Assembly: GCF_045679555.1 (NCBI RefSeq)
Contig: NC_092122.1
Coordinates: forward strand, 12,947,043-13,011,042
Length of the DNA: 64,000 bases
Direction of reading: 5' to 3'
DNA from: Salvelinus alpinus
Lineage: Eukaryota > Chordata > Actinopteri > Salmoniformes > Salmonidae
Shown here: one piece after another, positions 1-64,000 of the stretch
Numbering within the stretch: position 1 is the first letter of the stretch
Layout of the letters: the number at the start of each line of letters is the position of its first letter
The notes under the pieces: generated by a model
What the model was told of the DNA's origin: nothing
Databases searched by the model: none
What the model saw: the letters and a program-made list of their open reading frames with translations, nothing else
Program-made: the position numbers and the translations under genes

Positions 1-884
1 GCAACCAAACAGTAGAATTAAGTGTTTTACAGCTGTGCTTATTTTCTTTTCATGTGCATGTTCTATAGTTCAACAATGAGACAGCTAACAGACAGGAAAT
101 TGGAGGATTAACGTGAAAATCCGCCAATGTGATGGAAAAATGTAACCCTAACTTCACCACTTCAAGAACATTCACCCAGACACACAGGGAGAGGCAAACC
201 TCTCCCATTCAGAGTGGGGTGGCTTCTAACACTCCTGGCTAAAAGGGTTAAAAAGAAGAGTAGCCTTCTTTGAGAGTGAGGAGAAGGCTGCAACTCTCAC
301 CCTGATCTAATCCACTTCCTCCTCAGGAAATGGAGAAGGCGGATTTCTGCCCACTGCAATTTCCTCTCCCTCTTTTTTCCCCCTCTTTCATTCTTTCTTT
401 CAGGAAGAGTGATGGCTTTGAGCCAAAGAAGGTTCCAATAAGAGGTTTGAGTACTGAAGGCCTACAGGTGAAGGGTAGTTTATATATTTCACAGAGTTAA
501 AGACAGAGTCAACATGTAGAATGGAGGGAAATCTTGCCTAATCTAAAGATTCAAACAAAAAGTTGAATCGAAGCCCACAGTCCAGCAGACCACATTCACC
601 ACGCCCAGATAAACGGCCCAAACAGACAACCTCAGGCCAAAACAGACATGTTAAACGTTCTTCCTTTTTCTATGGCAATACAGAAGGGGAAGTAGAAATG
701 GGGAATTTCCTCTATATGGTCCACGTGCATGGACACTACAGGTCATTTCTATTAGATATTGAGCTTACCACAAAGTGTGTTAATATACTGGTCTAATTTA
801 TGAGTACTGCACCATATCTTTACCAAACACACCAACAAACCGCCAATATTTAGGTCAATTAGCCTCAAGTTCCCACGACAAATC
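1..884. other. Intergenic, no gene recognised
   Basis: AT-rich non-coding DNA. Open frames here are short and show no family resemblance. A pyrimidine-rich run ending in AG near 395-402 resembles a splice acceptor but no coding frame follows that I can place. Confidence 0.4.
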
Positions 885-990
885 ATTGGGCACAAACTGG
901 TAGAATTAACGCTGTTTCCACGTCATTTCAATGAAATTGCGTTGAACCAACTTGGAATAGACGTTTAATTGACGTCTGTGCCCAGTGGGA
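885..990. repeat. Short palindromic MITE-like repeat (GGGCAC ends)
   Basis: The segment begins with a GGGCACA-type end and finishes with its inverse, TGTGCCCAGTGG, and the middle (CCACGTCATTTCAATGAAAT) is itself self-complementary. The same family recurs near 50242-50342 and 52298-52495, which supports a dispersed foldback element rather than unique DNA. Confidence 0.6.
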
Positions 991-1407
991 AGATTTATAT
1001 CCAAACTCACTGAAGAAATACAAAGACGAATCTCACTACTTTCTAAGCCCTAAAAGTCATACATGTTAAAAGGTGCCTGGTTAAACATTAATAGTTTTTC
1101 ACACAGAGCAGGCCCAGTGACTCTACAACTCTATAAACACCCAGTCTATATCCTGGCCGTGATCCAACCCCGCCTGTTGTTTTATTGGCTCAGGCAGTGG
1201 CCGGTTGAGACCTGCCGTCAGCTCCACCAGACAGTACATGGTTGTCATGTTCCCTCCTCTCCTTGTCCCTCTTCCTTCCCTTCTCTCTTTTTTGAGGCAC
1301 TTGGGGATTTTACTGGTCTTAAGAATAGGTAAAAAAAAATAAAAATAACATGGTTTCCACCAATGCTCTCACTTTTCCAACCATGTCAGGTCAATAAACA
1401 CCTCAAA

Positions 1408-1500
1408 CCGAAGTTTATTCGTTACGTGCACAGGATACAGCGGGTGTAAATGATACAGTGAAATTCTTACTTGCTGCTCTTCCTCATCAGTGCACAATAA
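1408..1500. repeat. Dispersed repeat fragment (salmonid type)
   Basis: The text around TACGTGCACAGGATACAG followed by ACAGTGAAATTCTTACTTGC resembles a repeat common in salmonid genomes. I recognise it from general knowledge only; no second copy in this window confirms it. The flanks 990-1407 and 1501-2265 show no recognisable gene. Confidence 0.35.
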
Positions 1501-2265
1501 TGTAAAGTAGCACAGTAAATCAATATACGCATCTGCCCTCTCAATACAAATCTTCTCTTTACCTTGCCTCATATTTACAGCCTTCTCCCTGCTTTCCTTC
1601 TTGTCCGTCCTGTCCTGTAATACCTCACTCTCTCTCCTATTTCTAGACTCTCCCAAGCCCAACCCATCTCCTACTTCCTTTCTTCTCCTAAACTCTTTAC
1701 ATGTTATACTCCTCCATTACACTGGGCTATTATTCTGTGCTGTTCTCTATTCTCTTGTACTGAGCTACGTTGTGTTGTGTGCTGTCCTTCAGTACCCTGA
1801 GGTGTTATTGTACTGAACACTGCGGTGCTGCTGTGTACTGAGTTGTGTTGGCTGTCACTGTCCTGCTGTGTTGCATTCCACTGTGTTCTACTGTGTAGTG
1901 TTCCAGTACAGTGACTCTGCTATGGTTCAGTAAAGACGTCTTGTGTTGGTCCTTGACCCTGGGTCTGCTTCAGCACCTCAGAGGAGGGATACATGAGTAG
2001 GTCTGTCTGTCCACATGCGGAGAGTGATGCCAGTTGGAGTGATGACGTGACATGCAAGTAGCTATAGTAAATCATGGCTTTCAATCTGCCATTTTCTGAG
2101 GTCAAATGCTCTCAAAACAAATGTTTATGGGATAAAGAAAATGTAGGCTGAAATGACAAAGAGATTTGTTTGTTGATTATGACTGTCATGTATTCTCTGT
2201 GTGCGCCTGTGGGTGTCATGAGTTGTGTGTGCGTGTGCATCTGCATGTTTGTGTGAGTGACTCAC

Positions 2266-2395
2266 GCAGGTGCACGGGCAGCCTGGCAGGCTCGTCCTCC
2301 ATTCGGCTGGCTGGCCTGGCCGTGGGAGCATGGACGGGGGAGGAAGTGGAGTTTGGCAGGGGGCTCACGGAGGAAGGACTGAATGAGCTCCTCTC
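2266..2395 (-). CDS. Candidate exon of an unidentified minus-strand gene
   Basis: Read on the minus strand, a pyrimidine-rich tract ending ATTCATAGCAG precedes 130 bases that stay open in two frames and end at a strong donor (CACCTGC|GTGAGT). One frame is Ser/Pro-rich and contains an ATG starting MEDEPARLPVHL, so this could be the exon carrying the start codon. A candidate upstream exon donor lies on the same strand near 3816. I could not assign a family. The local base composition (GC-rich in an AT-rich setting) and paired splice sites are the only support. Confidence 0.3.
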
Positions 2396-3476
2396 CTGCT
2401 ATGAATAGATACATAGAGACACAAAGCATGCCTTAGTTACAAACCTCCCCGAAAACCATCCTTAAACCAAAACAGCCTGAGAATCACCACACCGAGAAAC
2501 TATAACACCATTTACACATTCTTTATCTAGGTGATAAGGTACCCACACAGAGCCAATCTTTTTATTCATAAAATCGTATTAGACTTATTTGGAGAAAGAT
2601 GCTGGTGTGTTTGCATGGTCAATGCAGCTCTTTCTACTCTGCACCGTCTATGGACAGCAACAGTTAACAGGTGAGTATGTATGGGCCAATCAGTGCTGCT
2701 GAATGTGATGTTTATAGGCTCTCCGTTTGCCAACAGCAGCATCTTATAACATGGATTGGTGATTCATTCAACCAGTCAATCTAAAACGGCTAGTTCCTAT
2801 TAGCATACTATACTAGGAACTCACTGTGGCATATGTAGCAATGAGCTTTTAATCTCATTTTATTATACAGACCGCCCTACTCTTCAAGAATACTTAATGT
2901 ATTTTGGTAGCCTATAGCCAACAATAATACACTATATCAAGTCTTACTTTTAGAAGATTTTGCATGTGTACAGCCCAGATTTGACAAGGTTGTGTACGGT
3001 CAAAAAGGGGTTCAGGTACAGATGGGGCCGAGGGGGGGCAAGAGAGTGAGTTTGTGTGTGAGTGTGTGTGTTTAGGGGCATACATATAGCCTACAATAAC
3101 TCTGCTACTTTTCTCTGCAAAACAATATCATTCCAAAATATCTTTAGGCCTACTCTCCTAGGGTGCATCCCAACAATCCCAAAAAGTTTCCCTGTCACCT
3201 GAAATTTGAAGAAACATCTTTAGACCTTGACTGTAATGAAATAACATGATAACCACCATGCATTTATGCACTGCAACTGTTTTACGCCTAAAAATGTCAG
3301 GTTTACATATTCAAAATGTATTCTATAGAAAATGAATTACCTGTGTATATGCTATATAATTGTGACAGATACATTTATATTACCATGAATAGTTTCAACC
3401 AATAACATTAATTGTAGGCTAATATGATCCATAAGGATAGTCACATTTCTGGTGGTTTTCAAACAAGCCATATGGC

Positions 3477-3720
3477 GCGTTCAAAACAACTGGGAACTCT
3501 GAAATCTCCGACTTCTGACTTCAGTGCGTTCATGACAACTGGCACCACAGAAAGAAAAAAAAGCTCCGGCTGGGAAAAATCTTTCAATGGTCATCCAACT
3601 CGGGATTTCCAAGTCGGAAACGGGGGCATCTTTCTATAGCTCCGACTTTCCGACCTCAAGATCCCTGACGTCATGATTTGACCTCGTTTTTTCCCGAGTT
3701 CTCAGTTGTCTTGAAAGCAC
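3477..3720. repeat. Foldback repeat with AACTGGGAACTC / GAGTTCTCAGTTGT ends
   Basis: The left end contains CAAAACAACTGGGAACTC and the right end TCCCGAGTTCTCAGTTGTCT, imperfect inverted copies of each other. The interior repeats CTCCGACTT and its complement several times. This is a non-autonomous palindromic element, apparently a MITE, with no coding capacity. Confidence 0.55.
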
Positions 3721-3815
3721 CAATAGCCTATGAAAACGAACGTCGTGACGAAAAACGTTTATCTCAGGTGTGCTGCGAAGTCGGTAAACTTGTAGCGCAG
3801 CATGGATGGACTTAC

Positions 3816-3990
3816 CAGGCGCTGCTGTAGTCTACAACAGAGCGGCGAAACGTTCCCCTCAGCAACAGATGATTACCAACACACACGATGCAGTTGTCAA
3901 CAACACGACTGCGTCAAGCGCATCTCACCCCGGGGTCCTAGAACTTGATTCTGCTTTATAAAATCAACAAATACCTTTGTTATGATCTGC
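3816..3990 (-). other. Candidate non-coding first exon of the minus-strand gene
   Basis: On the minus strand the sequence runs into GCAGCGCCTG|GTAAGT, a near-consensus splice donor, after a CpG-containing stretch without a long open frame. Together with the exon candidate at 2266-2395 it could be the 5' untranslated exon of a gene running leftwards. The start of the exon is not defined by the sequence; the left-hand limit of 3990 is arbitrary. Confidence 0.22.
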
Positions 3991-4696
3991 GATGAGGATT
4001 CTGACATGTCTCGCTAAATTCAGGAAGTTTTCCTATTCCCACTTTCCTTTTCCCGTTCTCCTCTTTGAAATAAACCAGAAAAAAACACCCACACCCGACT
4101 CCCTGACTTGGGGAGGGTTACAGGGCCACGTAATAAATACGTTTACGGTTTGTTATCGATCCATTATATAACCATGTTTATCATAAACGCGTGAAAGTTC
4201 TTTGTTTTCTGTTGGTGCTGTGCTCTACATTTCGGCGACGCGTTGGTTAATTCTCTTCCTGGAAGACAGGACTAAAAGGCAGACATCTCCGTTGTGCTGC
4301 TCATTGACTTGGACGTGTAAACGGCGAAATGACGTGAATTCTCAGTATTGAGCCCAGCCCCCTTGTTACAGAGGGTTTGATTGCAGCATGGATAAAAAAA
4401 GGCGTTCCTTGCGTAAAATTATCTTATTGGCTTCCCGAGTTTCGTAGGCGTTTCTTATTGGGGAGAAAGATCTCCAAATGGTTCATTGCTAGAAAGAGAA
4501 GCCTACGAGATCCAGGCTGCCAATTACATAATTATATTCAAGAAACACACTTTCGTCTAGCCTGCAGCCAGACTCTCTTCTGCAGCCACTTCTTTCTTAA
4601 AGGTGTACCCCATATCGGGATATTGCCGATGATGTTTACACACGGAGGGCTGAGTGTCTGCGTGTTATGCTCCACCCTTGTACTTGAGCGATGCAT

Positions 4697-6144
4697 TAAT
4701 TATGGCTGCAGGGGCAGTATTGAGTAGCTTGGATGAAAGTTGCACAGAGGTGCCCATAGTAAACTGCCTGCTCCTCAGTCCCAGTTGCTAATATATGCAT
4801 ATTATTATTCGTATTGGATAGAAAACACTCTGAAATTTCTAAAACTGTTTGAATGATGTCTGTGAGTATGACAGAACTCATATGGCAGGCAAAAACCTGA
4901 GAAGAAATCCAAACCGGAAGTGGGAATTCTGAGGTTGGTCGATTTTCAACCAAGACCCTATTGAATACACAGTGGGATATGGATGCGTTTGCACTTCCTA
5001 CGGCTTCCATTATATGTCAACAGTCTGTAGAACCTTGTCTGATGCCTCTACTGTGAAGTGGGGCCGAAGGAGACAGGAATTAGTCAGATCTGCCATGACC
5101 TGACCATGCTCTGACTATGCGCGTTCACATGAGAGGGAGCTCTGTTCCATCGCACATCTGAAGTCAATGTAATTCTCCGGTTGGAACTTTATTGAAGATT
5201 TATGTTAAAACATTCTAAAGATTGATTCAATACATCGTTTGACATGTTTCTACTGACTGTTACGAACTTTTTGACATTTCGTCTGCTTTTAGTGAACGCG
5301 CTTCCCGACTTTGGATTTGTTTACCAAACACGCTAACAAAAATAGCTATTTGGACATAAATGATGGACATTACCGAACAAAACGAACATTTCTTGTGGAA
5401 GTGGGAGTCCTGGGAGTGCATTCCGACGAAGATCAGCAAAGGTAAGTGAAGATTTATAATGCTTTTTACGAGTTTTGTTGACTGCACAATTTGGCGGGTA
5501 ACTGTATGGCTTCCTTTTGTGGCTGAACGCTGTTCTCAGATTATTGAGTAGTGTGCTTTTGCCGTAAAGCTTTTTGAAATCTGACACAGCGGTTGCATTA
5601 AGAACAAGTGTATCTTTAATTCTATGTAAAACATATATCTTTCATCAAAGTTTATGATGAGTATTTATGTTATTTGACGTGGCTCTCTGCAATTTCTCTG
5701 GATATTTTGGAGGCATTTCTGAACATGGCGCCAATGTAAACTGAGGTTTTTGGATATAAATATGAACTTTATCGAACAAAACATATATGTATTGTGTAAC
5801 ATGAAGTCCTATGAGTGTCATCTGATGAAGATCATCAAAGGTTAGTGATTAATTTTATCTCTATTTCTGCTTTTTGTGACTCCTGTCTTTGGCTGGGAAA
5901 ATGACTGTGTTTGTCTGTGATTTTGCGGTGATCTAACATAATCGTTTGTGGTGCTTTCGCTGTAAAGCCTATTTGAAATCGGACACTTTGGTGGGATTAA
6001 CAACAAGATTACCTTTCAAATGGTATAAGATACATGTATGTTTGAGGAATTTTAATTATGAGATTTCTGTTTGAATTTGGCGCCCTGCACTTTCACTGGC
6101 TGTTGTCACATCATCCCGTTAATGGGATTGCAGCCATAAGAAGT
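4697..6144. repeat. Long dispersed repeat, inverted ends TATGGCTGCA / TGCAGCCATA
   Basis: The block opens with TTATGGCTGCAGGGGCAGT and closes with GGGATTGCAGCCATAAGAAG, giving short terminal inverted repeats. Within it, a GAACAAAACG/AAACATATAT motif followed by 'GAAGATCA(G/T)CAAAGGT(A/T)AGTGA' occurs twice (about 5375-5445 and 5775-5845), showing an internal duplication. I recognise the left part as a repeat common in salmonids; no transposase frame is visible, so it looks non-autonomous. Confidence 0.55.
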
Positions 6145-6800
6145 TTTAAGGTCACTAATTAATAAGGAACTCCCCTCACCTGGTTGTCTAGGTCTTAATT
6201 GAAAGGAAAAAACAAAAACCTGCAGACACTAGGCACTCCGTGGAATGAGTTTGAAATGAGATGTCCATTCATAGCCATCAAAAGTGGGCTCAATAAAAAT
6301 GTGCCACTGGTTTCAAGAGTTTCAAGAGGTCCCAGGGGGTCCTCCAAAAGGTGCATATTTTAATAAAACTCTCATAACAATATTTTCCCTCTATAACATT
6401 TGTCAATTATACTATGCATGTAGGCCCCTCAAACTCAACTCGGGACCTCGAAGCCAGTTCCATGGCATTTTTTGAGGGGCCGCTTTAGACCTGGGACTTA
6501 ATTAATAGGTAGAACAGAAAACCAGCAGGCTCCGGACCTCGTATCCGGACCTCGTAGGGTAAGAGCTGAGTACTCCTGATGTAAGATATTATATGCCTAT
6601 TATCAGCAAATTAGCCCTACTCTCCCTATGTGTACTTTTGCATGAAGCCCAACATGGCGTTCAATGGTACACTTACAACATAGGCCAGAGACAACAGGGG
6701 CTATCCCACCTCTGCCACCAATGTAATATGAGAGAGTTTCAATCTTGCTGTACAGCCGTGAGTGTAACTCCCTGGCATATGGTAACGGCAGCACAATCAT

Positions 6801-6939
6801 CAGTGGAGGCTGCTGAGGGGAAGATGGCTCATAATAATGTCTGGAATGTCGACCATGGAAACCACGTGTTTGATACCATTCCATTGACTCCATTCCAGAC
6901 ATTATTATGAGTCATCCTTCCCTCAGCAACCTCAACTGG
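6801..6939. repeat. Palindromic MITE (CAGTGGAGGCTGCTGAGG family), copy 1
   Basis: Terminal inverted repeats CAGTGGAGGCTGCTGAGG and its imperfect inverse CCTCAGCAACCTCAACTG bound a hairpin whose arms carry GGAATG and CATTCC. Related copies occur at 32797-32952 and 57730-57903. The preceding stretch 6145-6800 holds other repetitive-looking text and no gene. Confidence 0.75.
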
Positions 6940-7321
6940 CACTCACATAGTATGTAGCGTAACACTATAAACAATTATGCACAAATGTAAGGATGCAAAT
7001 TGCAACAAATTAATGGCAATATATTGATAGTTACATGTTTAAAAAATTCTGATCACTGTAGGTGATTTGACTGACATGAATTTCCCCTGGGCCTAGAGTT
7101 TGGATGGGATGCATCTGACATCTACTGGGCATAGTTGGTATTTTTTACAGTAGACAGGCGATAGTAGACCTCCGTATTTACACTCCAATGATAAAGATTC
7201 CAGGCCTATTTATATAAATACTATAACACATTGGCTAGTGTCAAGATCTTGCTAATTATTTTGTGCAATATGAACGCTTTATTGCATTGCAGAAGGAGGA
7301 ATGATCAGTAAGGTTATACTA

Positions 7322-7333
7322 AGTTTCGTTTTC
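7322..7333 (+). promoter_or_regulatory. ISRE upstream of the parp12-like gene
   Basis: AGTTTCGTTTTC matches the interferon-stimulated response element consensus AGTTTCNNTTTC at every fixed base. It lies 96 bases upstream of the start codon of the parp12-like gene, where such elements sit in interferon-induced genes. Binding by ISGF3 or IRF factors is inferred, not shown. Confidence 0.7.
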
Positions 7334-7428
7334 GATTCATTCACCAGCTTCCTTCTCAACACATCATTTCCTCGTCAGAGTTCCGAACCATATGGAAAGA
7401 ATATAGCTGTGTTTAACGGGTTGAAGAA

Positions 7429-10400
7429 ATGACGGAATCGACAATAACTAAACTTATTTGTGCTAATCGTGGATCAATGAACGTCGATGAATTAGATGCA
7501 AATTTTTACAGTGACTTGCAAGTCTCGGTGCGGGATGTAATTACGAATAGAGCGAAATTTTGTTTTGTTGTTTTTAACGGAGAGGAAAGGGTGGTAGCCA
7601 AGACTGGAGTTCGACTGTGCAAATCCAAAGATTGCCAGGGATGCCGAAATTTACATTTTTGTAAACGATTCATGCTTGGGGATTGCCCATTCAGTCGGAG
7701 AAGGTATGGAACTTCAACGCTTTCCAATTTTGTTACTGTTGTTACCGTGACGCTATTTTAATCACAAGGCCTGCTCTGGGGAACTTTTGGCACATAGCCT
7801 TTCCCTTTGCTTCATGGCAGGGATCATAATTACAAATCATTTGACTGCAAATTGACCGCAAGAATCCCAAACAGATATAATATTTCACTGAAACGTAATG
7901 ATTTCAAATCTTGCTTACATTTGTATACGATCAAGTCTCTCTATAATTATGCTTGGCAATAATTGTAACAGATTTCTCAAATTAAAATCACTTGCCGCTG
8001 ATCTCCTGTTGTTTTTAGTATTTTATGTCCAAATAAAAATTAACAAAAATATTCGTGTTTTTTTGCTCAGAAAACTTGGGGAGCAAATATAAAACAACCA
8101 TTGCTGCCAGTTGTGGAACCCTGCTTTATGGCGTTATTGGTGTATATTGAGAACCACCAGGGTTGTCAGGTGAAGATAATATTTTTAACCAATGACCCCT
8201 CAAAACCCGCGCACAAGGCCGGAGAACTATTCCCCCTTTTTTTCACAGCAAGAGAGGAGTTGCCACATTTATCCAATAAACCCTTTTTTCCATAACGTCA
8301 TCTAGCAGTTAGGAAGGAATATTGACATAATTTGTAACGACATAGGCTGAGGTTTTCCATCAAAATAATGATCCTTCTGAGCTTAAGAATATGTCGCAAG
8401 AGAAAAGATAATTCACCCTTGTTAAACATTTTCCATCAATGGATGTCGATTTAACTTATTTTGACTGCTATAATTAAGCAATAAGGCCCAAGGTGGTGTG
8501 GTATACAGTATGGCCAATATAGTACGGCTAATGGCTGTTCTTAGGACACAGCCCTTAGCTGTGGTATATTGGCCTACCACAAACCCCTGAGGTGCCTTAT
8601 TGCTATTATAAACTGGTTACCAGTGTAATTAGAACAGTAAAAATAAATGTTTTGTCATAACCGTGGTATACAGTCTGATATACCACAGCTGTCAGCCAAT
8701 CAGCATTCAGGACTAAATATATCCAGTTTGTGCATGTGCATAACTATAGATAAATCCGACAGGAGAGTTTGAGTGATGAAAGTTGGACAGAGGATCTCAA
8801 AATCTCTGTCCAATAAACACTATTTTCTGGCAATTGTGCCATTATTATGTGCCAGATGTTAAGACTACGAACTGTTATAAATGGCCTATTTGCGAGCTTG
8901 ACTTGTTATTTCAATAGGAATAGGCTATTGACTAAAATCAGTGTTTATAATTGCAATTCAACTTTGCCTTGGTTTGCTGAACTAGATGCAGGTAGCCCAT
9001 AGCCCCTGGTAGGCCAACATCTAAATTCAGGGAAAAGTCCTCAATGAAACTGACATTGAGCTGTGACCATGATTACAATTGATAACTTCCAATTTAATTA
9101 ACTAAACATTGCCATTAATAATTGCATAATAACATAAGGCTACAACAACAAACTGAAGTTATAGGCTATTTATTAAATACATTTGCCAGCTCCAGGTAGG
9201 CTACACAAGTGGCACAAATTGATATTGTGATTTCAACGTATTCATTGTATCAAATGGTAGGCTACAGTAGCCTACAATGGCATAGAAATGAATAGCCTAC
9301 TTGATGGCCAACATATGCAAATCTATCATTCTCCACATTTAATGTCACTTTTTCCCTATAACAGAAGCATGCGAGGGAATTCCAAAACTTCCATTTCAAA
9401 TTTCCACTTGTGCAGTGCTCGAGACCCAAAAACCCTTTGCTTGATTTGATTTTCCATAAGAAAAGTTGACATTAGAATGCAGTTTACTTTAAACCAACTA
9501 TCTAAAGCGCTCTAGTGTGCCTAAAGTATTTTTCCAATGCTTTGTATCCGTCATATCAGTTCTAGCACATTAATGTTTTATGGAAAAAGGTTTGGAAATA
9601 GGTGTTTCCATAATGACCAATCTAAATAGTCTACCTACAACTGGTAAAAAAGTTGTCTCCATGACTCAGCTGCATGCTGCAGCGCTCTGTCAACCAGTGC
9701 TCTCAACACACACAAGCACCCCTTCCCACCACTCACTCAGTAACAGCCTGCTCACTGCCTGATAGTCAGCAGCAGGTCACAGTGAAAGATCCACCATAGT
9801 TTTCCCACAGGGGATTTTAGAAACATTTAAAATAAGGGCTGTGTTCTATGTACGCTTACCCTGGTGTGACGTTTTGATAACTGTGTAAATCTCTCTAGGA
9901 TGACTTTTATCAATATATTCACCTACAGTTGAAATCGGAAGTTTACATACACTTAGGTTGGAGTCATTTCAACTCGTTTTTCAACCACTCCACAAATTTC
10001 TTGTTAACAAACTATAGTTTTGGCAAGTTGGTTAGGACATCTACTTTGTTCATGACACAAGTAATTTTTCCAATAATTGTTTACAGACAGATTATTTCAT
10101 TTATAATTCACTGTATCACAATTCCAGAGGGTCAGAAGTTTACATACACTAAATTGACTGTGCCTTTAAACAGCTTGGAAAATTCCAGAAAATGTCATGG
10201 CTATAGAAGCTTCTGATAGGCTAATTGACATCATTTGAGTCAATTGGAGGTGTACCTGTGGATGTATTTCAAGGCCTACCTTCAAACTCAGTGCCCCTTT
10301 GCTTGACGTCATGGGAAAAGCAATTTCCAAATGCCTGAAGGTACCACGTTCATCTGTACAAACAATAGTACGCAAGTATAAACACCATGGGACCACGCAG

Positions 10401-13400
10401 TCGTCATACCACTCAGGAAGGAGACGCGTTCTGTCTCCTAGAGATGAACGTACTTTGGTGCGAAAAGTGCAAATCAATCCCAGAACAACAGCAAAGGACC
10501 TTGTGAATATGCTGGAGGAAACAGACAGAAACGTATCTATATCGACAGTAAAACAAGTCCTATATCGATATAACCTGAAAGGCAGCTCAGCAAGGAAAAA
10601 GCCACTGCTCCAAAACTGCCATAAAAAAGCCAGAGTACAGTTTGCAACAGCACATGGGGACAAAGATACTACTTTTTGGAGAAATGTCCTCTGGTCTGAT
10701 TAAACAAAAATGGAACTGTTTGGCCATAATGACCATCGTTATGTTTGGAGGAAAAAGGGGGAGGCTTGCAAGCCGAAGAACACCATCCCAACCGTGAAGC
10801 ACGCGGGTGGCAGCATCATGTTGTGGGGGTGCTTTGCTGCAGGAGGGACTGGTGCACTTCACAAAATAGATGGCATCATGAGGAATTAAAATTATGTGGA
10901 TATATTTGAAGCAACATCTCAAGACATCAGTCAGGAAGTTAAAGCTTGGTCGCAAATGGGTCTTCCAAATCGACAATGACCCCAAGCATACTTCCAAAGT
11001 TGTGGCAAAATTGCTTAAGGACAACAAAGTCAAGGTATTGGAGTGGCCATCACAAAGCCCTGGCGTCAATCCTATAAAAAATATGTGGCCAGAACTGAAA
11101 AAGCTTGTGCGAGCAAGGAGGCCTACAAACCTGACTCAGTTACACCAGCTCTGTCAGGAGGAATGGTCCAAAATGCACCCAACTTATTTTGGGAAGCTTG
11201 TGGAAGGCTACCCGAAACATTTGACCCAAGTTAAACAATTTAAAGGCAATGCTACCAAATACTAATTGAGTGTATGTAAACTTCTGACCCACTGGGAATG
11301 TGATGAAAGAAATAAAAGCTGAAATAAATCATTCTCTATACTATTATTCTGACATTTCACATTCTTAAAATAAAGTGGTGATCCTAACTGACCTAAGACA
11401 GGGAATGTTTACAAGGATTAAATGTCAGAAATTGTGAAACTGAGTTTAAATGTATTTGGCTAAGGTGTATGTAAACTTCTGACTTCAACTGTATATTTAC
11501 CCCCCCAAAATTAAATGCTAATTAGTTGCTAATGTGGCTATCATAAAGAACTACAAATGCCATGATGATCTAGACGAGACTACCGAATCGAGGCAAAGGT
11601 AGTTAATTCAGAGATTCTTATCTAATGTTAGCTAAATTTACTAAAGAATAAATTGACTACATTTCTTTAAATTTACAGTTCTATGAACTGTCTTGTCTAA
11701 GTTTTAAATGGACACAATACCTGTTCGCAAAGGCGTCAACTAGAGATGATGTGCAGGAGTTTGCTGTGATTTGTAGTCTTGCATGATGTCTACTTTGATG
11801 CTAATTAGCATTTTTGAATATGAGAGTAAATAGAGCCGAATATATTGATAGAAGTCACCTTCTCCTAGAGAGATTTACATGGTTATCAAAACGTTATCCC
11901 AGGGTAAGCGACACAAAACACAGCCCTTATTTTAAGTGTTTCTAAAATTCCATATGGGAAAAATTTAATGTTGGAAAATGATTGGAACCATTTTCCTGTT
12001 TGACCGCTAGGTTTTTGGGGGGAATTATGACACCTCCACTGTGGAGCTCTATTAGGTATTTACATTTAGATAACATGTTGTGCCTAACCCAGGCAAAAAA
12101 TATAATCTGTAGCCTACTTTCTGTAGTCTACTTTTAGGGTAAAGTGAAGAGAAAAAAATAAATAACTGGTGATGGGTGGTGGCACTTTGATTTTGCACGG
12201 ATAGTACTTTAAAAACGTACATTTTGTGAATAAAGTCAAAATTACATTTTGAGAGTAAAGTGGCAATATTTTGAGAATAGTCACATTCTGACCTTTATTT
12301 CCTTTGTTTTGTCTTTATTTAGTATGGTCAGGGCGTGAGTTGGGGTGGGCAGTTTATGTGTGTTTTTCTATGTTGGGGTTTTGAGTTCGGCCTGGTATGG
12401 TTCTCAATCAGAGGCAGCTGTCAATCGTTGTCCCTGATTGAGAATCATACTTAGGTAGCCTGGGTTTCACTTTTGGTTTGTGGGTGTTTGTTTCCGTGTT
12501 AGTGTTGGTCGCCACACGGTACTGTTTCGGTTTCGTTCGTTTCACGTTTATTGTTTTGTATTTTGTAGTGTTCAGTTTATGTCTGAAAATAAACATTATG
12601 GACACTTACCACGCTGCGCATTGGTCCTCCGATCCTTCTCGTTTCTCCTCATCACAAGAGGAGGACGACAGCCGTTACAAGAATAAACTCGCAGTTGTAT
12701 TAATTTCATGCCTCCATGGCTCCCTGTTGCTGTGCGTGCCACCTTAGTAGATGACTGTTAATTAAAATTATACTTTAGAATTGGCTTTAGTAACAAGGAA
12801 ATCCTTGCTATTTTAGTATATAATAACCTAAAAATTAGGACCTGGAAGCGGTTTTGCCACAGATTGGGTCTTTTCAAAAGGAGGAACCACACAGACTAAT
12901 CTGTGTGTCTACATACAGTGCCTTCAGAAAGTATTCATACCCCTTGACTTATTCCACATTTTGTTGTGTTACATCCTGAATTCAAAATGATATACAAAAA
13001 TAATAATTATCACCAATCTACACACAATACCCCATAATGACAAAGTGAAAACATGATTTTAGAAATGTATTTAAGTATTCACACCTCTGAGTCTCTAAGA
13101 GCTTTCCACACCTCGGAGTCTCTAAGAGCTTTCCACACCTCGGAGTCTCTAAGAGCTTTCCACACCTCGGAGTCTCTAAGAGCTTTCCACACCTCGGAGT
13201 CTCTAAGAGCTTTCCACACCTCGGAGTCTCTAAGAGCTTTCCACACCTCGGAGTCTCTAAGAGCTTTCCACACCTCGGAGTCTCTAAGAGCTTTCCACAC
13301 CTCGGAGTCTCTAAGAGCTTTCCACACCTCGGAGTCTCTAAGAGCTTTCCACACCTCGGAGTCTCTAAGAGCTTTCCACACCTCGGAGTCTCTAAGAGCT

Positions 13401-16400
13401 TTCCACACCTCGGAGTCTCTAAGAGCTTTCCACACCTCGGAGTCTCTAAGAGCTTTCCACACCTCGGAGTCTCTAAGAGCTTTCCACACCTCGGAGTCTC
13501 TAAGAGCTTTCCACACCTCGGAGTCTCTAAGAGCTTTCCACACCTCGGAGTCTCTAAGAGCTTTCCACACCTCGGAGTCTCTAAGAGCTTTCCACACCTC
13601 GGAGTCTCTAAGAGCTTTCCACACCGGGATTGTGCAACATTTGCGTATTGTTCTTTTCAAAATTCTTCAAGCTCTGTCAAATTGGTTGTTGATCATTGCT
13701 AGACAACCATTTTCAGGTCTTGCCATAGATTTTCAAGTAGATTCAAGTCAAAACTGTAACCTTGGCCTCTGCACGCCTATGTAGATATTCCATAAAAAAA
13801 TCTGCCGTTTCCAGCTACAATAGAAGAAGGCGCTGTTGCGCCTTCTTCACCACACTGTCTGTGTGGGTGGACCATTTCAGTTTGTCAGTGATGTGTATGC
13901 CAAAGAACTTGAAGCTCTCCATCTTCTCCACTGTGTTCCCATCGATGTGGATAGGGGGTGCTCCTTCTGCTGTTTCCTGAAGTCCACGATCAGCTCCTTT
14001 GTTTTATTGATGTTGGGTGAGAGGTTACGCACCCTTGTGGGGCCCCTGTGTTGAGGATCAGCGAAGTGGAGGTATTTTTTCCTACCTTCACCCCCTGGTG
14101 GCGGCCTGTCAGGAAGTCCACGACCCAGTTGCACAGGGCGGGGTTCAGACGCAGGGCCCAAAGCTTAATGATGAGCTTGAAGGGTACTATGGTGTTGAAT
14201 GCTGAGCTGTAGTCAATGAACAGCATTCTTACATAGGTATTCCTCTTATCCAGATGGGATAGGGCAATGTGCAGTGCAAGGGCGATTGCATCGTCTGTGG
14301 ATCTATTGGGGCGGTAAGCAAATTGAAGTGGGTCTAGGGTGTCAGGTAGGGTGGTATGATCCTTGACTAGTCTCTCAAAGCATTTCATGATGACAGAAGT
14401 GAGTGCTACGGGGTGATAGTCATTTAGTTCAGTTGCCTTTGTTTTCTTGGGAACAGGAACAATGGTGGACATCTTGAAGCGTGTGGGGACAGCAGACTGG
14501 GATAGGGAGAGATTGAATATGTCTGTAAACACTCCAGTCAGCTGGTCTGCGCATGCTCTGAGGACGCGGCTAGAGATGCAGTCTGGGCCGGCAGCCTTGC
14601 GAGAGTTATCAAGTTTAAATGTCTTACTCACGTCAACCACGGAGAAGGAGATTGGTAGCTGGCTGTGTCAGTGGCACTGTGTTATCCTCAAAGTGGGCAA
14701 AAAATGTGTTTAGCTTATCCGGAAGCAAGACGTCGGTGCTCCCGACGTGGCTGGTTTTCCCATTGTAGTCCGTGATTGTTTGTAGACCGTGCCACATACA
14801 TCTCATGTCTGAGCCATTGAATTGCGACTCCACTTTGTCTCTGTACTGATGTTTTGCCTGTTTGATTCCCTTGTGGAGGGAATAATTACACTGTATCTGG
14901 CCATATTCCAAGTCACCTTGCCATGGTTAAATGCGGTGGTTCGTGCGTTCATTTTTGCGCAAATGTTGCCATCTATCCACGGTTTCTGGTTTGGGTTGGT
15001 TTTAATAGTCACAGTGGGTACAACTAGGTTTGCACATTTTGGGGAATATTCAGAGGTGGAAACTTTCCTTGGGAATATATGAGAAATAATGGAAATATAT
15101 GCAAATGAATATTAAATCCATTTAAATGTAGATTTTTTTGCATTGGATATGTTTACCATATCATATGGAAACTGAAACATCAACCTTTTACCTTATCATA
15201 AGTTGACATAATTGCAAATGATAAAATACTTGCAATAGAAATAAAAAAACTATTTAGTTATGAATTGAACTTTAATTAAATGAGTTGACTCTTCACATGG
15301 GATGATTTCACTGAACAACAAAAGAAAGGGAATTTTGAATGATCCCCAATGAGCCATCGCATCTCCCAAAAACATTTTCAACATACATCTGTAAAATGAT
15401 AGCCTAGAAACTAAAGCTTTGGTTGTCATCCTCTCAGGCTTCCATGTCTTCTCCCTGGACCTCCTCAATGTCCACCTATTGAACATCAGACTCTGAGGCC
15501 TCATCTTCACTGTCACTTTCCAACCTTGTTGAGGATAGCTCGTTGTCAGGCACAAAAAGCCTCAAATTTGCCCGGATGGCCACCAATTTTTCAACCCTGT
15601 ATTGGTCAGCCTGTTGCGTGCTTTAGTGTGTGTGTTTGCAAACAAGGACCAGTTGCGCTCTGAGGCAGCTGATGTTGGTGGGATTTGGAGGATGATGGAG
15701 GCAACAGGGGAAAGAGCCTCAGATCCACAAAGTCCCTTCCACCAGGTGGCTGATAATATATGTTGGCACGACTGCCATATTGCATCTCCATCCCAAAGCC
15801 CTTGCTTGGAAGTGTACTTCGCCAGACTGCCAAGAACCTTGCCCTCATCCAGGCCAAGGTGGCGAGACACAGTAGTGATGACACCATAGGCCTTGTTGAT
15901 CTCTGCACCAGACAGGATGCTCTTGCCAGCAAACTTGGGGTCCAACGTGTACGCTGCGGCATGTATGGGCTTCAGGCAGAAGTCTTCACACTTTTTGATG
16001 TATTTCAGAACTGCAGTTTATTCTGCTTGGTGCAACAGTGAATTGGGCAGGACAGTATGGATTTCTTCTCTTACATCTGCAAGCAGAGTCTGAACATCAG
16101 ACAGGATGTTCTAAAAGAAATGTGAGTTAAGAAATGTGAGTTAATGTCTAGATGCTTTTTAGAGTGGAGATCAAGTTTATAAATTACCTGGCTGGGCTGA
16201 TGAGACAGCAGATTGCGCAGTCAAATGGAACACAGTAAATAGCCGGTGTTAACTTGTGTAATAGACACCGGCTAGAATGCGGTTTTAACCAAATCAGCAT
16301 TCGGGATTAGACCCACCCGTTGTATAATCAACTATAAATGTCTTCTTATGTAATCACTGAAAGTGTGCGTGCTCAAAATAGCATGCAAAGGTTGCAGGTC

Positions 16401-19400
16401 TGTGAAGGTGATAACACATAAAATAGATGCATAAATACAACATATCTGATATTGTATTCCCAATTGAAATTTGTTGTGGTTTTAAATGGTTGAAAGCGCA
16501 GTGATAACACATTTAGATGATGTCCCGCTGGTATGAAGAGATTCGGGAGACAGGCGCAGGAATGCGTCATAGGGTTTTTTCTTGTAAAAGGTGTTGTCAA
16601 GCAGTTGTCTATGACACTGTTGATGGAATTTATATGTTTAAATTAATGATTAGAATATTCCACCCTGAAACCATATAATTGTATGAAATTGATTAGAATC
16701 ATAAAATTATTATTAATGATGTGTGTAGTTTTAGTCAGTAAAATTCTAATAAATGATGTGTGTAGTTTTAGTCAGAATTAGGGTAAAACAATATATCTGT
16801 ACAATATGTCTCTAAAGTATCTTAAACAAAGACAGTCTGAGCAAAATTCGGTGCCGACCTTGGCCAGGGGCCACTGAGAGATTTGGGATGCCATCCTGTG
16901 GAGGGCTTGGTTCAAATCCTGTATGGGAGAGCAAAGGGTAGCTGTAGATCAGTAGAGGTAGGAGATGCTGCCAAGTCTATTGTTTTTTTCTGATATTGGA
17001 TATAACGTTGAAGATCTGACGTTGTTTCAAAGATACAAATTCAACATATTTTAGATGAGCTTTGTCTATGTTGAAATGTCACCTTCAAAACTTTTTTCAA
17101 ATCAAATGTACACTCAGTGTACAAAACATATTTCCATGACATAGACTGACAAGGTGAATCCAGGTGAAAGCTATGATCCCTTATTTATGTCACTTGTTAA
17201 ATCCACTTCAATTAGTGTAGATGAAGGGGAGGAGACAGGTTAAAAAATGATTTTTAAGCCTCGAGACAATTGAGACATGGATTGTGTATGTGTGACATTC
17301 AGAGGGTGAATGGGCTAGACAAAATATTTGAGTGGCTTTGAACGGAGAAAGGTAGTAGGTGCCAGGTGCACCGGTTTGAATGTCTCAAGAACTGCAATGC
17401 TGCTGTGTTTTTCACACTCAACCCTTTCCCTTGTTTATCAAGAATGGTCCACTGCCTCCCGAGTGGCGCAGCGGTCTAAGGCACTGCATCTCAATTCTTG
17501 AGGTGTCACTACAGATCCGGGTTCGATCCCAGGCTCTGTCACAACCGGCCGTGACCGAGAGTCCCATAGGGCGGCGCACAATTGGCCCAGCGTTGTCCGG
17601 GTTAGGGGAGGGTTTGGCCGGGCGCTCTAGCGACTCTTTGTGGCGGGTCGAGTTTCTGCAGGCTGACTTCGGTCGTCAGTTGAACAGTGTTTCCTCCGAC
17701 ACATTGGTGTGCGACTGACTTCCAGGTTAAGCGGGCAGGTGTTAAGGAACGCGGTTTGGTGAGTCATGTTGCGGAGGATGCATGACTCGACTTTCGCCTC
17801 TCCCGAGCCCGTTGGGGAGTTGCAGCGATGAGACAAAATCGTAATTGGATCACAATTGGAAAAAGGAGGTTAAAAAAAAGAAAAAAAGAATGGTCCAAGA
17901 CACAAAAGGACATCCAGCCAACTTGACACAAGTGTGGGAATCATGGGGGTCAACATGGGCCAGCATCCCTGTGGAACGCTTTCGACACCTTGTAGAGTCC
18001 ATGCCCTGACGAATTGAGGCTGTACTGAGAGCAAAAGGGGTTGCAACTCAATATTTGGAAGGTGTTCCTAATATTTTGTACACTGAGTGTTTTTCCCACA
18101 TAGATTTCACGTTACAATACATTGACAAATAACGTTGATTCAACCAGTTTGTGCCTAATGTGATGGAAGGTTGTATCAAGAAAATGTTTACTTTTGACTA
18201 CAGAGGAGGATGTCGCTTCAACCATGAAATGACCTCGGGGGAGAACAGCAGAATCCTGAAAGAACACGGACTGGAGGAACTGAACAGACCTGAGCTGTGC
18301 ACCCTGCTGCTTCAGAATGATGGCTTCCTCTTACCACCAGTATGTAACACTGCAGTAGGCCCCTTTGCTAAAGTATGCTCTGTCTGGTTAAGGCCTTGTG
18401 TATGATCTAAATTAAGTTCATGTTCCTCCAATCTTGTGCTGTGGTGTGCAGAAATATACATGGAATATCCCAGAATATTGTGTGTGTGTACTCATACATG
18501 TATGGGTGTGTGTGCATGCATGTGTGTTTGTGTGTATTGTTTTCTCGTACAAACATTTGCCTTCTGCTAGGTGTGCCACAACTACAACAACGGCGTTGGA
18601 GAGTATGGCAAATGCCAGGATGGCGAGACATGCAAGAGGCTCCACATCTGTGAGATGTATCTCAGGGGTAGCTGCAACTGTCCCAGGTGTCATGATTTCT
18701 ACGAACCCCACCCATTAAAAATCCTGCAGGACAGAGGGGTGCCCAACGAGCTCATTGCCTCCCTGAAGTCTGTGTACATGAACATCGAGTGGTTGCAAAA
18801 GCAAGACCGTGCCATGCAAGGCAAGGGGCAACATCAAAGAGCTAAAGCTAATGCAACCACTAACACAAGTAACAAGTCTAACAGAGGCCCACTTACTCAC
18901 GGTAAGGCCGACACTGTTATTAGCATGTTAACTCATAAGTTATTAAATAATATTGTGTTATACCTTAATATAGTTTTACTAAAGTGTGAAGATGGTAAAG
19001 TGAGTTTGTTTAATTTATGAGAACATAGCATTTAGTGGAACCTAATGCTACTTCCTAATATCTTGTAGGAGTTAGAAGAAATAGTGTGTGATTATAGATG
19101 CATTCTCATAACTGCAACCCACCTCTCACATGACCTGGGCCCACTTTGGGTCCCGACTCATGATTTAAGATACCCTGGGCTACAGTATAGGCTACTAAAT
19201 AAAATGTCCAGTGACACTGGCTTACCCAATGATAAAGATGCATTCATGTGTAGATAGATAGTAAGGTGTGTGTATAGATATATATGTGTGTAGATAGTAA
19301 GGTGTGTATAGATATATATGTGTGTAGATAGTAAGGTGTGTATATAGATATATATGTGTGTAGATAGTAAGGTGTGTATATAGATATATATGTGTGTAGA

Positions 19401-22400
19401 TAGTAAGGTGTGTGTGTGTATATAGATATATATGTGTGTAGATAGTAAGGTGTGTGTGTATATAGATATATATGTGTATAGATAGTAAGGTGTGTGTATA
19501 TAGATATATATGTGTATAGATAGTAAGGTGTGTGTGTGTATAGATATATATGTGTATAGATAGTAAGGTGTGTGTGTGTATATAGATATATATGTGTATA
19601 GATAGTAAGGTGTGTGTGTGTATATAGATATATATGTGTATAGATAGTAAGGTGTGTGTGTGTATATAGATATATATGTGTATAGATAGTAAGGTGTGTG
19701 TATATAGATATATATGTGTATAGATAGTAAGGTGTGTGTATATAGATATATATGTGTATAGATAGTAAGGTGTGTGTATAGATATATATGTGTGTAGATA
19801 GTAAGGTGTGTGTATAGATATATATGTGTGTAGATAGTAAGGTGTGTATAGATATATATGTGTGTAGATAGTAAGGTGTGTATATAGATATATATGTGTG
19901 TAGATAGTAAGGTGTGTATCTAGATATATATGTGTATAGATAGTAAGGTGTGTGTGTGTGTATATAGATATATATGTGTGTAGATAGTAAGGTGTGTGTA
20001 TATAGATATATATGTGTATAGATAGTAAGGTGTGTGTATAGATATATATGTGTATAGATAGTAAGGTGTGTGTGTGTATATAGATATATATGTGTATAGA
20101 TAGTAAGGTGTGTGTGTGTATATAGATATATATGTGTATAGATAGTAAGGTGTGTGTGTATAGATATATATGTGTATAGATAGTAAGGTGTGTGTGTATA
20201 GATATATATGTGTATAGATAGTAAGGTGTGTGTATATAGATATATATGTGTATAGATAGTAAGGTGTGTGTATATAGATATATATGTGTATAGATAGTAA
20301 GGTGTGTATATAGATATATATGTGTATAGATAGTAAGGTAGGTGTGTATAGATATATATATATGTATAGATAGTAAGGTGTGTATATAGAAATATATGTG
20401 TGTAGATAGTAGTAGTCCCGTGTGGCTCAGTTGGTAGAGCATGGCGCTTGCAACGCCAGGGTTGTGGGTTCATTCCCCACGGGGGGACCAGGATGAATAT
20501 GTATGAACTTTCCAATTTGTAAGTCGCTCTGGATAAGAGCGTCTGCTAAATGACTTAAATGTAAATGTAAATGAATGATAAAGCATGAATATACGTAGGC
20601 TACTCACCGGTGATGGCCGATTCGCATGAGCCAATCAAAATAACTGCTCTTTGCTTAATATTGGCAGGTGTTGAGAAACCATTTGGTAGCTTCTGCAGAC
20701 AGATTAGTCTTCTCTTTCCAGCAAGAGGCATTTGCTTTTCAAACTACATTTTTCCCACGATTGTATTTAGACATTTACAAAAGGCCTATAGCTGACAACC
20801 GCAATGATAGAAATAGAATCCATAGAACGGTTGTGTCCATTGAAGTCAGGACTGGCAGGCATCTTGAGTGTACTCATGAGTTTACCAGTCAAATTGCCAG
20901 GGTTAGAGGTTCCAAGACCCTTCCATGGATTATATTTCTATGGCCACAACGCAACAAGCAGTTCGATATTTGGCGCGCTTGCTGCCCAAATTGCGGCTCT
21001 CTGTTGTATTATTTTGAATGCTTTTATAAATCTGTACAGACAGGAGTAGGCTAATTATATAATTTTGGAAAATATATTTACATTTAGGTGCTGCAGAAAC
21101 TCCAGCACCCCTATTTCCCGCTCCTATGCTCGCCAGACTCAGGGCGCTCCACCTCCAAGAGGTTGAGCATGATACTGCTACTCCTGCTGCCACCGCTGCC
21201 CTTAACACAAGCCAGAGGTCCAACAGACCTAGTCAAGGTAATGGCAATACTGCACGTAGCATGGTGGTCATGCAGTCATAGGATAGCCCATCATTGATGT
21301 TAAGAATCAACACGTAGGTTAATTGTGGATTTCTTGTTTAAAATAACATTTAGCAGAAACTATTTTATGTGCTCAGTTACAGTGTATTTGTATGGTTATT
21401 AACTGGTATTAAGATCCGATGAGTGATGAACATTAAGAACGTTCCCAGTCACAAGCTATGAAAATGTATAGATGTTGTTTCTATTGGCATGGTAAATTAA
21501 ATGTCCAGTTCTCTTTTTCAGATAAATCTGAAATATGTATGTACTTCATCAAGGGCAGTTGCATACACGGTGGTAAGACAGCATTTTGCAAAGCATCATT
21601 TTATGAATAATCAATGCTTAGAGCTTAATAAACATAAGACTTCAACACCTAACTTTACTCATATTTCAGATAAGTGCTTTAAAGCCCACTCTACCATGCC
21701 CTACCAATGGGAGGTGAGGGAGGGACTAAACTGGACAGCTCTACAAGACAACGAGGTGATTGAGAAGGACTATTGCGACCCAGCAAAGACATACAGGTGG
21801 GCTCTACGTTTAAGAAGAATGAACTTGAATGGACAGTAACACGTAGGGCTCTTGGTCCATGGTGGGCAAATGTTGCTAGTTGCTAATACAATGAGTTATT
21901 AATGCCATATACACTTCTAGTTAGTGTGATATACAGCTTCCCCTATTGTGATTGCTGATTGTTCACTGTCTTTTATTCTTTCTTGTCTAGTCGGGGAGTC
22001 CAGCCTGTGTGTTTCGATACGATGACCTGCGGTCTGAACAAAGCCCGGCGTCTCTCCACCGTCTCCTCTGTGCTACAGCCTACCTTCATCCTCACCACGG
22101 AGTGGGCCTGGTTCTGGGAGGACGAGTTTGGAAACTGGATCCAGTACGCATCAGCAGTGAGTGACGACGAGCACTGTTGAATAGTGATGGTTGAATAGGA
22201 CAGAGTTCAGTACCTCTTTAAATAGAAAATTATGCAAATAATGCATAACCTCCATGTTTTCTGTCTTGCCCTACAGATCAGTGGACACAGGGCAGCTACC
22301 ATCACCAGTGAAGACCTGGAGAAGAGGTTCCAGGAAGACAACAAGGCTGTGATAGAGTTCACCGCGGGGTCACAGACCTATGAACTCAGTTTCCCTGGTG

Positions 22401-25400
22401 AGCACAGATGACGTGATATCCAAGATAAACCAACTGCAACCTTAAAACCATATACACCAAAAATTGTATATTACGAACAGATATGCAGTGATTCTTACAG
22501 CTACTATTGTATGTGACAAATTTAGATAATTCTCGATGGAGTCACTATGGTAAAACAATGACATCTGCATGTGAAGTGAACTGGCTGTTGTTACAACAGC
22601 TCTGCTCCTTTTCAGACATGATTCAAAATAACAAGCAGTACAGCACCAAGAAGGTTGTGAGAAGACGGCCTGTGTTTGTCTCTTCAGCTGATGCACAAAC
22701 TATCAAAACCAGGTAAGATGAAGCTGTGAATGTTTTTTGTATGAATCAATTTGCTCTTGAAATGACTCTCCTGGGGATTGTTCACTCATTTCACCACTAG
22801 GCTCCTCGTGTGTTCTCTTGCCTTGAAAGTAGTCTATAGAAGAGGAGTAGCTGACCAGGTGCACGTTTTGATTTTTGCCGTAGCACTATAGCCTCGTACG
22901 AACCATCCTGATGACGCAAGCTTACATTCTGTTTCGCAACACGGATACAGTCTGGCAACGACCAGATTCAAACCATTTGAGCACATCCCTCTCCCTCCAC
23001 CGTACAGCCGGACCAATCAGCGCCCTCTGATAATCTGTGGGGGTGATTTAGTTGATGATGACAACGAGAAGTGCCTGGAGGTTGGTGTTGATGCTGCTAT
23101 AGCAGCAGTTATATAAGAACTGGAGGGAATAGCTTATTTGAAAGAACAGCAAAAAAACTGCATTGAAGGCTTTTCTTGGGGGAGAAGATGTTTTATCGCT
23201 CTTCTCCCGACTGGATTCGGCAAGAGCTTGATTTACCAGCTAGCTCCGCTGGTAGGCTGGACAAGAGAATAAGTAAATATTCACCCGAGGCTGAAAAATA
23301 GCCAAAGGAACATTGGCTGAGCTGGAACACCAGCGCGAGGCCATAGCAAATGAATTGAAACAAACCTTCACTGAGCCTCTTCTGACTGAAGTTGTCTCGC
23401 CCTGATTTGTTTCACTTGTCCTTGTGATTGTCTCCACGCCCCTCCAGGTGTCGCCCATCTTCCCCTGTGTATTTATACTTGTGTTTGTCTGTGTCCGTTG
23501 CCAGTTTGTCAAGCCAACCAGCGTTTTTGTGTCAGCTCCTGCTTTTCCCATCCTCCTGGTTTTTGATCATTGCTTGTCCTGACCCCGTATGACCACTCTG
23601 CCTGACCCTGAGCCCGCCTGCCGTCCTGTACCTTTGCCCCACCTCTGGATTACCAACCTCTGCCTGACCTGACCCTGAGCCTGCCTACCATTCTGTACCT
23701 TTGCCCCTGCTGCTGTAATAAACATTGTTACTTTGACACAGTCTGCATCTGGGTCTTACCATGATCCTTGATAGAAGTGATACTTAGAATTCCATTTCCC
23801 CTAAATGGCACCAAAAGAAGTATCCCTTTTTATTGTATAAATATTATTTTATAAATAACTCAGTGGTGTCAAGTGTGCTTACATCTGCGCAATGAGCAAG
23901 TATAGAAAAGTTGCAACTTCTGACTTTTTCTGGTCTAGCGATCGATGACAGCAGAGCTCGCTGCCCAGACTTGCATCATTAAAAAGAGATTCTCCTGATT
24001 AAAAATGGTGTCCAACGTGAAAAAAATCTAAATATACACATTGTGAGATATTTGGCGAAATAGACAGACATGTCCTTGTAGAATTTCCCCATAGCGAAAC
24101 AATGGAGCAGCAGCCTCAACAGTAATGTGTAATTTCTGACATTTTAAAGACTAGCGTTTGATGACAGCAGAGCTCGCTACCCAGCCTTACATCATTAGAG
24201 GAGATTATAGTGATTTATTATGGTGTCAGACTTGAAAATAATCAATATATACATTTTGTAGATATCTGGCGAAATAGACATCCCTATTTCCCCTATAGGA
24301 AACAATGGGACGAGCGCTGAAGTTTTAACTTCAAGCAATTGAGCACAGCATAATACTCTACCCAAACGTATGTACATCATTAGAAAGAATAAATTATCTT
24401 GATTAAAATGCTGTAGAACTTCAAAACATCAGAAGACATAAATATATTGATATTTGGTGAAATAGATTTCCCAAAAAAAATGGCAGTTAAAAAATTCTAA
24501 GAGCAGTTTTTTATTATTCAGGTTACTATTTATCTGCAACCATTTGCCTTTTTTATTTGTCTTTTTGTTTTGTTTTACATTTTGTGGTTGAACTAGGCCT
24601 CTGTGCTAGACAACCAAATGTCTCTTTGCATTTATCTTTAGTGTCACGGCCATTTAAAGGAGTGGACCAAGGTGCAGCGCGATTGGAATATATATTTTTA
24701 TTCCACGAAGAACACTTAACGAACGAAACGTGAAGCCAACGTAGTGCTCACAGGCAACTAAACATGGACAACTACCCACCAAACCAAGATGGAAAATGGC
24801 AACCTAAATAGGCTCCCCAATCAGAGACAACGATAAACAGCTGTCTATGATTGGGAACCTACTCAGGCCACCATAAACCTACAACCCCTAGACAATACAA
24901 AATCCCCATAGATAACAAAAAACCCTAGGCAAGACAAAAAGACAAAAAGACAAAAACTAAACAAACCACCCCTTGTCACACCCTGACCTAACCAAATAAT
25001 AAAGAAAGCAAATATAACTAAAGTCAGGGCGTGACATTTAGGAATATTTATTGTTCTTCTACATTTCAGAAAAAGGGCTCCGAGCAATCACTCAAATTTC
25101 AGAGCTTTACCAGGACACTGGGACAAGGCACAAACTCCTGAAACAGGATACAAGGTATTATATTATATACAGTACATGCAAGGATGCAAGGAACCTGCTG
25201 TTTTAGACCAATGGAGATGACTGTTTGTTTTGTTCCTGGGCAAATAACTGCTCCAATATGTCCCTACATGGTAGGCTAATGGTGTATAATGACTGTTTCT
25301 CTGTCTCCCATCATGTCCCTATCAGAGAGTCGACCTTCCGTGCTCGTCAGTGGAGTTTAAGGAGATTCAAGGGCTTTTTCAGAACACCATGAGAGGCTTC

Positions 25401-26824
25401 AGCATCCACCAAATCGAGAGGATTCAGAACAAAGCCCTTTGGGAAGTCTTTCAGTGGTACGTTCCCTAAGACTACATACACTTTCAATTGACAATCACCT
25501 ATTGATTGGTCTAGAATAGATGTTTTATTTTTGATTTTTTTACCTTTATTTAACTAGGTAAGCCAGTTAAGAACAAATTCTTATTTACAATGACAGCCTA
25601 GCCAAACCCGGATGACGCTGGGCCAATTGTGCGCCGCCTTATGGGACTCCCAATCACAGCCGGATGTGATACAGCCTGATGCTCACTTCCTGACTGCACC
25701 CACAATAATTGCACATTATACAATATTTCTCTCTCTCGACTAACTTTCTGTCACAAATATAATCTCAAAAGGAAATACAAATAATTTATTTTCAATACAT
25801 TCTGCACACATACATACACTGATTGCAAGGCAAAGAGATGTATTTGTAATATTCTGATTGCAAGGCAAAGGGATTTATTTGTGTAATTCTGATTGCAAGG
25901 CAAAGGGATTTATTTGTGTAATTCTGATTGCAAGGCAAAGGGATCTCATGAAGAAGAACAACAGAGGGAGGAATGTGACAGAGAAACAGCTTTTCCATGG
26001 CACAGACTCCAAATACCTCGATGCCATCTGCCTTAACAACTTTGACTGGCGGATCTGTGGACTAAACGGAACAGCCTATGGGAAAGGTGAGCCATCTCAT
26101 GTGCTTGTGCTATTACATGTCATTCTAATTATTGACATAAATTAAGATGATATATCGTTGATATAATATATTTTCCTGTGATGAATGATTACTGCTTACC
26201 CCTTCATCCCCCTAACATCCAATTTCAGGGAGTTACTTTGCCAGGGATGCCAAATACTCCAACAGCTACACTGGCCAATTAAATACGAGGTCCATGTTTG
26301 TCTGTCGTGTGTTGGTGGGAGATTACATCAAAGGGCACTCGAGCTACCTCCGGCCCCCCTCGAAGGACGGAGGGGACACCATCTTCTACGACAGCTGTGT
26401 GGATGACGTCAGCAACCCCTCCATCTTTGTGGTGTTTGAGAAGCACCAGGTGTACCCAGAGTACCTCATCCATTATGGTGAGGACGAGGCATGGCCACAA
26501 GTCTACCAGCAATACTACAGTCCAGCTCCTGTACCTGCTCCTGCTCCAGCACCAGCATACAGACCAGCTCCTGTACCTGCTCCTGCTCCAGCACCAGCAT
26601 ACAGACCAGCGGCTGCCACAGCGCCTAGACCAGCACCAGCATACAGACCAGCGGCTGCCACAGCGCCTAGACCAGCACCAGCATACAGACCAGCGGCTGC
26701 CACAGCGCCTAGACCAGCACCAGCATACAGACCAGCGCCTAGACCAGCACCAGCATACACACCAAACCTAACCCCTGCACCAACCCCTGCACCTAAACCT
26801 GACAACTCCTGTGTCATTAGTTGA
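7429..26824 (+). CDS. parp12: PARP12-like CCCH zinc-finger mono-ADP-ribosyltransferase (13 coding exons)
   Basis: Joining 7429-7703, 18204-18339, 18571-18901, 21088-21237, 21522-21572, 21670-21796, 21991-22156, 22277-22397, 22616-22712, 25070-25154, 25326-25456, 25935-26086 and 26229-26824 at GT/AG sites keeps phase and gives 805 residues. CCCH fingers occupy about residues 64-184, and a C-x7-C-x5-C-x3-H finger lies at 303-321. WWE domains follow (about 322-460), then the PARP catalytic domain (about 490-690) with H578 (LFHGT), Y610 (YGKGSYF) and I673 (NPSIFVVF): the H-Y-I triad of active mono-ADP-ribosyltransferases. The tail holds 14-residue Pro/Ala repeats and ends CVIS, a prenylation (CaaX) box as in ZAP/PARP13. 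The catalytic and WWE sequences resemble PARP12 most, hence the symbol. In mammals PARP12 and ZAP are interferon-induced antiviral proteins that bind RNA. An ISRE lies upstream. Confidence 0.88.
8478..8735. repeat. Palindromic MITE in intron 1 (GGTATATTGGCC family)
   Basis: The arms GGCCAATATAGTACGGCTAA and TTAGCTGTGGTATATTGGCC are inverted copies, as are GTGGTATACAGT and ACCACAGCTGTCAGCC further right. The element has no open frame. It sits in parp12-like intron 1; the intron sequence from 7704 to 8477 and from 8736 to 9812 shows nothing further that I can name. Confidence 0.6.
9926..11491 (+). mobile_element. Tc1-like DNA transposon, nearly full length, TA target duplication
   Basis: The element starts CAGTTGAAATCGGAAGTTTA and ends with the inverse TAAACTTCTGACTTCAACTG, each flanked by TA (9924-9925 and 11492-11493), the signature of Tc1/mariner insertion. 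Inner copies of the GTATGTAAACTTCTGAC and GTCAGAAGTTTACATAC motif mark long inverted repeats. It lies in parp12-like intron 1 and carries a broken transposase. Confidence 0.92.
10299..11265 (+). pseudogene. Tc1 transposase, inactivated
   Basis: The N-terminal half ([15 protein letters not shown]...) has the paired helix-turn-helix DNA-binding region, and the piece from about 10894 encodes the C-terminal catalytic part, including [17 protein letters not shown]. The frame is interrupted by a stop at 10701-10703 immediately after WRNVLWSD (a substitution at the usual DE position), a second stop near 10886 and at least one frameshift before 10894. It cannot make a complete transposase. Confidence 0.9.
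12279..12679 (+). mobile_element. Solo LTR with 5-bp target duplication AGAAT
   Basis: A 401-base block ending CCGTTACA is flanked by AGAAT on both sides (12274-12278 and 12680-12684). It contains a polyadenylation signal (AATAAA near 12588) and lies in parp12-like intron 1. Parts (AATCAGAGGCAGCTGTCAATCG and the following text) match, in reverse, the LTR at 24642-25036, so both belong to related families. The first base of the usual TG start is mutated to A. No internal region is present, so it is a recombination remnant. Confidence 0.7.
12916..13802 (+). mobile_element. Tc1-like element fragment carrying a minisatellite
   Basis: The left end CAGTGCCTTCAGAAAGTATT after a TA resembles the inverted-repeat end of a Tc1-like family common in salmonids. 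After the 27-bp array (13080-13624) the sequence resumes with internal text of the same element (ATTCTTCAAGCTCTGTCAAA, then GTTGATCATTGCTAGACAAC). The right end is missing: the element is cut at about 13803, where a LINE fragment begins. Confidence 0.65.
13080..13624 (+). repeat. 27-bp minisatellite, about 20 copies
   Basis: Units of 27 bases (CACACCTCGGAGTC + TCTAAGAGCTTTC) repeat about 20 times with almost no variation; only the first copy differs (CTCTGAG for CTCGGAG). Because 27 is divisible by 3 the array is open in several frames and yields artefactual peptides of period nine. The near identity points to recent amplification. It lies inside a Tc1-like fragment within parp12-like intron 1. 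Confidence 0.97.
13823..15025 (-). pseudogene. L2-like LINE fragment, reverse transcriptase remnant
   Basis: Minus-strand frames encode reverse-transcriptase blocks closely matching the intact LINE at 42874-45747: [42 protein letters not shown], then, after an internal deletion removing the FADD region, [14 protein letters not shown]. There are frameshifts near 14640 and 14030. Both ends are truncated; the 3' untranslated region is absent. It lies in parp12-like intron 1, opposite to the gene. Confidence 0.9.
15051..16110 (-). pseudogene. hAT transposon fragment with transposase C-terminus
   Basis: The block starts with CAGAGGTGGAAACTTTCC, a hAT-type terminal sequence. On the minus strand, 15562-15962 encodes a hAT dimerisation-domain signature ([20 protein letters not shown] followed by [12 protein letters not shown]). 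The frame is broken (two overlapping frames are needed) and the far end cannot be found. From 16111 to 17110 there is AT-rich intron DNA with small duplications near 16700-16770 but no gene. Confidence 0.75.
17111..18089. mobile_element. Non-autonomous Tc1/mariner-type element with a nested SINE
   Basis: Inverted ends CACTCAGTGTACAAAACAT and ATTTTGTACACTGAGTG bound the block. The interior has fragments like GGACATCCAGCCAACTTGAC but no open transposase. A SINE is inserted inside (17452-17886). It ends about 115 bases before parp12-like coding exon 2. Confidence 0.75.
17452..17886 (+). mobile_element. tRNA-derived SINE with 11-bp target duplication
   Basis: The head (GAGTGGCGCAGCGGTCTAAG ... 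GGTTCGATCCC) carries RNA polymerase III A- and B-box motifs of a tRNA-derived promoter. The insertion is flanked by AGAATGGTCCA (17441-17451 and 17887-17897), and ends in an A-rich tail. Another SINE of this family, reversed, lies at 25534-25678. Confidence 0.85.
19249..20408. repeat. TAGATAGTAAGGTGTG minisatellite, about 1.16 kb, intron 3
   Basis: Some 32 units of 32-42 bases share TAGATAGTAAGGTGTG and TAGATATATATGTG, with length variation caused by a (GT)n run and an optional TATA. It fills much of parp12-like intron 3. The long minus-strand open frames across it are artefacts of the repeat. Confidence 0.97.
20413..20573 (+). mobile_element. HpaI/SmaI-type salmonid SINE
   Basis: The head (GTGTGGCTCAGTTGGTAGAG ... 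GGTTCATTCCCC) resembles a tRNA-Lys with recognisable A and B boxes. The 3' tail (AAGTCGCTCTGGATAAGAGC, GTCTGCTAAATGACTTAAAT, then ATGTAAATG repeats) is the LINE-derived tail of this SINE group. The same tail, in reverse, ends the LINE at 27287. It abuts the minisatellite. Confidence 0.92.
23105..23256 (+). pseudogene. Helicase-like fragment with a Walker A motif
   Basis: One frame reads [15 protein letters not shown] and then [20 protein letters not shown]. The GFGKS P-loop and its setting resemble RecQ-type DNA helicases, fragments of which are spread through fish genomes by repeats. No start, no further helicase motifs and no open continuation are visible. It lies in parp12-like intron 9 and is not spliced into the gene. 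Confidence 0.5.
23395..23775 (+). repeat. LTR-like dispersed repeat
   Basis: The text contains two diverged copies of CTGACCCTGAGCC(C/T)GCCT(G/A)CC followed by TTCTGTACCTTTGCCCC-like sequence, then AATAAACATTGTTACTT and CTGCATCTGGGTCTTACC. I recognise this ending from common fish LTR-type repeats. No target duplication was found, so its limits are approximate. Confidence 0.5.
23905..24475. repeat. Three diverged tandem units of about 190 bases
   Basis: Three successive blocks share GATGACAGCAGAGCTCGCT, (A)CATCATTA(A/G)A, a T-rich AAATG(G/C)TGT stretch, GATAT(T/C)TGGCGAAATAGAC and a CCC(C/T)ATAG(C/G)(G/A)AA(A)CAATGG run. The third copy is most diverged. This is an old tandem duplication inside parp12-like intron 9; no coding potential. 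Confidence 0.6.
24642..25036 (-). mobile_element. Solo LTR with 5-bp target duplication TTTAG
   Basis: A 395-base block starts TGTCACG and ends CGTGACA. It is flanked by TTTAG on both sides (24637-24641 and 25037-25041). Read on the minus strand it resembles the LTR at 12279-12679. It ends only 33 bases upstream of parp12-like coding exon 10, so it lies close to that exon's splice acceptor and branch region. Confidence 0.75.
25534..25678 (-). mobile_element. tRNA-SINE fragment (reverse)
   Basis: Reading on the minus strand gives GGGAGTCCCATAAGGCGGCG, GCGTCATCCGGG, then TTGTAAATAAGAATTTGTTC and TAGTTAAATAAAGG, the body and LINE-type tail of the SINE family seen at 17452-17886. The tRNA-like head is missing, so it is 5' truncated. 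It lies in parp12-like intron 11. Confidence 0.7.
25819..25958 (+). repeat. 35-bp tandem repeat of a splice acceptor, four copies
   Basis: Three full 35-base units (25819-25853, 25854-25888, 25889-25923) and a fourth partial one starting at 25924 each contain CTGATTGCAAG|GCAAAG(G/A)GAT. In the fourth the AG|G is the acceptor of parp12-like coding exon 12 (first base 25935). The unit spans the end of intron 11 and the first bases of the exon, so the whole 3' splice site has been multiplied. Copies 2 and 3 are identical. Confidence 0.9.
26521..26751 (+). repeat. In-frame 42-bp coding minisatellite
   Basis: Within the last parp12-like exon, two 42-base units encoding [14 protein letters not shown] are followed by three nearly identical units encoding [14 protein letters not shown] and a shortened one ([10 protein letters not shown]). 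The period is a multiple of three, so copy number can change without a frameshift. The tract forms an extended linker between the catalytic domain and the CVIS end. Confidence 0.95.
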
Positions 26825-26860
26825 GGCTGACTGCGAGGGGGGAATTGTGAACCTTTTGAT

Positions 26861-26866
26861 ATTAAA
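26861..26866 (+). terminator. Polyadenylation signal of the parp12-like gene (ATTAAA)
   Basis: ATTAAA occurs 37 bases after the stop codon TGA (26822-26824) and is followed by an A-rich, then T-rich stretch. It is the nearest variant signal; a later site in the 3' flank is also possible. Confidence 0.4.
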
Positions 26867-27019
26867 CTGAGGCAAAAACATATGCTTTTGTGAATTAGAG
26901 AAATGGATTTAGCACTCTGTTAAATGTGTTTGACAAATTACAGATAATCTTGGGATGCACCTTACTATGATTACTAGATGTGCTGTTTTCTGTAATGCAA
27001 GCATTTTTTGTAGTGCTAC

Positions 27020-27190
27020 TGACTTTATATAATGGCAAATTGCAAACCTCACAACATGAAGTAGTTGTGTACATTATAAGATTTATACCTTCACAGTATC
27101 TGCTGATGTGCATCAGTTCAATGGTTGTGCAATTATGGGTTTCATTCATTTTATTAATATAATCCATCTGTTTTCGTTGCATTGATGGGT
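27020..27190. repeat. parp12-like 3' flank, copy 1 of a local duplication
   Basis: ATAATGGCAAATTG, CCTCACAACATGAAGTAGTT, GTGTACATTATAAG, TCTGCTGATGTGCAT and ATATAATCCATCTGTTTTC occur here and again, in the same order, at 29041-29645. The second copy is interrupted by a 424-base element. The unit is probably 3' untranslated or just beyond it. Confidence 0.85.
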
Positions 27191-27286
27191 TCTGACTTCT
27201 AAACTTCAAAATATGAAATATCCTTATTCATGTCACTGAGGGAGGGAGGGAAATGCAGAACGTTTACAATCTGTCAGAACATGTTA

Positions 27287-28020
27287 TTTACATTTACATT
27301 TAAGTCATTTAGCAGACGCTCTTATCCAGAGCGACTTACAAATTGGTGCATTCACCTTATGATATCCAGTGGAACAACCACTTTACAATAGTGCATCTAA
27401 CTCTTTTATGGGGGGGGGGGGGTTAGAAGGATTACTTTATCCTATCCTAGGTATTCCTTAAAGAGGTGGGGTTTCAGGTGTCTCCGGAAGGTGGTGATTG
27501 ACTCCGCTGACCTGGCGTCGTGAGGGAGTTTGTTCCACCATTGGGGTGCCAGAGCAGCGAACAGTTTTGACTGGGCTGAGCGGGAACTGTACTTCCTCAG
27601 AGGTAGGGAGGCGAGCAGGCCAGAGGTGGATGAACGCAGTGCCCTTGTTTGGGTGTAGGGCCTGATCAGAGCCTGAAGGTACGGAGGTGCCGTTCCCCTC
27701 ACAGCTCCGTAGGCAAGCACCATGGTCTTGTAGCGGATGCGAGCTTCAACTGGAAGCCAGTGGAGAGAGCGGAGGAGCGGGGTGACGTGAGAGAACTTGG
27801 GAAGGTTGAACACCAGACGGGCTGCGGCGTTCTGGATGAGTTGTAGGGGTTTAATGGCACAGGCAGGGAGCCCAGCCAACAGCGAGTTGCAGTAATCCAG
27901 ACGGGAGATGACAAGTGCCTGGATTAGGACCTGCGCCGCTTCCTGTGTGAGGCAGGGTCGTACTCTGCGAATGTTGTAGAGCATGAACCTACAGGAACGG
28001 GTCACCGCCTTGATGTTAGT
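27287..28020 (-). mobile_element. 5'-truncated LINE sharing its tail with the HpaI-type SINE
   Basis: The minus-strand frame at 27442-28005 (187 residues, open to its stop) is the C-terminal part of a LINE reverse transcriptase, with VISRLDYCNSLLAGLP and LIQNAAARLVF motifs typical of L2/CR1-type elements. The 3' end, read in reverse, is AAGTCGCTCTGGATAAGAGC then GTCTGCTAAATGACTTAAAT and ATGTAAATG repeats: the same tail as the SINE at 20413. The catalytic FADD region is absent. Confidence 0.88.
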
Positions 28021-28031
28021 TGAGAACGAAC

Positions 28032-28770
28032 TGTTATGTTCGTTCTGTTATGTTATGGTTAGACATCAGGTATCCTATGGAAAGGAGAAAGACCACAGTC
28101 TGGTACAAGTCAACAAGACAGCCGTGAGTTGGGGAGGAGTGAGGAATTTGGGCTGAGGTCAGATGAAGTGAGAAAGAACACTAATGTCCTGTCTAGCAAC
28201 AGAGATCTATTGGCTGTCCAGATGTGTAAGGATGAGACTCAGCATAGGAGGAAGATTTAAATGCCAGTGTTTGTGTAAATATGTCTTTGTCTTTCAGTTG
28301 TTTGACCCATTGGGTGAATAAACTTGATTTGAGCTTTACTAGTCGTCTATGAGTTTTTACTCCGTTTATTTAGAATCCAACAGTTGGCGCTGCGAGCAGG
28401 GTTCACCACGATTTACAGTCGAACTAGAGAGTCCGAATCAGTGAAACGAGCTGGCACAAGAAACAAGGTAGGCACAATTCCTACACCTGTTACCACCAAT
28501 ACTGATATCTTGGGGAGATGAGAATCGTAGGCTGAACAATTATAGGATACGGACCCAGAAAACCTGAGTTTATTCAGTAGGCCCATTGTGTAACAACCGG
28601 TCGTAAATATATGGTGTAGGGTAGGTTCCATAAGGATAGGTCCCGAGGAGCTAGTTCTCTGCGAGATCCATGAGTGACGTGTAGGATAGGTCCCTAGTGG
28701 GGTATTCCCCTGTGAGATCTGTAAGAGGGATGAAAGTCCCAGCCGCAGTGGCAGTGAGGCATTAGAGTGT
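28032..28770 (+). mobile_element. Retroviral-type LTR and leader remnant
   Basis: An LTR-like block contains AATAAA (28318) and ends in CCAACA at about 28382. TTGGCGCTGCGAGCAGGG follows immediately, in the place and style of a primer-binding site. The next ~370 bases look like untranslated leader and hold no gag, pol or env frame. The right end is cut by a transposon at 28775. This is a non-coding fossil; the left limit is approximate. Confidence 0.5.
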
Positions 28771-28774
28771 ATGT

Positions 28775-29040
28775 ACAGTTGAAGTCGGAAGTTTACATAC
28801 ACTTAGGTTGGAGTCATTAAAACTTGTTTAACAAATTTCTTGTTAAAACAAAACTATAGTTTTGGCAAGTCGGGATTTTCTTTATTTTTACTATTTTCTA
28901 CATTGTAGAATAATAGTGAAGACATCAAAACTATGGAATCATGTAGTAACCCAAAAAGTGTTAAACAAATCAAAATATATTTTATATTTGAGATTCTTCA
29001 AAGTAGCCACCATTTGCCTTGAAGATAGCTTTGCACACTT
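28775..29040 (+). mobile_element. Two fused Tc1-like fragments
   Basis: 28775-28870 is the left end of the same Tc1 family as 9926-11491 (CAGTTGAAGTCGGAAGTTTA). At about 28872 it changes abruptly into the end region of a second family (AGAATAATAGTGAAGACATC, TTCAAAGTAGCCACC), which is also present at 50680-50830. Neither carries transposase. The junction is a chimera of two elements. Confidence 0.8.
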
Positions 29041-29645
29041 TATATAATGGCAAATTGTGAACCTCACAACATGAAGTAGTTGTGTACATTATAAGCTTTA
29101 TACATTTATAGTACAGTACTTTTACAGTACAGTAATCCCTCGTTTATCGCGGGGGTTACGTTCCGAAAATGACCCGCGATAAGTGAAATCCGCGAAATAG
29201 AAAACTTTTTTTTTTTTTACAATTAGCAACTATTACATGTATACAACTACAGTGACTCACGTGTAGGCCGTTTCGTCGACATTATGGGTTTAGGAGATGT
29301 TCGAAATTACAAGATAATTTGGCCAACTTAATGTAAATTTGCCAAGCTGTTTTATGTACGTACACATAACTGCACGAGACGACAAAATGATAGCACAATT
29401 CGTAGCATGTTTTGATACAAGAAGCGGGAGTGAGTTTTTAGCGAATCAGAATGCAGAGCACAATGCACCAAAAAAAAAAAAAAAATGCATTATGAAAATC
29501 CGCGAAATAGCGAATCCGCGATAAGTGAACCGCGAAGTGGCGAGGGATCACTGTATCTGCTGATGTGCATTAGTTCAATGTTTGTACGATTAGGGGTTTC
29601 CTTCATTTTATGAATATAATCCATCTGTTTTCTTTGCATTAATCA
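29041..29645. repeat. parp12-like 3' flank, copy 2, interrupted
   Basis: This repeats 27020-27190 with scattered substitutions. It is split by the DNA element at 29130-29553: the left part ends in TTTACAGTA and the right part resumes with TCTGCTGATGTGCAT. The duplication must predate that insertion. No PARP coding sequence accompanies it. Confidence 0.8.
29130..29553. mobile_element. Tigger/pogo-like MITE with TA target duplication
   Basis: The ends CAGTAATCCCTCGTTTATCG and the inverse-type GTGGCGAGGGATCACTG are flanked by TA (29128-29129 and 29554-29555). Inner motifs CGCGATAAGTGAA and CCGCGAAATAG recur in both arms. There is no transposase, so it depends on another element. Confidence 0.75.
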
Positions 29646-30564
29646 CAATTTTGTAAATATTTTGAGAAGTATAATTTTGCTGATTGAAGTAGCACTTTAT
29701 TCATTCTTATGAACACACCAGAATGTACGTGTAAAGTTATGCACCAAGAATGAAATTAAACCAAGTGATTGTAATTGTAATGATGGGTCGGCTGACATAA
29801 AGAATGCGCGCACATTGATGTGGCCGGAAGCCGTACTTTGTTATGATTCTGAGCGGTCAGATAGCTGGTAACAATGACAGGAAGCCGTATGGGGAATTGG
29901 AGGTGGTTCGTTTCAGCTCGTTTTATCTTGTGCTTGATACTATGTCTTGTTTTGAGGTGTTTTGGCTGATTTCATGTCAATGCTAATATGGCAAAAAAAT
30001 CACTAGCTAGCTTATCAACAACTGTCATGATGTATTTGAGAGACAACAAGTGCTCATTGTGCAAATGTATTTAAGTTTTCAATAAACATTTGGAGACATA
30101 ATAGAGTTAACATGTTGACAACAATCTAAGATAACCCCCTCTGTTTTGCCCCATAGTTGTCAGTTTTGTTGCTAAACAACCAACCCATCTATGAGGACTG
30201 CTCCATCTGAGGAGTACCAATATGGCGTACAGTGGCTTCAAAACCTCTCATTGGGCAATACGAATAATCAGCAATCTAGGGTTTATATACATCATTGGTA
30301 AAAAAAAAAAATAATAATTAAACAAGTGACCGGGTCCAAAGATCTGACCGGGTCCGTTCGAATCCGGGTCTATTTGTCCTCGTTCGGGTCTGGGACCAAC
30401 GTTTTGGACCTGTGAAGTAGGGCGTCAATTGGGCATGGCAGAGTATGGCTGGTCACCATACCCTACCTAGCTCAACACCAACAATTTAAAATTGGCAACT
30501 AAAATCATTCCAATCCCAATTAAAAGGAAAACGCAGTTTAGCAGTATTAGAGGGCTGGCTTTAA

Positions 30565-30700
30565 GAACATGCGAAAGGCTCAGAGCAGGGCGAGAAGGCT
30601 GTTTGCCCGGCTAGCTGGCTTTAGGACTATGGACAGAGAGAACATCGACGCAGTTCTCCAGAGAACAGTGCAGATCTGGAAGATGGCTAGGCAACGTTAA
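30565..30700 (+). other. Unidentified open fragment, Arg-rich, ends at a stop
   Basis: A frame reading MRKAQSRARRLFARLAGF, then TMDRENIDAVLQRTVQIWKM, ends in ARQR and TAA (about 30698-30700). It looks like the end of a real protein but has no start, and I cannot name the family. A mobile-element origin is likely given the setting. Confidence 0.25.
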
Positions 30701-30719
30701 CTGTTTGACTTGACGTGTA

Positions 30720-31416
30720 ACTAAACTAGAGTGTGTAATAAATATCATTTATTATAACACAAGCATATTTGCTAATACATTGTTATAACTAACTTCTTTC
30801 CAAACAGGGTTTCTCACAAACTCATAGCAGATACGGAGACCCACACACACCCAGAGACAGATGGCTGACACAGGCCTTTTCATAAAGACTGATAAGAAAA
30901 GTGGTGCCTGGTACTGCATATCACGAGAAACTGAGACACACACATACCCAAGGACAGAGGGCTGACGTAAACCTTTCATAAACACAGATAAGACAGGAAC
31001 ATCTACGCACACACAAAAACTCCTCTTCAGTCTGAACATTTTACAGAGACACACAGAAATGTCAAAATAGGAACATCTACGCACACACCTAATCTCCTGT
31101 TTTAGCTGAACATTTCTGAAGACAAAGAACTCTACTCAGAGCCAATGGGACAGTGATACTGGCCTGAAGGAGACCTCGCCCAACTCATCAGAACCAACCA
31201 GAGGACCAGAACTTCCAGACTCAACCTACTTTCTGTACTGTATAAAATGTATATGCACTCTGTTATCTGGGCTTCTTTCGGATAGTTCCATTTGAGCTTG
31301 ATGAAAAGGGTCCGTGCACGCTATTTCAGATATCTTTACCTCTGAATAAATTGCATTTAATTAAACCTCATCCACCCTGTCCAGAGTCTCTACTTCGTCT
31401 CAGTTCTCCAGTAAAC
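30720..31416 (+). repeat. LTR-like repeat
   Basis: The block has tandem internal duplications (AGGAACATCTACGCACACAC occurs twice, at about 30977 and 31070; CCAAGGACAGAGGGCTGAC-like text also twice), a TATAAAATG box near 31240 and AATAAA near 31344. These fit a solo LTR, but target duplications were not found. From 31417 to 32135 I see no gene. Confidence 0.4.
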
Positions 31417-32135
31417 ATGTTTTATCAACAAGTGTTTGACCCCTGTGCTGAGCTAGTGCGTAGTAGCTAATTGCCGTATGACATGTTTGTAGAATGTTAA
31501 GTCCCCTATCGACTGAGGTGAATGAAGCTACTGCAGCCAAGGTGATAATGGCTGGAGTGCATTTAGGTTGTTTTTGCTGTTCTCCTAAATGCATTTGAGA
31601 GTTTTTAAATTGTGTAGAAATGCAGTAAATGAGCTGCCATACCCTAGGTTTAGATGAAATGAAGACCTCAACCCCTGGGAGCTTCATCCTCATTCTCCAT
31701 TGAAGAAATTACAGCTTGATCAGGTTTGTCACTAGGGGGTGCCATCCAACCAACTATGTGGGTTTCATACTGTACTGCTCTGAAGGAGGGCCCCATCAAT
31801 AGTTCTATATCTTGTCCCATAATAAGTCCCATATCTTCTCTTCCTGCGAAAGGTTGCCTCCATGCTGATTTAAAATAGTTGCCTACACAGCTGTCTAGAA
31901 CAATGTGGACAACATTTTACATAACAGAAGTCCAATTTTTGTTAACTGTCGCTGTCAACTACTTTATAGTCCTGACATGGAATTTTACAGGCAAATGACA
32001 GTCAATGATGTTTTAAAATACTGTATGTGGCGACCTCAACAAAGCCCAAAAATAAGATAAGATAGAAATAGGTAGAAATGAATGGCACTTAGCCCAAAGG
32101 CCGGCAGATGGCGATATAATGGACTCAGATTCGTT

Positions 32136-32180
32136 AGTTTCGTTTTAACCTAAAGTTTGCCAGAAATAGAAATTGAAAGT
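32136..32180 (+). promoter_or_regulatory. ISRE / IRF-element cluster upstream of usp18
   Basis: AGTTTCGTTTTA (32136-32147) matches the ISRE consensus except for its last base. A little downstream GAAATAGAAATTGAAAGT (32163-32180) holds three GAAA cores spaced by two bases, i.e. two overlapping GAAANNGAAA sites on the other orientation. They lie just before the presumed first exon of usp18, which is strongly interferon-induced in other vertebrates. Confidence 0.65.
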
Positions 32181-32491
32181 GATGCTGCGGTAGTCGCGTC
32201 AAGTCGCGTCTTTTCCATATTATATTTTCCCAAGGCTGTGGATAGTCAATGAGATCGATAAAGTAAGTGAAATCTTTGCTTAAAATAAATACATATTATG
32301 CTACATGCAGTGTTTTGGATTCACATAAATTGCACCCCTAATGTTAGCCGTGTTTATCAAAGTTGAGTAAACTCAGCTATGTAAAAATGTATGATGACGA
32401 TCCAGTTATTAATTTGTATTTCACTCACAGGGAGTACTTCTTAACTCAACAACAGTATTCCAGCAATAGATAAGCTAAAACGATAGCCCTG

Positions 32492-35017
32492 ATGGCACGA
32501 CGTTTCTCAATGTTCTACGGTAGTTGGAGTCTACTACCTATCGGGAGTAGGTCACAAGGTACGGGCTTTGACTGAATGCATATGGTGGAAAGTAGATACT
32601 GAAACAAGCCAATGGGCTGGTTATTTTTCCCTGATCACAGGACCTGTTTTAAACTTTCCATATTACTGATCCGCTATAGGGCTTTGAGTTTTCCCTCTTC
32701 CTGATCACATGGCCAGGAAGAAATTCTGACCATAATCAGCAGTAGCATCACTGCAATTTACACCACACACTTTGCATTGATCAATATGGACACAAGCACA
32801 GGAGGCTGCTGAGTGAATGGAATGGCATCAAACACATGGAAACCATATATTTACCATATATTTGATGTATTTGATACCATTCCACTAACTCTGCTCCAGC
32901 AATTACCATGAGCCGGTCCACCCCAAATTAAGGTGCCAACAACCTCCTGTGAGACATAATACATTATTATTACTTAACTGTCTGGATATAATTGAGGCAT
33001 GCAGCTATGTTCTGATCATATTGATGCCCATAGGCCTAAGAGGTCTGCTGAACTATGGCCTGTCATGCTGTGTGAACGCTCTGCTGCAGTCCTTCTCTGC
33101 CACCTGGGAACTGGTAGATCTTCTAGAAGGGTAAGCCAGGTGCCAGGTTACAATACTTCGCTATTAAGAATCAACATGTAACAAAGACATTAGTTAGCTT
33201 ACTGGTAGTTATCAGGCTGCTTGTGGGAAAGCATTGAGTGCTTGGAATGTTATGTTCTTAGGTGGAACCCAGTTGACAAGGAGAGTGTCCCTCTGTATCT
33301 GAGGAAGGTGCTACTAGCCATGCAGAGTGACCAATCCCAGCCTGCTCCTCATAAAGACTTCCTGCACTGCCTGGACAGAAATTACATCCGCAGTATGAGT
33401 AGTCTACGTGTCATTACATGGAGAATAAAGCAACGACAATTATGAATTACAAAGAATATCATTTTTCTGTCTGCAACTTTAACATTGACAAGAATGTGTT
33501 TCTCAGACCATGTTCAGCAGGATGCAGATGAGGTATTCCTCTCCATTTTAAACCTCATCCAACAACAGATGAGTGACAAGGCCTTGGTATGTACTACTTA
33601 AATTGACATAATATTAGATCAACTAATAAAGAACAACAGGGACACCCAACAAAAAGCATGTTGGAGATGATACGATAGGAAGCTTCTCTGTCTGTGTTCT
33701 CCATCCCCAGGCTCAGGAGATTCACTCTCTGTACAAGGTTACCATGGAGACATACCTTCAGTGTCTAGAATGTAAATACATCGAAACTGGGACCAGCTTT
33801 CTACTCAGCCTCCCCATGCACATAAGGGAGAGCCATGACTCCCTGGTGAGGGTTCCCTCAAACTTGGCTCAAGTTCTCTCTAATATTGGGATTCTATTCA
33901 AAGTACTTAGCCCTGAATGTTATATTGCTCTATTTGATAGCTGTCAAAGGGAGGATGTGGTTTGTTAAAATTGAGTCTGTGTCTTTCCTATTCTGTGGTC
34001 TTCCAGGAGGACTGCATACGGTTTTTCTTCGAGCTTCAGGAGCTACGGGATGGAGATAAGTGCTACTGTGAAAGGTGTGGAGAGAAGACGCCATCCAAAC
34101 AGGTCAGTTCTTTCTAACTGAAGGGATGTTCCATTGTAGAGACTGTTGTGATTTGCCTCTTCACTGAATTACTCCATTTTGTTCTTTCTTATGCAGGGCT
34201 TCAAACTCATCTCCCTGCCCCCTGTCTTGTGTCTTCACCTGAAGAGATTCCGACATTCCCATGGTTACACCAGGAAACTACACCTCAAAGTCACCTTCCC
34301 AGAAACCCTGAACATTTCTGAGATCTTGACAGCAGGGGCACTGTCAGAACGTTATGTACAGGTAGATAGGCATATGTTTACAATTTTTGTTTGAGGTATG
34401 CTAATATACAACATTATGCACATAAAACAATTACACATGGGCCTATATAAACACAATTACATTTGATCACACATCATTGGAGGGAAATAGTACAGCTGTA
34501 CTGACAGACATCAAATTGTATTTGTTCATTCTTTCAGAGTGACAGCCAGTACAGTTTGTGTGCAGTCATAGTGCACTCCGGCGATGCCATGTTTGGACAC
34601 TACACAGCATACGTTCGTCACAAGGACCAGAGCTGGTACTACGCTAATGATCGTTATGTACGGCAGGTAAGAGAAAATGAGTGGAAGAATGTTTACACCA
34701 CTCAGCAAGTTTGTATTATACCTATACGTTTTTTTGGTATCATTAAAAGTAACATAACATTTGCACAAACACAGGTTAGCTGGAAGGAAGTACAGAACAC
34801 CTATGGAGGAAGTCTGAGGTAAGGTTTTAACACAAAATTACTTCTCTTTAGAATGGCGACAACTCTCAGTATTATCCTCGATCAATTCTGGGGGGGGAAA
34901 TGGCATCAGTTGACAGGTGTCTTATCCTTTGTTAACAGAGAGACAGCATATATGCTGCTCTACAGACGAACCCCAGAGGGAAAGCAACAGGAGTGGTCCT
35001 CAGGCCGACGGAGCTAA
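32492..35017 (+). CDS. usp18: ISG15-specific ubiquitin-like protease USP18 (10 coding exons)
   Basis: Exons 32492-32558, 33034-33130, 33262-33392, 33507-33586, 33711-33845, 34007-34102, 34197-34361, 34538-34666, 34775-34818 and 34939-35017 join in phase to 340 residues (human about 372). USP fold marks: catalytic Cys at about 34 in NYGLSCCVN, His278 in MFGHYTAYV, and N294/D295 in YANDRYV. Cys pairs CLEC (143/146) and CERC (191/194) form the zinc-binding finger. USP18 removes ISG15 from proteins and dampens type I interferon receptor signalling. The start was chosen because exon 1 ends CAAG|GTACGG in the required phase; a non-coding exon ending AAA|GTAAGT (32262) and an acceptor at 32430 probably precede it. 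The N-terminal extension is shorter than in human. The start codon is the least certain part. Confidence 0.9.
32797..32952. repeat. Palindromic MITE, copy 2, in usp18 intron
   Basis: CACAGGAGGCTGCTGAG at the left and AACCTCCTGTG at the right are inverted ends, with GGAATGGCATCAAACACATG and ATACCATTCCA arms between them. It is the same family as 6801-6939 and 57730-57903 and lies between the first and second coding exons of usp18. Confidence 0.75.
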
Positions 35018-35584
35018 AGGGATAAAGGGTGGAGACTGGAGACTGTAGGAATCAAGGACCAAACACAAAGTGCACAACTACCTATTGGAGGGGTTGTTGT
35101 CTTCATTTAGCATTGGGGATGTCCTTTATCTTGATGATTTTCACTTTAAAATGATGGGTAATGGGTCATTGTTTATGTGCAATTACATGGATTTGTTTAA
35201 GTATATTTGGTGTGGTGTGTATATGTTTTGAGGTTTTGTTTATGCTGGATACATTGGACATTCATAGGCCATTACTGAGTTTAGCCAATAGGTGGAGGCA
35301 AAGACCCTTCACCCTGTCATTAGTACAGTCATCTTGTAAGCTCCAGAGACCACACGTTCTGAAACCGTTCTGAAACTACTATAAGACGGGTGGTTTGAAG
35401 AGAGTGCTGAGTTGAGGTATTCTGGGGGAAAACCTGAAAAAGGCCATTGACTCATTGGTGATAATATTTGCCTGACATGGAAAACATGTGACTCACCTTG
35501 TTTCAGAACAATTGGTTTATACAGTAGTTACCGGTACTCTGTTCTGTTTCGATTTCATTACAGATATAATGCTGTCAACAGAGA

Positions 35585-35590
35585 AATAAA
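35585..35590 (+). terminator. Candidate usp18 polyadenylation signal (AATAAA)
   Basis: The first AATAAA after the usp18 stop codon (35015-35017) lies 568 bases downstream and would give a 3' untranslated region of about 0.6 kb. The following stretch, 35600-36880, contains no gene that I recognise. Confidence 0.4.
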
Positions 35591-36884
35591 CGGTCATTTT
35601 CCCAGCTAGCACCTGAAAATGCATTGCGTCTTTTTCCAGTTACTGATATGAGCCCTGCAAGACCTAAAACACCCATCATATGTGCCACAGGCTCTCTCAA
35701 TACTCATACTTAAATGTGGTTTGGAATGACATGCATTGAAATGTTATGTTCTTGTATAATCTTCTCTGTTCTGTTATTTTCTTATCTTCTATTTTCTTCT
35801 ATTCTCATTTGCCTGTCATCTTTCTCTCAGAAAAGGAGAGTGATGCACAGAAAGAATATCTCCAATCCACCTATTCCTTCTCAACATACTTTACAGTACA
35901 TGTACAACTGGTATAGGCTGTCTGTCTGGGGAATCTCACACATAGTTAATAAAAACTGTTCCCACTACCTTAGCCAAGACACTGAGGACCAGTTGAAAGG
36001 GTGCCCGTGTGCTCGCAGCCTGCCTCGCGCTGACAGAATGGAAGACGTCTGCACAGTGCCACAGGTAGTAGCCTACGTGGGCATCTCCCACCCACAGTCA
36101 GCGGACAGTAGCAGAGTAATGCATTCAGTGTGTACAGTGGTGATGTACAGCGCTTTTGCTGGCGTGTCACTGTTCCTTTCAGATGTTGCATTTCTAGAGT
36201 TGACGCTTGAGTCTACTCTCAACACTACAAAAATGTAACAGTTTTGTAACTAAGTCTTAAACCTCACTCTTGATTGGCAGATATATATTTTCGGGCTGCC
36301 CTCTATAAATGCTACTCTGTTTTTGAATAAAATCCAATAAAAAGTCATTTTTCACATGCTTCGTAAACAACAGGTGAGATTCTTACTTACTTTCCAACAA
36401 TGCCAATAGAAAAATAATAACATGAGGAATAAACTGAAAAATAATAGATATTTGACTTTGATAGTTGAATTAACAGTTTTGAATTTCAGTACTTACAGCA
36501 GTAAGACAATGACATAGAACAATGCGTCCAAAATAATTCTGAACTTGGAGTTAGTTGATAGACCTCTTTCTCTTCTATTATAGTTGTAAATTAATTATTG
36601 ATGCCCAGTTACAATGAGGCCAACACTAACCAGCTGTTATTGCGTGAATGTCCCCTTATAGTCACAGGATGGCTGGCGTGTGCCACAATTTTCACTCGAG
36701 GAGAACACCTGCCGTGACGCACCCCTCCATACCCCACCATGTGGCTCCAGTGTACGCTTAATTTACCTTAACACAGGCGACACATTAGCTCCTATTCATA
36801 CGTGGGGCACACGATACATGTCTGCACCACCATTGTTGAGCCTCCCAGTCTGTCGTCTGTCCTTTGTACTGTCATTAGGGTCTG

Positions 36885-38305
36885 TTGTCCGGGCCTCTGG
36901 CAGTCTCCATGGGGGTGCCACAGGGTTCAATTCTTGGACCGACTCTCTTCTCTGTATACATCAATGATGTCGCTCTTGCTGCTGGTGATTCTCTGATCCA
37001 CCTCTACGCAGACGACACTATTCTGTATACTTCTGGCCCTTCTTTTGACACTGTGTTAACAACCCTCCAGGCGAGCTTCAATGCCATACAACTCTCCTTC
37101 CGTGGCCTCCAATTGCTCTTAAATACAAGTAAAACTAAATGCATGCTCTTCAACCGATCGCTGCCTGCACCTGCCCGCCTGTCCAACATCACTACTCTGG
37201 ACGGCTCTGACCTAGAATATGTGGACAACTACAAATACCTAGGTGTCTGGTTAGACTGTAAACTCTCCTTCCAGACTCACATCAAACATCTCCAATCCAA
37301 AGTTAAATCTAGAATTGGCTTCCTATTCCGCAACAAAGCATCCTTCACTCATGCTGCCAAACATACCCTTGTAAAACTGACCATCCTACCAATCCTCGAC
37401 TTCGGTGATGTCATTTACAAAATAGCCTCCAAAACCCTACTCAATAAATTGGATGCAGTCTATCACAGTGCCATCCGTTTTGTCACCAAAGCCCCATATA
37501 CTACCCACCACTGCGACCTGTACACTCTCGTTGGCTGGCCCTCGCTTCATACTCGTCGCCAAACCCACTGGTTCCAGGTCATCTACAAGACCCTGCTAGG
37601 TAAAGTCCCCCCTTATCTCAGCTCGCTGGTCACCATAGCAACACCTACCTGTAGCACGCGCTCCAGAAGGTTTATCTCTCTGGTCACCCCCAAAACCAAT
37701 TCTTCCTTTGGCCGCCTCTCCTTCCAGTTCTCTGCTGCCAATGACTGGAACGAACTACAAAAATCTCTGAAACTGGAAACACTTATCTCCCTCACTAGCT
37801 TTAAGCACCAGCTGTCAGAGCAGCTCATAGATTACTGCACCTGTACATAGCCCATCTATAATTTTAGCCCAAACAACTACCTCTTTACCTACTGTATTTA
37901 TTTATTTATTTTGCTCCTTTGCACCCCATTATTTCTGTCTCTACTTTGAGCTTTCTTCCACTGCAAACCAACCATTCCAGTGTTTTAAGTTTTATTTTAC
38001 TTGCTGTGTTGTATTTACTTCGCCACCATGGCCTTTTTGTATTTTTATTTATTTATACATATATTTGTTTGCCTTCACCTCCCTTATCTCACCTCACTTG
38101 CTCACATTGTATATAGACTTATTTTTTTTTCACTGTATCATTGACTATATGTTTGTTTTACTCCATGTGTAACTATGTGTTGTTGTATGTGTCGAACTGC
38201 TTTGCTTTATCTTGGCCAGGTCGCAATTGTAAATGAGAACGTGTTCTCAATTTGCCTACCTGGTTAAATAAAGGTTAAATAAAATAAATAAAAAATAAAA
38301 ATTAC
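36885..38305 (+). mobile_element. 5'-truncated LINE with open C-terminal reverse transcriptase
   Basis: An open frame to 37850 encodes the second half of a non-LTR reverse transcriptase: MGVPQGSILGPTLFSVYIND, LIHLYADDTILY (catalytic YADD) and the thumb (KYLGVWLDCKL). The 3' end reads TTGTAAATGAGAACGTGTTC, TACCTGGTTAAATAAAGG, then an AAATAA-rich tail. That tail resembles the 3' tails of the SINEs at 25534 and 53445. The N-terminal endonuclease is missing, so this copy cannot move by itself. Confidence 0.9.
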
Positions 38306-41300
38306 CCCCTGGACAGTGGGCACCTTATGGGAGGCACCTTATGAACCGTTCTTGTATTTGGAAGGTTTTCAGTCGGTCTGGATTGGTTACTGTATTGTGT
38401 TTACAGGATCTACTCTTCTAGATCTTGGCAAGGTGACTTATCTCTGCCCATAACAGTGACTGTTCTTGACACGCCAAGTGCGAGGGAAGAGACTAAACTA
38501 GCATGTGGGCCAGCTGAACTCATTGCCTGACCACAGTGTCATCTAGGTCAGAGGTTCCCAAACTTTTTCACTCAGATCCCCCTTTGTATGGGCACAAGCA
38601 CTGTTCATGACACAAACTGTTCACAGCCCTCTTGTTGGCAGAGAGAACATTTTGCAGGTTTAAAGCTTATTTCCTGCAATTCTACACATTTTGTCACGGG
38701 GTTCAGAGAACATTTAGCCGTTTTAAAAGCAAATGTTCTTGCAATTCTATATATTTTGCCATGTCTAATGTGTATTGGTGGGATATTTGAGTGACTCGAA
38801 CATTACTACAAAATCTATGGGCTAAAAAACCTAGCTAAAAAAACTTTAGCTGACATGGGCTAGTTGATCTGGACATTTCTGACAAGTTATAAATAGCTCT
38901 CTAAGGTATGAAATGACTGGCATGACAAGAGGAAAACTGATGATGTACTACCCAATTTTGAAAGTGTACCTTGTGCATTCTTTCCACTATTACAACTTTC
39001 AAGAGTACGTTGAGAGCCGGACTGAGTTCCCCCCAAAACTGATCTAGGTGATGATATTCTACAGGCTTTGCAGTGTGGCAGCGCTCAAGTGCTAGTGTTG
39101 TCTTTGGACAAGGTTTCCTAATGCTTTGGGTTCTTTGTTTATGTGTGTGTACCAGTTACTAGGAGAGTGTGGATGGTTTATGGTGGATTTCAGGAGCTCA
39201 GGTCAGTGGTTTGCTTGAGAATGTGAGTGAATCTTTGTGACACATCCCTACCCAACCCAGTATTCCGTCTGTCTTGCCAAAGATGGCAGTTTCAGAATTC
39301 AACATGGCTTCCTTTGGGCATTTCTCACTGCTTTCATCCACTTAGTAGCTGTGAAAGAGGGGTGTTACATCACTGGTGTCATCCGTCCAGTCTTCCTTCC
39401 TTCCTCTTGAGCAATGTTTACTGCACAGTATATGCTGTTGTGCAGAGGATTCCATTCACAAAAATGGCCATTGATTCTGAGGGCTTAGTAGTCTCCTGCT
39501 ACATTTTCTAATTATTCAGAGGACAATGAATGTCTTAGGATTGAGAGACAAACCATCCATTTGTGTTGCCTTTGCAGTCACCATCTCGTATCTAAAATCA
39601 GGACATTGCCAATGGTGTTAGTTAGAATAGTTTGATTTACTGCTGAATTTTCAACTACTTCACCATGAAGAAAAGCCTATGTTCCTCCATATGTCCAATG
39701 ACAACTACTTCAATCTCTGATTTCCACCCTGTCATGACTAGGCCTACTCTTCTATTTTAATCTTAGTCAACCTATCATCTTGAAATCTCTAGCTTATCTA
39801 CCGGCTGTCGTGGTTATGTAATGGGTTTTCAAAGAGGAAATGATTCTGCTTCGCTCTCCGTGTTGAGTGTGCAGACCCTGGTGACCATGGTGAAGTGAGG
39901 ATGTAAATAATAACAAACAAGAACTGAATGCGAATGTCTTTTGCATCACTTTGATATTTCCATTCGTATCAATGTAGAATAATATAATGGAATGTAGCAC
40001 TGAATCACTATCCTCTTGTTGTCTCTTGAATAGTAAAGGTGCATGATTCTGACCTGCCACGATAGGTTTATCAAAAGTTCTTGCTGTGTACCGTCTAGTG
40101 GTAAATGTAGACCAACGCCTAATTCTTGTGAGATGGTCTTCCATCTGCTGAGCAGTGAGACATCCATCTGTCAGTTCATTGTGGAGGTATCCCTGTGATG
40201 TACTTTGATTGGTGGCCTGTGACACTTCACCTTTGCTTCTAGGGTCATGACCCTTGACTCATATTGATGTCAACACTGACTGACTGTGAATGCAGGCATG
40301 TGTTCCTACGATACTCTGGTTAAATGGTATTCCTAATAGTCCTAGGTTCCTACCAGTAACCCTTGTCTAAGATTCACTCATAAATTAAACTGTCTGGAAA
40401 CAGTGGAATCTTTTCTCTGGTCATATATAGGCTGCCGTGCTTCAGCTTTCCCCTTCTGAGTTCATAAAATATATCCTCTCCAGAGGGAGTCTGGACCTCA
40501 TGAAGTTTACCTCTCCCCTCGGTCAGCTTTGCTCCCTATGAGTCTAGTTGGCGTGAGGGTCGTAAAACTAAAACTGTACATCTGCTGTGTTTTCTAAGAG
40601 GATGTTGTATCATATGTCTGACCACCATAACTAAAGATTCAAAGACTGAGGGAGGTGTGGTTTGGATTTGGTTCGCTTTGTGTTGTTGTCACCCAGGAAA
40701 TGAACTCAGACAATCTTATCTTCTTCAGAACGTTGGCTAACAGCTAACATGATATGATGTCCCAATCTCTATTCATTCAACCTCTATTACTACCCCTCTG
40801 TTAGCACCTTATCTTCGTTAGTTGTCAAACTGGGATTCCAGGCCAGATCAGTAATCGGTCTCACTCCGTGAGATAGGCCTTCTCAGGTTACAGGGGAGAA
40901 ACGGTCCTCTCTGTTGTCTTCACACAGGGCCCTTATAGCTGTCTCTGCCTGTGCATGCCATCGCAAAGCCTCTGTATTCTCTTGCTCCAACATGTACAGC
41001 GGCATTCAATGGTTCCCACGCTTACAGTGACTTTTTATTTTGGCTGGTATTGCAAATGATTGCAAATGTTTAGATTCCTCTCAAGTATACTTTGAGAATG
41101 TGGGTTTCTTGTCCAAGCAGTTACTCATGGCTCATGTAGCCTATCTAATTTAACAACATTCATATCAGAAGAGCAGTATGCTGCCATATCATGTCAGGAA
41201 ATAGGTGCATCAGTTTAGGAATTACATCACAAATTACTGTTATGCAGAGAACAGGGAGAGTCCACTTTCTGCAGGCTATGATATAACGACTTTTAATTAA

Positions 41301-42734
41301 TTTATGCAGCGATTGTAACCCAAGCATGCAGGAACATATGGAATTAGAACCTCAGGCTAAACGGCTGCCTCATCATTCCAAGCTCTGGGCTGAAGTGATA
41401 AGTCCACAGCACAGTGTTGTATCTGCTCCTGACACATTTGGGGTGTGTCCCAAAACACCCTATTCTCTATTCCCAAAGGGATCTGGTCAAAAGAAGTGCA
41501 TTATATTGAGAATAGGGTGCCATTTGGGATGCTACCCTTAGATAGTGATCGTGTTGAGTGTGCTATGTGTGCAATCAGTTCTCTCATCAGCAGAAAAGTT
41601 AATGATTTGTGCAGGGGGGCATGTGGGGGGAGGCTCTTGTGACCCGTGACACAAACTGAAACTGGCCTGCGCAAACATACTTTTTTGCCTCTCTGCTTGT
41701 GCCCCTTTACCATGTTTAAACATTGATCCAGACTGTATGTACTGTTCATTTGCTAAGGATTGTGGGCTTGGCTCCTTCGAGCCGAGGTATCAACTGTCAA
41801 ACCTCTTTGACCTGTTCTCTTCTTCAGCCGCTCCTATTTCCGGACAAAGGCCCTCTAATGCAGGTAGCTGGTGTTGGCATTCCGGCTGCATTCCTACCTT
41901 GGAGAAGTTGCTGGGATCTGGAGGAAAAATGCATGAAAACAAAGGCAGACTCTCATTCACAGGGTTTAAAGTTCTGTGGGAAAATATGGGCAGGACAGGA
42001 GGTGGATGGCAGTGGATTGTGAACCATGGCATAGCTCACCAGTTACTATGACAGTGACACACACAGTCTTGCAGACTGATAGGGTGGAGGTCCATAGAGG
42101 GAGAAAGGCAGCTATATAATAGGGTGTGGTCTTAGTCAAGAGGACAGGGCAGAGTTCTTTTTTTAACATTGAGGCCTAGACTGTCGTTTTAGATCTTCCT
42201 TTGTAGTCATGTTTGGAGACATTCAACAAACCATCAATCTATCATGAGCCATGATTGACAGAGATTGGCCGAGGGGACTTCTGATTATGAGGTCATTTCC
42301 TCTTAACCCCAGACCAGACTGTCCTATGGGTCTTCTCAATGGTGTCCTCCTCCTTAAGATGAGGAGGATTTTGAACATAGCGTAGCATACGAATGATCAG
42401 TCTTCTGTTGAGCTAAGTTACATTGTCTGAAGCCTTACATCGTTCTATGGTAGCCAGGCTAGTTCTACCACACACGATCACACTTTTTGAGGAGTGAGAC
42501 AAGGAGAGTTCAAGGTTGAGTAAGGTTTGTTAAGGTTCTGACCTCACCTTACTCCAACTACTATGACCCTCCTCTGAGCTGTATCTGAGCAGTGGTCTGT
42601 GAAGATTAAGAGAGGAATTTCCATCAAAGTGCTTCACTCTGCTCTCAGCAGAAGAGGAGCCCAGATACTCTCGAAAAATAATTTTCAACTTAAGGGGAAG
42701 TGAAATGAGTTGGACAGTGGGCAAATTTTGTCAA
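38306..42734. other. Intergenic, only scattered repeat fragments
   Basis: No host gene recognised. About 38545-38790 looks like a dispersed repeat (GTTCCCAAACTTTTTCACTC onward). About 41441-41530 is a small palindrome (AAACACCCTATTCTCTATTC against AATAGGGTGCCATTTGGGA) typical of a salmonid MITE. The other open frames are short and lack recognisable domains. Confidence 0.4.
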
Positions 42735-42873
42735 ATGGTCGCTGTCACGTACCTTTGAATGCTTCGGCCCCCAAAAAAACATTCCCTCAGTGAAAGTTCT
42801 GTGTCAACCATGAGAAGCTTCCTACTTCTGAGGCTGAGAAATATTGGGCTTAACCTGATGTCACACAGGAAGA

Positions 42874-45747
42874 TTGATAAAGGTAATCTTAGGTTTCATT
42901 ACATACAGTCGGGAGGAACTACTGAATATACGATTAACGTCAACTCATCATCGTTCCTACCAGGAATATGACTTTCCCGAAACGGATCCAGTGTTTTGCC
43001 TTCCACCCAATACAATGGATCTGATCCCAGCCGGCGACCCTGTGCGACGCCGTAAAAGGGGAAAACGAGGCGGTCTCGTGGTCAGGCTTCGGAGACGGGC
43101 ACATCGCGCTCCACTCCCTAGCATACTACTCGCCAATGTCCAGTCTCTTGACAATAAGGTTGATGAAATCCGAGCACGGGTAGCATTCCAGAGAGACATC
43201 AGGGATTGCAACGTGCTCTGCTTCACGGAAACATGGCTAACTCAAGAGACGCTAACGGAGTCGGTGCAGCCAGCTGGTTTCTTCATGCATCGCGCCGACA
43301 GAAACAAACATCTTTCTGGTAAGAAGAGGGGCGGGGGGGTATGCCTTATGATTAACGAGACGTGGTGTGATCATCATAACAACACACAGGAACTCAAGTC
43401 ATTCTGTTCACCTGATCTAGAACTCCTCACAATCAAATGTCGACCGCATTATCTACCAAGGGAATTCTCTTCAATCATAATCACAGCCGTATATATTCCC
43501 CCCCAAGCAGACACATCGATGGCCCTGAACGAACTTTATCTGACTCTTTGTAAACTGGAAACCACACACCCTGAGGCTGCATTCATCGTAGCTGGGGATT
43601 TTAACAAGGCTAATCTAAAAACAAAACTCCCTAAATTCTATCAGCATATCGATTGTGCTACCAGGGCTGGAAAAACCCTAGATCATTGTTATACTAATTT
43701 CCGCGACGCATATAAGGCCCTCCCCCGCCCCCCTTTCGGAAAAGCTGACCACGACTCCATTTTGTTGATTCCAGCCTACAAACAGAAACTAAAACAACAA
43801 GCTCCCGCGCTCAGGTCTGTTCAACGCTGGTCCGACCAATCTGAATCCACGCTTCAAGACTGCTTCGATCACGCGGATTGGAATATGTTCCGCATTGCGT
43901 CCAACAACAATATTGACGAATATGCTGATTCGGTGAGCGAGTTCATTAGGAAGTGCATTGACGATGTCGTACCCACAGCAACGATTAAAACATTCCCAAA
44001 CCAGAAACCGTGGATTGACGGCAGCATTCGCGTGAAACTGAAAGCGCGAACCACTGCTTTTAACCAGGGCAAGGTGACCGGAAGCATGATCGAATACAAA
44101 CAGTGTAGCTATTCTCTCCGCAAGGCAATCAAACAGGCTAAGTCCCAGTACAGAGACAAAATCGAGTCGCAATTCAACAGCTCAGACACAAGAGGTATGT
44201 GGCAGGGTCTACAGTCAATCACGGATTACAAAAAGAAAACCAGCCCCGTCGCGGACCAGGATGTCTTGCTCCCAGACAGGCTAAACAACTTTTTTGCCCG
44301 CTTTGAGGACAATACAGTGCCACTGACACGGCCCCCTACCAAAACCTGCGGGCTCTCCTTCACTGCAGCCGAGGTGAGTAAAACATTTAAACGTGTTAAC
44401 CCTCGCAAGGCTGCAGGCCCAGACGGCATTCCCAGCCGCGTCCTCAGAGCATGCGCAGACCAGCTGGCTGGTGTGTTTACGGACATATTCAATCAATCCT
44501 TATCCCAGTCTGCTGTTCCCACATGCTTCAAGAGGGCCACCATTGTTCCTGTTCCCAAGAAAGCTAAGGTAACTGAGCTAAACGACTACCGCCCCGTAGC
44601 ACTCACTTCCGTCATCATGAAGTGCTTTGAGAGACTAGTCAAGGACCATATCACCTCCACCCCACCGGTCACCCTAGACCCACTCCAATTTGCTTACCGA
44701 CCCAATAGGTCCACAGACGACGCAATCGCAACCACACTGCACACTGCCCTAACCCATCTGGACAAGAGGAATACCCATGTGAGAATGCTGTTCATCGATT
44801 ACAGCTCAGCATTTAACACCATAGTACCCTCCAAACTCGTCATCAAGCTCGAGACCCTGGGTCTCGACCCCGCCCTGTGCAACTGGGTCCTGGACTTCCT
44901 GACGGGCCGCCCCCAGGTGGTGAGGGTAGGTAACAACATCTCCACCCCGCTGATCCTCAACACTGGGGCCCCACAAGGGTGCGTTCTGAGCCCTCTCCTG
45001 TACTCCCTGTTCACCCACGACTGCGTGGCCATGCACGCCTCCAACTCAATCATCAAGTTTGCGGATGACACTACAGTGGTAGGCTTGATTACCAACAACG
45101 ACGAGACGGCCTACAGGGAGGAGGTGAGGGCCCTCGGAGTGTGGTGTCAGGAAAATAACCTCACACTCAACGTCAACAAAACAAAGGAGATGATTGTGGA
45201 CTTCAGGAAACAGCAGAGGGAGCACCCCCCTATCCACATCGACGGGTCAGTAGTGGAGAAGGTGGAAAGTTTTAAGTTCCTCGGTGTACACATCACGGAC
45301 AAACTGAATTGGTCCACCCACACAGACAGCGTTGTGAAGAAGGCGCAGCAGCGCCTCTTCAACCTCAGGAGGCTGAAGAAATTTGGCTTGTCACCAAAAG
45401 CACTCACAAACTTCTACAGATGCACAATCGAGAGCATCCTGTCGGGCTGTATCACCGCCTGGTACGGCAACTGCTCCGCCCACAACCGTAAGGCTCTCCA
45501 GAGGGTAGTGAGGTCTGCAGAACGCATCACCGGGGGCAAACTACCTGCCCTCCAGGACACCTACACCACCCGATGTCACAGGAAGGCCATAAAGATCATC
45601 AAGGACAACAACCACCCAAGCCACTGCCTGTTCACCCCGCTATCATCCAGAAGGCGAGGTCAGTACAGGTGCATCAAAGCAGGGACCGAGAGACTGAAAA
45701 ACAGCTTCTATCTCAAGGCCATCAGACTGTTAAACAGCCACCACTAA
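42874..45747 (+). CDS. L2-like LINE ORF: AP endonuclease plus reverse transcriptase, intact (957 codons)
   Basis: One uninterrupted frame encodes an apurinic-type endonuclease (CFTETWL about residue 115, AGDFN about 240, HDSIL near 290) and a reverse transcriptase with [29 protein letters not shown] and the catalytic FADDT. The C-terminal region (NFYRCTIESILSGCITAWYG) is typical of L2-type fish LINEs. The first in-frame ATG is at 42874, but the true element start may be near 42900 and translation may begin at a later Met such as 43014. No stop or frameshift interrupts the frame, so the copy may be young. It nicks target DNA and copies its RNA at the site. Confidence 0.93.
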   Translation: MIKVILGFITYSREELLNIRLTSTHHRSYQEYDFPETDPVFCLPPNTMDLIPAGDPVRRRKRGKRGGLVVRLRRRAHRAPLPSILLANVQSLDNKVDEIRARVAFQRDIRDCNVLCFTETWLTQETLTESVQPAGFFMHRADRNKHLSGKKRGGGVCLMINETWCDHHNNTQELKSFCSPDLELLTIKCRPHYLPREFSSIIITAVYIPPQADTSMALNELYLTLCKLETTHPEAAFIVAGDFNKANLKTKLPKFYQHIDCATRAGKTLDHCYTNFRDAYKALPRPPFGKADHDSILLIPAYKQKLKQQAPALRSVQRWSDQSESTLQDCFDHADWNMFRIASNNNIDEYADSVSEFIRKCIDDVVPTATIKTFPNQKPWIDGSIRVKLKARTTAFNQGKVTGSMIEYKQCSYSLRKAIKQAKSQYRDKIESQFNSSDTRGMWQGLQSITDYKKKTSPVADQDVLLPDRLNNFFARFEDNTVPLTRPPTKTCGLSFTAAEVSKTFKRVNPRKAAGPDGIPSRVLRACADQLAGVFTDIFNQSLSQSAVPTCFKRATIVPVPKKAKVTELNDYRPVALTSVIMKCFERLVKDHITSTPPVTLDPLQFAYRPNRSTDDAIATTLHTALTHLDKRNTHVRMLFIDYSSAFNTIVPSKLVIKLETLGLDPALCNWVLDFLTGRPQVVRVGNNISTPLILNTGAPQGCVLSPLLYSLFTHDCVAMHASNSIIKFADDTTVVGLITNNDETAYREEVRALGVWCQENNLTLNVNKTKEMIVDFRKQQREHPPIHIDGSVVEKVESFKFLGVHITDKLNWSTHTDSVVKKAQQRLFNLRRLKKFGLSPKALTNFYRCTIESILSGCITAWYGNCSAHNRKALQRVVRSAERITGGKLPALQDTYTTRCHRKAIKIIKDNNHPSHCLFTPLSSRRRGQYRCIKAGTERLKNSFYLKAIRLLNSHH

Positions 45748-46285
45748 CATTTAGCGGCCGCTGCCAACATACTGACTCAACTCCAGCCACTTTAAAAATG
45801 GGAATTGATGGAAATTATGTAAAAATGTACCACTAGCCACTTTAAACAATGCCACTTAATATAATGTTTACATACCCTACATTACCCATCTCATATGTAT
45901 ATACTGTACTCTATATCATCTACTGCATCTTGCCATCTTTATGTAATACATGTACCACTAGCCACTTTAAACTATGCCACTTTATGTTTACATACCCTAC
46001 AGTACTCATCTCATATGTATATACCGTACTCTATACCATCTACTGCATCTTGCCATGTCGTTCTGTACCACCACTCATTCATATATCTTTATGTACATAT
46101 TCTTTATCCCTTTACACTTGTGTGTGTGTATAAGGTAGTAGTTGTGGAATTGTTAGGTTAGATTACTTGTTGGTTATTACTGCATTGTCGGAACTAGAAG
46201 CACAAGCATTTCGCTACACTCGCATTAACATCTGCTAACCATGTGTATGTGACTAATAAAATTTGATTTGATTTGATTTGATAAA
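45748..46285 (+). mobile_element. 3' untranslated region and tail of the intact LINE
   Basis: The stretch contains two similar copies of CTAGCCACTTTAAAC...CATACCCTACA(T/G)TAC...TCATATGTATATAC(T/C)GTACTCTATA (about 45830-45930 and 45958-46050). It ends in ACTAATAAAATTTGATTTGA followed by TTTGA repeats. The short tandem tail is a usual terminus of this LINE group and supports a complete 3' end. Confidence 0.85.
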
Positions 46286-46484
46286 CATCCTGAATGTAAT
46301 CTGTTGATAAACACCCCAGTCATTTTCAAATGTAATCTTGTTTCGAACTTTCTCTTGTCTTAACCTGCCATCTGTTCATCTTGTTTTATGTATGTCTTGG
46401 TTGGTTCTTCTTACACACAGATATCATGATGTGCATTCTTGTCTTGCAGTTTCTGAGACCTTCAGGCCACTGCTATATTTAAAT

Positions 46485-46800
46485 GAACACTCCACCCAAA
46501 AACTATGTTTTGGTATTAGTTTCCTTAGTCCATTCTTGACATAGTCACAACATGTTGTGTTTGTCAGCAATCACATTTTCAAGATATGTAACTTTCAAAA
46601 TACAGAAATCATCGGCGTAGGATACATTTTGCATCATATGAAGCTGTGTTTTGCATCATATGATGCAAAATCCATCATACGCGGATGATTTCTGTATTTT
46701 GAAAGTTACATATCTTGAAAATGTGATTGCTGACAAACAAAACATGTTGGGACTATGTCAAGAATGGACTAACGAAACAAATACCGGAGTTTCCCTGTCA
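46485..46800. repeat. Large foldback element, arms of about 150 bases
   Basis: The left arm (TTGACATAGTC, TTTGTCAGCAATCACATTTT, CAAGATATGTAACTTTCAAA, ATACAGAAATCATC) is repeated inverted on the right with few mismatches. The centre is a second small palindrome (GCATCATATG). Transcribed RNA would form a long hairpin. It is non-coding; the stretch from 46801 to 49510 shows no recognised gene. Confidence 0.9.
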
Positions 46801-49510
46801 TATAAGACTACATAACAGTCATTGGAAGTCACTGCACCAGCAGTATTTTTTTTACTATTTCCATTACACGCCTAAATAGTGCAAAACAAATATTTCTTTC
46901 TTAGAGCGGGGTTATAGAAAGAGCCTATACTCCTGGTGGGGAGTGTGTGGTTGGAGAGTTCTGGATGAATTACATGGGGAAATGAAAGGAGGCCTGCTGT
47001 AACCCACAGGTCCATTCTGGGAGGGGAGACAGCCTCTGATGTGGCTTTATAACATTTCCTAAAAAGCGCAAAGCCCTCTGGGATGATACCAAAACCAGTC
47101 ATCAATGGAGTGGTGTGCGCGTGTGTGTGTGCCTCACTATGCTGTATTGTTCATCCTTCCTTTGATATCTGAAGACACAGTTGGCTATCTGTGGCTTTCC
47201 ACACACAAAAAATGATGTCCTCCAGAGCCCTAGAAGAAAGAGGCCAGGGGAGCACACACTATCAGTCAGTTGTTTTCTCTCCTTTACACAGTGTTGTGTC
47301 TTCAGGGGTGTGGTTCATTAGAGCTGAAGCCCTCTATAGAGGTCCTGCCTTGGAGGCATTTTGTGCTTTCTCACAGCTATGACATCAGTCATGCACACCC
47401 ATCTGTAGCCTGGGTTGTTATCTGAGACAGCTGGTGCACTAATATCTACTGTCGGCGTGTTTGTAATTCAATTCTTACACAACCTTTGATTTTCCACCGC
47501 AAAGTGACACAAGCACCTTTTAATATTGAGGAAATATGAATTATGTATTAGAAGTCTGTATTTCTGCAGTTTGTACAGTCAAATCCTCCTTGTTTTAAGC
47601 CTTCAGCTCCTTTTCTGCGCCTGTGTGAGGCACATTCATTCGGCTTGAGACCCAGCCCTCTCTAGTCCAAACCCCCGCTCATCTGCAGTCTGTTATGGCG
47701 GACCGGGGATGACATCATGCTCGTCTTGGAGAGAGCAGTTGCTGGTAATTGGCGCGCTCTACTCCACCAGCGATGCGGGCCAAACGGAACACACACGGCG
47801 GAGCCAGGCAATGCAAGTCAGATGCACTGCTGGGTTTTTCCAGAGTGGCTGACTTGACTGGGGCCACAGAGAGAGCCAGATACAAGAGGCCTCCGAGAGG
47901 GGGCTGCTCCAACTGTAAATGTCAGAAATGAATGAAGGGGCCTCAACCTAAAATTGAATCTGATATAATGCGCCCCAGGCTAGCCCAGACGTTTGATCTG
48001 ATTCACAATGCAGCGCTGTCGTCGACGTCGAAGGGGATAGAGCTGTGCCTATTCTGGATGTTATGACATGGCAGAAAGTATTTTCATGTGTTCTTGGATG
48101 CGTATGTAGAATCAGAGCTAGGCCTACATCATTGAGTGCACATCTACCCACAGCGTTTTCAATTGAAGTATCATTGAGGCTCTGTACCTCTGGAGATCTC
48201 TCTGGTCAATAGGCCTATAATGGTATGCGATATTAAAATCAACCCTCTGTGTCGCCGTTTCAAAGCGGCTGCAAACGTCTTAACGACGTGCAGGGAGCAT
48301 GTTTTTGTATCTTTGGTCTTTATAATGCAAAGGTCCACGAGAAGTTCATTCACCGCTTATTCTGAAACCCTTAGCGCATGTTTGGTGATGGTAGGAAGAT
48401 TACACATCTGGAAATAAGACAATAACATGCAGCCATTTTTTGTGGCAATGTGAACTGAGGCGAATTGGCTACAGTGAATATGTGAAAAAAGCATGCTTTT
48501 GCCCTCTCTTTGGCCAGCCATCCACCTCTGTCTTGCAAAGGATCCTATTTGTTTGTACAGAGAGCTTTCACCATGTTTCCTGCTATGTGGTTGTTGAAGG
48601 AAACACCAGAGGCGAGGCATGTTGATTCTGTGATATTGTTGTTTGTAGAAATGTTGCATAAGCTTCCTCCTCATCTTTGTTGTTATCTGTAGATGTTGTG
48701 AGAACATGTTCGCTGCAGTTGGCATGTATGGGAAAACCCCTAGAGTATGACAAACAACTGAGGGCAGAGCTGAGCGTGTTGGCACGTGCCCGTCTCCCGC
48801 CATCTCACGCACGCTTGATAGCGCTGGTGCCCCATATATTTATACGAGACAGTCTGGGTGGTGAATGGAGGGCAGGGCGAGAGGCTCAGCATGCCTCGCA
48901 GGTGGTGAGAAGAGATCATCACAGTTCCTGTCAAGAACAAAGTGGAACTCGGTGTGTCTGTGGGTGAAGAGCAGAGTATGCAGAACTGTCAGAGGAAGTG
49001 CCCATGCAGACTTAGCATTGGGCAGATGCCTCACTGACTATCAAAATGACATGTGTACTGTAGAGTGGTTGTTGCAATAGCCAGGCCTTGAATTTGTTAA
49101 TGCATCATATAAGTGGGTATCTTAGGCAAGATAGTGCTGTAATTTCTTTGTCTTTACAGTCACCACCTTTTTAATAAATTTCCATTAAAGTGAAGAAATC
49201 TTTGAATCACACTTCATGTAAGATACATTTTTTTTTTTTTATATATATATAAGCTATTCCTGATTATAATTTATTCTCTGTGGACTGTGTTGGGAAATGC
49301 TTGCTAGTTTTAGTTTGGCTGGTGTACGCAGTTACAGTGATGACCTAGCCTCCTGACTTCCTGTGACAAGTCATCTTAGGACAGGAAGTGCAGCTTGTGA
49401 ATGGTGACCCAGCTAGCTCCAGTCAAAGCCTATCTCATGACACTGCCTATTGGCTTGACTGTGAGAAAAGATGTTTCCATTACGGCTGACAGTAACTCAC
49501 TGCCGAGGCA

Positions 49511-50350
49511 TTTCTTCCAGCACACCCTCTCCCAACTGGTGAGCTAGCTGTCGAGGCAGCAACAGTGCCTGAGGAAGGAAATGATTGTAGCATATGGGAA
49601 TGCGTTATCACTCCTCTATGCCCCAGTAGATCCCTCGTGCTTCATACTGTACGCCACACTTGGTAGAACCTTATCAGTTAGATGTGAAGAAACACATTTT
49701 GCGGCTCTGACCGAATGACATGTTTTCTATCTGTCCCCCCATTTGATGTGAATTGTTCCTGACATGTAATGTCAGCCAATGTCTATTCTAAGGTCATGTA
49801 TATTGAAAGGTGTTTGCCAAATGTCATGTTGGTTCTTGTTGTTAGCTGGCACACAGTGGAAAGTGGCTGTATCATGTTCCCCTTGTATGTACCACTCTCT
49901 TGAGGAAGCAGACACAGCTGGGTAGTGATACCTCTGTTGTTCTTCTTCCCATTTTAACAGTCAGATTGAAAGCAGGTCACAGTGTACACTGTCATAGCCT
50001 GTTTGTCCACTTATATGGCTGCCTGTATGTCTGTCTGCTTACCGGTAGGTGCGTTGTCACCTGACTTCCTTTGCTTGTGTCATGTTGACTTGACCTCTTA
50101 AATGCACTATAGTGCTGCATGGAAGAATGGGTCATGCTGTTCAATGCAACTTCCTACCTAAAGCTGCAGCAGCCCCCCAACGATGTGTTTGTGGGAACTG
50201 GGAAACTCCACAGGACCTTCATGGGCACCCTAGTGTGTACCTACTGGGCACAGATGTCATTTCAACATCTACTTTGATTTACATTTGGTTGGGTTGTCAA
50301 CTAACGGGAATTCAATGTGAAATCAACAAAGAATGTCACCATGTCATTGG
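49511..50350. repeat. Segmental tandem duplication, unit 1
   Basis: TTCCAGCACACCCTCTCCCA, GGTGAGCTAGCTGTCGAGGC and the following ~270 bases return at 50357. The continuation GTTTGCCAAATGTCATGTTG ... CACACAGTGGAAAGTGGC returns at about 52098, beyond an inserted transposon. The unit is about 845 bases. Confidence 0.9.
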
Positions 50351-50624
50351 CATATTTTCCAGCACACCCTCTCCCAACTGGTGAGCTAGCTGTCGAGGCA
50401 GCAACAGTGCCTGAGGGAGGAAATGATTGTAGCATATGGGAATGCGTTATCACTCCTCTTTCCCCCAGTAGATCCCTCGTGCTTCATACTGTACGCCACA
50501 CTTGGTAGAACCTTATCAGTTAGATGTGAAGAAACACATTTTACGGCTCTGACCGAATGACATGTTTTCTTTCTGTCCGACCTCTTGATTTGAATTGTTC
50601 CTGATGTGTACTGTCAGCCAATGT

Positions 50625-52087
50625 CTATTTATTTTCTTTCTTTGTAGAAATAATACAATTAATACAATAATACAATTATTCATTGTAGAATAATAGTGAA
50701 GACATCAAAACTATGAAATAACACATATGGAATCATGTAGTAACCAAAAAAGTGCTAAACAAATCAACATATATTTTAGATTTTAGATTCTTCAAAGTAG
50801 CCACCCTTTGCCTTTGTGACAGCTTTACACACTGTTGACATTCTCTCAACCAGCTTCGTGAGGTAGTCACCTGGAATGCATTTCAATGAACAAGTGTGCC
50901 TTGTTAAAAGTTAATTTGTGGAATTTCTTTCCTTCTTAATCCGTTTGAGCCAATCAGTTGTGTTGTGACAAGGTATGAGTGGTATACAGAAGATAGCCCT
51001 ATTTGGTAAAAGACCAAGTCCATATTATGGCAAGAACAGCTCAAATAAGCATAGAGAAACGACAGTCCATCATTACTTTAAGACATGAAGGTCAGTCAAT
51101 GCGGTCACAAAAACCATCAAGCGCTATGATGAAACTGGCTCTCATGAGGACCGCCAGAGGAAAGGAAGACCCAGAGTTACCTCTGCTGCAGAGGATAAGT
51201 TCTTTAGAGTTACCAGCCTCAGAAATTGGAGCCCAAATAAATGCTTCACAGATTTCAAGTAACAGACACATCTCAACATCAACTGTTCAGAGGAGACTGT
51301 GTGAATCAGGCCTTCGTGGTCTAATTGCTGCAAAGAAACCACTACTAAAGGACACCAATAAGAAGAAGAGACTTGCTTCGACCAAGAATCACAAGCAATG
51401 GACATTAGACCGGTGGATATCTGTCCTTTGGTCTGATGAGTCCAAATTTGAGATTTTTGGTTCCAACCGCCATGTCTTCGTAAGACACAGAGTAGGTGAA
51501 CGGATGATATCTGCATGTGTGGGTAGTGTGAAGGAGGTGTGATGGTGTGGAGTTGTTTTGCTGGTGACACTCTGGGATTTATTTAGAACTCAAGGCACAC
51601 TTAACCAGCATGGCTACCACAGCATTCTGCAGAGATACTCCCTCCCATCTGGTTTGCGCTTAGTGGGACTATTATTTGTTTTTCAACAAGACAATGACCC
51701 AACACACCTCCAGGCTGTGTAAGGGCTATTAGACCAAGACGGGGTGTGATGGAGTGCTGCATCAGATAACCTGGCCTCCACAATCATCCGTCCTCAACCC
51801 AATTGAGATGGTTTGGGATGAAGGAAAAGCAGCCAACAAGTGCTCAACATATGTGGGAACTCCTTCAAGACTGTTGGAAAAGCATTCCAGGTGAAGCTGG
51901 TTGAGAAAATGCCAAGAGTGTGCAAAGCTGTGTGTGCAAAGAATCTCACATCTTAAATATATTTTGATTTGTTTAACACTTTTTTGGTTACTACATGATT
52001 CCATATGTGTTATTTCATAGTTGTGATGTAGAAAATAAAGAAAAACCCTTGAATGAGTAGGTGTGTCCAAACTTTTGACTGGTACTG
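50625..52087 (+). mobile_element. Tc1-like transposon, left end altered
   Basis: The right end GTCCAAACTTTTGACTGGTACTG with following TA is a Tc1-type terminus, but its expected inverse is absent at the left, where the text starts at an AT-rich ATTTTCTTTC stretch. Motifs such as AGAATAATAGTGAAGACATC match the fragment at 28874. It carries a decayed transposase (51003-51900). Confidence 0.8.
51003..51900 (+). pseudogene. Tc1 transposase remnant, second family
   Basis: The first open part (to 51542) shows Tc1 marks: a helix-turn-helix N-terminus, [18 protein letters not shown] and [20 protein letters not shown], with the first catalytic Asp in WSDE. Then stops and frameshifts follow, though DNA resembling a C-terminus (QDNDPTHLQAV-type text near 51690) persists. 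The protein is inactive. Confidence 0.88.
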
Positions 52088-53444
52088 TATATTGAAATGT
52101 GTTTGCCAAATGTCATGTTGGTTCTTGTTGTTAGCCGGCACACAGTGGAAAGTGGCAGACACAGCTGGGTAGTGATACCTCTGTTCTTCTTCCCTTTTTA
52201 ACAGATTGCAAGCAGGTCACAGTGTAGACTAATAGCCTGTTTGTTTTGGGGAACTGGGAATCTCCACAGGACCCCATATTCACACTAGTGTGTACTCACT
52301 GGGCACAGACATCATTTCAACGTCTAGTTTTGATTGAGTTGTCAACTAACGTGAATTTAACGTGAAATCAACAAAAATGTTAGTTTTTCAAGACCAATCA
52401 GTTTTCCATGATGATTCAATGTCATTACATTGCAGTTGTTGTTTTTTTATGATGTGGAAACAATGTTAATTCAACCAGTTGTTATCCCAGTGGGTATACC
52501 CTGGGCCTACAAACACACACTCAGTTTACACACCCAGGAGTAGTGGTCTCATAATGAATGACTACCATGACAGCAAAGGACATGGAGAAAAGAGCCACAC
52601 CTTCAATGCTCTGTCATGTCTACAAACATCTCAGTTTGGATAATCACTCCTCCCACACTGTGCATTGCAGAGATTCCTGAAAATCTTTGGTCTCTTTACC
52701 AAGACTTCAATTTGATTAGTTTGAAATGAAAATGTCCTGTTGCATTGTGGTCAGTTTCATTGCTCAATGTTTTATCCAGTTGCTCAGTTTTGTGCATTGT
52801 GCAAGATAGAATAAGTCCTCCGTTATTTTCCCCCATTGAAAGTCCTCCTCCTTCTCCCTGGGAGTATTTATGTATACCAGGGCTAACCATAAAGAGAGCC
52901 TCCCTTTGCCTTAATTTCCTCAGTGACAGTGGGAATCCTGACCAAGGGCCTGAGCTCCAGCACAGCCATCGCTCCAACCATAACATATGCCTCATTACTT
53001 CCTGTTATGGATGCTTACATAAGGCTTCGGAAACACAGACATCTAAGGTCGTCCAATTCCAAAAACAGCCAGGACACTTTCTCTGTATTTGGCATCAATG
53101 AGAGTTCCAATAGGTTTATTGTTCTGTAACCCAACCTTGCTTTTTCCTAGCAAGACATTCCCCAGATTATAGAATTACAGTATGTGCATCACTGTGTGTA
53201 AATTGATGACGGCAGGTGGATAAAGCAAGATTTTTGATTACGATTTGTTTACATGGCTTTAGTCTGACATAGAATAATGGAAAAATTCAGCTTCCAGTAG
53301 AAGAAAGTTTGTTTTTTAAACATTGGATATGTCACATTCATCATTCCTAGAAATGAAAAGGCTACAACGATCTGAGTGCACTGTATGTCTGATGGATTTG
53401 ATAGATGGGCACCATCCAACAGTGCGCTATGTAGGTCAGTGTGA

Positions 53445-53622
53445 TTTTTTATTTTATTTTTTATTTTACCGTTATTTTACCAGGTAAGTTGACTGAGAAC
53501 ACGTTCTCATTTGCAGCAACGACCTGGGGAATAGTTACAGGGGAGAGGAGGGGGATGAATGAGCCAATTGTAAACTGGGGATTATTAGGTGACCGTGATG
53601 GTTGAGGGCCAGATTGGGAATT

Positions 53623-53656
<34 letters not shown>

Positions 53657-53945
53657 ACGATAAGTGCCATGGGATCTTTAATGACCTCAGAGAGTCAGGA
53701 CACCCGTTTAACGTCCCATCCGAAAGACGGCACCCTACACAGAGCAGTGTCCCCAATCACTGCTCTGGGGCATTGGGATCTTTGTTTAGACCAGAGGAAA
53801 GAGTGCCTCCTACTGGCCCTCCAACACCACTTCCAGCAGCACCTGGTCTCCCATCCAGGGACTGACCAGGACCAACCCTGCTTAGCTTCAGAAGCAAGCC
53901 AGCAGTGGTATGCAGGGTGGTATTAGCACGGTGATGGCCTGATGG
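53445..53945 (-). mobile_element. 5S-rRNA-derived SINE (SINE3 type)
   Basis: Read on the minus strand, the head ATACCACCCTGCATACCACT ... GAAGCTAAGCAGGGTTGGTC ... TGGATGGGAGACC is a diverged 5S rRNA with its internal promoter region. The body continues GTGCCGTCTTTCGGATGGGA and the tail is CTCAGTCAACTTACCTGGTA followed by AAATAA repeats, similar to the tail of the LINE at 36885. It is not a functional 5S gene. Confidence 0.88.
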
Positions 53946-56900
53946 GCCGTTTTCCCAGTCCGGAAGACCACGGAGGATCCAAAGCGATGGGGGCCAAAAC
54001 TGGACGAGTGATCCCCAGGGATGTGGCCTTGGTCCTGGGAAATGGTGGCCCAGGGTGAGCCTGGAGCATCGCAGCAAAGCCTCGGCAGCACTGTGAACCT
54101 CGCTTTCTCCTCTCACACAAGTGGACCGGCTGGTGTGGGGCTTGACATTGGAATAATAAGGTTTAAGGGGAAAAAGACTCTGGGCCTCTATTCTTCTTCC
54201 CAGAGTTTCGGTGGGAAGAATCGATGACTTCCTCTCGTTTGACCTCAGGGACGAGGGAGGGATATGTCTCTTCATATCTGCTATTAAAATGCCCAATAGA
54301 GCGAACTGAACAGTCCTTGTGGGAATGTTTTAGTCTGATTGTATGTCACTTGTTTCTCAAAATGTTGAAATAAGGCTTGTGTGTGTGACATGTTGTGTGT
54401 ATAATATACCTGCTACTCTCTTGAGTGGTCCCTTCATAATGACATTGTCATAATCCTGCTCTCTGATTGGCCCCAGCCTTTATTAGGACATTATGATATC
54501 ATCATAACATTTCTTTCTGATTGGTCCCTTCACAATGACGTCATACCCTGCTCTCTGATTGGTCCATCATTATGACATCATCATAACTCTGCTCTCTGAT
54601 TAGTCCATCATAAGAACATGACATTATGAAAGTACAAATCAGAGAGCAGGGTTATGACAATGTCATTATGATGCACTAATCAGAAAGCAGAGTTATGATG
54701 ATGTAACAATAAGGGGCCAATTTTACATTATACACATTGTCTTATACTGTGGCGTTGTTGAATACTCATTTCTGATTGGCTTGAAGGGCATTCGAGAGCT
54801 TGCATTATTTCCTTAGAACTCGGGTATTAGCACGGTAGAATTCAATGGCTATAGTTCATTCTTATATGTTTTATGTTTGTGCTGCTTTTGAAAGCAAAAG
54901 TCGAATTGAAAATATTATTGGGATTGTTGAATTCGATTATCATAATAGCAAGTAAGGACTGATGGTTTGGTTAGCTAAACTAGCAAGTCTGTTTGTTTGG
55001 TTACCAAGGAAACTACTGTAGCTATTTAGTAAACTTGCTATCTACTTCAGTGGATGTTGAACACATTTCTACCTGCAAATGGACACATTTCTAGCGGCAA
55101 ATGTGTTAAATTATAGCCATGGTATAAAAGCGATAATCAACTCGAAACAATGCAACTCCATGGAGGGTCAGTTCCACTCCGCTAGCGCGACGTGGAACAC
55201 ACCATCGCCGGAGTTCATTATGTTCCGTAACATGCATAGACTCTCGTTGATTAACCCTTACATAGCCCTGCTCTCTGATTGTTCGTTCATAATGACATCA
55301 TCATCATCAGCCTGCTCTGATACACCTCCCATTTCTTGGGTGTCTCTAGCTTTGTATGTGACAACACCAGTATCAGGTCTAATTAGGTTCTTCATCTCCA
55401 GGTTTGTATTTCAACTGGTTTTCACTGTGGAGAAAGAAAGTGCTTATTGCCCACTTGCTAAATAAAGATCCAGCCTGTCGAACTGAATTTAGGCTCCCAG
55501 CTAAAAAAGGGCTGTGCCCAAAGTAATGTGTCATGGGAAAAAAGACATGGGAAAACAGTGACCATAATTCTGAGCGGACGGGCAGGGAATTATGGGAGAA
55601 CAATGAAACATATTTTCAGTGTAATTTGGAGGAGGAGGAACAGGGAAGAAGAAGAAAAAAGACATGACTTATCACAACACCACATTATTGAGCAATCAAC
55701 ATTTGCTCCAATCCAGTCATGTTTAAGTCTCTTATTTCTCTAATTGAGTTTTGAGATTAGATAATTTCAGTGTGCAGTTGGCAGTATGTGAAATTCCTTG
55801 GCTTGGTCCAAAGGAATGCCCTGGTGGGTACAGAGCACTGACATACCAGCCTGATGGCACAATGCTCTGATCCCAGGCAAACCACCACAATACTGGGCCC
55901 ACCCTGGTCAGGTCAGCCTCCTCTGCCTCCCTGGTCCTCCACTCCATAAGAGAAATCACAGGATCAAAGCCAGGCCATGTCCTGGGGGACGGGGGTAGCA
56001 TGGGGAATGGTCACTGCCGGTCACACCGACCTCACCACTCTAATTCATATTATGGCATTTCCTCCAGATAAGGTGATAAGGCTGGTATGCCTGGTGCTTA
56101 TCTCAGATCTTCTCTAGGCTATTTGGAATGTAAGATTATGCAATCTTGTTGGGATTTTTTTTTATTACCATGGTAATGTGAGAGTGTTTGTTTGTTTGCT
56201 TTGTTAATTGCCGGTCTTTGCTGCTGGACTGTGGTGAGCGGTTTGTGGTGAGCGGTTTGGGACCGTAGTGGCCACTGCCATCTCTGGGCAATAGGCCATA
56301 CCGCCCCCACCCTATGGTCCCTGAGTGCGCTAACCAAGCCTGTGCTGCAAGATTGTACTTGACCCAGCCAAGATTCCTAGAATGGCTTTTCACTTTGAGA
56401 GAAATATGTTGGGAAATCAGTCAGAAAGACTTACTGTACCTCACAGACATGGATGGCTTTTTCCCCTTGAATTGCTTGAAGCCCAGCAGTGTCCCCAGCC
56501 ATTGCTGTGTTTGAGGATAACACTCTGTGCTTGCTCCAGACCTGGGTTCAAATACTATATGACATTTTTAAAATTTGTTGAGTGTTTGCTTTAGCTTGGC
56601 TGGAGTGCCAGGTGAGCAGGGTTTGCACTTTTGGGGATTTTTCTGTTGGTCCAGTAAGCCAGGCAAGCTCAATCAAGCACAGATAAAGTATTTGAAATAT
56701 TGTAATTATTTCAACCCTGGTCTGGCTGGATGGAATCCAAGTCCCACTTTGGGCTGCACGATGACTTCCATCGTCCTGTTGAATGGCTGAGTCTGGCGAC
56801 AGGGGAGCCTGCGTCCTCCCTCAATCTAATCAAGCAATGAGACCAATAAGGTGAATTAAGATGTGAGCTGAGATGGCTATCCTCTCACAGAGGTCTCTTT

Positions 56901-57729
56901 GTGCCTGGTATAGGAATAAGAGGCCCATGGTTAGCATGCATCACACACAGGAAAGGAACAGGGCCGGGGCAGCCCCCAGAGCAGACCCAGGAGTCTACCC
57001 TTCCCAGCTAGCGATTTATAGGGAGTCGGATCACCGTGCTATAGCAGTTTTCAAAGCACTTTCTTCAGCCATGCGAGCTAGGGCCCCATTTCCTCCTTTC
57101 TCTCTGGAGGGAAATGTAAGTGTGCTGGGGAGGAAATGTTGCAAAGACGAAGGGAAGTCACAGAGACAAAGAAAGCAATGTTATTTGTAGACAAGTGGGG
57201 CCAGCGCTTTAAAATAAACTTCTCTGAAAATGTTTTACTGGAAACTGCTCGCCACTGATTAACACACCATGTTTTCAACAGGCTACAGAACAACAGCAAT
57301 CATCAGTTTGTACAGAACTTTTGTTTGGGACGAGGATACTGTATGCATGACCAGCTACTCTGTTGGTCTATCTGCCCCCTGGGCCTGTCTTCCTGTTGGA
57401 CATCCTGTCCCTGATGAATCAGCCTTTAAAGAGGATGCTGGTGGTCGCAAGGACACACCCCCTCACCCCAGCACAACCAAATACAGCATCCTCCCCATTC
57501 AGAAAGCACCAGCCGACGCTGCTGCTGACAGAAGCTCCCTCACCGGAATCTTTTTTGTTTGTGTTCTTCCTTCCCCTGATCTTTGACCGCACAGACCCGG
57601 TCCACTTGTGACAGGCAGCCCACTGCCTATTGGCTCCCACTCAGACCGCTTCCCTTCTTCACTGCCTTGAGATGTCTGTGATGTGAGGAGAGGAGAGGCA
57701 ACCGGAGGGGGCGAGGAAGGGAACTGACT
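53946..57729. other. Intergenic, no gene; CTCTCTGATTGG repeats
   Basis: No protein-coding gene recognised. From about 54440 to 54700 the motif TGCTCTCTGATTGG(T/C)CC occurs several times next to ATAATGACATCATCATAA, and then twice in inverse, forming a diffuse inverted array. A further copy lies at 55268. The rest is unremarkable. Confidence 0.4.
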
Positions 57730-57903
57730 CAGTGGAGGCTGCTGAGGGGAGGATGGCTCATAATAATGGCTGGAATGGAGCGAATGGAATGGCATCAAAC
57801 ACATGGAAACTGTGTTTGATGTAGTTGATACCGTTGCATTAATTCCGCTCCAGCCATTACCACAAGCCCGTCCTCTCCAATTAGGGTGCCACCAACCTCC
57901 TGT
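57730..57903. repeat. Palindromic MITE, copy 3
   Basis: It begins CAGTGGAGGCTGCTGAGG and ends ACCAACCTCCTGTG, with the arms GGAATGGCATCAAACACATG and the inverse-type GTTTGATGTAGTTGATACC. This is the best-preserved of the three copies in the window. Confidence 0.8.
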
Positions 57904-58187
57904 GAACTCGGGCTGGTTAGTTACATAACGCAGAGTCCTTCTACCAAGTATGGCACACATCACACTCATGTATGCATACTGTATACTGTACGTACAGGTT
58001 GACATACAAAGACACAGACCCCGTCTCAGGCTGGGCAGAGTGCGCTCCTCCAGGCGTCAGAGGATGAGTTTTGTTCTCTGTTCAGAGGAGAGGATGTGAT
58101 CTCACCCAGTAAAAATCCAACCTATTTCACTAGCTGCTCGTGACTTAATTCAAGCTCCCCTGTTCCTCCTTTTGCACCCTCTCTCTT

Positions 58188-58373
58188 TTTTTTATTTAAC
58201 TAGGCAAGTCAGTTGAGAACAAATCTTTATTTACAATGACTGCCTAGGAACAGTGGGTTAACTGCCTTGTTCAGGGGCAGAACAACAGATTTTTACCTTG
58301 TCAGCTCGTGGATTCGATCTAGCAACCTTTCGGTTACTGGCCCAATGCTCTAACCACTAAGCTACCTGCCGCC
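58188..58373 (-). mobile_element. tRNA-derived SINE (reverse)
   Basis: Minus-strand reading gives GGCAGGTAGCTTAGTGGTTA (A box), then GCTAGATCGAATCCACGAGC (B box), GGCAGTTAACCCACTGTTCC, and the tail TTGTAAATAAAGATTTGTTC ... TAGTTAAATAAA. The tail is shared with other SINEs here; the tRNA-like head differs from both the 17452 and the 20413 families. Confidence 0.85.
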
Positions 58374-59135
58374 TGACTCACTCCTGAGTGTATGGAAGGG
58401 ACAGAGTAGGCCAATGTTCTCGGAGAGATGCTGGTTACAAGATAGAGACACAAGCTGATGGACGTTAGAGAGAGAGCGGGAGAGAGAGATAGAGGGATAG
58501 TTGTATATAGGAGGGGCTGAGAGAAGGTTGGATAGAGCCACTGACTCAGGTCTGTGTTCAAGACCGAAGACTGAACCCAGAAGTGCTTACTGTCTCAACG
58601 TTGTCTTCTTAAATGTTGCCATTGGGCTTTGTATAAGAGCTTTCAGTTTCACTGAGAATCTCTCAATGCACAATGTGGGAAACACCCCTCTTTTTCCTGT
58701 TCTGAATGTATAGTTTTTTCCATTCATTTCTCTCTAGCTCGTCTGAGACTAAATTTAACTGTTTATGCATGTCTGCATAGACTACGTCTGTGTGTCTGTC
58801 TATGTTTTCTATGTAAATCTTTTATTATCTTCCCTCAGTCTTCAACAGGACTCAAATTGAAAGGAATGACTTAGGCTGCAGTCAGGCCAACCCACATGCC
58901 TTTTGCTCTCTATGGTTTTTATTCTGTGCCAGGTCAGCTTTTCCGCATTCACTGGCTTCTTCATAGGTTTACTTTGCTTTGGAGAAGAACCTTAGGAGTG
59001 ATGGGAGTCTCTGATGTAAAATGCCGACTACCCTACACATACATAACTCTATTGAGTGTGTTAACCCCATTACCACACACAAACCTTGAAGCTGTGCTAG
59101 TCATGTCCATTACCCAATATCTGTAATGTAATTAT

Positions 59136-61790
59136 CTCACCGCATTGGCTCCCAGTACTACTCTACAGCTCTGAGAAGCTCTGAGAGAGGTTCTTACCAC
59201 ATTGGCTCCCAGTACAACTCTACAGCTCTGAGAGAGGTTCTTACCGCATTGGCTCCCAGTACAACTCTACAGCTCTGAGAGAGGTCCTTACCGCATTGGC
59301 TCCAAGTACCACTCTACAGCTCTGAGAAGCTCTGAGAGAGGTTCTTACCACATTGGCTCCCAGTACAACTCTACAGCTCTGAGAGAGGTTCTTACCGCAT
59401 TGGCTCCCAGTACAACTCTACAGCTCTGAGAGAGGTTCTTACCGCATTGGCTCCCAGTACAACTCTACAGCTCTGAGAAGCTCTGAGAGAGGTTCTTACT
59501 GCATTGGCTCCCAGTACAACTCTACAGCTCTGAGAAGCTCTGAGAGAGGTCCTTACCGCATTGGCTCCCAGTACAACTCTACAGCTCTGAGAAGCTCTGA
59601 GAGAGGTTCTTACCACATTGGCTCCCAGTACAACTCTACAGCTCTGAGAGAGGTTCTTACCGTATTGGCTCCCAGTACAACTCTACAGCTCTGAGAGAGG
59701 TTCTTACCGCATTGGCTCCCAGTACAACTCTACAGCTCTGAGAAGCTCTGAGAGAGGTTCTTACCACATTGGCTCCAAATACCACTCTACAGCTCTGAGA
59801 GAGGTTCTTACCGCATTGGCTCCCAGTACAACTCTACAGCTCTGAGAGAGGTTTTTACCGCATTGGCTCCCAGTACAACTCTACAGCTCTGAGAGAGGTT
59901 TTACCGCATTGGCTCCCAGTACAACTATACAGCTCTGAGAAGCTCTGAGAGAGGTTCTTACCGCATTGGCTCCCAGTACAACTCTACAGCACTGACAGAG
60001 GTTCTTACCGCATTGGCTACCAGTACAACTCTACAGCTCTGAGAGAGGTTCTTACCACATTGGCTCCAAAAACCACTCTACAGCTCTGAGAGAGGTTCTT
60101 ACCGCATTGGCTCCCAGTACAACTCTACAGCTCTGAGAGAGGTTCTTACCGCATTGGCTCCCAGTACAACTCTACAGCTCTGAGAGAGGTTCTTACCGCA
60201 TTGGCTCCCAGTACAACTCTACAGCACTGACAGAGGTTCTTACCGCATTGGCTACCAGTACAACTCTACAGCTCTGAGAGAGGTTCTTACCGCATTGGCT
60301 CCCAGTACAACTCTACAGCACTGAGAGAGGTTCTTACCGCATTGGCTCCCAGTACAACTCTACAGCTCTGAGAAGCTCTGAGAGAGGTTCTTACCGCATT
60401 GGCTCCAAGTACCACTCTACAGCACTGAGAGAGGTTCTTACCCTCATTGGCTTCCAGTACCACTCTACAGCTCTGAGAGAGGTTCTTACCGCATTGGCTT
60501 CCAGTACCACTCTACAGCTCTGAGAAGCTCTGAGAGAGGTTCTTACCGCATTGGCTCCAAGTACCACTCTACAGCACTGAGAGAGGTTCTTACCACATTG
60601 GCTCCCAGTACAACTCTACAGCTCTGAGAGAGGTTCTTACCGCATTGGCTCCCAGTACAACTCTACAGCTCTGAGAGAGGTTCTTACCGCATTGGCTCCC
60701 AGTACAACTCTACAGCTCTGAGAAGCTCTGAGAGAGGTTCTTACTGCATTGGCTCCCAGTACAACTCTACAGCTCTGAGAAGCTCTGAGAGAGGTCCTTA
60801 CCGCATTGGCTCCCAGTACAACTCTACAGCTCTGAGAAGCTCTGAGAGAGGTTCTTACCACATTGGCTCCCAGTACAACTCTACAGCTCTGAGAGAGGTT
60901 CTTACCGTATTGGCTCCCAGTACAACTCTACAGCTCTGAGAGAGGTTCTTACCGCATTGGCTCCCAGTACAACTCTACAGCTCTGAGAAGCTCTGAGAGA
61001 GGTTCTTACCACATTGGCTCCAAATACCACTCTACAGCTCTGAGAGAGGTTCTTACCGCATTGGCTCCCAGTACAACTCTACAGCTCTGAGAGAGGTTTT
61101 TACCGCATTGGCTCCCAGTACAACTCTACAGCTCTGAGAGAGGTTTTACCGCATTGGCTCCCAGTACAACTATACAGCTCTGAGAAGCTCTGAGAGAGGT
61201 TCTTACCGCATTGGCTCCCAGTACAACTCTACAGCACTGACAGAGGTTCTTACCGCATTGGCTACCAGTACAACTCTACAGCTCTGAGAGAGGTTCTTAC
61301 CACATTGGCTCCAAATACCACTCTACAGCTCTGAGAGAGGTTCTTACCGCATTGGCTCCCAGTACAACTCTACAGCTCTGAGAGAGGTTCTTACCGCATT
61401 GGCTCCCAGTACAACTCTACAGCTCTGAGAGAGGTTCTTACCGCATTGGCTCCCAGTACAACTCTACAGCACTGACAGAGGTTCTTACCGCATTGGCTAC
61501 CAGTACAACTCTACAGCTCTGAGAGAGGTTCTTACCGCATTGGCTCCCAGTACAACTCTACAGCACTGAGAGAGGTTCTTACCGCATTGGCTCCCAGTAC
61601 AACTCTACAGCTCTGAGAAGCTCTGAGAGAGGTTCTTACCGCATTGGCTCCAAGTACCACTCTACAGCACTGAGAGAGGTTCTTACCCTCATTGGCTTCC
61701 AGTACCACTCTACAGCTCTGAGAGAGGTTCTTACCGCATTGGCTTCCAGTACCACTCTACAGCCCTGAAAGAGGTTCTCACCACTGACTG
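59136..61790. repeat. 47/57-bp minisatellite, about 2.65 kb, with higher-order duplication
   Basis: More than 50 units share AGAGGTTCTTACCGCATTGG and CTCCCAGTACAACTCTACAG. Units are 47 bases, or 57 when CTCTGAGAAG is added. The block 59346-60525 is repeated almost base for base at 60591-61770, an offset of 1,245 bases (differences are few, e.g. CCAAAAACC against CCAAATACC near 60066/61311). Short minus-strand frames across it are artefacts. Confidence 0.97.
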
Positions 61791-62112
61791 TTCACACACA
61801 GGCATTCCTGCCTGGAATGCTCCTTTCTGCTGCAAATAAACCAAAATAGACTTTGTGCCTCTTCATGTGCCATCGTGGTGCTCCGAGTTGTCCCTGAGGG
61901 TCAGACTGTCATGAAAAACTCTGGGCCCTGGCTATGTGGGCACTCTATAATCAGGTTTGGCAGTGAACTGACACTTCATGGCGGTTTTATTTACCTGTTT
62001 CGCTTGTATTACTCACTCGATCACAAATCAGTCTTAACATAATGACGTTGACCTTCAGGACAATTTCAGGGATTAGCTAATATCTTTCTTTACCTCACTA
62101 TCTTTCTCTCCC

Positions 62113-62232
<120 letters not shown>

Positions 62233-63588
62233 GTCTCTTTCTCTGACCCTGGTGTCATCCTGTGATCTGTTCTGATCTGGGGGCCTGTATGTCTCGGAGC
62301 CTCTGCTCTAATGGGTTCAGTGAGCTGGTATGCAGCAGGAATCTTTGGATCAAGGTGATTTCACGCTCCTCCACGTTTTCCCAGGGCTCTGGCCAGTCTC
62401 TGTTACCTCTGTGCGACTTGGACTGTGTGATAGTAGCTGACACGTGTTATCATTAGACACATGCACACACAGCAGCACTGACTAAAGGGAGCGTTATCTG
62501 TCTGACACCTCCGTTTCCCCCAAGGTTTGGATTATGGCTGCCTGGTATGAGCATAGCAGCCAGGGTTCCATTTGGTCTCCAGCTGAGACTCATGCACGCC
62601 ATAACTGAGTTCGTCAGCTTGTTCCCCCATAGGCCTATATTAATTGCGTATCTGTCTGACCTGAAAGTGGAATGCAAACTGAATGGTTTCAGCCTGTCCC
62701 CTTTGAAGTAAACTAATTCAACTAACCTTGGTATTCCCATAGAGACAATTCTCCCTCTCTTTCTGTGCATACAAAAACTCAGAAGATGCAGCATATTTCA
62801 TTTAGTTATTTTTGGTAATGTTTGTGAAAGAGGACATTTGTGTAATCATCCCAGTAAGATGTTGCTTTTTCAGCTCAATGGTTTTTAGTTGCTTTTTCAA
62901 CAGTATAGGATACTGTTCTGTAAACATTGAGTTAGTTGAACTAAAGAAAAGCTTGCAGTTTAGTTTGCTAGATTCCAAGCTCTTGATAATTAACACATTA
63001 AGTGCCAATTAAGAATAGCCTAGATAAGAATAGCCGAGACATATTCGTTAGCCGTAGTAGAAGCAGTAGCCTGGTTAAATATGACAAACTAAGATATAAG
63101 AGATACAGAAACCTCACAATGCTACTGTGATCGATTAGGTTCATGTCTGACATTTCTTTAGCCTAATGTTCGATTTCACTGCATCAGCGCATGTGTGAGA
63201 CCGGAGTTGGGGTGGGGAGAGGGACAAGTTAAACGAGTGAGGTGGCATTCATCCGGTTCCTGCTTCTAGCAACACAGCAAAAGATAGATTGTACAACAAG
63301 CTTTTGCTCTATCACTATAGCCTAGCCAACTATTGTGCAGAATGAGATATGCTTGCATCATAGCCTATAGACTACCCTGCGTTTATTCAGACTTCAATAA
63401 GCGGCAAGTAGCCTAAAGCCCAGGGCTGAGAGGAAACAGAGGCTATCGAGAGGCAGGACTACGCTGGAATAAACCCTGCAGTCTCACCCATGCTTCCTCC
63501 CGAATAGCCTACTTCTCCAGCTGTTTTACACTGTCCCCACTACTGTTTTGACGTTATTTATTTTTTCTGCAAAGGAAAGAACCGAACC

Positions 63589-63780
63589 ATGGAACTTCTT
63601 TGCTTCGAGGACAAAGTCGTGCTTGCCCAAATTGACCCCAACATTCTCTATGACGACAGAGTATTGCAACGTCTGCTAACCATAGAAGACAGGTTTCTAC
63701 CGCAATGTTCGTATTTTAAATGTGTCCAGAAGGACATTCAGCCACATATGAGGCGAATGGTTGCAGGATGGATGCACGAG
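63589..63780 (+). CDS. ccnd2: Cyclin D2, first coding exon (gene continues beyond window)
   Basis: The frame starts MELLCFED, carrying the LxCxE retinoblastoma-binding motif (L3-C5-E7) of D-type cyclins, and continues [20 protein letters not shown] and [19 protein letters not shown], closest to cyclin D2. It ends ATGCACGAG|GTTTGTG, a splice donor at the position where cyclin D first exons end, giving exactly 64 codons. D-type cyclins bind CDK4/6 and drive G1 progression through Rb phosphorylation. The start of the cyclin box is included; the rest is outside. In the helix block usually ATWMLEV, this copy reads AGWMHEV: two changes at normally conserved places. An ATG with a good context (ACCATGG) supports the start. 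Confidence 0.93.
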
Positions 63781-64000
63781 GTTTGTGAGCGTTTTTAGCC
63801 TACATGTGCATTGGTCAGGTATAGTGCTGTTTTCAAGGCATTTGTGCATTGGTCAGGTATATTGTTTGAAGGCATATCTCACTATAATAAGTGTGCTGTG
63901 TATAATACGATTTGATTTCTCTAAAACAAATGAGCCTACAGGGGTGTGTGCGTTTTGTATAAGAATGTTGCATGTTCTAATAACTCTGTAATAAGTTTGT

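Follow-up and report, generated by a model that had tools for sequence, protein, structure and literature searches.

A repeated splice acceptor in a fish PARP12-like gene: a proposed young minisatellite that may leak splicing into decayed messages

Gene content of the locus

The window (the whole 64,000-nt stretch of DNA analyzed here) contains a PARP12-like gene in which the boundary between intron 11 and exon 12 lies within a short tandem array. The features of the gene and the array, all on the forward (+) strand, are as follows:

7429..26824, +: PARP12-like gene, 13 exons, 805 aa, with a CCCH finger region, two WWE matches, a PARP domain, a Pro/Ala tail, and a CVIS end (Pfam PF25261, PF23466, PF02825, PF00644)
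25326..25456, +: exon 11, ending in ...ALWEVFQ plus TG, donor TG/gtacgt (alignment to PARP12)
25819..25944, +: 35-bp array, 3.6 copies, spanning the intron 11/exon 12 boundary (TRF; pattern matches versus shuffles)
25819..25839, +: copy 1, limited to the 21-nt core, which has one mismatch and is preceded by unrelated sequence; acceptor AGs opening at 25830, 25836, and 25838 (copy comparison; acceptor scores)
25840..25874, +: unit 2; AGs open at 25865 and 25871; TAA stop at 25884 (score at 25865 equal to that of the functional site, 0.58)
25875..25909, +: unit 3; AGs open at 25900 and 25906; TAA stop at 25919; candidate branch point A at 25877 (score 0.58)
25910..25944, +: unit 4; functional acceptor 25935, with 25941 as an alternative that is shorter by 6 nt; leads on into the remaining PARP domain; candidate branch point A at 25912 (branch point scan)
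25935..26086, +: exon 12, encoding the middle of the PARP domain, QLFHGT included (gene model)
26229..26824, +: exon 13, which completes the PARP domain and adds a repeat tail rich in Pro/Ala and the CaaX-type end DNSCVIS, followed by the stop (gene model)

Assignment to PARP12 follows from the presence of CCCH fingers, WWE domains, and a PARP domain in one protein (Pfam), and from a catalytic domain that is nearer to PARP12 (249.1 bits to 2pqf) than to ZAP (122.6 and 117.3 bits to 4x52 and 2x5y). The protein does carry the C-terminal CaaX box (...DNSCVIS, then stop) of ZAP (ZC3HAV1), but its catalytic domain is not closest to ZAP; the WWE and finger parts find their best matches among ZAP chains, in a comparison set that may hold no PARP12 chains of those parts. 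There is no sign of a pseudogene, as the 13 exons form a single 805-aa frame, and no second PARP12-like gene was found in the window, where all 12 tblastn hits (E ≤ 0.01) fall on the exons of the model itself. A separate 42-bp repeat is present at 26546-26740, within exon 13 (TRF).

Structure of the acceptor array

The array has a period of 35, 3.6 copies, 94% matches, and a score of 217 in TRF, and its unit joins the terminal 25 nt of intron 11 to the opening 10 nt of exon 12, such that every unit carries intron and exon sequence across the splice site. The pattern CTGATTGCAAGGCAAAGGGAT, with up to three mismatches allowed, has four matches in the 64 kb, all at the array, and none in 100 shuffles, which rules out a chance repeat. 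Both analyses bear out the original prediction of a 35-bp tandem repeat over this boundary, and the four junctions that it listed, CAAG/GCAAAG(G/A)GAT at 25830, 25865, 25900, and 25935, are correct. Its span of 25819..25958 starts correctly and runs too far, taking in 14 nt of unique exon beyond the end of the array; similarly, "four copies" describes the acceptor junctions well, but the copies themselves are unequal. Copy 1 is the core only, and unit 2 differs from units 3 and 4 at 4 of 35 positions, all of them in its first 14 nt (the intronic left part), whereas units 3 and 4 show no difference over 35 nt when phased as intron end plus exon start. The identity of units 3 and 4 suggests a recent origin rather than a long-kept function.

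A second AG (CAAAG) lies 6 nt downstream of the first in every copy, and copy 1 has a third; of the nine AGs in the array, two are productive (25935 and 25941). Neither the unit nor the protein has an exact match in the viral contig collection, in which three stretches fit a peptide pattern and no relative was confirmed.

The window holds 21 tandem arrays after merging (period 10 or more). When these were placed at random (20,000 trials), one of the gene's 12 acceptors was covered in 43% of trials, and any splice boundary of the gene in 55%; an acceptor was covered in 18% with only the 18 arrays of up to 300 bp, and in 11% with the 16 arrays of up to 150 bp. Because random arrays cover an acceptor this often (11-43%, depending on array size), no special cause, such as targeting of the splice site, is required for the position of the array.

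Acceptor strength and sequence context

Acceptors were scored with a crude matrix, in which copies 2, 3, and 4 each score 0.58, while copy 1 scores -2.11 at 25830, -5.4 at 25836, and -9.77 at 25838. With equal scores, copy 4 has no advantage over copies 2 and 3 within the scored 15 nt, and the 14 intron nt adjoining the junction are the same in all three; more than one copy thus keeps both the splice dinucleotide and its local context. The shared value is the lowest among the 12 acceptors of the gene (the next is 1.62, and the other ten range from 4.34 to 10.95). Of 1058 further AGs in the introns of the gene, 264, including copies 2 and 3, equal or exceed the score of the functional site; two AGs of intron 11, at 25660 and 25558, exceed it. 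Tandem acceptors of equal strength, assayed with a library of reporters in human cells, are described as showing no preference for the first site (PMC6783452).

Beyond the junction itself, units 3 and 4 each carry a candidate yTnAy branch point 23 nt before it; copy 2 has none at that distance, its nearest yTnAy candidate lying 43 nt away. Exon 12 is purine-rich at its start, with GAAGAAGAAC, and from a list of 12 purine-rich hexamers, nine occur inside exon 12 within 60 nt and none in the 105-nt extension that upstream acceptors would add; this sequence may keep splicing at copy 4. RNA structure masking the upstream copies was considered and rejected: from -6 to +2, the four CAAG sites have mean unpaired probabilities of 0.36-0.41 in three folding windows, with no separation among copies. 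The values for -20 to -1 are 0.37-0.47, apart from 0.62 at copy 1 in the largest of these folding windows, a difference that would, if anything, favor copy 1.

The features that speak for leakage are the like scores of copies 2-4, the identity of units 3 and 4 with their common branch point candidate, and pairing at the AG that does not separate the copies. Those that speak against it are the weakness of copy 1, the missing 23-nt branch point candidate of copy 2, and the purine hexamers beside copy 4.

Reading frames and predicted products

From the normal donor at 25456, the full frame is reached through copy 4 only. All seven upstream AGs lead to a stop after 556-565 aa: copies 2 and 3 read W-Q-R-D-L-F-V and then TAA, and the copy 1 routes end in TGA, which for 25836 and 25838 is made across the junction. 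The original description of these sites as poison acceptors therefore holds, as do the peptides and stops that it gave. Its statement that the products would lack the ADP-ribosyltransferase domain needs qualification: the Pfam PARP match (521-690) begins in earlier exons, and a product cut after residue 556 keeps the first third or less of this match and loses most of it, including H578 and Y610 and, at the end of the protein, the CVIS prenylation signal. Skipping of exon 12 or retention of intron 11 would likewise truncate.

A stop more than 50-55 nt before an exon junction generally exposes a message to nonsense-mediated decay, and the stops from all seven AGs exceed this distance, lying 165-250 nt ahead of the end of exon 12, which is the last junction. 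Their position makes decay likelier than a stable short protein. A stable isoform resembling the short form of ZAP, as originally suggested, is accordingly not supported, and the alternative offered alongside it, loss of the messages through decay, is what the stop positions predict.

Pairing seven GT sites (25400-25559) with eight AGs gives 56 donor-acceptor combinations, eight of which keep an open frame as far as CVIS. In four of these the acceptor is 25935 or 25941; the remaining four link donors 25445 (GAA/gtcttt) or 25460 (TAC/gttccc) to 25900 or 25906, giving products of 811-818 aa that are 6-13 residues longer. These donors look weak, and in-frame use of upstream acceptors through them is not favored.

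Proposed explanation and alternatives

We consider it somewhat probable that the array is a minisatellite of recent origin through which some transcripts are misspliced and then decayed, lowering output modestly rather than yielding a programmed isoform. The array would have arisen when the acceptor of exon 12 (25 intron and 10 exon nt) was duplicated in tandem; copies 2 and 3 would take a minor to moderate share of the choices made by the spliceosome, and the resulting messages would be removed by nonsense-mediated decay. Full-length protein would come from copy 4, presumably aided by the purine-rich sequence that opens exon 12, and the net effect would be a modest fall in output that depends on copy number.

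It is also possible, though less probable, that the array is silent, with the last acceptor alone in use and the extra copies inert, as reported for the 844ins68 allele of human CBS. That allele is the closest precedent, its distal site being strongly favored according to PMC2630376; by analogy, it counts against heavy upstream use here, and such use may be negligible. The enhancer-like sequence that adjoins copy 4 and is absent from the extension, together with an otherwise intact gene frame, fits a silent array as well. Against this, copies 2 and 3 match copy 4 over the 14 intron nt at the junction, unit 3 equals unit 4 throughout and has its own branch point candidate, and a reference title attributes silencing of the CBS 3' splice site to G runs, of which the unit here has only GGG.

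An extension of the leakage reading, which we regard as unlikely, is that the array acts as a variable-number acceptor repeat, or dose dial. With each added unit, a further fraction of transcripts would be spliced to forms that decay, copy number would set the amount of membrane-directed (CVIS-ended) antiviral PARP in an individual, and changes in splicing factors or decay driven by interferon could shift that fraction.

An assembly error, with fewer copies in the real genome, is quite unlikely. The identity of units 3 and 4 is what such an error could leave, but a single ordinary read can cover the 126-bp array, and neither unit 2, with its 4 of 35 differences, nor copy 1, with its distinct left flank, is a stutter of its neighbors. 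A regulated truncated isoform of 556-565 aa, ZAP-S-like in action, is very improbable. In its favor, it would have lost what separates ZAP-L from ZAP-S; zc3hav1 is listed as induced when one salmonid cell line is treated with trout IFNA2 (PMC6612602), and parp12 is described as an interferon-stimulated gene with higher expression in particular cells of a trout line resistant to virus (PMC12648952), although either may be a different gene from the one here. Against it, the stop positions predict decay and the identical units suggest recent origin.

If leakage occurs, stray use of the upstream acceptors would waste messages, since only the last copy yields the complete protein from the normal donor. 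The array offers a natural experiment on acceptor choice by the spliceosome, in which the competing sites are locally alike and differ mainly in their order and in the exon behind them. Should copy number vary among fish, it would provide an allele series for acceptor choice in a type of gene tied to antiviral defense. The case also calls for caution in annotation, as a truncated frame in such genes can be mistaken for a pseudogene.

Comparison with known systems

The parallel originally drawn with human ZAP is inexact. It captures the loss of most of the PARP domain and the CVIS end: human ZAP-L ends in a CVIS CaaX box, and the short form of ZC3HAV1 is described as lacking both the PARP domain and this end (PMC8568172), as the predicted truncation here largely would. 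However, the catalytic domain here is PARP12-like, and ZAP proper is placed elsewhere, in tetrapods in one account (PMC8102003), which also names PARP12a, PARP12b, and ZC3HDC1L of fish, and in tetrapods and lungfish in another (PMC12204182).

ZAP-S arises by intronic polyadenylation, a different processing choice, which escapes decay.

The array also recalls NAGNAG and other close tandem acceptors, in which AGs compete near one exon start (PMC1449888), as each copy has a pair of AGs 6 nt apart. Those systems involve shifts of a few nucleotides inside one site, whereas the present array repeats entire acceptor regions, and most of the possible choices disrupt the reading frame.

The quadrupled acceptor is a known kind of accident, also found in a human gene, CBS. 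The 31-bp repeat of that gene, c.1444_1467+7(16_21), is polymorphic at an exon-intron junction, with 16-21 copies among people (PMC2630376), and the title of a report cited there ties it to reduced CBS activity. Going by its name, its unit also spans an exon-intron junction, but on the donor side and in 16-21 copies, in contrast to the 3.6 copies on the acceptor side here. In 844ins68 (c.844_845ins68), 52 intron nt and 16 exon nt, 68 bp in all, are duplicated (PMC7490669, PMC2630376), and normal mRNA is made (PMC2630376); the sites are called "donor" in PMC2630376, and a 3' splice site in PMC7490669 and in the title of a cited paper. As in the present gene, a near-tandem copy of an intron end and exon start results in like 3' splice sites, of which, in CBS, mainly the last is used. 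The two differ in that CBS has one extra 68-bp copy (52 + 16) and splicing that has been measured, and the array described here has about three extra 35-bp copies (25 + 10).

The PARP12-Like Host Gene

The repeat examined here, a 35-bp tandem array, spans the boundary of intron 11 and exon 12 in a PARP12-like gene, from a host that is probably a salmonid, by the appearance of its repeats and in the original view. Positions are those of the window:

7429–26824: PARP12-like gene, 13 exons joined in a single 805-aa frame
25819–25944: tandem array, period 35 bp, 3.6 copies (TRF)
26801–26824: CVIS end of the PARP12-like protein

Pfam matches cover a CCCH finger region of PARP12 type, WWE (twice), and a PARP domain (residues 521–690). 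The best solved structure for the catalytic part is PARP12 (249 bits; ZAP, 117–123 bits), and the WWE and finger parts match best to ZAP (7kzh, 136 bits, and 6uei, 119 bits) in a set from which PARP12 WWE and finger structures may be absent. The protein terminates in DNSCVIS, and it shares the CVIS end with human ZAP-L, where excerpts of PMC8568172 describe a farnesylated CaaX box. Excerpts of a 2025 study (PMC12204182) place the CaaX box gain in tetrapods; set against this, CVIS in the fish protein would either have arisen convergently or date from earlier. Between the PARP domain and this end, a 42-bp coding tandem repeat (26546–26782) forms a Pro/Ala-rich tail and, unlike the 35-bp array, preserves the frame.

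A Repeated Splice Acceptor

The original prediction of a repeated acceptor was borne out by the TRF array and by the core, CTGATTGCAAGGCAAAGGGAT, which occurs four times in the window, always inside the array, and in 0 of 100 shuffles; the coordinates first given overshot the end by 14 nt into unique exon, the rest of that reading being correct. From the left, each unit joins an intron end, TTATTTGTGTAATTCTGATTGCAAG, to an exon start, GCAAAGGGAT. With the units phased this way, unit 3 matches unit 4 at all 35 nt, unit 2 differs from both at 4 of 35 nt, all within its first 14 nt, and copy 1 is the 21-nt core alone, with one mismatch and an unrelated left flank.

Acceptors were scored with a crude position matrix, which gave 0.58 for each of copies 2, 3, and 4, –2.11 for copy 1, –3.9 to –5.4 for the CAAAG sites 6 nt downstream, and –9.77 for the third AG of copy 1. 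By the same matrix the functional site (copy 4, 25935) ranks last among the 12 acceptors of this gene, the second lowest scoring 1.62. Of 1058 other AGs in the gene's introns, 264, copies 2 and 3 included, score at least as high, and two in intron 11 (25660 and 25558) outscore the functional site. A yTnAy candidate branch point lies 23 nt upstream of copies 3 and 4, each time 3' of the preceding copy's AGs, and is absent at that distance from copy 2. Predicted pairing at the AGs did not distinguish one copy from another; in the largest folding window the tract preceding copy 1 was more unpaired (0.62 vs. 0.42–0.46). The purine-rich exon 12 start, GAAGAAGAAC, has 9 of a set of 12 enhancer hexamers within 60 nt, and the 105-nt extension added by upstream acceptor use has no such stretch.

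Predicted Products and Mechanism

Joined to the exon 11 donor (25456), acceptor 25935 yields 805 aa and 25941 yields 803 aa, while any of the array's seven upstream AGs yields 556–565 aa. Each truncated product would retain no more than the opening third of the Pfam PARP match, losing the CVIS end and the active-site H (578) and Y (610), which were named by eye from a PARP12 alignment. Four other donor-acceptor pairs keep the frame, with weak-looking donors. Nonsense-mediated decay usually follows a 50–55 nt rule; because the upstream-acceptor stops lie 165–250 nt before the exon 12 end, decay is predicted.

We favor, with little better than even confidence, a young minisatellite through which part of splicing would leak into decayed messages. 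A silent array, its upstream copies unused, is a tentative second. A programmed, ZAP-S-like short isoform is unlikely, given stops that predict decay.

Position of the Array

Twenty-one merged arrays with a period of 10 or more occupy 5672 bases of the window. When all 21 were placed at random, an acceptor among the gene's 12 was covered in 42.8% of trials; the figure was 18.4% with the 18 arrays no longer than 300 bp and 10.9% with the 16 no longer than 150 bp, so an array on an acceptor is an ordinary accident in this repeat-rich window.

Other repeats include a 38-bp minisatellite of ∼30 copies in intron 3 (19254–20411) with a SINE after it that is tRNA-like by eye, and large arrays at 13080–13625 (0.5 kb) and 59135–61782 (2.6 kb) with frames open in several phases. 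Intron 1 carries Tc1/Sleeping Beauty-type transposase pieces (10239–11262). A LINE-like element (42859–45747) has a 962-aa frame without internal stop, with a reverse transcriptase domain, an endonuclease match slightly below cut-off, and a Pfam ALKBH8_N match. Downstream of the PARP12-like gene lie pieces of another interferon-type gene, USP18-like (32889–34822): two joined ORF pieces gave a single PDB match, USP18 (E 0.00069), and a third ORF has a UCH domain, the first two having no Pfam family. An ORF at the right end (63508–63798) has a cyclin N-terminal domain, cyclin D-like by eye.

Comparison With Known Tandem Acceptors

Excerpts of a large reporter library study report no preference for the first site among equal tandem acceptors (PMC6783452), and those on human CBS 844ins68 report a strongly favored distal site (PMC2630376; insertion structure in an excerpt of PMC7490669). 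Together these bracket the expectation for the array, from shared use to none. CBS already provides the kind, with both acceptor duplication and junction repeat; within the literature searched, what is new is how many copies of the acceptor there are and which gene carries them.
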